Below, piece by piece: positions 1 to 43,159 of a stretch of DNA of 43,159 nt (position 1 is the first letter of the stretch; each line of letters starts with the position of its first letter). The notes under the pieces were generated by a model. The model was not told the origin of the DNA. It searched no databases and worked only from the letters and a program-made list of their open reading frames with translations. The stretch comes from a virus, in the IMG/VR virus record IMGVR_UViG_3300025889_015902, positions 1-43,159 of that record; one strand, written 5' to 3'. Made by a program: the position numbers and the translations under genes.

Positions 1-1225
1 TCATTCCTAAATCTTTAGCAGCAGTTGCTGCTTCTGCTAATCTCTCAGGATAACCTGCATAACTAATAGCGATTCCATCTGAAACATCTGCTACATCTTT
101 TAAAATATCACCAGCGGCATATGCTGTTTTGTTTTGTTTGTTAAATGAATTAACACCTTCAACAAGAGCTTTATTTTGTTCTTTAATATTGCCCCCGTTT
201 ATTTTAGATAATTTAGCTAATTGAGTAGATTGTTTTACGGACATGCCCATAGCATGTTCCATTTCGGATGCTTCTAAAATATCTTCTGGTTCAAAAATAG
301 CAGCAGCATTTTGACCTAATTCTTTAGTTAATTGGCTAGCAGTTTTAATATAGTCACCTAATGTAATAAAGTGAGTATTGGCCATAGCGGCCTGAGTAGA
401 CATTGTATTTAGACTTTGTCCAGTTTGTCTTTGAAACTCTACATTCGCTTTATCTACCTTTAAAAAACCTTTAATAGCGGCTGCAAATATAGTTGCAGGA
501 TCTGTAATGGTTGCAAAAGCATTTTTTATTGCTGATCCCATCCCAGCAGCCATTACAGTAAATCTATTACCGGCTTGCTCTCCATTAGCTATCTTATCAG
601 CTACTTTTTGCATATCTGCCTGGACTTTATCCAGTTTGAATGCTGCCCCAAATTCTCCTGTTAACGCATTAAGACCTTTAAGGATTCCACCTGAGACGCC
701 CATTAACCTATTGGCTTCTTTCCGTTTTTCAACTTCTTCAGCAACTTTATCAACGGTGTCTTGTTCAATTTGGAAACCATCTTTTTTAGCTCTAATTAAA
801 GCCATTTCCTCATCAGTTAAATTTTGACGAGTTTTTAAACTTTGAAGAGCGACTTCAAAAGCACCTTGGTTTAAATCAAATATAGATTTACCTGTTAAGG
901 TACGGGTTTTTTCTGTTGAAAGTAAATCTGCTGATCTTTTTATTTCTTGAAGGTTAAGTGCTGCTTTTTCTTTAAGCTTATTAAGTTCATCATCTTTTAA
1001 ACGAACTGACCCTTCTTCTTGATATTGAAGTTTTTGAGCGATGCTTGTAAGACTACTATATTCTTTACTAGCATCTTTTACACGGTTAATTTTTTTACCT
1101 AATTCGGAATTAATACTTTCAAGAGTATCTCTAAGATCACCAAAGGTAGACTGGGTTTCACCTAAAGTTTGATTTAGGTTTTGTGCCTCATTATTTGCAT
1201 TATTTAATCCGTCGCCTATAGCCAT
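1..1225 (-). CDS. Tail tape measure protein, N-terminal part (gene runs off the left edge)
   Basis: About 408 codons are open from an ATG at 1225 to the window edge, so the C-terminal part is missing. The first ~130 residues are charged and helical (coiled-coil-like). They are followed by Ala/Gly/Ser-rich helical stretches such as FQRQTGQSLNTMSTQAA and ASQLTKELGQNAAAIF, which are typical of tape measure proteins that fill the tail tube and set its length. The gene sits directly after the tail assembly chaperone, the usual order in contractile- and siphophage tail modules. The ATG is chosen because the late-promoter-like element at 1238-1247 lies 12 bases upstream. No hydrolase domain is visible in this part. 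The family assignment rests on composition and synteny, not on a catalytic motif. Confidence 0.82.
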   Translation of the reverse strand, partial: MAIGDGLNNANNEAQNLNQTLGETQSTFGDLRDTLESINSELGKKINRVKDASKEYSSLTSIAQKLQYQEEGSVRLKDDELNKLKEKAALNLQEIKRSADLLSTEKTRTLTGKSIFDLNQGAFEVALQSLKTRQNLTDEEMALIRAKKDGFQIEQDTVDKVAEEVEKRKEANRLMGVSGGILKGLNALTGEFGAAFKLDKVQADMQKVADKIANGEQAGNRFTVMAAGMGSAIKNAFATITDPATIFAAAIKGFLKVDKANVEFQRQTGQSLNTMSTQAAMANTHFITLGDYIKTASQLTKELGQNAAAIFEPEDILEASEMEHAMGMSVKQSTQLAKLSKINGGNIKEQNKALVEGVNSFNKQNKTAYAAGDILKDVADVSDGIAISYAGYPERLAEAATAAKDLGM

Positions 1226-1237
1226 TGGGTATTTTTG

Positions 1238-1247
1238 TTATAAATAT
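1238..1247 (-). promoter_or_regulatory. Late-promoter-like AT element before tape measure gene
   Basis: The minus strand reads ATATTTATAACAAAAAT, ending shortly before the ATG at 1225. It is one of ten near-identical elements placed just upstream of late genes in this window. The core is close to a palindrome of the T4 late box TATAAATA. Confidence 0.55.
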
Positions 1248-1250
1248 CGG

Positions 1251-1274
1251 AAGGCATCACTTTTTGGATGCCTT
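1251..1274 (-). other. Hairpin over the end of the chaperone extension
   Basis: AAGGCATC at 1251-1258 is the exact reverse complement of GATGCCTT at 1267-1274, with an 8-base loop. The hairpin covers the TGA stop of the frameshift extension and has no U-tract after it. It could be an mRNA end, a weak attenuator, or nothing functional. Confidence 0.3.
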
Positions 1275-1601
1275 CGCGGTATAAGTAGGAGGAGAAGTTT
1301 TAGCATTTTTCATATGTTCTGGGGCTTGAACTTTCCCATCAGAACCTACTACGGTTGTAGTATTACCTCCTTTGCCTTGAGCTTTTTTCATCTCAGCGGC
1401 TTCTTTTTCATAATGTTCCCTCATTTTATTGAAGGTAAAGTTTCTTAACCAAATAGGCATATTGTAGATAGTATGCCAATCATAGCCGCCATTACCATGA
1501 AATACTATCTCATGTATTTGACTAAAAAGTGAAACTCTATACTGTGACGTCAGGCCAAAAAAAGTTGACTGTAATTGGTAGATCGATGGCCTCCATTCCA
1601 C
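1257..1601 (-). CDS. C-terminal extension of tail assembly chaperone (probably made by frameshifting)
   Basis: This reading frame overlaps the end of the 246-aa chaperone gene by 65 bases in another frame and ends at TGA 1257. Its only possible independent start upstream of the conserved part is a GTG at 1601. The next in-frame Met falls inside YNMPIWLRNF and would cut the domain. The core (IHEIVFHGNGGYDWHTIYN, then MPIWLRNF) looks like the conserved segment of phage tail-assembly GT-type proteins. The tail is Lys-rich and low in complexity. A run of seven T at 1557-1563 lies inside the overlap, and a +1 or -2 shift there would join the two frames into a product of about 340 residues. Lying between tube and tape measure fits a G/GT chaperone pair. 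Independent translation from the GTG is the alternative. Confidence 0.7.
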   Translation of the reverse strand: MEWRPSIYQLQSTFFGLTSQYRVSLFSQIHEIVFHGNGGYDWHTIYNMPIWLRNFTFNKMREHYEKEAAEMKKAQGKGGNTTTVVGSDGKVQAPEHMKNAKTSPPTYTAKASKK

Positions 1602-2277
1602 CGTTTACTTCTACCGTTATATTTAAATTAACATCAGGTTGTACTTCTTTAACATGGTTACGGAATGCTCTTGCGTCTACAGCCAAAAAGTAATTGTCTA
1701 CAAATTCACGAATTGTTTTTTTATCCTCATCGCCATTAACTGAAAGGATCATATGTTTCATACGTGTAGAAACAGCTGGATCTGCATTCTTATTAATTTT
1801 CTTTAAACCTTTAAGTTCAGCATCAATCGCCATCTCATCTTTATGAGTCAAAAGTTTATAAGTAATTGCAGTTCCTGAATTAGGGAGGGTGTAAGAAAAT
1901 TCGTTTATACCTTTTGTAATTGATTTTTCATCAAATGGTTTATTTTCCAAAGTAGATAAATCAACAGTTACTCTTTCTCCTTTAAGGTCAAATTCATAAT
2001 CTTTACCATATCCTAAAATACGAGCAGCAATCATAATTGCATTTTTATCGCCCACAATAATATCATTGTAGTCTACTTTAGATACGATAAGAGATTTTAA
2101 CAATTTATCTAATACAGTACCGTTTTGAATATAAGATTGGTTAGAAAGAATATCTTCTTCCTTAGCAGTCATATACTTCATTTCAATAGTACCAGATGAT
2201 AGAGGATTATCCTCAGGGTAAATTAAACCTTTAGAAGGTAATTCAATAGTTTCGGTTGGAAATTTTAATTCACTCAT
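1537..2277 (-). CDS. Tail assembly chaperone / T4 gp26-like baseplate protein
   Basis: This 246-residue protein starts with LPSKGLIYP (residues 13-21) and has a conserved segment of the type MTAKEEDILSNQSYIQNG. It resembles the T4 gp26 family, which is related in position and role to the gpG-type chaperones that coat the tape measure before tail assembly. It is slightly longer than T4 gp26 (208 aa). The gene lies between tail tube and tape measure. Its last ~22 codons overlap another frame, and a T7 slippery run sits 18 bases before its TAG stop. The leader is A/T-rich with a degenerate version of the late element. The exact split between baseplate subunit and chaperone function cannot be decided from sequence. 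Confidence 0.72.
   Translation of the reverse strand: MSELKFPTETIELPSKGLIYPEDNPLSSGTIEMKYMTAKEEDILSNQSYIQNGTVLDKLLKSLIVSKVDYNDIIVGDKNAIMIAARILGYGKDYEFDLKGERVTVDLSTLENKPFDEKSITKGINEFSYTLPNSGTAITYKLLTHKDEMAIDAELKGLKKINKNADPAVSTRMKHMILSVNGDEDKKTIREFVDNYFLAVDARAFRNHVKEVQPDVNLNITVEVNGGMEAIDLPITVNFFWPDVTV
1557..1563 (-). other. Candidate programmed frameshift site (T7 run)
   Basis: The zero-frame codons are AAC TTT TTT TGG. The downstream frame is +1 (equivalently -2) and reads TTT TTT GGC. tRNA-Phe can re-pair fully on the T7 run in either direction. The run lies within the overlap of the two chaperone frames, 18 bases before the zero-frame stop. Confidence 0.5.
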
Positions 2278-2321
2278 AATTTTTATTTAGTTATAACTTT
2301 AAATACGTGTATACATATTAA

Positions 2322-2354
2322 TAATACAAAAGAGCTTGACCGAAGCCAAGCTCT
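2322..2354 (-). terminator. Hairpin terminator between tail tube and chaperone
   Basis: On the minus strand AGAGCTTG (2354-2347) pairs with CAAGCTCT (2338-2331), with an 8-base loop containing CTTCGG. TTTTGTATT follows. It lies 27 bases after the tube stop and may lower transcription into the chaperone and tape measure genes. Confidence 0.65.
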
Positions 2355-2380
2355 CTTAAAAAATATTTGACAGAATTTAA

Positions 2381-2869
2381 TTAGAAGTTCAATACACAGT
2401 AATCCATACCTACTGTTAAGGCGATTGTTTGTGCTTGGTTTTCAGTATCCCAGTTGTAACCAGTAAACGCTGCATCTTTTACAAATGCACCTTTAATGAT
2501 CCATTCTGATACTACATCACCTACAGGTCCTAGTACGTTGATAGTTAAGTCTTTCTTGTAGAAATCACTGTAACCATCTCTACCTGTTACTGATTCGTGG
2601 TGTAAACGTACCCACTCCATTACCGCTTGAGCACCTGAAGGTGTAATCGGATCAAATAATGTCATAGACAAATCTGACCATTTTGATTTACCTTTTACCT
2701 TGCGGTAAGTGTTGATGTGGTTAAGAATTACTTCACCATTTTCAATTTTCAATTCACCTACTTCTTTGATCATGTAAGCTGGGATTCCATCTACATACAT
2801 GATAAATCTGTTAGCTTGCTTTGGCTCGAAAGCGGTGAAAAATATTTCGTTGGGATCTAATACTGCCAT
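2381..2869 (-). CDS. Tail tube protein (T4 gp19 family)
   Basis: At 162 residues it is almost the same length as T4 gp19 (163 aa). The fold pattern of the family is visible: an N-terminal strand (ANRFIMYVDGIPAYMIKEVG), a conserved WSDLSMTLFDPI strand followed by a helix (AVMEWVRLHHE), and a final strand with GMDYCVLNF. The protein should polymerise into the inner tube inside the sheath. It follows the sheath gene, as in T4 (18 then 19). The leader contains the late element at 2897-2906, 27 bases before the ATG, and is otherwise A-rich without a Shine-Dalgarno sequence. Confidence 0.9.
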   Translation of the reverse strand: MAVLDPNEIFFTAFEPKQANRFIMYVDGIPAYMIKEVGELKIENGEVILNHINTYRKVKGKSKWSDLSMTLFDPITPSGAQAVMEWVRLHHESVTGRDGYSDFYKKDLTINVLGPVGDVVSEWIIKGAFVKDAAFTGYNWDTENQAQTIALTVGMDYCVLNF

Positions 2870-2896
2870 TTTATTTGTTGTTTATTTTTTATTCAA

Positions 2897-2906
2897 TTAT
2901 AAATAT
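2897..2906 (-). promoter_or_regulatory. Late-promoter-like AT element before tail tube gene
   Basis: The minus strand reads ATATTTATAA, 27 bases before the ATG at 2869. This is the longest spacing of the ten copies. Confidence 0.5.
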
Positions 2907-2921
2907 TGTTTTTCTAAATTT

Positions 2922-4928
2922 TTACGCTGGGAAAGTAGCTCCTGTTGGTAAAATGTTGAAATCCAAGTAAATAAATTCAGCAGTTTTAGTAGGTTGAATG
3001 TAAATCGCACCAATCAATTGGTTTCTATCAATTACATCTGCTGTGTTATTACTATCATCCATTACCACCTTGAAGGCATACAAACCTTGACGTTGTTGAA
3101 CACTTTCTAAGTATGGGTTAACTTGGCTCAAGAATTGGTTTCTTGTAGCTGCTGTATTTTGTTCAAATACCAAGTTATCTGCTACTTGTGAAATGTATCC
3201 TTTTAAGGCAATTAACAATCTTCTAACGTTTACTCTATCGAGTGCTGAAGCTTGAGTCTGAAGTGTTTTCTGACCAAATACTACAACTCCTCTACCTGGG
3301 AATGTTGCAATTGGGTTTACTTTACCAATATACAAACTATCTCTATTAGCTTGAGTTAATTTACGTTCTGCTTGTCTTACGATTCCCATTCCACCTCTGT
3401 TAATACCAGCAGGTGCAAACCAAGCTTCTGAAGTTGAATCGTTGTTCGCATAAACACCTGGGATCAATGTTGAGGCAGGAACCCAAACAATTTGACCTGA
3501 ATCTGGGTCAGTAATTTGACACCAAGGCCAGTAAGTTGCTGCGTATGAGCTATCAATTCCAGCAGCTGTTGCTGTAGTTGAAGTTACTGTTGAAGCGTAA
3601 TTTTCAAGATCCATTACTAAGATCGCATCACCTCTATTTTCAACATTTGATAACAATGTATTTAACGGAGTAGCGTGGCTAGCGTTAGTGTAAACTAAAC
3701 CAGGAGCTGTAATTAAGTTAAATCTGTATTCATCTTTATTAGCTAATAGGTTAAAGGCGTCTGTATAGTTACCACCTACTAAACCTTGAGTATCTGTGTT
3801 GCTAATGTTATCATAATATTTACCAGTTCCTGTTAAAATAGTACCTGTAGCTGCTCCAAATGAACCACTTTGAGCAGATGGAATTGATGATGTATAAGCT
3901 GTTTTAGCAATACCCGCATTATTAAAGTAATCAGGAGTTTTTAAATTAACTTGTTTAACTCTTACGTATCTTGAAGCGTTAGGATAGTTACCTTCTGTCT
4001 TAATGTAAGGATCTGAAGTACCTGAACCTTGTAATGATAATGATTGGTCACCAATAATTCTAGCAATATAGTTAGGAGCTTTAGGATCAAGAGAAACGTT
4101 AGTAAATGTTTCTAATACTGATTTAGATTTATTATTATCATTACCTTGTCTAATTACTACCGAGAATACACCTCTTGAAGTATCTGGGTTGACAATTTCC
4201 CATCTAATGTTATTGGCTGAACCACTAGGTAATATACCATTAGTACCTTCTGTTGAAGTACTATTCATAATAGTACCTTGAGCAAGAGTTTCTAATACAA
4301 AAGCACTTCCGGTTTGTTGGATATTTGAAGCTACTAAAGTAAGAATTAAATCAGTACCACCTGCTGCAGAAGCATCAAAATCTGATTGTGAAGTAAATGT
4401 AATAGTATCACCAACTTCATATCCTGAACCAGTTGAAGTTACTGTAACGGTATCAACTGAAGCTGAATCTGATAATACAATTGTAAATACTGCTCCTGTA
4501 CCATTACCACTTGTAGTACCTGAAATACCTGAGAAAGTACCACCAGCTGAACCAGTGATATCAAGTGAGTTAGTAGTAAATGTTCCAGCTCCAGCTACCA
4601 AACCATCATTAGAAGATACTGCTGAAGAAGATGCTGCTGAGAATGAACCTGAAGCAACTCTTGTTACTAATAAAGAAGTACCTCCGTTTTGGAAGTAATT
4701 ATAAGCTGAGATTGAAGTCAAGAAACTATACTCATCTGAACCACTATCAAATGTACTACCGAATGTGGCTAAGTATTCACTATAGCTAGTTACTAATGTA
4801 GGGATATTTACTCTACCTTTAACAGTAGGTCCTACAATAGCAGCACCGGCTTGTACGGGTTGTGAGGTGATTTGAGATTGATCATTTTCTCTTGCTAATA
4901 CCCCTGGGGAAATTAATGTTTCTGCCAT
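2922..4928 (-). CDS. Contractile tail sheath protein (T4 gp18 family)
   Basis: At 668 residues it is close to T4 gp18 (659 aa). The N-terminus SPGVLARENDQSQI followed by AGAAIVGPTVKG is the typical sheath start. The C-terminal third (GRGVVVFGQKTLQ, then VNVRRLLIALKGYISQVADN, and VMDDSNNTADVID) is the conserved core that forms the contractile lattice. Between about residues 95 and 205 there is a Ser/Gly/Thr-rich insertion with GSGYEVGDTITFT (167-179), a beta-rich motif seen in many phage surface proteins. It is likely an exposed domain. The gene is followed by the tube gene and has the element at 4945-4954 upstream. Confidence 0.93.
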   Translation of the reverse strand: MAETLISPGVLARENDQSQITSQPVQAGAAIVGPTVKGRVNIPTLVTSYSEYLATFGSTFDSGSDEYSFLTSISAYNYFQNGGTSLLVTRVASGSFSAASSSAVSSNDGLVAGAGTFTTNSLDITGSAGGTFSGISGTTSGNGTGAVFTIVLSDSASVDTVTVTSTGSGYEVGDTITFTSQSDFDASAAGGTDLILTLVASNIQQTGSAFVLETLAQGTIMNSTSTEGTNGILPSGSANNIRWEIVNPDTSRGVFSVVIRQGNDNNKSKSVLETFTNVSLDPKAPNYIARIIGDQSLSLQGSGTSDPYIKTEGNYPNASRYVRVKQVNLKTPDYFNNAGIAKTAYTSSIPSAQSGSFGAATGTILTGTGKYYDNISNTDTQGLVGGNYTDAFNLLANKDEYRFNLITAPGLVYTNASHATPLNTLLSNVENRGDAILVMDLENYASTVTSTTATAAGIDSSYAATYWPWCQITDPDSGQIVWVPASTLIPGVYANNDSTSEAWFAPAGINRGGMGIVRQAERKLTQANRDSLYIGKVNPIATFPGRGVVVFGQKTLQTQASALDRVNVRRLLIALKGYISQVADNLVFEQNTAATRNQFLSQVNPYLESVQQRQGLYAFKVVMDDSNNTADVIDRNQLIGAIYIQPTKTAEFIYLDFNILPTGATFPA

Positions 4929-4944
4929 TTTATGTTATTTTTTA

Positions 4945-4954
4945 TGATAAATAT
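4945..4954 (-). promoter_or_regulatory. Late-promoter-like AT element before tail sheath gene
   Basis: The minus strand reads ATATTTATCA, a one-base variant of the shared core. It lies 16 bases before the sheath ATG at 4928. Confidence 0.45.
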
Positions 4955-4973
4955 ATTAAACTCTTTCAAAAGT

Positions 4974-5225
4974 CTATTTGTTGGGCAAAAACTCGCCAGA
5001 TTCTAAAGAAATGGTTCCTTCACCATACTTTTCCTCTAACTCTTTAGCTAAAACTAATTCTTGTTGTTGTAAATTTTGTAAGTTAAACTTTAATTGTTCT
5101 TTTCTAATTTGAAGATTCATAATTTGAACCTCTGTTTCACCAGTTAAATCAGTAAGATCTTTAAATTGTTGTTTTAATTCTTTTAACTTATTGATTTCTT
5201 CTTCGGTTAAAACTTTTTTTTCCAT
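4974..5225 (-). CDS. Small coiled-coil protein, function unknown
   Basis: This 83-residue protein is almost entirely helical. Residues 5-70 show heptad-like spacing of Leu/Ile with many Lys, Glu and Gln (EEINKLKELKQQFKDL, then NLQIRKEQLKFNLQNL), ending in a short non-helical tail. There is no signal peptide, metal site or known domain. It sits between a fibre-like gene and the sheath, with its own upstream element only 4 bases from the ATG, so it is expressed late and could be a tail component or assembly factor. I do not recognise a family. Confidence 0.75.
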   Translation of the reverse strand: MEKKVLTEEEINKLKELKQQFKDLTDLTGETEVQIMNLQIRKEQLKFNLQNLQQQELVLAKELEEKYGEGTISLESGEFLPNK

Positions 5226-5229
5226 TCGG

Positions 5230-5239
5230 TTATAAATAT
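5230..5239 (-). promoter_or_regulatory. Late-promoter-like AT element before coiled-coil gene
   Basis: The minus strand reads ATATTTATAACCGA followed directly by ATG. Only 4 bases separate core and start codon, so a transcript from here would be almost leaderless. Confidence 0.5.
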
Positions 5240-5257
5240 TAAATTATTTTTCAAAAA

Positions 5258-6298
5258 TTAAGTATACAGTACAATAAACGATACTTGTGAGTTACTAGTT
5301 GTACCAGGTTCTGTAATAACAATATCTCCTGAATTTAATGTAACTTGAAGAGGTTGTCCTGGACTACCAACATAAGTTGCAGTGATAAAACAATCTCGGT
5401 TTATTGTTTTTGGTTGTAATTCTCCATTAAATGCAGTTATTGTTACGGTACCACCTGATAGAGTATCTCCACCAGCAATTAATTTTAATGGAGCAGAAGC
5501 GGGAGCACCAATATTAGCAATATCTTGATAAATACCACTAACATTAGTTGATGTAGTTGAATTAGCAACCGTCATTGAAGAGGTAACAGCTGATCTAACT
5601 AAAGCATTATTGTTAACTCTAAAGTTAGTACCATCCCAACTACCAGTCATCCAACCACTAGAACCACTCATATAAATTGAGTCAGATCCTAAATATAAAT
5701 CTCTAAATTTCTTTTCAGCATTACCTAAATCGTAAGTATCATTTGCAGCTGGAATAATGTGACCACTTGCTGTAGTTAAACCTAATAGATTACCATTTGC
5801 TTTTAAACTACCAGCTATTGTAACAGTACCATCTACATCCGCACCAGCAATATAAGAAGCTGTATCAGCTGCTACAACATTATTTACTACAATGTTAAAA
5901 GTTGAAGCATCACCTTTAGTAAATGTAATAGTATCATCTGAAACGGAAGCTGTAGTTAACAATGAACCCGTATCGGTTGAACCACCACCTGAACCTGTAT
6001 CTACTGTAATGTTAAACGTTGAGGTATCACCTTTAGTAAATGTGATTGTGTTAGAAGATACTGATGCTGTAGTTAATAAAGATCCTGTATCAGCTCCACC
6101 AGCGTTAGCAGCATATGAAGCTGTTGAAGCATAAGAAGCAGTTCCTGTTAATACAGTATTACCTAATAATGTAAGTGAACCTGAGATAGTAATATCGTAT
6201 GCTTCAACACCATTGAAAGCATCTATTGATTGAGTTACGTGCCATGCTTCGACTGTTGACCCGTCTATTATACTAGCTGAAGATAGTGTTTTAGCCAT
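5258..6298 (-). CDS. Fibre-like structural protein with tandem repeats
   Basis: This 346-residue protein is rich in Thr, Ser, Ala and Gly. It has ISGSLTLLGNTVLTGTASYA near residue 40-56, a TASYA motif repeated at 53-62, and two copies of a 30-residue unit (TGSLLTTASVS...TITFTKGD) at about 70-99 and 109-138, a 39-residue period. The segment NDTYDLGNAEKKFRDLYLGS (about 186-205) is a motif seen in many phage fibre and appendage proteins. The C-terminal ~80 residues are beta-rich. It is most likely a tail or neck fibre subunit. No S74 chaperone or lectin motif is visible. The start is supported by the element at 6309-6318, 10 bases upstream. Confidence 0.72.
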   Translation of the reverse strand: MAKTLSSASIIDGSTVEAWHVTQSIDAFNGVEAYDITISGSLTLLGNTVLTGTASYASTASYAANAGGADTGSLLTTASVSSNTITFTKGDTSTFNITVDTGSGGGSTDTGSLLTTASVSDDTITFTKGDASTFNIVVNNVVAADTASYIAGADVDGTVTIAGSLKANGNLLGLTTASGHIIPAANDTYDLGNAEKKFRDLYLGSDSIYMSGSSGWMTGSWDGTNFRVNNNALVRSAVTSSMTVANSTTSTNVSGIYQDIANIGAPASAPLKLIAGGDTLSGGTVTITAFNGELQPKTINRDCFITATYVGSPGQPLQVTLNSGDIVITEPGTTSNSQVSFIVLYT

Positions 6299-6308
6299 TT
6301 AATTTTTG

Positions 6309-6318
6309 TTATAAATAT
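6309..6318 (-). promoter_or_regulatory. Late-promoter-like AT element before fibre-like gene
   Basis: The minus strand reads ATATTTATAACAAAAATT, 10 bases before the ATG at 6298. It overlaps the TGA stop of the heptosyltransferase gene upstream, so the structural gene can be expressed separately from the glycosyltransferases. Confidence 0.55.
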
Positions 6319-7514
6319 CAAGAATTTTTTATTCTTTCAATAGCATCAATTATTTTATTAGGATGAATTGTTTTAGTACATTCAAAATGTCTATCTGTTC
6401 CTTTATGTTCAGGACACCATTCCCAATCTCCAGCATCTAGTCTTACTTTATTAAAACAACTATTACAAGCTTTAGAGGCATCAGTAAATATCCTTTCACA
6501 ATCAGTAAATTCACTAAAAGGAGCACTAAATCCTGAGATTAATATGGTTTTACCTCCTAGAGCCCAATTTAACCAGCTTAAACCACTACCAATACCTATA
6601 AAAAACTCAGCATTCATCATATCATTTGCTCTATCAGATAAAGGATAATCTCCAGTTTTATCAATTACCCCAGTTAAGGTTCCTCCTAATTTAGAATCAT
6701 GCCAATTATCTCCTAATTTTTCTTGAGTAATCATTACAACTTTATAACCCTTATTATTTAAATAATCAATAATGGTTTGCCATCCCTTAGGATACATCCA
6801 ATATTTAGCATGGGATGAACCATGAGGGGCAATCACAACATATTTACCCTCAATTTTAGAACCTGTGTTTAAAAATGATAATCTAGGTTTTATTTCTTGA
6901 TAATCAACTCCTAAAATATCTGCACTACATTCTTGTAGTCCATACTTTCTAAAATCAGTAGGATTATAGTTAAAATTTATTGTATTATCTTCATTATAAT
7001 GCCACCCAATACTATACATGGCATATAAATCAGTAGCTGGGGTGCCTGGTTTGATAAATTCAAATTCAGGATATTTGTTTTTAAACCAATTATTATGGAA
7101 AGTAGAACAAATTATATGACAATCGTGTTTCTTTTGGAATTCTTTAATATAAGGGAACCAAGCTAAAGTATCTCCAATTGCTGAGGAATCTAAGTGGATA
7201 TAAATTCTTTTATTTTTAGCATTGTACCTATGTTCATAAATTTCCCCATTCTCTAAATTAGTAATTTTAATAAGGTAATTAATATAATATTTAATAGAAG
7301 TTTTAGTCCACATATTATTATTAATAGTGGATTCATGAATTATTTCATTATTATCTTGATTAATGAACTGAACCAAAAATTTACCCTTTTTTTCTCCTAA
7401 TACTTCAGCAAATGCTCCTTCAATAAAATGACAATTAAAAGACCAACTACCATCTTTAGGTTTAATTTTTAAATTTTTTAGATTATTATATTCTTTGATT
7501 AAAACTTCTTTCAT
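6318..7514 (-). CDS. Protein O-heptosyltransferase of the TibC/AAH (BAHT) type
   Basis: This 398-residue protein closely follows the autotransporter strand-loop-strand O-heptosyltransferase family. It has a beta-rich N-terminal domain (about 1-100) and a GT-B core beginning HLDSSAIGDTLAWFPYI (107-123, with Asp115 at the catalytic position). It continues with CHIICSTFHNNWF, YVVIAPHGSSHAKYW and FIGIGSGLSWLNWALGG for nucleotide-sugar binding. Four cysteines near the C-terminus (C350, C353, C367, C379) match the iron-binding cysteines of TibC. Members transfer heptose from an ADP-heptose donor to Ser/Thr of adhesins. The gene overlaps the preceding GT4 gene by 4 bases (ATGA) and follows the giant Ser/Thr-rich fibre gene in the same operon, so the fibre or another virion protein is the suggested acceptor. 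The donor sugar cannot be read from sequence. Confidence 0.85.
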   Translation of the reverse strand: MKEVLIKEYNNLKNLKIKPKDGSWSFNCHFIEGAFAEVLGEKKGKFLVQFINQDNNEIIHESTINNNMWTKTSIKYYINYLIKITNLENGEIYEHRYNAKNKRIYIHLDSSAIGDTLAWFPYIKEFQKKHDCHIICSTFHNNWFKNKYPEFEFIKPGTPATDLYAMYSIGWHYNEDNTINFNYNPTDFRKYGLQECSADILGVDYQEIKPRLSFLNTGSKIEGKYVVIAPHGSSHAKYWMYPKGWQTIIDYLNNKGYKVVMITQEKLGDNWHDSKLGGTLTGVIDKTGDYPLSDRANDMMNAEFFIGIGSGLSWLNWALGGKTILISGFSAPFSEFTDCERIFTDASKACNSCFNKVRLDAGDWEWCPEHKGTDRHFECTKTIHPNKIIDAIERIKNS

Positions 7515-8455
7515 AAAAATTGCTTATAAACTTCAATTAACTCAATACTTCTATTATACCAACTTAATTCTTGGGCTGTGTTTAATGCTTGTGATGAATA
7601 ATCATCATACCTACTCATAATATCGTTATAACCTGTCTCCATCATAAAAATATCACGTGGTGATCTCCAAGCTCCATGAAAATCTGTTTCCATTTCCCAA
7701 TCAGCTATAATAGGAACCCCACAAGCAGCAGCTTCAACCATTGTTAAATTAGGGTGTCCGGCTTCTAGCATAGTGGGGTGTAAGAAAATTTCATGAGTAT
7801 GAAATAATTCTCTTACTTCTTCTTGAGTAGGATCAAATAAAATTTCTAATTTAGGATAACTTAAAGTCCATAGATGAGAATTAAAAAAGTTTTTATTATT
7901 TTCAGGACCAGCAATTGTAATACTTTTGTTTAATTTAGCAGCAAGTGTTATACCATACTCAAATCCTTTTCTATCAAATCCAGCATTCCCAGCTAACCCA
8001 TTATTAGCTAACATAAAAAATGTTTTTTCTTTTTTTCTAGAAGGATCAGGATAAAAGAAATCGGTATTTACACCATGTGAAAAATACACACATTTAGGAT
8101 GATCAAAATAATTTACTAAAAATTTTGCTGGGAGAAGTGTGATTAATGATCCTTTTACAGCTTCAAAATTTTCTTTAAACACATGAGAATTTTTACCATA
8201 ATGATAGGCATGATGATCATGAAGTTGGTAAATATAAGGAATACCTCTTTTACCTAATTCAATAGCTAAATTAGCTACATGACAATGTACTATATCAAAT
8301 TCTTCAGGATTAATATGATTTGCCATTTTAATATGAACTTCATGTCCTAATTTAGTTTGGTTTTGGTAAAATTCCCAAATTAATTTTTCAATTGCTCCCC
8401 AACTTTTTGGGGGGATGGATAAACCACATCCTGGATCTACATGACAAATTTTCAT
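7511..8455 (-). CDS. Glycosyltransferase, GT4-like (GT-B fold)
   Basis: In this 314-residue protein the N-terminal half has KICHVDPGCGLSIPPKSWGAIE and FDIVHCHVANLA. The C-terminal half has FMLANNGLAGNAGFDRKGFE and the signature LTMVEAAACGVPIIADWE, which carries the conserved glutamate of GT4 retaining transferases for the nucleotide-sugar ribose. It is shorter than most GT4 enzymes (350-400 aa) but both Rossmann halves are present. There is no signal or membrane segment, so it should act in the host cytoplasm. Its ATG overlaps the stop of the preceding gene (TAATG) and its end overlaps the heptosyltransferase start (ATGA), which points to translational coupling and a shared pathway. Confidence 0.85.
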   Translation of the reverse strand: MKICHVDPGCGLSIPPKSWGAIEKLIWEFYQNQTKLGHEVHIKMANHINPEEFDIVHCHVANLAIELGKRGIPYIYQLHDHHAYHYGKNSHVFKENFEAVKGSLITLLPAKFLVNYFDHPKCVYFSHGVNTDFFYPDPSRKKEKTFFMLANNGLAGNAGFDRKGFEYGITLAAKLNKSITIAGPENNKNFFNSHLWTLSYPKLEILFDPTQEEVRELFHTHEIFLHPTMLEAGHPNLTMVEAAACGVPIIADWEMETDFHGAWRSPRDIFMMETGYNDIMSRYDDYSSQALNTAQELSWYNRSIELIEVYKQFL

Positions 8456-11100
8456 TATTTAGCGTATATTTCGGGACTATTTTCGTCCATTCCTTTAAAT
8501 TCTTGTTCTATAATACTAAATCCTGGAAGGTGTTTAGTATAAATTTTTTCTGCTGTTCCTACCTTTAACTGAGCAACATTACATACCCACATATCAAAAG
8601 CATCCCATTTAGTGGTTTTAATTTTATCTTGTATATAAGATAACTTATCATTATTAATTAAATAGGATTGAGCTGGGATAAATGGAGTTACGTCTGTGTA
8701 AATGTCTTCAATTTTAGGCCCATTTAAATTACGATTATTAAATGGGTTTCCAAATCCAATTATATCTTGATTGTTTTCTCTTGCTAATCTACTAAAACGC
8801 TTTAAACTATTATATAATTCACTAAATGGGGAATCAATAATAACATCACCTTCAAAAATTAAAACATAATCATAATCTTTATTATCTTCAGCTAAAATTG
8901 CATCTGTATGGGCTTTAAAACATCCATAATGACCTGGGGCTAATTTATAATATCCAGGAACATCTTGAACATCATCTGGTCGATTACAAGTATCTTTTGG
9001 AGGTAATTCTTTCCAGATTTTATTAATACGTTGTTCGTATTTAATACCTGTTAATTGACAAAATTCTTCTACATTTTCAACAGAACGAATTTCTTTTTCA
9101 TTTGTATCTGGTTCTGTAACTAAATGCATTAATTTAATTTTAGGATTTGGGATATCTGTCTTCCATTTAAACAAACCATTTTTAGATAACTTAGTAAAAT
9201 ATTCTTGATTAACGATAAATGTTTTTGTTTCTACATTATTTGAACTATGAATCTCAAATTCAACTCTAATATCACCCTCAAATCTAATTAAATCCCAGAA
9301 TGAATATTTTTGATTTACATCTAAAATACGATCAATAAATAAATTATCATTCTTATAAACTTTATAGTAAATTGTTCTACTATCTTTACTATTTGAAATA
9401 TAGAAATATGGAGCAAAATAATTTGGAAGATTAGTTGGTAGAACTGTAAAATATTCTACTCTAGAATAATCTCTATGATCAAAAGATTGTAAAGATAATT
9501 TATCAAAATTAGGATCTTTATATAAATTTAAATCTTTAAAAATATGATAAACTACATTTTCTAAACTATTTGAATCTGAATTATATTGGGTTTTTAAAGC
9601 ATCATAATTAGAAGCATTGTTAATCAAAGGAAGAGTAGAAATTAATTTATTTGGATTAGAAGCAAAGTAATAAGTATACAATCCTAATCCTTCACTCATT
9701 TGACATTCTCCAAAATAAAAATCGTAAGTATCTAACTTTAAAGCTGCTTTTTTAATTAATGTATCTTCTTGTAGAACATAATCATAATTAATATAATGAC
9801 ATTTACCATAACCTAATTTACTAGCTAAAGAAGCACCATTATAATAATTAGTATAAACTGTAGGACCATGATATACATCATTACCTTCACCTTGAAGATT
9901 TAAATTAACATCATATTGATCACTCCAAAGAGTAAAAGTTGTATAAAAAGTATGTTTAGTTAAAATATTATTTCTATCATAAACACAATAATCAGATGCT
10001 TCTTGGAGTACGGGAGGGATAGGAGCATGGGATGTTAAAATTACATCATAGCCCTTATTTTTTATTGATTTTATACAGTCTAATGTTGTATTTGTAATGC
10101 TATCTGTTACAGGATACGTGGATATAACAAATGCTTCTTTTTTAGATTTAAACACAGACTTTATTAATTCGCAATTTTTTTCAAAACTATCAAATTCTAA
10201 ATAATTAATCCCTTTAAATTTATCAAAATAATTAAGATAAACAGGTAAATTATATAATAATTGAGGTATTTGATATGATAATGCTTCACGAATAACTAAA
10301 GGCATTGTTTCTTTATCATTAGCTGTACCACGAGAAGTAAATAAGAATAAATCCATCGCCTGATAGAATTTATCTACATCAGTACGTTCATTCCACCAGG
10401 TTAAATTATTGGGTTTTTCTTTCATTAAGGGCTCCCAATAAAATTTAAAATTATCTGCTTGGTTTCCTAAACAATGAAATTCATAGTCAGGTAATGCTTT
10501 AGCATATTCAAAAAATTCCTTTTGATTTTTACGAGGTGTAAATAAACCAACGTGTAAAATATGTTTTTTATCTGGGTTTAACCCTAATTCTTCTAGTGCT
10601 TTAGTTCTATCTGGGCGATCAACATATTCAATAGGATATTCAACTAATATTTGGGGAATATCTACATCTTTATATTGGTTAATTTGCCATTGTGAGACGA
10701 ACATAAATTTATCTGGGAAGAATATTTTTTGAGAAGTATCAAATGATGAATCGTGTGAAGTTTCTACAATAAAATAATCACGATTAGGATTATATAATTT
10801 TTGAGCAACATCAGCATCCATAAAGAATTCCGGAATTTCCTCTAAATGAACAATATCCGGTTTTACTTTATCAATAATATCTAATAATTCAAATTTGTTT
10901 TCTTCTAAAGTATAAAATTTATCAGAATCGATTAGATTTACAAGTTTATTTCTTGTAACTACTAAAACACCTCCAGTACAATCCACCCATTCAACAAGAT
11001 AAATTTCAAAATCTTGTTTAAGTAATTCTACTTTTTTAACTAAATATTGAGGTAAACCTCCTGTTGATAAATGTGGGGCTACATAAAGCAGTTTTTTCAT
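8455..11100 (-). CDS. Multidomain glycosyltransferase (GT4-like + middle domain + GT25-like)
   Basis: This protein of about 881 residues has at least two transferase modules. Residues 1-310 are GT4-like: LLYVAPHLSTGGLPQYLVKK, then ILHVGLFTPRKNQKEFFEYA, and MPLVIREALSYQIPQLL. Residues ~325-655 hold a mixed domain beginning VISTYPVTDSITNTTLDCI that I cannot place with confidence. Residues ~658-881 resemble GT25 (lipooligosaccharide-type) transferases, with PGHYGCFKAHTDAI and DYVLIFEGDVII, the latter at the position of the acidic metal-binding motif. I start at the ATG at 11100, because the in-frame codon at 11109 is only TTG. The stop overlaps the next ATG by one base. A fusion of two transferases suggests consecutive sugar additions on one acceptor. 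Confidence 0.8.
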   Translation of the reverse strand: MKKLLYVAPHLSTGGLPQYLVKKVELLKQDFEIYLVEWVDCTGGVLVVTRNKLVNLIDSDKFYTLEENKFELLDIIDKVKPDIVHLEEIPEFFMDADVAQKLYNPNRDYFIVETSHDSSFDTSQKIFFPDKFMFVSQWQINQYKDVDIPQILVEYPIEYVDRPDRTKALEELGLNPDKKHILHVGLFTPRKNQKEFFEYAKALPDYEFHCLGNQADNFKFYWEPLMKEKPNNLTWWNERTDVDKFYQAMDLFLFTSRGTANDKETMPLVIREALSYQIPQLLYNLPVYLNYFDKFKGINYLEFDSFEKNCELIKSVFKSKKEAFVISTYPVTDSITNTTLDCIKSIKNKGYDVILTSHAPIPPVLQEASDYCVYDRNNILTKHTFYTTFTLWSDQYDVNLNLQGEGNDVYHGPTVYTNYYNGASLASKLGYGKCHYINYDYVLQEDTLIKKAALKLDTYDFYFGECQMSEGLGLYTYYFASNPNKLISTLPLINNASNYDALKTQYNSDSNSLENVVYHIFKDLNLYKDPNFDKLSLQSFDHRDYSRVEYFTVLPTNLPNYFAPYFYISNSKDSRTIYYKVYKNDNLFIDRILDVNQKYSFWDLIRFEGDIRVEFEIHSSNNVETKTFIVNQEYFTKLSKNGLFKWKTDIPNPKIKLMHLVTEPDTNEKEIRSVENVEEFCQLTGIKYEQRINKIWKELPPKDTCNRPDDVQDVPGYYKLAPGHYGCFKAHTDAILAEDNKDYDYVLIFEGDVIIDSPFSELYNSLKRFSRLARENNQDIIGFGNPFNNRNLNGPKIEDIYTDVTPFIPAQSYLINNDKLSYIQDKIKTTKWDAFDMWVCNVAQLKVGTAEKIYTKHLPGFSIIEQEFKGMDENSPEIYAK

Positions 11101-11151
11101 ATAACTCAATTAAGTTTTTATAATATAACATTTATTTTTTAGTAAACCAAG

Positions 11152-11376
11152 TTAAGGTTCAACCCAAATAAAATCTCCTTCACTAAGAGTACTTGTAATA
11201 TCCCCCCAATCTATAGTAATATAATCTTCATTTAAATTAATTACTAATAACTCAAATCCGGTTAAATTCCCATCTATATATTGTTGAATATGAGAACCAT
11301 TATACCCCCAAATATCACTATCATCTTCTTCAAAATGAATTTTATACCCGTTATTTAAATTTGTTAAAACTCCCAT
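11152..11376 (-). CDS. Small acidic protein, function unknown
   Basis: The protein has 74 residues, is acidic and beta-rich, with no Cys, no signal peptide and no recognised domain (ends TLSEGDFIWVEP). It starts 2 bases after the stop of the LamG-like gene and is followed by 51 bases before the first glycosyltransferase. It is therefore expressed with the fibre and glycosylation genes. It might be a small virion or assembly protein, but nothing in the sequence decides this. Confidence 0.6.
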   Translation of the reverse strand: MGVLTNLNNGYKIHFEEDDSDIWGYNGSHIQQYIDGNLTGFELLVINLNEDYITIDWGDITSTLSEGDFIWVEP

Positions 11377-11378
11377 AA

Positions 11379-12338
11379 TTAAAGTCCGTAATAAGCCTTT
11401 GTATTATCTTTTAAGGTTTGTAATGTAGCTGAGGGTTGTGATTGATTAAACACATACCAACCACCAAAAATACCATCGAACCATCTATTACCATTTGCTC
11501 CTCCTCCTACCATCCAGGTCACATCATCATAAAATAAGTTACCCCCTGTACCTGAAATAAAAGTAGCTCCTGATTGCCACCCATTAGGTACGTTCCAAAC
11601 ATAGAAATAATTATTTGTAGAGTTTATAGTAGTACTATTATAAACACCTTGCCATACAATAAAGTTCCATTCATTTTGAGCTACGGTTCCTGATGATTCG
11701 AATGTACGTCTATCTGAAGAAGCAGTCCCGGTTCCATCTCCTTTAATACATCTCATTTTAAATGCAGTTGTAATATCTAACCTATAACCTTTAAATGCTG
11801 GAATTGCATAAGTTTCTAAATTATTTCCTACAACTGTAGTTTGACCTGATGCATTATCTCTAGGATGAATCCAACCACACATTACCATAACCCCAGAAGC
11901 ACCTTGTTTATAAGCTTGACCTGAAGAAACTCCATCAAAAAACCCATAATTATTAGATCTACCACTACTACCTGGGTAATCCCAAGTACCAGATGGGAAG
12001 CCTGGGCTTCCATTAATATTATTATAAGCAATACCTGCTCCATCTACGCCAAAAAAGCTAGGATTTAAATCATTATACGTTTCATAATCACCCCAAACAG
12101 GAGGGGAAAATCGAAATTTCATAGCGTCATGATCATAACTTTTCCAATAACTCATTTTAACCATAGTGCCAGGACCCCCAGCAACAGCAAATGAGGCAGT
12201 ACCTGAGTAATCATTATGGCCATATTGGCATTGACCTAAGGAGTAACCATTACTAGCGACACCTTTGCCCATTTCATTATAAAGGCCATTAGTTAAAACG
12301 CTTCCTCTTAAATATAAATTAGTTGTACTTAAAGGCAT
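11379..12338 (-). CDS. LamG/concanavalin-like structural protein, possible fibre tip or adhesin
   Basis: In this 319-residue protein the pattern in the second half (RLDITTAFKMRCIKGDG, then NEWNFIVWQGVYN, YFYVWNVPNGW, and WFDGIFGGWYVFNQ) is that of a LamG-type jelly-roll: two beta-sheets with a 'surface coating' Trp in the strand after the turn. The first 110 residues are different, Gly/Tyr/Asn-rich and without a clear family. There is no signal sequence. The ATG overlaps the stop of the giant fibre gene (TAATG), so the two are translationally coupled and probably act in the same appendage. Carbohydrate binding is typical of the fold but no binding residues can be assigned here. Confidence 0.7.
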   Translation of the reverse strand: MPLSTTNLYLRGSVLTNGLYNEMGKGVASNGYSLGQCQYGHNDYSGTASFAVAGGPGTMVKMSYWKSYDHDAMKFRFSPPVWGDYETYNDLNPSFFGVDGAGIAYNNINGSPGFPSGTWDYPGSSGRSNNYGFFDGVSSGQAYKQGASGVMVMCGWIHPRDNASGQTTVVGNNLETYAIPAFKGYRLDITTAFKMRCIKGDGTGTASSDRRTFESSGTVAQNEWNFIVWQGVYNSTTINSTNNYFYVWNVPNGWQSGATFISGTGGNLFYDDVTWMVGGGANGNRWFDGIFGGWYVFNQSQPSATLQTLKDNTKAYYGL

Positions 12339-15300
12339 TACTTGTTATTTACTTTATTATCTAACTCTTTAATAGCTTCAATTAATAATGCTACTAATTT
12401 TTCGTATTTAACAGCTTTGTATCCATTATCTCTAGTTTGTACTAATTCAGGTAATACTTTTTCAATTTCTTGAGCGATTACCCCAATGTCGTGTCCTTCG
12501 TATGAAGATTGTTTATCATTCCAATCAAACTCGTAACCATTAATTTGATTAACTTTTTCTAATGAGTTTGTAATTGGAGTTACATTATCTTTTAATCTAG
12601 CATCTGAAGAATAGAACGCGATAACATCACCTGTTGCTCTAATTTCACCACTAACTGTTATTACGTTAGTAGTATTATTAACTGTAATAAAGTCAACTGA
12701 TGATACTTGGGTTGCTGAATCAGTTTTAACTAGGTAATCTGGGTGATCTACAAACGCACCACCACTAATACCACTAGTACCATTAATACTTGTACCTGAA
12801 GTACCTGGGACACCGGATGTTCCTGAAGTACCATTAACACCTGAGGTACCTGCTGCTCCATTTTTACCTGAAGTACCTGAAGCACCATTTGTACCTGAAG
12901 TACCGTTTTTACCTGAAGTACCTGCAGCACCATTTACACCTGAAGTTCCTGAAGCACCGTTTGTACCTGAAGTACCATTTTTACCTGAAGTACCTGAACC
13001 TCCGTTTTTACCTGCTGTACCACCTGAACCGTTAGTACCTGAAGTACCTGATTTACCTGAAGTACCTGAACCACCAGCTATACCTGAAGTACCTGAACCT
13101 CCGTCTGTACCTGAACTACCTGATGAACCAGAAGTACCTGAAACACCACTTTGAGCATTTACCCCAGAAGTACCTCCTGAACCATTTGTACCTGAAGTAC
13201 CTGATTTACCTGAAGTACCTCCTGCACCATTTTTACCTGCTGTACCACCTGATCCATTTGTACCTGAAGTACTAGCTACTCCTGAAGTACCTCCTGCACC
13301 GTTTTTACCTGATGTACCACCTGAACCATTTGTACCAGAAGTTCCTGATTTGCCTGAAGTACCCGCAACCCCATCTTTACCTGAAGAACCGGCTGAACCG
13401 TTAGTACCTGAAGTACCTGATTTACCTGAAGTACCTCCAGCTCCGTTTTTACCAGCAGTACCACCTGAACCGTTTGTACCTGAAGTTGAACTTACACCTG
13501 AAGTACCTCCTGCACCATTTTTACCTGATGTACCACCTGAACCGTTAGTACCTGAGGTACCTGATTCTGCTGAACCTCCACTTGCTCCTGTAATACCTGA
13601 TGTACCACCTGAACCGTTAGTACCTGAAGTGCCTGATTTACCTGAAGTACCTCCAGCTCCGTTTTTACCTCCTGTACCAGCTGAACCGTTAGTACCTGAA
13701 GTAGAAGCAACACCTGAAGTACCTGCAGCACCATTTTTACCTGAAGAACCGGCTGAACCGTTTGTACCTGAAGTACTAGCTACTCCTGAAGTACCAGCAG
13801 CGCCATTTTTACCTGATGTACCACCTGAACCGTTAGTACCTGAAGTGCCTGATTTACCTGAAGTACCTGCAGCTCCATTTACACCTGAAGTACCTGATGA
13901 ACCATTTGTACCTGATACGGCTGATTTACCTGAAGTACCTGCAGCTCCATTTACACCTGAAGTACCATTTGAACCTTTTGTTCCTGAAGTAGCAGATTTA
14001 CCTGAAGTACCTGAACCTCCGTCTGTACCACTTGTACCAGAAGAACCTGATGTACCTGAAACACCACTTTGAGCATTTGCCCCAGAAGTACCTCCTGAAC
14101 CGTTAGTACCTGAAGTACCTGATTTACCTGAAGTACCACCGGCTCCGTTTTTACCTGATGTACCACCTGATCCATTTGTACCTGAAGTACTAGCTACTCC
14201 TGAAGTACCACCTGCACCATTTTTACCAGAAGTACCTCCTGAACCGTTAGTACCTGAGGTACCTGATTTACCTGAAGTACCGTTTGCTCCATTTACACCT
14301 GAGGTACCTGATGAACCATTTGTACCTGATGTTTTGCTTTCTCCTGATAAACCAGCAGCCCCATCTACACCACTTGTACCTGAAGTACCTGATGAACCTG
14401 AAGTACCTGATACAGCTGCTACACCTGAAGTACCTGCTACTCCGTTTTTACCAGAAGTACCTGATGAACCATTTGTACCTGAGGTACTAGCTACTCCTGA
14501 AGTACCTCCTGCACCGTTTTTACCTGATGTACCACCTGAACCGTTTGTACCTGAAGTAGAAGACTTACCAGAAGTACCTGCAGCTCCATTTACACCTGAA
14601 GTACCATTTGAACCTTTTGTACCTGAAGTAGCAGATTTACCTGAAGTACCTGAACCTCCATCAGTACCTGAAGTACCTGATGAACCGCTAGTTCCTGAAA
14701 CAGCACTTTGAGCGTTTGAACCTGTGCTACCATTTGTACCTGTAGAACCTGAAGTACCACTTGTGCCAGCTTTACCTGAAGTGCCACCGGCTCCGTTTTT
14801 ACCTGAAGTACCTGCAGAACCGTTTGTACCTGAAGTTGAACTTACACCTGAAGTACCTCCAGCACCATTTTTACCTCCTGTACCTGATGAACCTTGAGTA
14901 CCTGAAGTGCTAGCTACTCCTGAAGTACCTGCTACTCCGTCTTTACCAGCAGTACCTGATGTACCATTTGTACCTGAAGTGGAAGATTTACCTGAAGTTC
15001 CTGCAGCTCCATTTACACCTGAGGTACCATTTGAACCTTTTGTTCCTGAAGTTGCGCTTACACCTGAAGTACCACTACCACCATCTGTACCACTTGTACC
15101 TGAACTACCTGAGGTACCACTTACTGCACTTTGTGCATTGGAGCCTGTTGAACCGTTAGTACCTGTTGAACCACTTGTTCCTGAAGTACCTGATTTACCA
15201 CTTGTACCTCCAGCTCCATTTTTACCAGCAGTACCTCCTGAACCGTTAGTACCTGAAGTTGAACTTACACCTGAAGTACCTGCAACTCCATTTTTACCCG

Positions 15301-18300
15301 AGGTACCTGATGAACCTTGAGTGCCTGAAGTAGAGCTTACACCTGAAGTTCCTGCAGCTCCATTTATACCGGAAGTACCATTTGTACCTGATGATCCTGA
15401 TGAACCTGAGGTTTTACTTAAACCGGATTCTCCAGCTAAACCATCAACTCCAGAAGTACCGCTTGTACCTGAGCTACCAGATGTACCTGAAGTACTAGCT
15501 ACTCCTGAAGTTCCAGCATTTCCATTTTTACCTGAAGTACCTGCTGAACCATTTGTACCTGAAGTGGAAGATTTACCTGAAGTACCTCCAGCACCATTTT
15601 TACCTCCTGTACCTGATGAACCTTGAGTACCTGAAGTGCTAGATTTACCTGATGTGCCACCTGCTCCATCGGTACCACTTGTACCTGATGAACCGCTAGT
15701 TCCTGAAACTGCGCTTTGAGCATTTGAACCTGTACTACCATTTGTACCAGTTGATCCACTAGTACCTGAAGTACCTGCTTTACCTGAGGTACCACCTGCT
15801 CCATTTTTACCTCCAGTTCCTGTAGAACCGTTTGTACCTGAGGTTGAACTAACTCCTGAGGTACCTGCGATTCCATTTACACCTGAGGAACCTGCTGAAC
15901 CATTTGTACCAGAAGTTCCTGATTTGCCTGAAGTACCGTTTGCTCCATTTTTACCTGATGTACCTCCTGAACCGTTTGTACCTGAGGTACCTGATTTACC
16001 ACTTGTACCCGCTGCACCATCTTTACCATTAGTACCTGTGGAGCCATTTGTTCCTGAAGTGCTAGATTTACCTGATGTGCCACCTGCTCCATCGGTACCT
16101 GAAGTACCTGATGAACCTGAAGTACCTGATACGGCACTTTGAGCGTTTGATCCAGTTGAACCATTAGTACCAGTTGAACCTGAAGTACCTGAAGTACCGG
16201 CTTTTCCAGAAGTACCTCCAGCACCATTTTTACCTGAAGTTCCTGCTGAACCCTGAGTACCTGAAGTTGAACTCACTCCTGAAGTACCTGCAATTCCATT
16301 TACACCTGAGGAACCTGCTGAACCATTAGTTCCTGAAGTACCTGATTTACCTGAAGTACCATGTACACCGTCTTTACCAGATGTACCAGTTGAACCGTTT
16401 GTACCTGAGGTACCTGATTTACCTGAAGTTCCAGCCGCACCATTTTTACCACTAGTTCCTGCTGAACCATTAGTTCCTGAGGTTGAGCTAACTCCTGAAG
16501 TACCACCAGCTCCATCGGTACCACTTGTACCTGATGAACCACTAGTTCCTGAAACTGCGCTTTGAGCGTTTGAGCCGGTTGAACCGTTTGTACCAGTTGA
16601 TCCACTAGTACCTGAAGTACCTGCTTTTCCAGAAGTACCTGCAACTCCATCTTTACCAGATGTTCCTGATGAACCTTGAGTACCTGAAGTACTAGATTTA
16701 CCAGAAGTACCCGCAACCCCATCTTTACCTGAAGAACCGGCTGAACCGTTAGTACCTGAAGTACCTGATTTACCTGAAGTACCGTTTGCTCCATCTTTAC
16801 CAGATGTACCTGCTGAACCATTAGTGCCTGAGGTACCTGATTTACCACTTGTACCCCCAGCACCATTTTTACCATTAGTACCCGCTGAACCGTTTGTACC
16901 TGAAGTTGAACTTAAACCTGAAGTACCACCTCCTCCATCAGTACCTGAAGTACCTGATGAACCACTAGTTCCTGAAACTGCGCTTTGAGCGTTTGATCCA
17001 GTTGAACCATTAGTACCAGTTGAACCTGAAGTACCTGAAGTACCGGCTTTTCCAGAAGTACCTCCAGCACCATTTTTACCTGAAGTTCCTGCTGAACCCT
17101 GAGTACCTGAAGTTGAACTCACTCCTGAAGTACCTGCAATTCCATTTACACCTGAAGAACCGGCTGAACCGTTTGTTCCTGATGTACTACTATTTCCTGA
17201 AGTACCTGCAGCGCCATTTTTACCATTAGTACCTGCTGAACCATTAGTTCCGCTTGTACCAGCTTGACCTGAAGTACCATTATTTCCATTTTTACCTGAG
17301 GTACCTGATGAACCTTGAGTACCAGAGGTTGAACTTAAACCTGAAGTACCACCACCTCCATCAGTACCTGAAGTACCTGAGCTACCTGAAGTACCTGATA
17401 TGGCACTTTGGGCATTTGATCCAGTTGAACCATTTGTACCAGTTGACCCACTGGTACCTGAAGTACCGGCTTTACCAGAAGTTCCTGCAGCACCATTTTT
17501 ACCTGAAGTACCTCCTGAACCCTGAGTACCCGAAGTGCTTGATACACCTGAGGTACCAGCTATACCATTTACACCTGAGGAACCGGCTGAACCATTTGTT
17601 CCACTAGTACCTGATTTGCCTGAAGTACCTGCAGCTCCATCTTTACCAGATGTACCAGCTGAACCATTTGTACCTGAAGTAGAAGCAACACCTGAAGTAC
17701 CTGCAGCACCATTTTTACCTGAAGTACCTGATGAACCTTGAGTACCTGAAGTGCTTGATTTACCAGAAGTACCACCAGCCCCGTCAGTACCTGAAGTACC
17801 TGAAGATCCACTAGTACCTGATACGGCACTTTGGGCAGAATCACCTGCTGAACCTGCTGTACCTGTTGATCCACTTGTTCCTGAAGTACCTGCTTTACCT
17901 GAAGTACCTCCTGCACCGTTTTTACCACTAGTACCTGCTGAACCATTAGTTCCTGAAGTGCTTGATACACCTGAAGTACCACCCGCTCCATCAGTACCTG
18001 ATGAACCTGAACTACCTGAAGTACCACTTACGGCACTTTGAGCTGAAGCACCTGCTGAACCAGCAGTACCACTTGAACCTGAAGATCCTGAGGTACCACT
18101 TGAACCTGATGTTCCGGCTGTGCCTGAAGTACCTGAAGAACCTGAACTACCTGAAGTTCCACTAGAACCTGAAGTTTTACTTGTTCCAGATGTACCTGCT
18201 GTACCAGTAGAACCTGATGTACCTGAAGTAGCAGACTTACCAGAAGTACCCGCAACCCCATCTTTACCTGAAGAACCGGCTGAACCGTTAGTACCAGAAG

Positions 18301-21300
18301 TTGAACTAACTCCTGAAGTACCACCTGCTCCGTCAGTACCTGAAGTACCTGAAGATCCACTAGTACCTGATACGGCACTTTGGGCAGAATCACCTGCTGA
18401 ACCTGCTGTACCAGTAGAACCACTAGTACCTGAGGTACCGCTATTTCCTGAAGTACCTCCATTTCCATCTGTACCTGCTGAACCTGCAGAACCTGATGTA
18501 CCTGAAGTACCTGAACCACCATCTGTACCGGAAGTACCTGAACTTCCTGAAGTACCTGAGACTGCACTTTGTGCATTTGCACCGGTTGAACCGTTTGTAC
18601 CAGTTGAACCAGCAGTACCTGAAGTACCTGATTGACCACTTGTGCCTCCTACTCCGTTTTTACCTGAAGTACCTGCTGAACCTTGAGTACCTGAAGTTGA
18701 ACTAACTCCTGAAGTACCACCCGCTCCATCAGTACCTGATGAACCTGAACTACCTGAAGTACCACTTACGGCACTTTGAGCTGAAGCACCTGCTGAACCA
18801 GCTGTACCTGAAGAACCTGAGGAACCTGAAGTACCTGATGAACCTGAAGTACCAGATGAACCTGAAGTTCCTGCTGAACCTGCTGTACCTGAGCTGCCTG
18901 AAGAACCTGCTGTACCTGAGCTGCCTGAAGAACCTGAAGTACCGCTTGAACCTGATGAACTACTATCTCCTGAGGTACCATTAGTTCCTGAAGAACCTGC
19001 TGTACCTGAAGTTGAACTAACTCCTGAAGTACCACCTGCCCCATCAGTACCTGATGTACCTGAGCTACCTGAAGTACCTGATACGGCACTTTGAGCGGAA
19101 TCACCTGCTGAACCGTTTGTACCCGTAGAACCAGATGTACCTGAAGTGCCTGATTGACCACTTGTACCTCCTACTCCATTTTTACCTGAAGTACCAGCTG
19201 AACCATTTGTACCTGAAGTGCTTGATACACCTGAAGTACCTCCAGCACCGTCTGTACCTGAACTACCAGATGAACCACTAGTTCCTGAAATAGCACTTTG
19301 AGCAGAAGCACCTGCTGAACCAGCTGTACCTGAAGAACCTGAGGAACCTGAAGTACCTGATGAACCAGAAGAACCTGATGTTCCGCTTGAACCTGATGTA
19401 CCTGAAGAACCTGATGAACCCGCAGTGCCTGAACTACCGGAAGAACCTGAAGTACCACTTGAACCTGATGAACTACTATCTCCTGAGGTACCATTAGTTC
19501 CTGAAGAACCTGCTGTACCTGAGGTTGAACTTATACCAGAAGTACCTGAATCTCCATCAGTTCCGGATGAACCTGAAGAACCACTAGTACCACTTACTGC
19601 GCTTTGAGCGTTTGAACCTGTTGAACCATTTGTACCAGTTGAACCACTAGTACCTGATGTACCAGCTTGTCCACTTGTACCCCCAGCACCATCTGTACCA
19701 GCAGAACCTGAGGAACCTGCTGTACCTGAAGTACTAGCTACTCCTGAAGTACCGCCAGCACCGTCAGTACCTGAAGTACCTGAACTACCTGATGTACCAC
19801 TTACAGCACTTTGAGCATTATCTCCTGCTGAACCAGCTGTACCAGTAGAACCACTAGTACCTGATGTACCACTATTTCCTGAAGTACCCCCATCACCGTC
19901 TGTACCAGCAGAACCTGCTGAACCTGATGTACCTGAAGTACCTGAATCTCCGTCGGTACCTGAAGTACCTGAGGAACCTGAAGTACCTGATACTGCACTT
20001 TGAGCAGAATCACCAGCGCTACCTGCAGTACCAGTACTACCTGAGGTACCAGCAGTACCTGAAGTACCACTAGAACCTGAACTACCTGAAGCACCTGAAG
20101 TACCACTACCTCCATCAGTTCCTGAAGAACCTGAGGAACCTGAAGTACCACTTACTGCGCTTTGAGCTGAGTCACCAGCTGAACCTGCTGTACCTGAAGA
20201 ACCTGATGTACCAGCAGTACCTGAAGTACCACTAGAACCTGAACTACCTGATGTTCCTGATGAACCTGAATCACCATCAGTACCTGAACTACCAGAAGAA
20301 CCAGAAGTACCTGAAACAGCACTTTGTGCAGAGTCACCGGCACTACCAGCTGTACCAGAACTACCTGAAGTACCTGATGTACCAGCTTGACCTGATGTAC
20401 CATTATCTCCATCAGTACCAGCAGAACCTGCTGAACCTGAAGTACCTGAAGTACCTGAATCTCCGTCGGTACCTGAAGTACCTGAGGAACCTGAAGTACC
20501 TGATACTGCACTTTGGGCTGAATCACCTGCACTACCTGCTGTACCTGAAGATCCAGATGTACCAGCAGTACCTGAAGTACCACTAGAACCTGAACTACCT
20601 GAAGCACCTGAAGTACCACTATCTCCGTCTGTACCTGAACTACCAGAAGAACCTGAAGTACCTGATACTGCACTTTGGGCTGAATCACCTGCACTACCTG
20701 CTGTACCTGAGCTACCTGAAGTTCCAGCTGTACCTGAGGTACCACTTGAACCAGATGAACCTGAAGTACCTGATGAACCTGAACCACCATCCGTACCTGA
20801 AGAACCTGAACTACCTGAAGTACCACTTACAGCACTTTGAGCATTATCTCCTGTTGAACCATTTGTACCAGTAGAACCTGATGTACCACTTGTACCTGAA
20901 TTTCCTGAGGTACCTCCATTTCCATCTGTACCTGCTGAACCTGCAGAACCTGAAGTACCTGAAGTACCTGAACCTCCGTCGGTACCTGAAGTACCTGATG
21001 AACCACTAGTACCTGATACGGCACTTTGAGCAGAGTCACCAGCGCTACCTGCAGTACCTGTTGAACCACTAGTACCTGCAGTACCTGAAGTACCACTAGA
21101 ACCAGATGAACCTGAAGCACCTGAAGTACCACTACCTCCATCTGTACCAGATGAACCTGAACTTCCTGAAGTACCTGAAACAGCACTTTGAGCTGAATCA
21201 CCTGCTGAACCAGCTGTACCTGAGCTACCTGAAGTTCCAGCTGTACCTGAGGTACCACTTGAACCAGATGAACCTGAAGTACCTGAACTACCTGAACCTC

Positions 21301-24154
21301 CATCGGTACCTGAGGTACCAGATGAACCACTAGTACCACTTATAGCACTTTGGGCATTATCTCCTGTTGAACCATTTGTACCTGTTGAACCACTAGTACC
21401 TGATGTACCAGCTTGACCTGATGTACCATTATCTCCATCAGTACCAGCAGAACCTGCTGAACCTGATGTACCTGAAGTACCACTACCTCCATCAGTTCCT
21501 GAAGAACCTGAAGAACCAGAAGTACCTGAAATTGCACTTTGAGCAGAATCACCAGCACTACCTGCAGTACCAGTACTACCTGAGGTACCAGCAGTACCTG
21601 AAGTACCTGATGAGCCTGAGCTTCCCGAAGCACCTGAAGTGCCACTATCTCCATCTGTACCAGATGAACCAGATGAACCTGAAGTTCCTGAAACAGCACT
21701 TTGTGCTGAATCACCTGCTGAACCTGCTGTACCTGAGCTACCAGAAGTACCTGCGGTGCCTGAAGTTCCTGAAGAACCAGAACTACCTGAGGTGCCTGAT
21801 GAGCCTGATCCTCCATCGGTACCTGAACTACCGGATGAACCTGAAGTACCACTTACAGCACTTTGTGCTGAGTCACCAGCACTACCTGCTGTACCAGAAG
21901 AACCTGAGGTACCTGCTGTACCTGAAGTGCCTGAGGAACCTGATGAACCTGAAGTACCTGAACTACCTGAACCACCATCGGTACCCGATGAACCTGATGA
22001 ACCTGAAGTACCACTTACAGCACTTTGAGCATTTGCTCCTGCTGAACCCGCAGTACCCGTTGAACCACTAGTACCTGAAGAACCTGAGGTACCTGCTGAA
22101 CCACTCCAACCGGAAGTACCTGCAGTACCACTTGAGCCAGAACTTCCGTCTGTACCTGAGCTACCTGAAGAACCTGAAGTTCCCGAAACTGCACTTTGAG
22201 CAGAATCTCCAGCTGAACCAGCTGTACCAGAAGAACCTGAGGTACCTGCTGTACCTGAAGTGCCTGAGGAACCTGATGAACCTGAAGTACCTGAACTACC
22301 TGAACCACCATCTGTACCTGAACTACCAGATGAACCACTAGTACCTGATACGGCGCTTTGGGCTGAATCACCTGCTGAACCTGCTGTACCTGAACTACCA
22401 GATGTACCAGCAGTACCTGAGGTACCTGAGCTACCACTAGAACCAGAAGTACCAGAGCTACCTGAACCTCCGTCTGTACCCGATGAACCTGAAGAACCTG
22501 AAGTTCCCGAAACTGCACTTTGTGCAGAATCACCTGCTGAACCTGCTGTACCAGAAGAACCTGAGGTACCTGCTGTACCTGAGGTACCACTAGAACCAGA
22601 TGAACCTGAAGTGCCTGAGGAACCTGAACCTCCGTCTGTACCTGAACTACCTGAAGAACCTGATGTACCACTTACAGCACTTTGGGCAGAATCACCTGCT
22701 GAACCAGCTGTACCTGAGCTACCTGAAGTTCCTGCTGTACCTGAGGTACCACTTGAACCAGATGAACCTGAAGTACCTGAACTACCTGAACCTCCATCGG
22801 TACCAGATGAACCTGATGAACCAGAAGTACCTGAAACAGCGCTTTGGGCTGAATCACCTGCTGAACCTGCTGTACCTGAAGAACCTGAAGTACCTGAGGT
22901 ACCAGATGTACCTGAACTACCTGATGAACCTGAGCTACCAGATTTACCTGAGGTACCACTATCTCCGTCTGTACCTGAGCTACCTGAGCTACCTGAAGTA
23001 CCGGAAGCACCTGATTGACCTCCGTCTCCAGCACTACCTTGAGTACCACTTGAACCAGCAGTACCTGAAGTTGAACTTATACCTGAAGTACCTGCAACTC
23101 CATTTTTACCGGAAGAACCTGCTGAACCACTAGTTCCTGATGTTGAACTTTCTCCTGAAGTACCTGCTTCACCAGATGAACCTACTGTACCTGATGAACC
23201 ACTAGTACCTGAAGTACCAGTTTGACCTGAAGTACCTGAAGTACCTGAGCTGCCTGATGAACCACTTGAGCCAGAAGTACCTGCTGTACCTGCGGTACCC
23301 GAAGTACCTGAGCTACCTGATGTACCACTTGAACCTGAGGTTCTAGAAGCACCTGATTGGGCGTGACTACCAAATGAACCAGATTTACCTGAAGTACCTG
23401 ATGAACCTGATGAACCTGCATTTCCTGAGGTACCAGCTGTACCACTTGAACCAGATTTACCTGAGGTACCTGAAGTTCCAGAAGCACCCGAAGAACCTAC
23501 ATTACCACTTGAACCAGCAGAACCACTAGAACCAGCTGTACCTGAAGTACCACTTACACCAGCAGAACCTGAGGTACCACTTGAACCTGAGGTACCACTT
23601 GTACCAGAAGCTCCAGGTAATAATCTATATTGTAATACCCCTGTAGAAGGGTCATAAACAGTAAAGTAAAAACTTTCTGTATTTTCTGTTAATGTATTAA
23701 TTTTAACTTCAGAACCACTAATATGAAGTGATCCAGTTAAACCTAATGTATCGGTAGTATAATCATATGTAAAGTTAGCTGAACCACTTAACCCCAAATC
23801 AGGATTAGAACCTGTAGCAAATTGAATTTGTGTGTTATCACCTACAGCAGAGTCAGCTTCAGGAACTAAAATTTGAACACCACCATTAGGAAGTGGGGTT
23901 ACTTCAATTCCTGAACCTGTAAAATAAAATGATTTAGCGTAATTTACTTGAGAGCCTGTGTAATATACTTGAACACCTCCTAAACCAGGAAGAGTACTTA
24001 AGTCAAGACTATGAGATACAGGGTTGCTACCAGTGTAATAAAAATTAATTACACTACCAGCTAAAGAACTAGAGTAATAAAGGGATGAAAAATTCCCATC
24101 TACTTCCGCAAAAGTTAACTCGGATCCTTTATTCTGTCTTAGTATGATACCCAT
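12338..24154 (-). CDS. Giant Gly-Ser/Thr triplet-repeat fibre with S74 chaperone
   Basis: This is a 3938-residue protein. Residues 1-180 form a unique head whose SELTFAEVDGNFSSLY is typical of phage fibre N-termini. Residues 181-3798 are Gly-X-Y triplets, Y mostly Ser and X mostly Thr, Ser or Ala, with no Pro except one copy near the end. Gly periodicity is broken by an AQSAVS/AQSAIS/AQSGVS insert about 37 times. Residues 3799-3938 hold a short beta segment and a Peptidase_S74 chaperone: SSDARLKDN (self-cleavage Ser before Asp), GYEFDWN, then HDIGVIAQEIEKVLPELV and a final helix. S74 domains trimerise fibres and then cut themselves off. The gene follows the neck genes and its stop overlaps the LamG gene. 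Whether the triplets form a collagen-type helix or polyglycine-II bundles is unknown. Confidence 0.9.
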   Translation of the reverse strand: MGIILRQNKGSELTFAEVDGNFSSLYYSSSLAGSVINFYYTGSNPVSHSLDLSTLPGLGGVQVYYTGSQVNYAKSFYFTGSGIEVTPLPNGGVQILVPEADSAVGDNTQIQFATGSNPDLGLSGSANFTYDYTTDTLGLTGSLHISGSEVKINTLTENTESFYFTVYDPSTGVLQYRLLPGASGTSGTSGSSGTSGSAGVSGTSGTAGSSGSAGSSGNVGSSGASGTSGTSGKSGSSGTAGTSGNAGSSGSSGTSGKSGSFGSHAQSGASRTSGSSGTSGSSGTSGTAGTAGTSGSSGSSGSSGTSGTSGQTGTSGTSGSSGTVGSSGEAGTSGESSTSGTSGSAGSSGKNGVAGTSGISSTSGTAGSSGTQGSAGDGGQSGASGTSGSSGSSGTDGDSGTSGKSGSSGSSGSSGTSGTSGTSGSSGTAGSAGDSAQSAVSGTSGSSGSSGTDGGSGSSGTSGSSGSSGTSGTAGTSGSSGTAGSAGDSAQSAVSGTSGSSGSSGTDGGSGSSGTSGSSGSSGTSGTAGTSGSSGTAGSAGDSAQSAVSGTSGSSGSSGTDGGSGSSGTSGSSGSSGTSGTAGTSGSSGTAGSAGDSAQSAVSGTSGSSGSSGTDGGSGSSGTSGSSGSSGTSGTAGTSGSSGTAGSAGDSAQSAVSGTSGSSGSSGTDGSSGSSGTAGTSGWSGSAGTSGSSGTSGSTGTAGSAGANAQSAVSGTSGSSGSSGTDGGSGSSGTSGSSGSSGTSGTAGTSGSSGTAGSAGDSAQSAVSGTSGSSGSSGTDGGSGSSGTSGSSGSSGTSGTAGTSGSSGTAGSAGDSAQSAVSGTSGSSGSSGTDGDSGTSGASGSSGSSGTSGTAGTSGSTGTAGSAGDSAQSAISGTSGSSGSSGTDGGSGTSGTSGSAGSAGTDGDNGTSGQAGTSGTSGSTGTNGSTGDNAQSAISGTSGSSGTSGTDGGSGSSGTSGSSGSSGTSGTAGTSGSSGTAGSAGDSAQSAVSGTSGSSGSSGTDGGSGTSGASGSSGSSGTSGTAGTSGSTGTAGSAGDSAQSAVSGTSGSSGTSGTDGGSGTSGTSGSAGSAGTDGNGGTSGNSGTSGTSGSTGTNGSTGDNAQSAVSGTSGSSGSSGTDGGSGSSGTSGSSGSSGTSGTAGTSGSSGTAGSAGDSAQSAVSGTSGSSGSSGTDGDSGTSGASGSSGSSGTSGTAGTSGSSGTAGSAGDSAQSAVSGTSGSSGTSGTDGDSGTSGTSGSAGSAGTDGDNGTSGQAGTSGTSGSSGTAGSAGDSAQSAVSGTSGSSGSSGTDGDSGSSGTSGSSGSSGTSGTAGTSGSSGTAGSAGDSAQSAVSGTSGSSGSSGTDGGSGTSGASGSSGSSGTSGTAGTSGSTGTAGSAGDSAQSAVSGTSGSSGTSGTDGDSGTSGTSGSAGSAGTDGDGGTSGNSGTSGTSGSTGTAGSAGDNAQSAVSGTSGSSGTSGTDGAGGTSGVASTSGTAGSSGSAGTDGAGGTSGQAGTSGTSGSTGTNGSTGSNAQSAVSGTSGSSGSSGTDGDSGTSGISSTSGTAGSSGTNGTSGDSSSSGSSGTSGSSGSSGTAGSSGSSGTSGSSGTSGSSGSSGTSGSSGSSGTAGSAGASAQSAISGTSGSSGSSGTDGAGGTSGVSSTSGTNGSAGTSGKNGVGGTSGQSGTSGTSGSTGTNGSAGDSAQSAVSGTSGSSGTSGTDGAGGTSGVSSTSGTAGSSGTNGTSGDSSSSGSSGTSGSSGSSGTAGSSGSSGTAGSAGTSGSSGTSGSSGTSGSSGSSGTAGSAGASAQSAVSGTSGSSGSSGTDGAGGTSGVSSTSGTQGSAGTSGKNGVGGTSGQSGTSGTAGSTGTNGSTGANAQSAVSGTSGSSGTSGTDGGSGTSGTSGSAGSAGTDGNGGTSGNSGTSGTSGSTGTAGSAGDSAQSAVSGTSGSSGTSGTDGAGGTSGVSSTSGTNGSAGSSGKDGVAGTSGKSATSGTSGSTGTAGTSGTSKTSGSSGTSGSSGSSGTSGTAGTSGSSGTSGSSGSSGTAGSAGASAQSAVSGTSGSSGSSGTDGAGGTSGVSSTSGTNGSAGTSGKNGAGGTSGKAGTSGTSGSTGTAGSAGDSAQSAVSGTSGSSGTSGTDGAGGTSGKSSTSGTQGSSGTSGKNGAAGTSGVASTSGTNGSAGTSGKDGAAGTSGKSGTSGTNGSAGSSGVNGIAGTSGVSSTSGTQGSGGTSGKNGAAGTSGKAGTSGTSGSTGTNGSTGSNAQSAISGTSGSSGTSGTDGGGGTSGLSSTSGTQGSSGTSGKNGNNGTSGQAGTSGTNGSAGTNGKNGAAGTSGNSSTSGTNGSAGSSGVNGIAGTSGVSSTSGTQGSAGTSGKNGAGGTSGKAGTSGTSGSTGTNGSTGSNAQSAVSGTSGSSGTSGTDGGGGTSGLSSTSGTNGSAGTNGKNGAGGTSGKSGTSGTNGSAGTSGKDGANGTSGKSGTSGTNGSAGSSGKDGVAGTSGKSSTSGTQGSSGTSGKDGVAGTSGKAGTSGTSGSTGTNGSTGSNAQSAVSGTSGSSGTSGTDGAGGTSGVSSTSGTNGSAGTSGKNGAAGTSGKSGTSGTNGSTGTSGKDGVHGTSGKSGTSGTNGSAGSSGVNGIAGTSGVSSTSGTQGSAGTSGKNGAGGTSGKAGTSGTSGSTGTNGSTGSNAQSAVSGTSGSSGTSGTDGAGGTSGKSSTSGTNGSTGTNGKDGAAGTSGKSGTSGTNGSGGTSGKNGANGTSGKSGTSGTNGSAGSSGVNGIAGTSGVSSTSGTNGSTGTGGKNGAGGTSGKAGTSGTSGSTGTNGSTGSNAQSAVSGTSGSSGTSGTDGAGGTSGKSSTSGTQGSSGTGGKNGAGGTSGKSSTSGTNGSAGTSGKNGNAGTSGVASTSGTSGSSGTSGTSGVDGLAGESGLSKTSGSSGSSGTNGTSGINGAAGTSGVSSTSGTQGSSGTSGKNGVAGTSGVSSTSGTNGSGGTAGKNGAGGTSGKSGTSGTSGSTGTNGSTGSNAQSAVSGTSGSSGTSGTDGGSGTSGVSATSGTKGSNGTSGVNGAAGTSGKSSTSGTNGTSGTAGKDGVAGTSGVASTSGTQGSSGTGGKNGAGGTSGVSSTSGTNGSAGTSGKNGAGGTSGKAGTSGTSGSTGTNGSTGSNAQSAVSGTSGSSGTSGTDGGSGTSGKSATSGTKGSNGTSGVNGAAGTSGKSSTSGTNGSGGTSGKNGAGGTSGVASTSGTNGSSGTSGKNGVAGTSGVAAVSGTSGSSGTSGTSGVDGAAGLSGESKTSGTNGSSGTSGVNGANGTSGKSGTSGTNGSGGTSGKNGAGGTSGVASTSGTNGSGGTSGKNGAGGTSGKSGTSGTNGSGGTSGANAQSGVSGTSGSSGTSGTDGGSGTSGKSATSGTKGSNGTSGVNGAAGTSGKSAVSGTNGSSGTSGVNGAAGTSGKSGTSGTNGSGGTSGKNGAAGTSGVASTSGTNGSAGSSGKNGAAGTSGVASTSGTNGSAGTGGKNGAGGTSGKSGTSGTNGSGGTSGITGASGGSAESGTSGTNGSGGTSGKNGAGGTSGVSSTSGTNGSGGTAGKNGAGGTSGKSGTSGTNGSAGSSGKDGVAGTSGKSGTSGTNGSGGTSGKNGAGGTSGVASTSGTNGSGGTAGKNGAGGTSGKSGTSGTNGSGGTSGVNAQSGVSGTSGSSGSSGTDGGSGTSGIAGGSGTSGKSGTSGTNGSGGTAGKNGGSGTSGKNGTSGTNGASGTSGVNGAAGTSGKNGTSGTNGASGTSGKNGAAGTSGVNGTSGTSGVPGTSGTSINGTSGISGGAFVDHPDYLVKTDSATQVSSVDFITVNNTTNVITVSGEIRATGDVIAFYSSDARLKDNVTPITNSLEKVNQINGYEFDWNDKQSSYEGHDIGVIAQEIEKVLPELVQTRDNGYKAVKYEKLVALLIEAIKELDNKVNNK
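12761..23614 (-). repeat. Triplet-coded repeat tract of the giant fibre gene (10.85 kb)
   Basis: About 3618 codons of 9-base quasi-repeats (GGT ACT TCA type) encode Gly-X-Y triplets. Longer units are superimposed, each marked by an AQSAVS-type insert. The N-terminal half uses short units poor in Lys. The C-terminal half uses longer units with GKNGAGGTSGKAGTSG-type segments rich in Lys and Asn. The opposite strand is open over long stretches as a by-product. Confidence 0.95.
22184..22852 (-). repeat. Four consecutive 54-residue (162-bp) units inside the fibre tract
   Basis: SAQSAVS is encoded at 22832-22852 and at 22670-22690, exactly 162 bases apart, and again near 22508, 22346 and 22184. 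The protein units between them are identical, but the DNA differs at many synonymous positions, including switches between TCN and AGY serine codons. Confidence 0.85.
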
Positions 24155-24160
24155 TTTTAT

Positions 24161-24170
24161 TTATAAATAT
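24161..24170 (-). promoter_or_regulatory. Late-promoter-like AT element before giant fibre gene
   Basis: The minus strand reads ATATTTATAAATAAAA, 6 bases before the ATG at 24154. It is probably the start of the transcript that also carries the LamG and glycosyltransferase genes, which have no such element of their own. Confidence 0.55.
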
Positions 24171-24183
24171 TAACAGATTAATA

Positions 24184-25116
24184 TTATTCTTCAAAAGTTG
24201 AAGGAGAAGAATTAAAAGGGATATCTGTTCTTGGGGGTATTGTACTATTTGTATTTTTAAGGTCTGAGACTACTTCCATGTTAAATATAATTTGATTCTT
24301 ACTACTAAATTTCTTCAATGCTGTTAATTCTTTCTGTACTGTATCTGGGACTACATAACCATATAATTTTAACTGGAAAGTTGCTTTTACTGTTCTTTCA
24401 CTACCTTGGACTAATTCAGTAGGGGTAGAAAAATTGTCTATAGTAGCCCTAAACTTAAAACGATCAGGATTACCCCAATATGAATCAGAAGCGTAATTAA
24501 TAGCTTCAACTACTTTATTTAGTTGTTCAATATAATATGTGGATACAATAAAATCATATGTAATATTTACATAATCAGGTATCACGACAGCATAGTATTG
24601 TTTTAGGGGTTGCTGGTTGTTTAAGACGTTAAAATTATCGTATGTATTTTGTTTATTATAAGGTTTTGTAAATATTTGAACGTTATGAGGATTGTTAGCA
24701 TCCATTTTTCTAGTTAATGATCTATTACGTTCAATTTGATTACGTTTAAATGTAATAAGAGGCATCATAATTTTGCCTTTCTTATCTCTGTAGTACCCAT
24801 CTTTTTGAATTTGTTTCCACCTTTCAGGTGAACCATAAATTACAGGTACTTTTTGTACTACACCATTTTGTTGTACTGTAGGTTTGATAACATTTTCCAT
24901 ATAATAGAAAATTGCTTCATCAATTTCTTTAAATCCTAAAGTAAACGGTTTAGTATTATCATCTCTAAAAGAGACTTGATTACCTCTATTTACCCCAGAA
25001 AAATTATTAGGATTACCTCTAGTTCCCCCTGTTTCAGGGTTAACATAAGGATCCTGTTGAGAAATGCTAATTTCTCTTTGGGTTTTTGGTACTGGTATTT
25101 TTCCTCTTTGAGCCAT
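24184..25116 (-). CDS. 15: Tail terminator / proximal sheath stabiliser (T4 gp15-like)
   Basis: This 310-residue protein (T4 gp15 has 272) can be aligned by eye to gp15 over its core: VPVIYGSPERW against the gp15 VPITYAS segment, YVNITYDFIVSTYYIEQLNK against the gp15 strand-helix before its VEQI motif, and VKATFQLKLYGYVVPD against the gp15 strand ending in NGWMYPP. gp15 caps the tail tube and joins it to the neck. The first ~75 residues are polar and poorly conserved. The start overlaps the gp14-like stop (TAATG), and it follows gp13 and gp14 as in T4. The identification combines these motifs and synteny. Similarity is distant. Confidence 0.75.
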   Translation of the reverse strand: MAQRGKIPVPKTQREISISQQDPYVNPETGGTRGNPNNFSGVNRGNQVSFRDDNTKPFTLGFKEIDEAIFYYMENVIKPTVQQNGVVQKVPVIYGSPERWKQIQKDGYYRDKKGKIMMPLITFKRNQIERNRSLTRKMDANNPHNVQIFTKPYNKQNTYDNFNVLNNQQPLKQYYAVVIPDYVNITYDFIVSTYYIEQLNKVVEAINYASDSYWGNPDRFKFRATIDNFSTPTELVQGSERTVKATFQLKLYGYVVPDTVQKELTALKKFSSKNQIIFNMEVVSDLKNTNSTIPPRTDIPFNSSPSTFEE

Positions 25117-25679
25117 TAGATATATCTTTCTTGTGTTATACCTACTTTATCAGCTGGTACGTAATGTGCTTCACAGATAATTGAAATAGAAGAACCAAAT
25201 TCTTCAAGTCCAGGATTAAAGTTTCCGGGTTGATTTGGATAATCTGGGTTCTTACCAGCAAAATACTGGTTAGAAATTATATTGTCTATTTCATAATATC
25301 CTTCATTATATAGGATAATATCTCCTACTTCTGGAACCAAATTAGCTCCGTAGTTGTGGTCTCCTTGATCATAGTTTTGGTTAAAATCTTTTGAAGCTTC
25401 TAATAAATCATCTCTAAGAAATTTAAAAGTAGCACCCCAACTAAAATCTGTACCTAAATCTGTTTCAGGGTATTCTTGGTCTCGTCTTTCTACTAAACAG
25501 TTTAATAAAACAGGACCCATATAATATTTTTCTTCAGCAGCTTCACCATAGAGATTAATCTTAGTTTCCTCTATTTTAAATTTATAAAAAGAACACTGTT
25601 GGGTGATTATATCACCCATCAGTTCTCTACTTATGTGTCTAAATAGACTTATATCTCTTTGAGCGCCAAATAATGCCAT
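25116..25679 (-). CDS. 14: Neck protein (T4 gp14-like)
   Basis: The protein has 187 residues, shorter than T4 gp14 (256). The pattern matches T4-like gp14: IITQQCSFYKFKIEETKINL, then YGEAAEEKYYMGPVLLNCLV, a FLRDDLLE helix, and EVGDIILYNEGYYEIDNI. gp14 forms part of the ring that joins the filled head to the tail. It starts 1 base after the gp13-like stop and its own stop overlaps the gp15-like ATG, giving a three-gene neck unit. The shorter length suggests a reduced C-terminal region compared with T4. Confidence 0.8.
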   Translation of the reverse strand: MALFGAQRDISLFRHISRELMGDIITQQCSFYKFKIEETKINLYGEAAEEKYYMGPVLLNCLVERRDQEYPETDLGTDFSWGATFKFLRDDLLEASKDFNQNYDQGDHNYGANLVPEVGDIILYNEGYYEIDNIISNQYFAGKNPDYPNQPGNFNPGLEEFGSSISIICEAHYVPADKVGITQERYI

Positions 25680-25680
25680 G

Positions 25681-26871
25681 TTATCCTATGTAAATTGGGA
25701 AAGGAACTTGTTGGAGTTCTTTTTGTCTGTAATCAGTTTCCAATGATCTTCTTTCCAATAATTTTTCTCTTGAAGTTTCATCAAGGTAAGCTCTTAATCT
25801 ATCGATTAAAGCTGTCTTATCAGCAGTTGCTGAAGATAATAAATCAGATTGATTCATAGTTACTTCAGCACCAGGAATAGGTACAGTAGAATATTTACCA
25901 CGAACATATCCCAACATTTCTTTACATAAAGCTAAAGCATATTCAAAAATCCAACTTCTACCTACAGAATTAATTTGAGTATAAACTGGGTTAGCATAAG
26001 GAACATTTGATACATTTGAGATTGAACCTGAATTTCCAGTAATACTGTTTGCTAATCTTTCAGATTTAAGTAAATATTGGAAATATAATGTATCCATTCC
26101 AGCCATACTTTCAACTGTTGGAATTGGAAATAATCTCAATTTATTATTTTGAATTTCAAATGAATAATTTGATCTTCTAATTTGATCATTTAGTTCAATT
26201 TGCTGGATAACTTGTAAATCATAGTTAATAGGCATTAACACAAAATTAATTGCGGGTGAATAATTACCCCAACCAAAGCTATCCATTAAATTCATAATAC
26301 CTTGACCTGTTCCTATATAAGGATCAAAATATTTCATAATAGCAGGAGGTGATTCAAAAAATACTCGTTTAATTTCTAAATCACTACCACTAACACCTAA
26401 TTCATCTACAGCCCATTGACCTAAATCATAATCCTGTTGAGAAGCTGTTAGAGCAATAGACCCAGTATGCCAATCTACATTACCACCAGTTCCAGCTTCA
26501 GTACCATATTGTTCTGAGAGTTTAATTATTACCCCCATATTAGGAGTAACTGCTGAAAATGCTAATGAAGAACTACCATTTACAGTAGGAACATCACTTG
26601 AAATGTTAACTCCTTCTAAAGATAAGTAATCTTGTCTTACCTTATAAGCATACACTTCATTACCATAAATTGTTGTTGCCTCCTCAAAAGCAGCATAAAA
26701 GTTTTTATCTTGTAGTTCAACATCTACAATCGGAAATCCTAATCTACGAGCAGCAAATGTAGTAAACCTATCAGCATCTAGTTGAAAAGCAACATCACTA
26801 TCATAGAACCCAAAAGGAGTATCTCCAGAAGAAAAAGATGATGAACCTGGATAAATTGGGATATTGGCCAT
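25681..26871 (-). CDS. 13: Neck protein (T4 gp13-like)
   Basis: The protein has 396 residues (T4 gp13 has 309). The conserved C-terminal block is clear: ALALCKEMLGYVRGKYSTVP, IPGAEVTMNQSDLLSS and LDETSREKLLERRSLE, a helix-turn-helix arrangement typical of gp13/head completion proteins. The N-terminal region (AARRLGFPIVDVELQDKNFY) fits the same family. A Ser/Gly-rich stretch near 85-140 probably accounts for the additional length. The late element at 26884-26893, 12 bases upstream of the ATG, marks the start of the neck transcript. Confidence 0.85.
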   Translation of the reverse strand: MANIPIYPGSSSFSSGDTPFGFYDSDVAFQLDADRFTTFAARRLGFPIVDVELQDKNFYAAFEEATTIYGNEVYAYKVRQDYLSLEGVNISSDVPTVNGSSSLAFSAVTPNMGVIIKLSEQYGTEAGTGGNVDWHTGSIALTASQQDYDLGQWAVDELGVSGSDLEIKRVFFESPPAIMKYFDPYIGTGQGIMNLMDSFGWGNYSPAINFVLMPINYDLQVIQQIELNDQIRRSNYSFEIQNNKLRLFPIPTVESMAGMDTLYFQYLLKSERLANSITGNSGSISNVSNVPYANPVYTQINSVGRSWIFEYALALCKEMLGYVRGKYSTVPIPGAEVTMNQSDLLSSATADKTALIDRLRAYLDETSREKLLERRSLETDYRQKELQQVPFPIYIG

Positions 26872-26883
26872 TGTATATTTTTG

Positions 26884-26893
26884 TTATAAATAT
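26884..26893 (-). promoter_or_regulatory. Late-promoter-like AT element before gp13-like neck gene
   Basis: The minus strand reads ATATTTATAACAAAAATA, ending 12 bases before the ATG at 26871. It matches the long form of the consensus. Confidence 0.55.
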
Positions 26894-26910
26894 TGAAAAA
26901 GATGGTTTAA

Positions 26911-27648
26911 TTATCCTTTTCTGGATTTTCCACTGGTACCTGATGAACCACTTGTAATTCCTCTATCAGCAGCATCTTCATATAATTCAATTAAGTCTGA
27001 TACAATAGGATCTCTGTGATTTTGTTTTAAGGTAATACCTGTCATATTTTTAATACCACGAGCAGCAGAATATAAAAATCTAAAACCAGAATCTCTTTTT
27101 GACTTTAAATCTACTTGGTGGTCGTCTCCACAAATAATCATTTTTGAACGTAAACCTAAACGGGTTACAATCATTTCCATCTGTTCATGAGTTACGTTTT
27201 GAGCTTCATCTACGATAATAACACTATCAACAAAAGTTCTACCGCGCATAAAACTAACAGGAACGATTTCGATTTGTCCATCTGTTATACATTTTTCGAT
27301 TTTTTCCTTATCATATAAAAGGAACATATTTTGATAAATTGGTTGAACCCAAGGATCCATTTTTTCCCTTAAGTCACCTGGTAAGAATCCGATTTCTTCT
27401 TTTGATACTGTCGGACGTGTAATTATAACTTTTTCGTATTCTCTTCTAAATAAGCCATCTAGGGCAATTTGGCAAGCGAGTAATGTTTTTCCTGAACCTG
27501 CTGATCCAGCTAAAATTGTAAGTGTGTTATTTAATATTTCTTCCTTAGCTAATTTTTGTTCTTCATTAAGGGTTAATTTAAATTTAATAGGGTTTTTCAA
27601 TACTCTTTTTTCTTTAAATACCGGGTCGGTATGATGATTTGATGCCAT
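26911..27648 (-). CDS. phoH: PhoH-like ATPase with a fibre-repeat tail
   Basis: In this 245-residue protein Walker A is GSAGSGKT (48-55) and Walker B is VIIVDEAQN (143-151). Further PhoH motifs are ITRPTVSKEEIGFLPGDLRE and MIICGDDHQVDL. PhoH proteins are cytosolic NTPases, often carried by marine phages and linked to RNA metabolism or phosphate stress, with an unsettled role. The last residues, ITSGSSGTSGKSRKG (231-245), look like a piece of the giant fibre's Gly-Ser-Thr repeat, which is unusual for PhoH. The ATG at 27648 lies inside the decarboxylase gene (35-base overlap), so the two are probably co-translated. A truncated reading frame is excluded because all ATPase motifs are present. Confidence 0.92.
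   Translation of the reverse strand: MASNHHTDPVFKEKRVLKNPIKFKLTLNEEQKLAKEEILNNTLTILAGSAGSGKTLLACQIALDGLFRREYEKVIITRPTVSKEEIGFLPGDLREKMDPWVQPIYQNMFLLYDKEKIEKCITDGQIEIVPVSFMRGRTFVDSVIIVDEAQNVTHEQMEMIVTRLGLRSKMIICGDDHQVDLKSKRDSGFRFLYSAARGIKNMTGITLKQNHRDPIVSDLIELYEDAADRGITSGSSGTSGKSRKG
26929..26958 (-). repeat. Fibre-type repeat at the 3' end of phoH
   Basis: These bases encode ITSGSSGTSG. On the plus strand GGTACCTGATGAACCACTTG matches, with few changes, sequences that recur in the fibre tract (for example around 16511-16545 and 23185-23210). Confidence 0.7.
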
Positions 27649-28363
27649 TGTCTTGATAATTGATTTTTACTAATTTATCGAGTCCTGCGTTAACGTGCAT
27701 AGCATCGTTTAATACAAGCTCGAAATTAAATCTGTCGTCCAGAGGTAGAACTAAATCTACTTGTGAACCCCATCTAATCAAGCTAAATCTCTCGTTTTGA
27801 GCGCAAAGATCTAATTGCTTCTTAAATGGAGCAATTACGTTTACGTCTTCATCGGCTATTTGAATTAAGTAGTATGTGTAATCTAAAGAAGGAACATACA
27901 CCTGGTTAAACATTCGTTCATTGTACTTTAAGTACTCCATGTTGTTAGGATTAATTACCTTATTTAAGATGTCCTTCTCAACCGCTAACATGGGTTTATT
28001 CGTCGATTCAATAGGTTCTAAGTGTTCGTATGTGAGTACGCCACCATAGGGAATCCTGTTGATATGGACGTCATAAAACGACATAAAAATGCCAATTACC
28101 AGCGACGGTTTATCATACTCGTCGTTACCCATAACATCTTTTAAGGTATAATTTAACCCTTTAATTTCCACAACCGCTTCATCTGGGTGTACAACTTTTT
28201 GGTATATAATTGTCCCATCAGCAGGACTATAGAAATGTTCCCAATCAATGTGATTGGGACGGAGAGGATCTCTAAAAAAATATGTATTACTTAGCTCGCC
28301 TACAGGGAGTTTAGAGAGTTCTTTAACCTCTCCGTTCAACCAATCTTCTAAATTTTGCGCCAT
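27614..28363 (-). CDS. Phosphatidylserine decarboxylase homologue (pyruvoyl enzyme)
   Basis: In this 249-residue protein YSPADGTI (Asp49), FYDVHINRIPYGG (His100) and WGSQVDLVLP (Ser200) match the Asp-His-Ser set of PSD proenzymes, in which the chain cuts itself before the serine and turns it into the pyruvoyl cofactor. EIKGLNYTL is also typical. The family converts phosphatidylserine to phosphatidylethanolamine. Relatives can decarboxylate other amino-acid derivatives. No membrane helix is visible, as in the short PSD forms. The ATG overlaps the stop of the deiminase-like gene (TAATG) and the end overlaps phoH. In a phage it may alter host membrane composition or be directed to another substrate. 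The substrate is inference. Confidence 0.85.
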   Translation of the reverse strand: MAQNLEDWLNGEVKELSKLPVGELSNTYFFRDPLRPNHIDWEHFYSPADGTIIYQKVVHPDEAVVEIKGLNYTLKDVMGNDEYDKPSLVIGIFMSFYDVHINRIPYGGVLTYEHLEPIESTNKPMLAVEKDILNKVINPNNMEYLKYNERMFNQVYVPSLDYTYYLIQIADEDVNVIAPFKKQLDLCAQNERFSLIRWGSQVDLVLPLDDRFNFELVLNDAMHVNAGLDKLVKINYQDNGIKSSYRPGI

Positions 28364-29277
28364 TATAATAATGTTTTAGATTGATCAACTCTATTCAAAT
28401 GCATTACCATACAGGACAACATAGCTCCTGATTTCATGTATTCTGAAAGGTTAAATATTACAGGTTCCATCCCAGCATCAGAACAAATTTTTTCTAATGA
28501 CTCAATTTTATGTTTTTCGGCCTCATAATACTCATGTGAAGGTTTTAATTCAGCAATATTTGAAGCACATAAAATCATATTTCCTAATCTAACGGAATTT
28601 GTTATACCACAAAGAGCATCTTCAGTATCAATAGGAATAATTTCAGTATAGCGTTCTAACATTGCTAACTCTTCATCATCGAATAGCTCCGTGGCTACTA
28701 ATGTTTGATCGTTATTCAACGGGAATATACTGCAATCTAAATGGTAAAGATATTCATCCGTCATTGCGACTTTGATAATTTCCATACCAAAGTTTTCCTC
28801 CATCCACTCGTAAGTTTTAATATTGGAACGAATACCATAACCCCCAATATAAACATTATCATATAAATGCTTGATATCAGCTTCACCTTCCCATTTATAA
28901 GGAGAGATGTGAGTTTCGTATCCCATTTGTTGGAAAAATTTCTCACCAACCAATTCTTCACCTTTTCTAGGATCTGAAGTAAAGTTTGATAATAAGATAA
29001 CATTTCTATCTTTAATATGAGGTAATTGTAAACCTAAATTAGCTATATAAACTTGATCTTGGAAATTACCTTCGGAGGGTAATAAATAAACAAGTGATTG
29101 GCCTGACATAAAGTTGTACAGGTCCATAAATTGTTTGTATGCTTTAGGTCTGTTAATTTGGAGTTCTTCATCGCTTAATTCCTGCATCCAAATATTATTC
29201 GGATCTGATGTTGAGAGCGAGAACGGGAAATTCATTACATAACTTTGTAAGTGTAACTGTGATGGGGTTTCTTTCAT
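28363..29277 (-). CDS. Pentein-fold amidinohydrolase/amidinotransferase (DDAH/arginine deiminase-like)
   Basis: In this 304-residue protein motifs of the guanidine-modifying superfamily occur in order: FQDQVYIANLGL (72-83), KWEGEADI (128-135), NVYIGGYGIRS (141-151), YLYHLDCSIFPL (176-187, His179) and SGAMLSCMVMHLNR (283-296, Cys289). The Cys-His-acidic arrangement is that of DDAH and related hydrolases acting on arginine-type guanidino groups. The exact substrate cannot be told. It is the first gene after the capsid terminator and is coupled to the decarboxylase gene, so the two may act in one pathway or be co-regulated host-modifying functions. Confidence 0.85.
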   Translation of the reverse strand: MKETPSQLHLQSYVMNFPFSLSTSDPNNIWMQELSDEELQINRPKAYKQFMDLYNFMSGQSLVYLLPSEGNFQDQVYIANLGLQLPHIKDRNVILLSNFTSDPRKGEELVGEKFFQQMGYETHISPYKWEGEADIKHLYDNVYIGGYGIRSNIKTYEWMEENFGMEIIKVAMTDEYLYHLDCSIFPLNNDQTLVATELFDDEELAMLERYTEIIPIDTEDALCGITNSVRLGNMILCASNIAELKPSHEYYEAEKHKIESLEKICSDAGMEPVIFNLSEYMKSGAMLSCMVMHLNRVDQSKTLL

Positions 29278-29312
29278 TTGTGTAACATTTTATTATTTAC
29301 CTATACATATAG

Positions 29313-29330
29313 TAAGTACCTAGGTAAGTA
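29313..29330. promoter_or_regulatory. Palindrome with flanking direct repeats before the deiminase operon
   Basis: TACCTAGGTA (29317-29326) is a perfect palindrome flanked by two copies of TAAGTA (29313-29318 and 29325-29330). It lies in the short region between the capsid terminator and the deiminase ATG, where a promoter is needed. An operator role is only a guess. The shared late element is absent here. Confidence 0.3.
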
Positions 29331-29340
29331 ATAAAACTAG

Positions 29341-29369
29341 AAAAAAAAAGCCCCGCTTTCGCGGGGCTT
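29341..29369 (-). terminator. Strong intrinsic terminator after the major capsid gene
   Basis: AGCCCCGC (29349-29356) and GCGGGGCT (29361-29368) pair perfectly around a 4-base loop. On the minus strand the hairpin is followed by nine U residues (29349-29341). It ends the head-gene transcript 23 bases after the capsid stop codon. Confidence 0.95.
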
Positions 29370-29391
29370 AATTTCTCTATTCTAGATTAGA

Positions 29392-31020
29392 TTAAAGGGT
29401 GTTCAAACCACTTACGATAATCTTACCGTAGAATTCAGGACGAACCACTTTCTTAGCGTAGCGAGTCAAGAGACCTTTTCTCGGTACGAAAGTATCAGGA
29501 TCGTAAACCATAGGAGTCATGATTAATGGAATGTAAGGAGCGAATACCGCACCAGCTTCCAAGAACTGACCACCACGGAATCCCATTAAGATGGTATTTT
29601 CCTTCATGTATGGGTTTTTGTAAACAGTGTATCTGCTGTTGATAGCACCTGCTTTCTGTACACCAAAAGCGTAAGAAGCTTTAGTTACATCACCATCAGA
29701 GTTAGCAGCGTATCCAGGAATTGATTCCAAGATAGTTGCTACTGTTGGAGAACATACTAAGAAGTTAGCACCTCCACGAAGAGTTTTCTGGTGGATGATG
29801 TTGCTCAACTTTTGCATTTTAGTTCCTAAGGTTTGGAACCACTGACCTTGTGAGTTGTAGAAACCTAAGTTAGTGAAGGTACCATCACCCGTAGCAGAAG
29901 TAAATGCTTGGTTGTTGATAGCAGACCAATACTCAGTTCCAGCAGCAGCAGAATCAATCAACATATCCATGATTTCTAAGTCAATTTCCAAAGAAATGTA
30001 CTCACTCATGATTGAAGTTAATTCAGCTTCAGCATCTAAACTATGGTAAGCGTTCAAATCTTGAGCGAACTCAGGAGTCCAAACAGCTTTTAACTTACGA
30101 GTTTTAGCTACGATAGCTTCACTTCTCATCTGAACATTAATTTCAGGGATAGAGAATGAACCAGAGTTAAGAGCGTTAGGATTAGCGTTACCAGCTTCGA
30201 AATCACCTCTTTCTGAATCAGTAGGTTGTAAAGAGTAAGTGATGGTTGTATCAGCCATAGAAGCACCAGAAGCAACTACTTCTGAACCAGTTATTACGAA
30301 TACTAAGTTACCACCAGAAATTTTAGTGAATGCAGGTAAGTTATCACCAGCAACGATTGAACCTGATGTTAAAACGAAAGCACGTACTGCTTCAGGATCC
30401 AAATCAGGAAGTGAAGAAGTAGCTACACTCAACGTTTTGTAATCACCAGCAACAGCAGAAGCTGAGTAGTCAGAATCAAAATTAAGATCAGACCAAGTAG
30501 CAGAAGCTGTAGTCATAGTAACAACTGAAGTAGTGTTGTTGATTGAGTAACCGAAACGACCAGCACCGTAAGCACCACCTGTGTTAGTGTTACCGAAGTT
30601 TGCTGATGCGTCACCGTACATTGAACCACCAGAAGTGAAAGGTGACTTAGTAGTTCCGTATTGGAAATCTAAATAGAATACAAGACCTGAAGGTAAGTTC
30701 ATAGGCTGTACAGAAACGAATTCTTTAGCAGCGATTTGACCAAATACCTTACGTACCAATGGAAGAGCTACGCCCGCCCATTGAGCACCTGTACCTACAT
30801 TAAATGAACCAGCACCAGCACCACCACCAGTGTTAGTTTCTTCCATTACCAATTGCTTGGCTTGGTTTTCAAGGATCATAGACATATTGTTTTTGTCAGT
30901 CTCGCTTCCAAGACCTTCCAACAAACCTGTCTTTTCCCATTTTCCGGCTAATCTAGCAGCATCGCTTTGCAATGACTTGTATGGATTAGCACTTTCTAAA
31001 AGAGATTGTAATTGTGACAT
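29392..31020 (-). CDS. 23: Major capsid protein (T4 gp23 family)
   Basis: The protein has 542 residues (T4 gp23 has 521). The start of the mature part, VALPLVRKVFGQIAAKEFVS followed by VQPMNLPSGLVFYL, aligns with the gp23 segment ending VQPMNSPTGQVFAL. Further gp23-like parts are KTRKLKAVWTPEFAQDLNAY and the C-terminal FVPRKGLLTRYAKKVVRPEF. The first ~61 residues form a helical propeptide ending in VMEE. Cleavage by the gp21-type protease at Glu60 or Glu61 is expected, as at the E|A site of gp23. A Ser/Gly-rich region at ~150-270 is probably an exposed insertion. The leader is A-rich and lacks both a Shine-Dalgarno sequence and the shared late element. Confidence 0.93.
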   Translation of the reverse strand: MSQLQSLLESANPYKSLQSDAARLAGKWEKTGLLEGLGSETDKNNMSMILENQAKQLVMEETNTGGGAGAGSFNVGTGAQWAGVALPLVRKVFGQIAAKEFVSVQPMNLPSGLVFYLDFQYGTTKSPFTSGGSMYGDASANFGNTNTGGAYGAGRFGYSINNTTSVVTMTTASATWSDLNFDSDYSASAVAGDYKTLSVATSSLPDLDPEAVRAFVLTSGSIVAGDNLPAFTKISGGNLVFVITGSEVVASGASMADTTITYSLQPTDSERGDFEAGNANPNALNSGSFSIPEINVQMRSEAIVAKTRKLKAVWTPEFAQDLNAYHSLDAEAELTSIMSEYISLEIDLEIMDMLIDSAAAGTEYWSAINNQAFTSATGDGTFTNLGFYNSQGQWFQTLGTKMQKLSNIIHQKTLRGGANFLVCSPTVATILESIPGYAANSDGDVTKASYAFGVQKAGAINSRYTVYKNPYMKENTILMGFRGGQFLEAGAVFAPYIPLIMTPMVYDPDTFVPRKGLLTRYAKKVVRPEFYGKIIVSGLNTL

Positions 31021-31055
31021 CTTTTTTTTGTTTTAAGTGTTTTTGTTTTTTTAAA

Positions 31056-32165
31056 TTAAATAATTCCAGCTAACTTTTTAAATCTATTAACCATTTCATC
31101 TGATTCTACAATAGGTTGTTTAGCTTCTTTAACTAAACCAGTTGCTTTAGAAGCAGAACCGATAACGCCTTCGTTTACGGTCTTTTTAGCAGGAGCGAAA
31201 TTCTCATTGATCGTTTCGAATACTACTTTTACTTCAGCCACAGTGTTGGCTTTGTCAAATGCGCCTAAAACTTTTGCCTTTTGAGACTCAGTCATGTTTT
31301 TAGACTTAAAGATTTTGTTTGAGTAAAGGAGTTTAGCGTTTAACAAATTGATTTCATTAAGTTCAGATTTCAATATAGCAATTGTTTCCAATGCTTCATC
31401 TAATTCTTCTTTAGCTTCAGCAAAAGTACCATCTTTGCGGATATAATTTCCGTCCCAATCCACACCAACAATTGGGTTTGAATCTTCTTTTGATACTGGG
31501 GCTTCTGCTTTTTTCTTTTTTAAGAAATCAAATAAACCTTCTTTCATTTCCTCTTTTTTACCTTCAGCGAGTTCAGTTTCTTCAGCGTCCATGTCCATTT
31601 CGATGTCCATTTCTTCTTCGTCACCTTCTTCGCCTTCTTCTTCGCCTTCCATGCCTTCACCAGCTTCTAATTCGCCAGCTTCAACCATATCAGCGATTAC
31701 ATCTTCGATGAATTTCTTCAGGTCGTCTTCGGACATATCTTCAAGGTCGATTTCTTCGTCTTCATCTTCGGATCCTTCACCTTCTTCTTCGGTTTCGGTT
31801 TCTTCAGCTTCAACTTCTTCTTCCTCTTTGATTTCCTCTTCGCCTTCAGACATTTCATCTTTTTCTAGCTCGGCTAAAATTTCATCTAAATCCATTTCTT
31901 CGTCTACATCAACATCTTCTTCGTTGATTGACTCATCCATTTCTTTTTCTGAATCTTTAGCTTCTGCTACTTCTTCTTTTGCTTCGTCCATCTCGTCATA
32001 GCCTTCTTCTACTTCATCCTTATCCATTTCCTCAAGTTTTTGAGCAAACATGGCTTGGAGTTGTGGAGAGAATGCTTCTTCAAGAGCGGCCTTAGCGTTT
32101 GCAATAGCTGATTCCTTAACGGTTTTTGCATCAGCGATTGCTTCTTTCAAGAAATCTCTGTTCAT
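31056..32165 (-). CDS. 22: Prohead core scaffold protein (T4 gp22-like)
   Basis: This 369-residue protein is extremely acidic between about 50 and 205 (long Glu/Asp runs). A conserved gp22 segment follows: LKSELNEINLLNAKLLYSNK and NMTESQKAKVLGAFDKA, then VAEVKVVFETI. gp22 forms the internal core on which the capsid assembles and is later degraded by the prohead protease. It is longer than T4 gp22 (269 aa) because of the acidic region. It ends RFKKLAGII, almost the same as the end of the ParB-like protein encoded next to it. It lies between the ParB-like gene and the capsid gene, as expected (22 then 23). Confidence 0.88.
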   Translation of the reverse strand: MNRDFLKEAIADAKTVKESAIANAKAALEEAFSPQLQAMFAQKLEEMDKDEVEEGYDEMDEAKEEVAEAKDSEKEMDESINEEDVDVDEEMDLDEILAELEKDEMSEGEEEIKEEEEVEAEETETEEEGEGSEDEDEEIDLEDMSEDDLKKFIEDVIADMVEAGELEAGEGMEGEEEGEEGDEEEMDIEMDMDAEETELAEGKKEEMKEGLFDFLKKKKAEAPVSKEDSNPIVGVDWDGNYIRKDGTFAEAKEELDEALETIAILKSELNEINLLNAKLLYSNKIFKSKNMTESQKAKVLGAFDKANTVAEVKVVFETINENFAPAKKTVNEGVIGSASKATGLVKEAKQPIVESDEMVNRFKKLAGII

Positions 32166-32189
32166 TTTTCCTAAATTTGTTTGGGAAAC

Positions 32190-32210
32190 TACGTTTATTT
32201 AAGAAACGTA
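32190..32210. other. Inverted repeat 1 upstream of scaffold gene
   Basis: TACGTTT and AAACGTA (7-base arms, 7-base loop) lie 25 bases before the scaffold ATG, inside its probable 5' leader. No function is known. Confidence 0.4.
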
Positions 32211-32237
32211 ATAGGGGGTTTTACATATAAATGTGAT

Positions 32238-32258
32238 GCCATATAAGAGATGGCATAT
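32238..32258. other. Inverted repeat 2 upstream of scaffold gene
   Basis: ATGCCAT and ATGGCAT (7-base arms, 7-base loop) lie in the 212-base gap before the scaffold gene. It is not followed by a U-tract in either direction, so it is more likely a leader structure or protein site than a terminator. Confidence 0.4.
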
Positions 32259-32289
32259 TGACAATAATACGTATATGAAGATCTTTCAA

Positions 32290-32324
32290 AGTCGAAGAAA
32301 AGAAAAGCCCTCTTTCGAGGGCTT
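32290..32324 (-). terminator. Intrinsic terminator after the ParB-like gene
   Basis: AAGCCCTC (32305-32312) and GAGGGCTT (32317-32324) pair around a 4-base loop. On the minus strand TTTTCTTTTCTT follows. It separates the portal-to-ParB transcript from the scaffold and capsid genes. Confidence 0.9.
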
Positions 32325-32328
32325 CAGT

Positions 32329-32347
32329 CTTAGGATACTATCCTAAG
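32329..32347. other. Perfect 9-base inverted repeat beside the terminator
   Basis: CTTAGGATA and TATCCTAAG are separated by a single base. It lies directly before the terminator in the direction of transcription. The tiny spacer favours a DNA-binding or processing site over an RNA hairpin, though a cruciform is possible. Confidence 0.4.
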
Positions 32348-32377
32348 GGGGGTTATTTGCCTAAGGTAGCAGGCTTC

Positions 32378-33256
32378 TTAAATAATACCAGCTAACTTTT
32401 GCCAGCGTTTTGTTTCTTGTAAATTTTCTTTTACTGGTTCTTCTTTTTTACCCATACCCGATTTTGTTTCTGGGGCGAATGGTTCTTTAAAGTCAATTTC
32501 ACCAGCTTTCATTTTAACTAATACATTTTTTAAATCACCTTTTTTAGCATCAATCACAGGCATATCAACACGTGAAGGAGCATTTGGATGAATAGCTGTA
32601 GGTAATTTTTTAGCATTAGCAATAAGTGTAGCTTTACCTTTTTCAAAATCACCACCACCGATTTTAGCGATAATTGCTTTAATTTCTTCTGGTTTTTTCT
32701 CACTCATAGGCCATTGATCTGTACCTTGAGAAACAAACGCATCAATTGCTTTTGGGATTAAAGCTGCAAATTGACCAACATCACCTTTACCAGGATTACC
32801 TTTTAAACCTTTAGCTTTAGTATAAATATTTAATGCAGTTACAACATCATCTGCGGGCATATCAACTTTAAACACCTTAACTGAAGCCCCAGGATTTAAT
32901 AGTGTACGAGCTGCCCATCTATGATGACCATCCATAATATAACCATCAGCTGAGGTAATAGCTTCCATGTTGTTAAGATCGGGGGTAGTACCTGTATCAG
33001 CAAATCCTAAAGCAAAAGATAATGCTTTTTGTGGGATTACCTCTTTCTGCATTGGTTTCAAGCTACCAACAGCAACTGAAGTTTCACCAGCATTAGTAGC
33101 GTCATCTTTATCGTTTTTATCTTTTTTACCAGCATCTACAGCTGCTTTAGCGGCTGCATCAGGAATTTGAGATAAAGGAATGGCTTTATTTTGACCAAAA
33201 GCATCTTCTCTTACAGTTTGTAATTTTTCTTCAACTATTTGTAAAATATTTTTCAT
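32378..33256 (-). CDS. ParB/sulfiredoxin-like protein, probable capsid-interior protein
   Basis: In this 292-residue protein the segment ADGYIMDGHHRWAARTLL (103-120), followed by VKVFKVDMP, is the core of the ParB/Srx superfamily, with the DGHHR motif used for nucleotide binding or nuclease activity. The PQKALSFALG segment before it corresponds to the preceding helix. The C-terminus, RWQKLAGII, is nearly identical to that of the neighbouring scaffold protein, which suggests it is packed in the prohead core by the same tag. The gene is between protease and scaffold, 10 bases after the protease stop. Its role could be DNA handling after injection. No host chromosome-segregation context is present. 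Confidence 0.75.
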   Translation of the reverse strand: MKNILQIVEEKLQTVREDAFGQNKAIPLSQIPDAAAKAAVDAGKKDKNDKDDATNAGETSVAVGSLKPMQKEVIPQKALSFALGFADTGTTPDLNNMEAITSADGYIMDGHHRWAARTLLNPGASVKVFKVDMPADDVVTALNIYTKAKGLKGNPGKGDVGQFAALIPKAIDAFVSQGTDQWPMSEKKPEEIKAIIAKIGGGDFEKGKATLIANAKKLPTAIHPNAPSRVDMPVIDAKKGDLKNVLVKMKAGEIDFKEPFAPETKSGMGKKEEPVKENLQETKRWQKLAGII

Positions 33257-33266
33257 TCTATATAAA

Positions 33267-33872
33267 TTAAATAAGTGAACATTGGCCGTTAGAACATAGA
33301 ATTTCAGTTACAATAGAATTAACTTTTGTATATTTGTTTTGGGTTGAGAAGTCTAATCCTTCTTTTACTAAATGCATATATGAGCCAGGGTTTGAAGGTG
33401 TTGATACGAAATCCCAACATAACAATTCAAAGTCATCTTGTACTTCCATTAATTCACCTACTTGTTTTAAGGAACCCATTCCTCTAGAAGATACTCCAAC
33501 AGTTATACCACTATCAATAAGCGCTTTAAGGATATTACCTGATGGAGTAGGCAAGATCTCAATCTTACCCATAACATTGTCATTGTCCCACCACATATCT
33601 TTAATATTGTGTGAAACGTTTTTTAAGTTAATTACTGAAGATTCTGGGTGGTCTAATTCTCCCATGGCTCTATTTTCTTTAACGAGCTCATTGTACTTGT
33701 CAATTTCTCTTTCCCATAAATCTTTAGAGTAGTAACGACCATTACCGTTTTTTACTTCGGCAGTCGCTAGAACACCCTCTACTATAGGGTTACCTCTTTC
33801 AGAAACCTTACCCTCTGTTAAGGATACAGGATTTACTTTAAAGAGTTGAGTTTCGATGAGTACTTTTTTCAT
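33267..33872 (-). CDS. 21: Prohead core protease (T4 gp21 family, peptidase S77)
   Basis: The protein has 201 residues (T4 gp21 has 212). Catalytic regions are visible: AMGELDHPESS with His75, and GITVGVSSRGMGSL with the serine at 128 or 129. WWDNDNVMGKIEILPTPSG between them is also conserved. The enzyme cleaves scaffold, capsid and internal proteins after Glu during head maturation. The predicted capsid site is at Glu60/61. It starts 1 base after the preceding core protein gene and 10 bases separate it from the ParB-like gene, so the whole core region is one operon. Confidence 0.92.
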   Translation of the reverse strand: MKKVLIETQLFKVNPVSLTEGKVSERGNPIVEGVLATAEVKNGNGRYYSKDLWEREIDKYNELVKENRAMGELDHPESSVINLKNVSHNIKDMWWDNDNVMGKIEILPTPSGNILKALIDSGITVGVSSRGMGSLKQVGELMEVQDDFELLCWDFVSTPSNPGSYMHLVKEGLDFSTQNKYTKVNSIVTEILCSNGQCSLI

Positions 33873-33873
33873 C

Positions 33874-34890
33874 TTATTCTTCGGTTTGAGTTTCGTCTAC
33901 TACTTCTTTTTTAGCGTATTTTTTACCGCACATTTTTTCGTAAAGTGATTCCATTTTAGCTTTTTTCTTTTCAAGCTCTTTTACTTCACGTTGCATATCT
34001 TTCATTTTCTTTTTATCTACCAATTCAGATAAATTTTCATCCTCGGTAACCATAGAAATTCTTTGATTTTTGCCTTCAATAATTTCGTCTAATGCTTCGA
34101 TTTGCATTTCTAGAGTAGCAATTTTTCCGTTTTTCTCGATTTCAGCAAGTTTAGAATCAGTTGATTCTTTTTTCATCTTTTTCTTTTCGATTGCTTCACC
34201 TTTTTTAACTCCAGCTCCGTAAGCATCTTGTTCGCCTTTATCTTTGGCAGCAACATCTTTTGAACCTTTGTCATCACGTTGAAATTCAGAATAACCTTCT
34301 ACGATGTCTAATAAATTAATTCTACCTTCATTCATAGGGACCTTTTCCATTTTATCGGTCTTTGAAGCTTTTAACCCAGGCAATTCGTCAGTATAACCAA
34401 CACCTTTTTCTCCAAATTGACCGTCTTTAACATAGTGTAATCTATCTTTAGCTAAATTTTTAGCTACGATTTCTTTTAACTCATCAACTGATTTATCTGC
34501 ATTTTTAGGATCTTTCATTTCAGTATAATATCCCTCTAAGAATGCTTCACCATAAACGTTATCTATGTTTTTAGGATCTTTATAATCAAAGTTTTTTTCT
34601 TCAAGATCAGTTACTTCTTTTGAAGTTTTCTTTTCTTCAGCTTTTGCTTCAACAAGATTATCATTAAAGATTTTAAACCAATCAGGATTAACAGGTTTAG
34701 GAGTTACAATACCCCAAATATTTTCTGAAATGATGTGGTTATGTTTTAAGCTAGCAACTGTTTCGTTTAAAGTAGCAGCGTTACGAATAAGGTTCGGAAA
34801 TTGTCTTTTTGCGTCTTTTACAAACACATCTGTATTTCCTTTACCCTCTTTAATCAAGTTGTACTGTTCTTGTAATGTTTTCTGTTTCAT
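33874..34890 (-). CDS. Putative prohead core protein, unknown family
   Basis: This 338-residue protein is very rich in Lys and Glu and mostly helical. The last ~100 residues (LEMQIEALDEIIEGKNQRIS, later MKDMQREVKELEKKKAKMES) are likely coiled coil. There is no signal, membrane segment or enzyme motif. In T4 the portal is followed by gp67 and gp68, small core proteins, before gp21. The three genes between portal and protease here occupy that place, and this one is the closest to the protease. A role in the internal core is inference from composition and position. The ATG overlaps the previous stop by one base. Confidence 0.72.
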   Translation of the reverse strand: MKQKTLQEQYNLIKEGKGNTDVFVKDAKRQFPNLIRNAATLNETVASLKHNHIISENIWGIVTPKPVNPDWFKIFNDNLVEAKAEEKKTSKEVTDLEEKNFDYKDPKNIDNVYGEAFLEGYYTEMKDPKNADKSVDELKEIVAKNLAKDRLHYVKDGQFGEKGVGYTDELPGLKASKTDKMEKVPMNEGRINLLDIVEGYSEFQRDDKGSKDVAAKDKGEQDAYGAGVKKGEAIEKKKMKKESTDSKLAEIEKNGKIATLEMQIEALDEIIEGKNQRISMVTEDENLSELVDKKKMKDMQREVKELEKKKAKMESLYEKMCGKKYAKKEVVDETQTEE

Positions 34891-35702
34891 TATTCTGGGT
34901 TTTGTAGTAGGTCTTTAATATCTTTAATATAGTCTAAAACTAAATCAGTTGGTTTAACCACAGCATATGAACTAGGGTTATCAGTGTAATACTGAACTGT
35001 TTCGTTTTTAGCATTACTCAACATCTTATAAATATTGTTAAGTTCTTGTTCAATTTGATCAAATGCAGCTATTCTTCTTTTTTGAAATGAATCTGAAGTT
35101 TCTGCTTCAAATAAATTTTTCACTTCTAAACCTGATCCTTTAATTTTATTTGGAACTAATTTATAGCCAAATTTTTTAGTATACATTCCTCCGTTAGCGT
35201 ATTTTTCTTTTTTCTTACCACTAAAAGCATTAGGTGTAGCATATTGAGCTCCTGTTCCAGAAGTAAATGTAGCAGCACCTGCTCCACCACCAGTTGTAGA
35301 TACTTCTTCTAAAGTATTTTTAATTTGCTGGTATTGATCTGGGTAGGTTTTTCTAAGATGGGTTCTGTATTTGTTAAATACATCTTTTAATTCACCAGCT
35401 ATATCTTTAAGATTTTGATCATTTCGACCATCTTCGGTACCCATTAATTGTTGTAATGCTTTTACAGCAGTAGACATTTTCTTTAATGAATCCCCAAATG
35501 AAGCTAATTTAATAACTTTATGGCCTACAGACCCCGTTTCTGGGTTTATTTCGTCTGTTTTAAAATATGTTTTCAAATCATCAGAAAAGAAATCTGTGTC
35601 TTTTACAGGACCATATTTAGCTTCAATACGTTTAATTAAAGCAGGGTCAATATCCTTTGGTTTAAGGGTAACTTCTTTTAATGTGTACTTGTATTTAGCC
35701 AT
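34890..35702 (-). CDS. Putative head-internal protein with capsid-like Gly-rich motif
   Basis: The protein has 270 residues. Residues 132-155 read LEE-V then TTGGGAGAATFTSGTGAQYA, which closely resembles the start of the mature capsid protein (EE, then TGGGAGAGSFNVGTGAQWA). Both follow a Glu-Glu pair that fits a gp21-type cleavage site. Flanking regions are helical and Lys-rich. No other domain is recognised. The gene overlaps the preceding gene by 8 bases and the next by one, within the core operon. It may be cut during maturation, leaving a peptide inside the head. Confidence 0.72.
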   Translation of the reverse strand: MAKYKYTLKEVTLKPKDIDPALIKRIEAKYGPVKDTDFFSDDLKTYFKTDEINPETGSVGHKVIKLASFGDSLKKMSTAVKALQQLMGTEDGRNDQNLKDIAGELKDVFNKYRTHLRKTYPDQYQQIKNTLEEVSTTGGGAGAATFTSGTGAQYATPNAFSGKKKEKYANGGMYTKKFGYKLVPNKIKGSGLEVKNLFEAETSDSFQKRRIAAFDQIEQELNNIYKMLSNAKNETVQYYTDNPSSYAVVKPTDLVLDYIKDIKDLLQNPE

Positions 35703-36552
35703 TTGCTATAGTAAGTTCATCTAAAAGACTATGATATTGAAGTAAATCAACTAAATGATCACTTTTTACAGTACATCTTTTATCTAGTTCAACAATAAGT
35801 TTAGAAACTTCTTGCAACTTAATTTTAACTGCTTTATCAGTTGTTTTCTTGATTTCAGTAGTTAATTTTCCTTGAATATATTTTACTTCAGAATTATAGA
35901 ATTCTTTTAAATGAGAAGTTGAATCTACAGACTCAATAAATTCTTTAAGAATGTGTTTTTGTCTTGAACTTAAATCTGAGTATTTGTCGTTAAATTTCTC
36001 TAACATAATACGATAAGTTAAAGTTCTAAGATCTTTATCGTATGATTTAAACTCTTCAATTACATCATCTTTAACTTCTTTTCTTTTAACAGATGCTTGA
36101 GTTAAATGTTCTAAAAGAGTTACTTTATTATCAATAATTTGATTCGGGTCAGTTGCTTTTTCAGTAGCATATACCTCAAAAAGTGTATAAAGAGCAGCTT
36201 GTGCTTTATAATCATAAAGCTTTGTTCTAAACAAATCATCTACATTATAGTGCTCTTTAAGCTCTTTAATTAAATTATACTTTTCTTTTCTTAATTTAGT
36301 TCTATTAAGTTTTTGAGATGCTTCAACTACAGTTGTAATAATGGCATTAGCTTTACCTTCACCAATATTTTTTGCTTTGAATACAGTCTCGTATAATTTA
36401 TATTCTTTCCCTAACTCGGTATTAACGAAATATTTCTTTAGGATTTTAATGGCAGCGGAGTTACTGCCCGATAATGTATCAGCCGTAATTCGCTTTACCA
36501 ATACCTCAAATAAAATACCGGTATTCTTGAATTTGGAATGTTTTATATACAT
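35695..36552 (-). CDS. Head-module protein of unknown function (portal-proximal)
   Basis: This 285-residue all-helical protein is rich in Lys, Leu and Glu, with no recognised domain. Examples are LFEVLVKRITADTLSG near the start and FNDKYSDLSSRQKHILKEFI further on. I start at the ATG at 36552; the codon before it is only TTG. The late element at 36567-36576 is 14 bases upstream. The gene starts right after the portal gene and overlaps the next core gene by 8 bases. It could be a core or portal-associated protein. Family unknown. Confidence 0.72.
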   Translation of the reverse strand: MYIKHSKFKNTGILFEVLVKRITADTLSGSNSAAIKILKKYFVNTELGKEYKLYETVFKAKNIGEGKANAIITTVVEASQKLNRTKLRKEKYNLIKELKEHYNVDDLFRTKLYDYKAQAALYTLFEVYATEKATDPNQIIDNKVTLLEHLTQASVKRKEVKDDVIEEFKSYDKDLRTLTYRIMLEKFNDKYSDLSSRQKHILKEFIESVDSTSHLKEFYNSEVKYIQGKLTTEIKKTTDKAVKIKLQEVSKLIVELDKRCTVKSDHLVDLLQYHSLLDELTIANG

Positions 36553-36566
36553 CAATAAATATTTTT

Positions 36567-36576
36567 TTATAAATAT
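36567..36576 (-). promoter_or_regulatory. Late-promoter-like AT element after portal gene
   Basis: The minus strand reads ATATTTATAAAAAAATATT, 14 bases before the ATG at 36552. It lies just after the portal stop codon. Confidence 0.5.
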
Positions 36577-36586
36577 GTTAAAATTC

Positions 36587-38485
36587 TTACTCTTTAATAT
36601 TTGATTCGTCTAGAAGTGAGCTTTCATGTTTATCTTCCTCAAATACTAATTGTTTTTTCGCGACTGGGATATTTTTTAACATACCTTTGTGCTTAAGGAA
36701 ATGATTATTTTCTAAAGCAAGGGGTGAACCTCCCTTAAAATCAACCTTAAGTTTATCATTGCTGTTGTAATCATTCTTCATTCCAGCAGAACCTAATCTA
36801 TCCTTACCAAAATTATCATCTTGGGTATTTCGTTTAGATACTTTTTCTTTTGGACGACCTAATTCTGAATCATCTTCATTATAACCAGCAGGCACATTAG
36901 CTGGGTCTGACATTATTCTACCTTGACCATATAATGAAGCTAAATCATGAGGCGTACCATATGATTTACCTGTTTCAACAGGATCATTACCTTCAGATTC
37001 GATTTGAGTCAAACGGAATTTGCGTTTAACATCTTCACGAATCAAGTCTCTGTACTCATCATATTGATCTTCACTTAAGTGGAAGATATTGTCGTAAATC
37101 CAATCTGATGGGAATAATTGGGTTTCCATCATTTGTTGAGCTAGATCCATCTTTTCTTTCATCAATGCTACTCTTTCCTGATCATAAATGATTGAAGGAG
37201 TTGTCATTGATAATTCAAAATTAGCTAATTGTTCATCTCTATAACCTTGAGTATACAAGTGAACTAAAGCAATTTTATATAATTCAGATGTAATAATACG
37301 TTGAATACGCTCAATTGTACGAGCAAAACGAATATCTTGAGCAGCTAATGTAGCTTTACCATCTGTATTTTCATCATAACCCATAAATGCTTTAGGTACT
37401 TTAAGGGCTGCGAATAATTTGTCTCTTAGGTAAGTAACGTCTTCAATACCATCCCATTGTAAACCATTTAGATTTTCAATTTTAGTAGATGTATCATTTC
37501 CTCTTACTGGGATATAGAAATCCTCAAGTAAGTTTTGCATGTTGTATTTTAAGTTATATTCACCTGTTGTTTGATCAACATATGGAGTACGTTTCATTTT
37601 AGAAACTGTTTTTTCCATAAACGCATCAATTTCATTAGGAGGAATAGAACCAACGTTCATATAGTAAATACGTCTTTCAGGTGCACGTACAATTCTGTGA
37701 ATTAACATTGCATCCTCCATCAACGTATATTGTTTAAACAATTTACGAGCTGGTTCGATATAACTTCTACCATAAGGTAAGAAATTCATATCCGTTAATA
37801 AACGGAAGTGAGCCATTTCGTAATTATCAAAAATAATACTTCTACCATCTACTTGGTTGGGAACATTATAATATCCATAATCCGAAGATGAAACACCTTC
37901 TGGGTCAAATCGGTATTTTACTTCGGTTGGATTTTCTTTATCTTGTCCTTCAATTCTTTCAATATGGAAAGCAGTATAAGGAATTACATTATAAACCCCA
38001 TATTTTTCAGCAATTTCTAGTTTTAAAAAGAAATCACCATACTTACACATATTACGAACCCAAGGCCAAAGATTAAATTCGATGTTTAAAACATCATAAA
38101 ATAAATTGTAAAGAATTTTCTGAATATCTTCATCTGAAGAGCGAATAGATAATACTTCACCCATATCATTTTTAAGAGTACTTTCGTCAGCCACAATATC
38201 AAGAGCAGATGCGATAATAGCATCTGTATCCATTGCATCATAATCCGAATAAAGTGAAGGTCTTAAATATTGGTAATTAAAATTGGTTTGTTGACCATAT
38301 AATGAGGTAGAAGAATTAGTATAAATTCTATTAAATCTATCTACTAAGGCATTAGTCTGTAGATCTCCAGTTCTTTGGATACTGTTTACATCAAAGACTT
38401 TAAGTTGATTACCCCCAGCGTTGCGGATAACCACGTCTGTTGAGAATAATCTCTGTAATCGTGAAAATAAGCCTTTATCTGCCAT
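36587..38485 (-). CDS. 20: Portal protein (T4 gp20 family)
   Basis: The protein has 632 residues (T4 gp20 has 524). The conserved core includes YGRSYIEPARKLFKQY (238-253) and MEDAMLIHRIVRAPERR (256-272), with RIYYMNVGSIPP next, all typical of T4-type portals. The N-terminal segment DTDAIIASALDIVADES (87-103) is also conserved. The last ~90 residues are polar and may be a disordered tail. The portal forms the 12-subunit ring for DNA packaging and tail joining. The gene directly follows the terminase gene and has its own late element 12 bases before the ATG. Confidence 0.93.
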   Translation of the reverse strand: MADKGLFSRLQRLFSTDVVIRNAGGNQLKVFDVNSIQRTGDLQTNALVDRFNRIYTNSSTSLYGQQTNFNYQYLRPSLYSDYDAMDTDAIIASALDIVADESTLKNDMGEVLSIRSSDEDIQKILYNLFYDVLNIEFNLWPWVRNMCKYGDFFLKLEIAEKYGVYNVIPYTAFHIERIEGQDKENPTEVKYRFDPEGVSSSDYGYYNVPNQVDGRSIIFDNYEMAHFRLLTDMNFLPYGRSYIEPARKLFKQYTLMEDAMLIHRIVRAPERRIYYMNVGSIPPNEIDAFMEKTVSKMKRTPYVDQTTGEYNLKYNMQNLLEDFYIPVRGNDTSTKIENLNGLQWDGIEDVTYLRDKLFAALKVPKAFMGYDENTDGKATLAAQDIRFARTIERIQRIITSELYKIALVHLYTQGYRDEQLANFELSMTTPSIIYDQERVALMKEKMDLAQQMMETQLFPSDWIYDNIFHLSEDQYDEYRDLIREDVKRKFRLTQIESEGNDPVETGKSYGTPHDLASLYGQGRIMSDPANVPAGYNEDDSELGRPKEKVSKRNTQDDNFGKDRLGSAGMKNDYNSNDKLKVDFKGGSPLALENNHFLKHKGMLKNIPVAKKQLVFEEDKHESSLLDESNIKE

Positions 38486-38497
38486 TTTTTAGTTTTG

Positions 38498-38507
38498 TTA
38501 TAAATAT
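38498..38507 (-). promoter_or_regulatory. Late-promoter-like AT element before portal gene
   Basis: The minus strand reads ATATTTATAACAAAACTA, 12 bases before the ATG at 38485 and 2 bases after the terminase stop. Confidence 0.55.
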
Positions 38508-38508
38508 G

Positions 38509-40083
38509 TTACAATAGCCATTTTATGCTCTCATTTTTGCCTCCTACATCCATATTGTATGGATTGTCGACACTATTGGGAGAATATACACCACTATAAC
38601 TGGTTTTTGTTGATTTAACTGCACCCAATGCTGCTCGAGCTGCATCTAAGCTTTGCTGTTGAAACTTGAGTGACGTATCACGTAGGAACATACCAATCCC
38701 AAATGACATAACCAAGTCATCGTTGTAACCTGTTTGGGCTTCTGGTCTTCCATTTTTCCAAACGAATACTTTCATTTCTTCTAATAATCGTTTTGAGCGA
38801 ATTGTTACTGATCTATCACCAACAAATTCACGGAATTTATTAATACACAACGGTCTAGTACGCATAGACATTGTAAACCCAGGAACCATTTCACTATTGC
38901 CTTCATATACGCGTAAATATGAATCTGCTGTTAATTGATCTGATTTAGGTGAATGGTATAAGTTTCTGTATCCTCTTTCTAAGATAGCATCTAATGTTGC
39001 CCATCCAATGTTAGCATTTTCTACTACTAACATAGCATTATTATATTCGGTAGCTAAACCTGTAAGAAAATATCCAAATTCTTTAGGAGGTAATTGACCT
39101 CTATATTCGGCAACTTGGGTATTAGTTGCAATATCAACTACATGACATGCTGAAAAGTCTTTACCATCACCTCTAGCAACGTCAGCAATTACCATATATT
39201 CTCTAGAGTAATCAGCTGGTTCCCAAATCCATAAGTTTTGGTCTACACCTCTACGTTCAACGGGATCTTTAACAGTTGTTTCTTTAATAAATTCAATCCA
39301 TTCAGAATAAAATACAATATCACCTGAAGTGCTAAAATCACAATCACACTCCTGTGCTGCTAATCTAGGATCACCTAACAATTCATCTTGTCTTTTTCTC
39401 CAATTTTCATCTCGTTCAGGATGTACCCACCAAGGTAATTTAATTGGTAAAAAGTCATTTTCATTATTTTCAGCTGAAACCCATGTTTTATGAAACCAGT
39501 TACCGGTACCATAAGGAGTAGATAATACAATAGCACCACCACCAGTAGCAAGTGTTTGTTGAGCTGAGGCCCAAATCTCACCAATTTGTTCAATAAATGC
39601 TGCCTCATCAATTAATAGCAAAGAAACGGCTTCTGATCGACCAGCATCAGAACTTGCAGAGGTTGCTTTGATTTGGGATCCATTACTTAATCGCAGTGAA
39701 AGTTTATTATTTTCATCTGCATCAATTTTAAGCCATGAAGGTAAATTGTCATACATAAATTTTACCTTCGTAACCATGTTACGGGCTGTTTCTTGCTTTG
39801 TTGCAATACAAAGTACGTTTTTATCTTTATGGAATAACATTAACCACAAAGAATAACCTGCGGACAAAGTTGAGATACCTAACTGTCTTGATTTTAGAAT
39901 AATCGAGTATGGGTTATCTCTTAATAAATGTAATGTTTTTTCTTGAAAAGGATATAAATTGAAAATAACACGGCCACGTTGTGGGTGTTGAATGTGACAG
40001 TATTTTTTCATAAAGTGAGCCGGGTCTTGAGCACACTTTAAGTATTCCTGTCTAATTATTGCTTTTAAATCCTGATCAGCCAT
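38509..40083 (-). CDS. 17: Large terminase subunit (T4 gp17 family)
   Basis: The protein has 524 residues (T4 gp17 has 610). The ATPase part has a Walker A-like ILKSRQLGISTL (62-73), Walker B LLLIDEAAF (155-163) and a coupling motif VLSTPYGTGNW (186-196). The nuclease part has VIADVARGDGKDF (298-310, Asp301), LVVENANIGW and YNDDLVMSFG, which supply the Asp-Glu-Asp set of the RNase H-like fold. In the Walker A-like loop the usual Lys is replaced by Ile. Many T4-like terminases share such a form. The enzyme packages DNA through the portal encoded next. The ATG overlaps the preceding stop (TAATG). No small terminase gene is seen in this window. Confidence 0.95.
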   Translation of the reverse strand: MADQDLKAIIRQEYLKCAQDPAHFMKKYCHIQHPQRGRVIFNLYPFQEKTLHLLRDNPYSIILKSRQLGISTLSAGYSLWLMLFHKDKNVLCIATKQETARNMVTKVKFMYDNLPSWLKIDADENNKLSLRLSNGSQIKATSASSDAGRSEAVSLLLIDEAAFIEQIGEIWASAQQTLATGGGAIVLSTPYGTGNWFHKTWVSAENNENDFLPIKLPWWVHPERDENWRKRQDELLGDPRLAAQECDCDFSTSGDIVFYSEWIEFIKETTVKDPVERRGVDQNLWIWEPADYSREYMVIADVARGDGKDFSACHVVDIATNTQVAEYRGQLPPKEFGYFLTGLATEYNNAMLVVENANIGWATLDAILERGYRNLYHSPKSDQLTADSYLRVYEGNSEMVPGFTMSMRTRPLCINKFREFVGDRSVTIRSKRLLEEMKVFVWKNGRPEAQTGYNDDLVMSFGIGMFLRDTSLKFQQQSLDAARAALGAVKSTKTSYSGVYSPNSVDNPYNMDVGGKNESIKWLL

Positions 40084-40664
40084 TATTTTCCAATTCTCCA
40101 GTACATACGGCCTGATAGAACTGGTTGGAAATCTTGATTAACACCTAGCCCAAAACCGTATACATTTCTTTTTTTACTTCTAAATAACATTTCACCGCCT
40201 AAATAATTTAATTGGTCTGTTCTTCCTTGCAAACCTAAACCCCAGTAAAATTCATTTTTATTTAAATAAATTTCTTTTGTAATTGTAGTTGTAGGAATTA
40301 AAATATTCGTTCTAATGTCTCTTGCTAAGATAGTATTTTGAGTAATAGTATCATTTATAATAGCATATCCTACAGTATCAATTTTGAGGGTATCCGAGTA
40401 GTAATACTTTGCATAATAATCTCTTAAAATAGACAAAGTATCGATAGGCGCCTGGAAAGTATCAATTTCTGTTACAATTTTAGTTTTCCATTTTGGAACA
40501 TAAGTTTCTTTAATGGTTTCAATTGTATCGTATCTTACCTCAATTTTAGTAATTACTTCAGGTTCTACCGGGTCACTATCCCCGTTACAAGAACGCATAA
40601 GGAGAATAATAACCACTAACACTACAATAAGTAGTGATTGGATATTTTTAAAGAAGTCCTTCAA
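40083..40664 (-). CDS. Membrane-anchored protein with beta-rich C-terminus (spanin-like candidate)
   Basis: This protein of about 193 residues starts at TTG 40664. There is no in-frame ATG before the hydrophobic helix, so this start is likely but not certain. Residues 11-23 (SLLIVVLVVIILL) form one membrane helix, then MRSC, and a long Thr/Asp/Ile-rich extracytoplasmic region. The last ~55 residues show alternating patterns (FYWGLGLQGR, then YGFGLGVNQDF and SGRMYWRIGK) like outer-membrane beta strands. One protein touching both membranes would suit a spanin, but no known spanin family is recognised. It overlaps the upstream LysM-like gene by 17 bases and the terminase by one base. Confidence 0.6.
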   Translation of the reverse strand: MKDFFKNIQSLLIVVLVVIILLMRSCNGDSDPVEPEVITKIEVRYDTIETIKETYVPKWKTKIVTEIDTFQAPIDTLSILRDYYAKYYYSDTLKIDTVGYAIINDTITQNTILARDIRTNILIPTTTITKEIYLNKNEFYWGLGLQGRTDQLNYLGGEMLFRSKKRNVYGFGLGVNQDFQPVLSGRMYWRIGK

Positions 40665-41010
40665 GTTCTTTTTTAATTTTGGTAAGCTCTTTTAAACGAG
40701 TTAAAAGCTTTGATTTTTCTGGTTCTTCAGCATCTTTATACTTTTTAACCAACTTTTTCATCTCGTTAGTAGTCTCGCCTAATTTATTAGCAATCTTAGA
40801 TACAGAATCTCCCTTTTTAATTTCAGCATCAGTCGGTTCAACATCCTCATCTTCTTCAGCTAATGCTTGACCTAATTTATCAGCTTTCTGTTGAGTAAGA
40901 TCTAATTCCTTATTTAGGTCTTGTTGTGCTTTAATATCCTCAGGATCTGCTTCAGATAACATAGAGATAATTTCTTCGCGAAGATATGCTTTAAATTCAG
41001 ACTTTTTCAT
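40648..41010 (-). CDS. Small protein with LysM-like segment
   Basis: This 120-residue protein is charged. Residues near 64-88 read EIKKGDSVSKIANKLGETTN then EMKKL, close to the LysM pattern (kGD-x-IA-k-g-x-x-x-eLkkL). The flanks are acidic and helical (coiled coil likely). There is no signal peptide, so if it binds peptidoglycan it must be virion-bound or released by lysis. A chance resemblance is possible, because only one short segment matches. The late element at 41024-41033 is 13 bases before the ATG. It overlaps the membrane protein gene downstream. Confidence 0.65.
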   Translation of the reverse strand: MKKSEFKAYLREEIISMLSEADPEDIKAQQDLNKELDLTQQKADKLGQALAEEDEDVEPTDAEIKKGDSVSKIANKLGETTNEMKKLVKKYKDAEEPEKSKLLTRLKELTKIKKELEGLL

Positions 41011-41023
41011 TTGAATATTTTTG

Positions 41024-41033
41024 TTATAAATAT
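41024..41033 (-). promoter_or_regulatory. Late-promoter-like AT element before LysM-like gene
   Basis: The minus strand reads ATATTTATAACAAAAATA, 13 bases before the ATG at 41010. It overlaps the stop of the NTPase gene and marks the boundary between the accessory operon and the packaging genes. Confidence 0.55.
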
Positions 41034-41563
41034 CATGAAAAAATTACCTTTTTCATCTGTTTAATACGTTCTTCAGTAGTACCTGATAATGTGTTAAAGT
41101 TTTTAATTTTATGAATATACTTATTAGTTAATAATTGGATTGTTTCATCAATCATTTTTCTATAAGCAGCATCAGTTTCTCTAACTCCATTATCTTCGAT
41201 CTCTACTCCTTCAGGAGACACATAAAAAATATAATCATATTCATGAAGCATATTAGCAGCAAAATCACAAAAATCTTGTGCCTCAAGATAATTCATTGAT
41301 TTAGAACATTTTGCAAATGCCATTACATCAATAATAGTACGATCTGTAATGATATTTTCTTGCATTAATTCGCTAGCACGTTCTGCTAAAAATACTGCTT
41401 GACCTTTAACTGTTGAATCTGTGTTTAATGGAATCCCCATTGCCATTAATTCTTTAGAACGTTCTGTTCTAGTAACATAATCTTTAAATTCAGGTACTTC
41501 TTGTAATGCATTTACAAGTGTTGTTTTACCTACTGACATTGTTCCGCAAAGACCTATTTTCAT
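41033..41563 (-). CDS. P-loop NTPase/kinase (NadR-like, AAA_28 type)
   Basis: In this 176-residue protein Walker A GTMSVGKT is at residues 7-14, then LVNAL. Later DRTIIDVMAFAKC resembles the Walker-B-like DR motif of nicotinamide riboside kinase and deoxynucleoside-kinase-like P-loop proteins, and YDYIFYVSPEGVEIEDNGVR is typical of the same group. The likely reaction is phosphorylation of a small substrate, perhaps a nucleoside or NAD precursor. The substrate is unknown. The ATG overlaps the cupin stop (ATGA). Confidence 0.8.
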   Translation of the reverse strand: MKIGLCGTMSVGKTTLVNALQEVPEFKDYVTRTERSKELMAMGIPLNTDSTVKGQAVFLAERASELMQENIITDRTIIDVMAFAKCSKSMNYLEAQDFCDFAANMLHEYDYIFYVSPEGVEIEDNGVRETDAAYRKMIDETIQLLTNKYIHKIKNFNTLSGTTEERIKQMKKVIFS

Positions 41564-41946
41564 GATTGTGAATCTCCTGGTTTAACTCTATAACTATCGT
41601 GATCAAAATGTTGAGTTGATACCTCAAATATACAACTTCCTTCTTCAAGAGCCAACATTTGGTGGGGTTGTCCTGGCATTAGGTGGATACAATCACCTTC
41701 ACTAACTACTTGCTCATGTTCAGTAGCTGTTTCAGTATCAATCCATTTGTAAATAAATTGGCCTTTTGAAATATACCATGCTTCATCTTTAAGCAAATGG
41801 TAATGCATTGAAAATTGTTTTCCCTTTTTAAACACTAAAAGCTTGCCACAATACAGATCATTGTTAATGATCCATAACTCGTAGCCCCAAGCTTTCTCGT
41901 GTCGCTCACCTTGGTAAGGTTGAGCTTCGATTGTTAAATCTCTCAT
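41560..41946 (-). CDS. Single-domain cupin (mannose-6-phosphate isomerase-like)
   Basis: The protein has 128 residues. The first cupin motif is complete: Gly42, His48-Tyr-His50, Glu55 and Gly62 (MHYHLLKDEAWYISKG). The second has GDCIHLMPGQPHQM with His95. These residues bind a divalent metal. The sequence resembles the cupin part of mannose-6-phosphate isomerase/guanylyltransferase, but the family is too broad to fix a substrate. It lies 2 bases after the 88-aa gene and overlaps the NTPase gene, so the small metabolic genes form one operon. A role in sugar supply for the glycosyltransferases is possible but not shown. Confidence 0.8.
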   Translation of the reverse strand: MRDLTIEAQPYQGERHEKAWGYELWIINNDLYCGKLLVFKKGKQFSMHYHLLKDEAWYISKGQFIYKWIDTETATEHEQVVSEGDCIHLMPGQPHQMLALEEGSCIFEVSTQHFDHDSYRVKPGDSQS

Positions 41947-41948
41947 AC

Positions 41949-42215
41949 TTAGTGTCTTACGTTAGCACCTGCTTGTTTATACCAAGGAAGCCCTTCACGA
42001 TTGCTTAATGCTTCTTTGTAACTTTCTTGATCGTATTCAATACCATTTAAATACCAAGCTTTTCTTAATTTACATTCTTCTCCTTCAATAGGTTCAATTG
42101 CTGGACCATCCCAACTGTGATATTTCCAGTTTTCTTCACCTTGCATTCTAATAAAATAATGATACGCACCTTGCGATCTCATTTTTCTGTACTCGTATAA
42201 TCTATCTTTTGCCAT
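41949..42215 (-). CDS. Small hypothetical protein with WDGPAI / WYLNG motif
   Basis: This 88-residue protein is rich in Tyr, Trp and Lys. YHSWDGPAIEPI then KAWYLNGIEYD resembles one unit of a DGPA...WYLNG repeat seen in phage and bacterial hypothetical proteins. No enzyme motif or membrane segment is visible. It lies between the oxidoreductase and the cupin with 9-base and 2-base gaps, so it is co-transcribed. Its function is unknown. Confidence 0.68.
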   Translation of the reverse strand: MAKDRLYEYRKMRSQGAYHYFIRMQGEENWKYHSWDGPAIEPIEGEECKLRKAWYLNGIEYDQESYKEALSNREGLPWYKQAGANVRH

Positions 42216-42224
42216 AATATTTAT

Positions 42225-43157
42225 TTAAAAGTGTTCGTGAAAATCAGGATAGTCTTGCATGTCTTCTGCATATTGTAGAATATACTCTGCAACATAAGTT
42301 CCTTGTGCTCCGGATACTGTTATGCCCCGCGCACTTAAAGCATCTCCTACAAAATGTACATTGTTGTAATCAGCTAATGCTAATGTATCGTAATCTACAA
42401 GTGGTTCAGGAGACAAATATTTGACTTCAGGAATATAAACACCCCAATCGTCTTCAAGTGTTGGGAATACTTTTTTCATATCCTCAATAAAGTCTTCAAT
42501 ATAATCGTAGTAACCCTGAAATGCATCCTTTACAATATCAAGTGAATCAATAGGTAAAGCAGCAATTCTTTCACCTTCACTTGTAGTACCTACTTTACGT
42601 GATGGGCTATAATATAAACCAGCTTGAAGTTTTGGAGCAAAACGTCCTAAACGGCCTTGATCTGGGATAATTGCAGTATTTACTTTATCAACCAATTCAC
42701 GTGACCAATCAAATGGATTTTCGATACCTGGGATTTCCATTAAGATACCAAAATTGGTCATATCATTTCTATATTGTTCACCTTTTTTAGCGTGACCATT
42801 ATAGCTTACATCTCCATATGTTTGTTCAACAGCTACATAAGCAGCATTGTTGTTTGTACAGAATGAGCGAAGCGAAACACCATTATCAAATTTACGATAC
42901 AATTTGAAATCGTAACTGATATCAATTAACTTTTGGAAGTGGTGTTGAGGAGCTTCAAAACGAACACCAATTTGTACTGGTTTTGGTTCTGTAGGGAATG
43001 AATAATCATCTGCTAGCTGTTTACCAAAATCAATACCTGATTTACCAACTGCAAAGATTAGGCGGTCATATTTTATTGTTTCTTTTGGAGTATTCCAATC
43101 ACAATATAATTCTTGAGCATCAAAATCAATTGAAGTTACTTTAGTCTCCCAAATAAA
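42225..43157 (-). CDS. FAD-dependent oxidoreductase, C-terminal part (gene runs off the right edge)
   Basis: The frame stays open from the stop at 42225 to the window edge, about 311 codons. The codon at 42902 is TTG inside the gene, not a start. The N-terminal FAD-binding part lies outside the window. Visible parts are YDRLIFAVGKSGIDFGKQL, then PVQIGVRFEAPQH, KGEQYRNDMTNFGILMEIPG and near the end NVHFVGDALSARGITVSGAQ. The order and the final GD motif fit the COG2509-type FAD-dependent dehydrogenases of unknown substrate. It is the first of a run of small metabolic genes. The role in the phage is not known. Confidence 0.78.
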   Translation of the reverse strand, partial: FIWETKVTSIDFDAQELYCDWNTPKETIKYDRLIFAVGKSGIDFGKQLADDYSFPTEPKPVQIGVRFEAPQHHFQKLIDISYDFKLYRKFDNGVSLRSFCTNNNAAYVAVEQTYGDVSYNGHAKKGEQYRNDMTNFGILMEIPGIENPFDWSRELVDKVNTAIIPDQGRLGRFAPKLQAGLYYSPSRKVGTTSEGERIAALPIDSLDIVKDAFQGYYDYIEDFIEDMKKVFPTLEDDWGVYIPEVKYLSPEPLVDYDTLALADYNNVHFVGDALSARGITVSGAQGTYVAEYILQYAEDMQDYPDFHEHF

Positions 43158-43159
43158 TT

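What the first reader, a model, noticed from the sequence alone, without database searches (positions are those of the whole stretch)
6318..24154. Candidate phage-encoded O-glycosylation system for a Ser/Thr-rich fibre
Seen: the fibre gene, a LamG-like gene and three overlapping glycosyltransferase genes follow each other on one strand, with late-type elements only before the fibre and after the last transferase. The fibre is about half Ser/Thr. Known: TibC/AAH enzymes O-heptosylate Ser/Thr of repetitive adhesins. Inference: the transferases build glycans on the fibre, which could shield it from proteases, make it soluble, or mimic host surfaces. I know of no described phage with this exact arrangement, but no search could be run.
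Basis: partly seen in the sequence, partly recalled or inferred. Interest (0 to 1): 0.9.

Follow-up and report, generated by a model that had tools for sequence, protein, structure and literature searches.

The report
Phage sugar-coating genes for collagen-like fibre
A T4-like water phage carries a giant collagen-like fibre rich in serine and threonine, and directly beside it three sugar-transferring enzymes, one of a family that puts sugars on proteins; many diverse phages pair the same kind of fibre with the same enzyme, so phages probably sugar-coat these fibres, although this has not been shown chemically.

Summary
In detail: on the minus strand a 3,938-aa fibre (Gly-X-Y triplets, Pfam Collagen, S74 chaperone end), one extra gene, and three overlapping glycosyltransferase (GT) genes lie between one late-type element before the fibre and the next beyond the last GT. 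The last GT is a true TibC/AAH family member (TIGR04414, 329 bits, cut-off 200) with the catalytic Asp, Lys and Trp and the four iron-finger Cys of TibC.

In IMG/VR, 32 of 34 relatives with at least 1.5 kb upstream of the GTs show such a fibre. Starting from the fibre, 22 of 46 contigs of 30 kb or more with Gly-[Ser/Thr]-[Ser/Thr] triplets carry a TibC-type enzyme. Controls: 0 of 30 contigs found through proline triplets, 0 of 28 with non-triplet Thr-rich repeats. In the same phage lineage the two are mostly present or absent together, with a real exception: a clade with two GTs and no triplet fibre.

The best explanation is a phage-encoded O-glycosylation cassette for the fibre (0.72). The sugar, the sites and the benefit are not shown. 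Its parts are known; the combination appears undescribed.

The parts
12338..24154 (-). Collagen-like fibre, 3,938 aa; triplet domain about residues 181-3797 (1,205 triplets; X: Thr 44%, Ser 25%; Y: Ser 61%; almost no Pro); non-repeat N-terminal ~180 aa; C-terminal S74 intramolecular chaperone domain
   Evidence: PF01391; PF13884, 71.9 bits
11379..12338 (-).
8455..11109 (-). GTc, 884 aa: N-terminal GT4 transferase (Pfam), middle GT-A-like domain, C-terminal domain with GT25 fold
7511..8455 (-). GTb, 314 aa, GT4-type glycosyltransferase; fused to the TibC-type enzyme in many other phages
6318..7514 (-). GT9: TibC/AAH-family O-glycosyltransferase, 398 aa; D115, K237, R295, W314 and C350/C353/C367/C379 correspond to TibC D110, K230, R286, W305 and the iron-finger cysteines
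24158..24169 (-). TATTTATAAATA element just upstream of the fibre start codon (candidate late promoter)
6310..6317 (-). TATTTATA element upstream of the next gene (5258-6298), i.e. beyond the last transferase
5258..6298 (-). second fibre-like protein, 27% Ser/Thr; its slot between GT9 and the tail sheath is kept in relatives

Best explanation
The three transferases are a dedicated virion-glycosylation cassette. The TibC-type enzyme puts the first sugar, by homology a heptose from ADP-heptose, on Ser/Thr hydroxyls of the Gly-Thr-Ser/Gly-Ser-Ser triplets of the fibre; GTb and the multidomain GTc extend that sugar; related phages add methyl or carbamoyl groups. Coating happens in the infected cell before the fibre joins the virion. 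The likely gain is a stable, soluble, protease-resistant and very long fibre with a shielded surface. Shown: gene arrangement, family membership with its catalytic and metal residues, specific co-occurrence. Inferred: acceptor, sugar, order of steps, benefit.
For: Family: TIGR04414 328.7 bits (cut-off 200); TibC 4rap E=7e-60. Functional residues published for TibC (PMC4358343) are kept in 102-103 of 103 viral homologues for Asp, Lys, Trp and the four Cys. Co-occurrence: 32 of 34 relatives with at least 1.5 kb upstream (of the two others, L010 begins in what looks like the end of a fibre and L044 is cut within the cassette). Fibre-first: 22 of 46 contigs have TIGR04414, 21 over cut-off, 22 of 40 after removing six weak or spurious repeats; controls 0 of 30 and 0 of 28; Fisher p = 1.6e-7 and 4.6e-7. 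The 22 enzymes fall into 14 clusters at 50% identity, and 16 of 22 have a triplet gene within about 10 kb. Same lineage by tail sheath: 5 both, 11 neither, 3 enzyme only, 1 triplet only, p=0.018. GTb-GT9 fusions link the enzymes. Cassettes of relatives carry FkbM methyltransferase, carbamoyltransferase and epimerase genes. Precedent: mycobacteriophage virion glycosylation (Freeman 2023, cited in PMC12619734, PMC10877033).
Against: A clade related to this phage has a short GT4-type enzyme and a TibC-type enzyme but no triplet fibre in contigs up to 77 kb; LR756504 likewise. Its enzymes fall near or below the cut-off, and 28 of 103 homologues lack the donor-binding Arg. 18 of 40 triplet contigs show no TibC-type gene, though they are fragments. 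TibC's known acceptor is a beta-helix strand-loop-strand repeat; the fibre does not match that family. No chemical evidence exists. The p-values ignore relatedness, host and habitat, and the within-lineage test is small.
Confidence: 0.72

Rival explanations
1. The transferases alter the host's lipopolysaccharide or capsule during infection (exclusion of competing phages, receptor masking), and sit next to the fibre because host-interaction genes cluster.
For: This is the reading given for glycosyltransferases in the host-recognition cluster of pelagimyophages (PMC7029224). GT4, GT9 and GT25 families include LPS enzymes. The clade without a triplet fibre keeps two of the genes.
Against: GT9 matches the protein-modifying TibC branch far better than LPS heptosyltransferases (328.7 against 28.8 bits and less). 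Clustering alone does not explain why the enzyme follows Ser/Thr triplets and neither control class. Late-type elements place the genes with structural genes.
Confidence: 0.13
2. The cassette glycosylates another virion protein (second fibre, tail sheath or capsid); the triplet fibre is a neighbour.
For: The gene after GT9 is a Ser/Thr-rich fibre-like protein and the next large gene a sheath with a Ser/Thr-rich insert. In the exception clade the enzymes lie directly upstream of the sheath block. Mycobacteriophage capsid and tail tube are glycosylated.
Against: Sheath relatives without the cassette are common (L112, L129, L158, L166). Association with Ser/Thr triplets extends to phages of other lineages with other neighbours.
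Confidence: 0.1
3. The link is indirect: both genes are frequent in large aquatic phages of the same hosts, with no enzyme-substrate relation.
For: Most contigs come from metagenomes of unknown host; the control classes may differ in host and habitat; p-values do not correct for relatedness.
Against: Within one lineage defined by the sheath, presence and absence still mostly agree, and in 16 of 22 fibre-first contigs the two lie within about 10 kb, in several orders and orientations.
Confidence: 0.05

Closest known systems
TibC/AAH (bacterial autotransporter heptosyltransferase, BAHT; TIGR04414) with TibA/AIDA-I
   Same: Same enzyme family, same catalytic base, metal finger and most donor residues; enzyme gene near a long, repetitive, Ser/Thr-rich surface protein
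   Different: Acceptor is a collagen-like triplet fibre of a phage rather than a beta-helical autotransporter; further transferases follow; Thr226 of TibC is Ser here
Mycobacteriophage virion glycosylation (Freeman et al. 2023)
   Same: Phage-encoded glycosyltransferases believed to modify the phage's own virion
   Different: There capsid and tail tube of mycobacteriophages; here a fibre in T4-like and other aquatic phages, with a TibC-type enzyme (that those phages lack one was not tested)
Collagen-like phage fibres such as EPclA/EPclB of E. coli prophages (PMC3368898)
   Same: Gly-X-Y triplet stalk in a phage fibre; EPclA forms a real triple helix
   Different: EPclA is proline-rich and recombinant protein is not glycosylated; this fibre has almost no proline
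Collagen galactosyltransferase COLGALT1 and Mimivirus R655/R699
   Same: C-terminal GTc domain has the GT25-type fold; COLGALT1 and R655 are its best solved matches (TM 0.56)
   Different: 14-15% identity; Pfam GT25 only 17.2 bits, cut-off 24; few GT25 proteins are solved, so this need not mean a collagen substrate, and COLGALT1 acts on hydroxylysine, not on Ser/Thr

Membership tests
TibC/AAH (BAHT) heptosyltransferase | score above the curated family cut-off | tested here: met
   328.7 bits, cut-off 200
TibC/AAH (BAHT) heptosyltransferase | catalytic base Asp110 and donor residues Lys230, Arg286, Trp305 | tested here: met
   D115, K237, R295, W314 in the window protein; Arg kept in only 75 of 103 viral homologues
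TibC/AAH (BAHT) heptosyltransferase | iron-finger cysteines 339/342/358/370 | tested here: met
   C350/C353/C367/C379, 102 of 103 homologues
TibC/AAH (BAHT) heptosyltransferase | acceptor is a strand-loop-strand autotransporter repeat | tested here: not met
   fibre segments match only collagen-like families; so the enzyme is a family member, the two-gene autotransporter system is not
TibC/AAH (BAHT) heptosyltransferase | donor ADP-D,D-heptose | not testable with these tools
   the heptose adenylyltransferase model TIGR02199 gives only sub-cut-off matches, in 5 of 33 records searched
TibC/AAH (BAHT) heptosyltransferase | dodecamer assembly | not testable with these tools
   no structure of the phage enzyme
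Collagen-like (Gly-X-Y) protein | Pfam Collagen match over a long triplet run | tested here: met
   PF01391 186.4 and 151.3 bits; 1,083 of 1,205 triplets begin with Gly
Collagen-like (Gly-X-Y) protein | forms a triple helix | not testable with these tools
   122 triplets have Ala, Ser or others in place of Gly and proline is almost absent
Glycosyltransferase family 25 | Pfam Glyco_transf_25 above cut-off | tested here: not met
   17.2 bits, cut-off 24
Glycosyltransferase family 25 | GT25 fold | tested here: met
   AlphaFold model pLDDT 80.9; best PDB matches COLGALT1 and Mimivirus R655, TM 0.56; moderate, generic GT-A similarity contributes
Phage virion glycosylation system | glycan found on a virion protein | not testable with these tools
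   needs mass spectrometry

The most novel reading that the evidence does not exclude
Many diverse phages build a glycosylated collagen: a TibC-type enzyme starts O-glycans on Ser/Thr of a proline-poor triple helix and partner enzymes, one with a fold like animal and Mimivirus collagen galactosyltransferases, extend them, so that sugar takes over the stabilising part that hydroxyproline plays in animals, giving a fibre that could reach about 1 micrometre if fully extended.
Probability: 0.3. Interest if true: 0.88.

Novelty: new variant of a known kind. Interest (0 to 1): 0.74.

Why it matters
If true, O-glycosylation of fibres is a common and overlooked part of virion assembly in large aquatic phages, and many phage glycosyltransferases now read as host-surface enzymes would be virion-modifying. 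It names a new acceptor class (Gly-Ser/Thr-Ser triplets) for the TibC family, gives a sequence rule for finding such systems, and makes the role of Thr/Ser glycosylation in proline-free collagen testable in a simple system.

Tried and rejected
Thr-rich TTTTFNTS repeat proteins as the substitute acceptor in the exception clade: such a protein ends contig L131 (L452), but 0 of 28 contigs carrying that repeat type have a TibC-type gene, so this was dropped. Phage-borne ADP-heptose synthesis: no match over the cut-off. Riftia-type stabilisation by Thr in position Y (from memory) does not fit directly: here Thr is in X and Ser in Y. The 319-aa gene as a conserved part of the cassette: only a near-identical contig was found. 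BLAST of the repeat against GenBank phages gave nothing, as its low-complexity filter removes such sequence. The literature searches found no paper on TibC-type genes with phage triplet fibres; only open-licence papers were searched.

Full report
What is there. The window is a 43-kb IMG/VR contig of a T4-like phage; its portal is 60% identical to Flavobacterium phage immuto and 52% to Microcystis phage Mel-JY01. All large genes run on the minus strand. In transcription order: terminase, portal, head genes, PhoH-like gene, three conserved genes, then the fibre (24154-12338), a 319-aa gene, GTc, GTb and GT9 (ending at 6318), a second fibre-like gene, tail sheath and tube. The fibre has 1,205 triplets, 90% beginning with Gly; position X is Thr or Ser in 70%, Y is Ser in 61%, proline is almost absent. 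Pfam calls it Collagen and its end an S74 chaperone.

The enzymes. GT9 is a member of the TibC/AAH family by the curated NCBI model and by the TibC crystal-structure sequence. The residues that Yao et al. found necessary in TibC (PMC4358343) are present, and all but the donor-site Arg are nearly invariant in 103 viral homologues. GTb is a GT4-type enzyme. GTc joins a GT4 domain to two GT-A-like domains; the last has a GT25-type fold whose best solved matches are human COLGALT1 and Mimivirus R655 at TM 0.56, although Pfam GT25 stays below its cut-off.

Test by relatives, starting from the enzyme. 80 IMG/VR loci were fetched with GT9. The order fibre, variable gene, GTc, GTb, GT9, second fibre, sheath, tube recurs, with inserted FkbM methyltransferase, other methyltransferase, carbamoyltransferase or epimerase genes. 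Of 34 loci with at least 1.5 kb upstream of the first transferase, 32 contain a triplet fibre; L010 starts in what looks like the end of a fibre and L044 is cut within the cassette.

Test starting from the fibre. A DNA pattern for seven Gly-[Ser/Thr]-[Ser/Thr] triplets was scanned; 46 contigs of 30 kb or more were searched whole for TIGR04414: 22 matched, 21 over the cut-off; six of the 46 have only weak or spurious repeats, leaving 22 of 40. The removal was made after the search result was known, so 22 of 46 (p=1.2e-6 against the proline control) is the plain figure. Proline-triplet contigs, some of which hold no real triplet run: 0 of 30. Thr-rich non-triplet contigs: 0 of 28. In GenBank phages a relative of GT9 was found in 4 of 50,697 records by tblastn. 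The enzymes of the 22 contigs are diverse (14 clusters at 50% identity) and 16 lie within about 10 kb of a triplet gene.

Test within the lineage. With the tail sheath as bait, records of 20 kb or more split into both present (5), neither (11, with immuto), enzyme only (3) and triplet only (1; a GATGDTG fibre with sulfotransferase genes); one record cut inside GT9 was set aside. Fisher p=0.018. In many relatives the flanking genes adjoin with neither fibre nor transferases between, so the block behaves as a unit. The three enzyme-only records belong to one clade with a two-gene set between the same flanks; this is the best evidence against an exclusive rule.

Reading. Specific co-occurrence, adjacency, protein-directed family membership and kept catalytic residues make O-glycosylation of the fibre the most likely function (0.72). 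Not shown: the modification, the sugar, the sites, the order of transfer, the benefit. Host-surface modification is the main rival, and is how similar genes were read in pelagimyophages (PMC7029224).

Novelty. Each element is known: TibC systems, collagen-like phage fibres (PMC3368898), virion glycosylation in mycobacteriophages (cited in PMC12619734). The combination, and its spread over diverse phages, was not found in the papers searched.

Noticed in passing
window, within 40 nt upstream of gene starts at 1225, 2869, 5225, 6298, 24154, 26871, 36555, 38485, 41010 (minus strand): An element (A)TATTTATAA, often followed by CAAAAAT, precedes nine genes; the same TATTTATA core precedes many late genes of Flavobacterium phage immuto (L092). 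Candidate late promoter of this group, unlike T4's TATAAATA.
   Followed up: partly
window 26911-27648 (-): The PhoH-like protein ends in ...SGSSGTSGKSRKG, a short piece resembling the fibre triplets.
   Followed up: no
L141:3-1217 and 1315-1902: A related phage has a proline-rich GPIGPQG fibre (9% Ser/Thr) followed by a DUF6445 gene instead of the transferases; possibly a modifying enzyme matched to proline.
   Followed up: no
L163:2-8175: A GATGDTG-type triplet fibre is followed by sulfotransferase genes and other transferase-like genes.
   Followed up: no
L130, L131, L133, L136-L138, L144: A clade keeps a short GT4-type and a TibC-type enzyme between the same flanking genes with no triplet fibre; its acceptor is unknown.
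   Followed up: partly
L452:16239-17465 (end of the contig of L131): A repeat protein of 64% Ser/Thr (TTTTFNTS units), a type common in IMG/VR contigs but not linked to TibC-type genes.
   Followed up: yes
L576: A contig in a Flavobacteriales genome bin carries a triplet fibre and a similar cassette, a weak hint to the host group.
   Followed up: partly
window 12338-24154: If fully extended as a triple helix (0.286 nm per residue) the fibre would be about 1 micrometre long.
   Followed up: no
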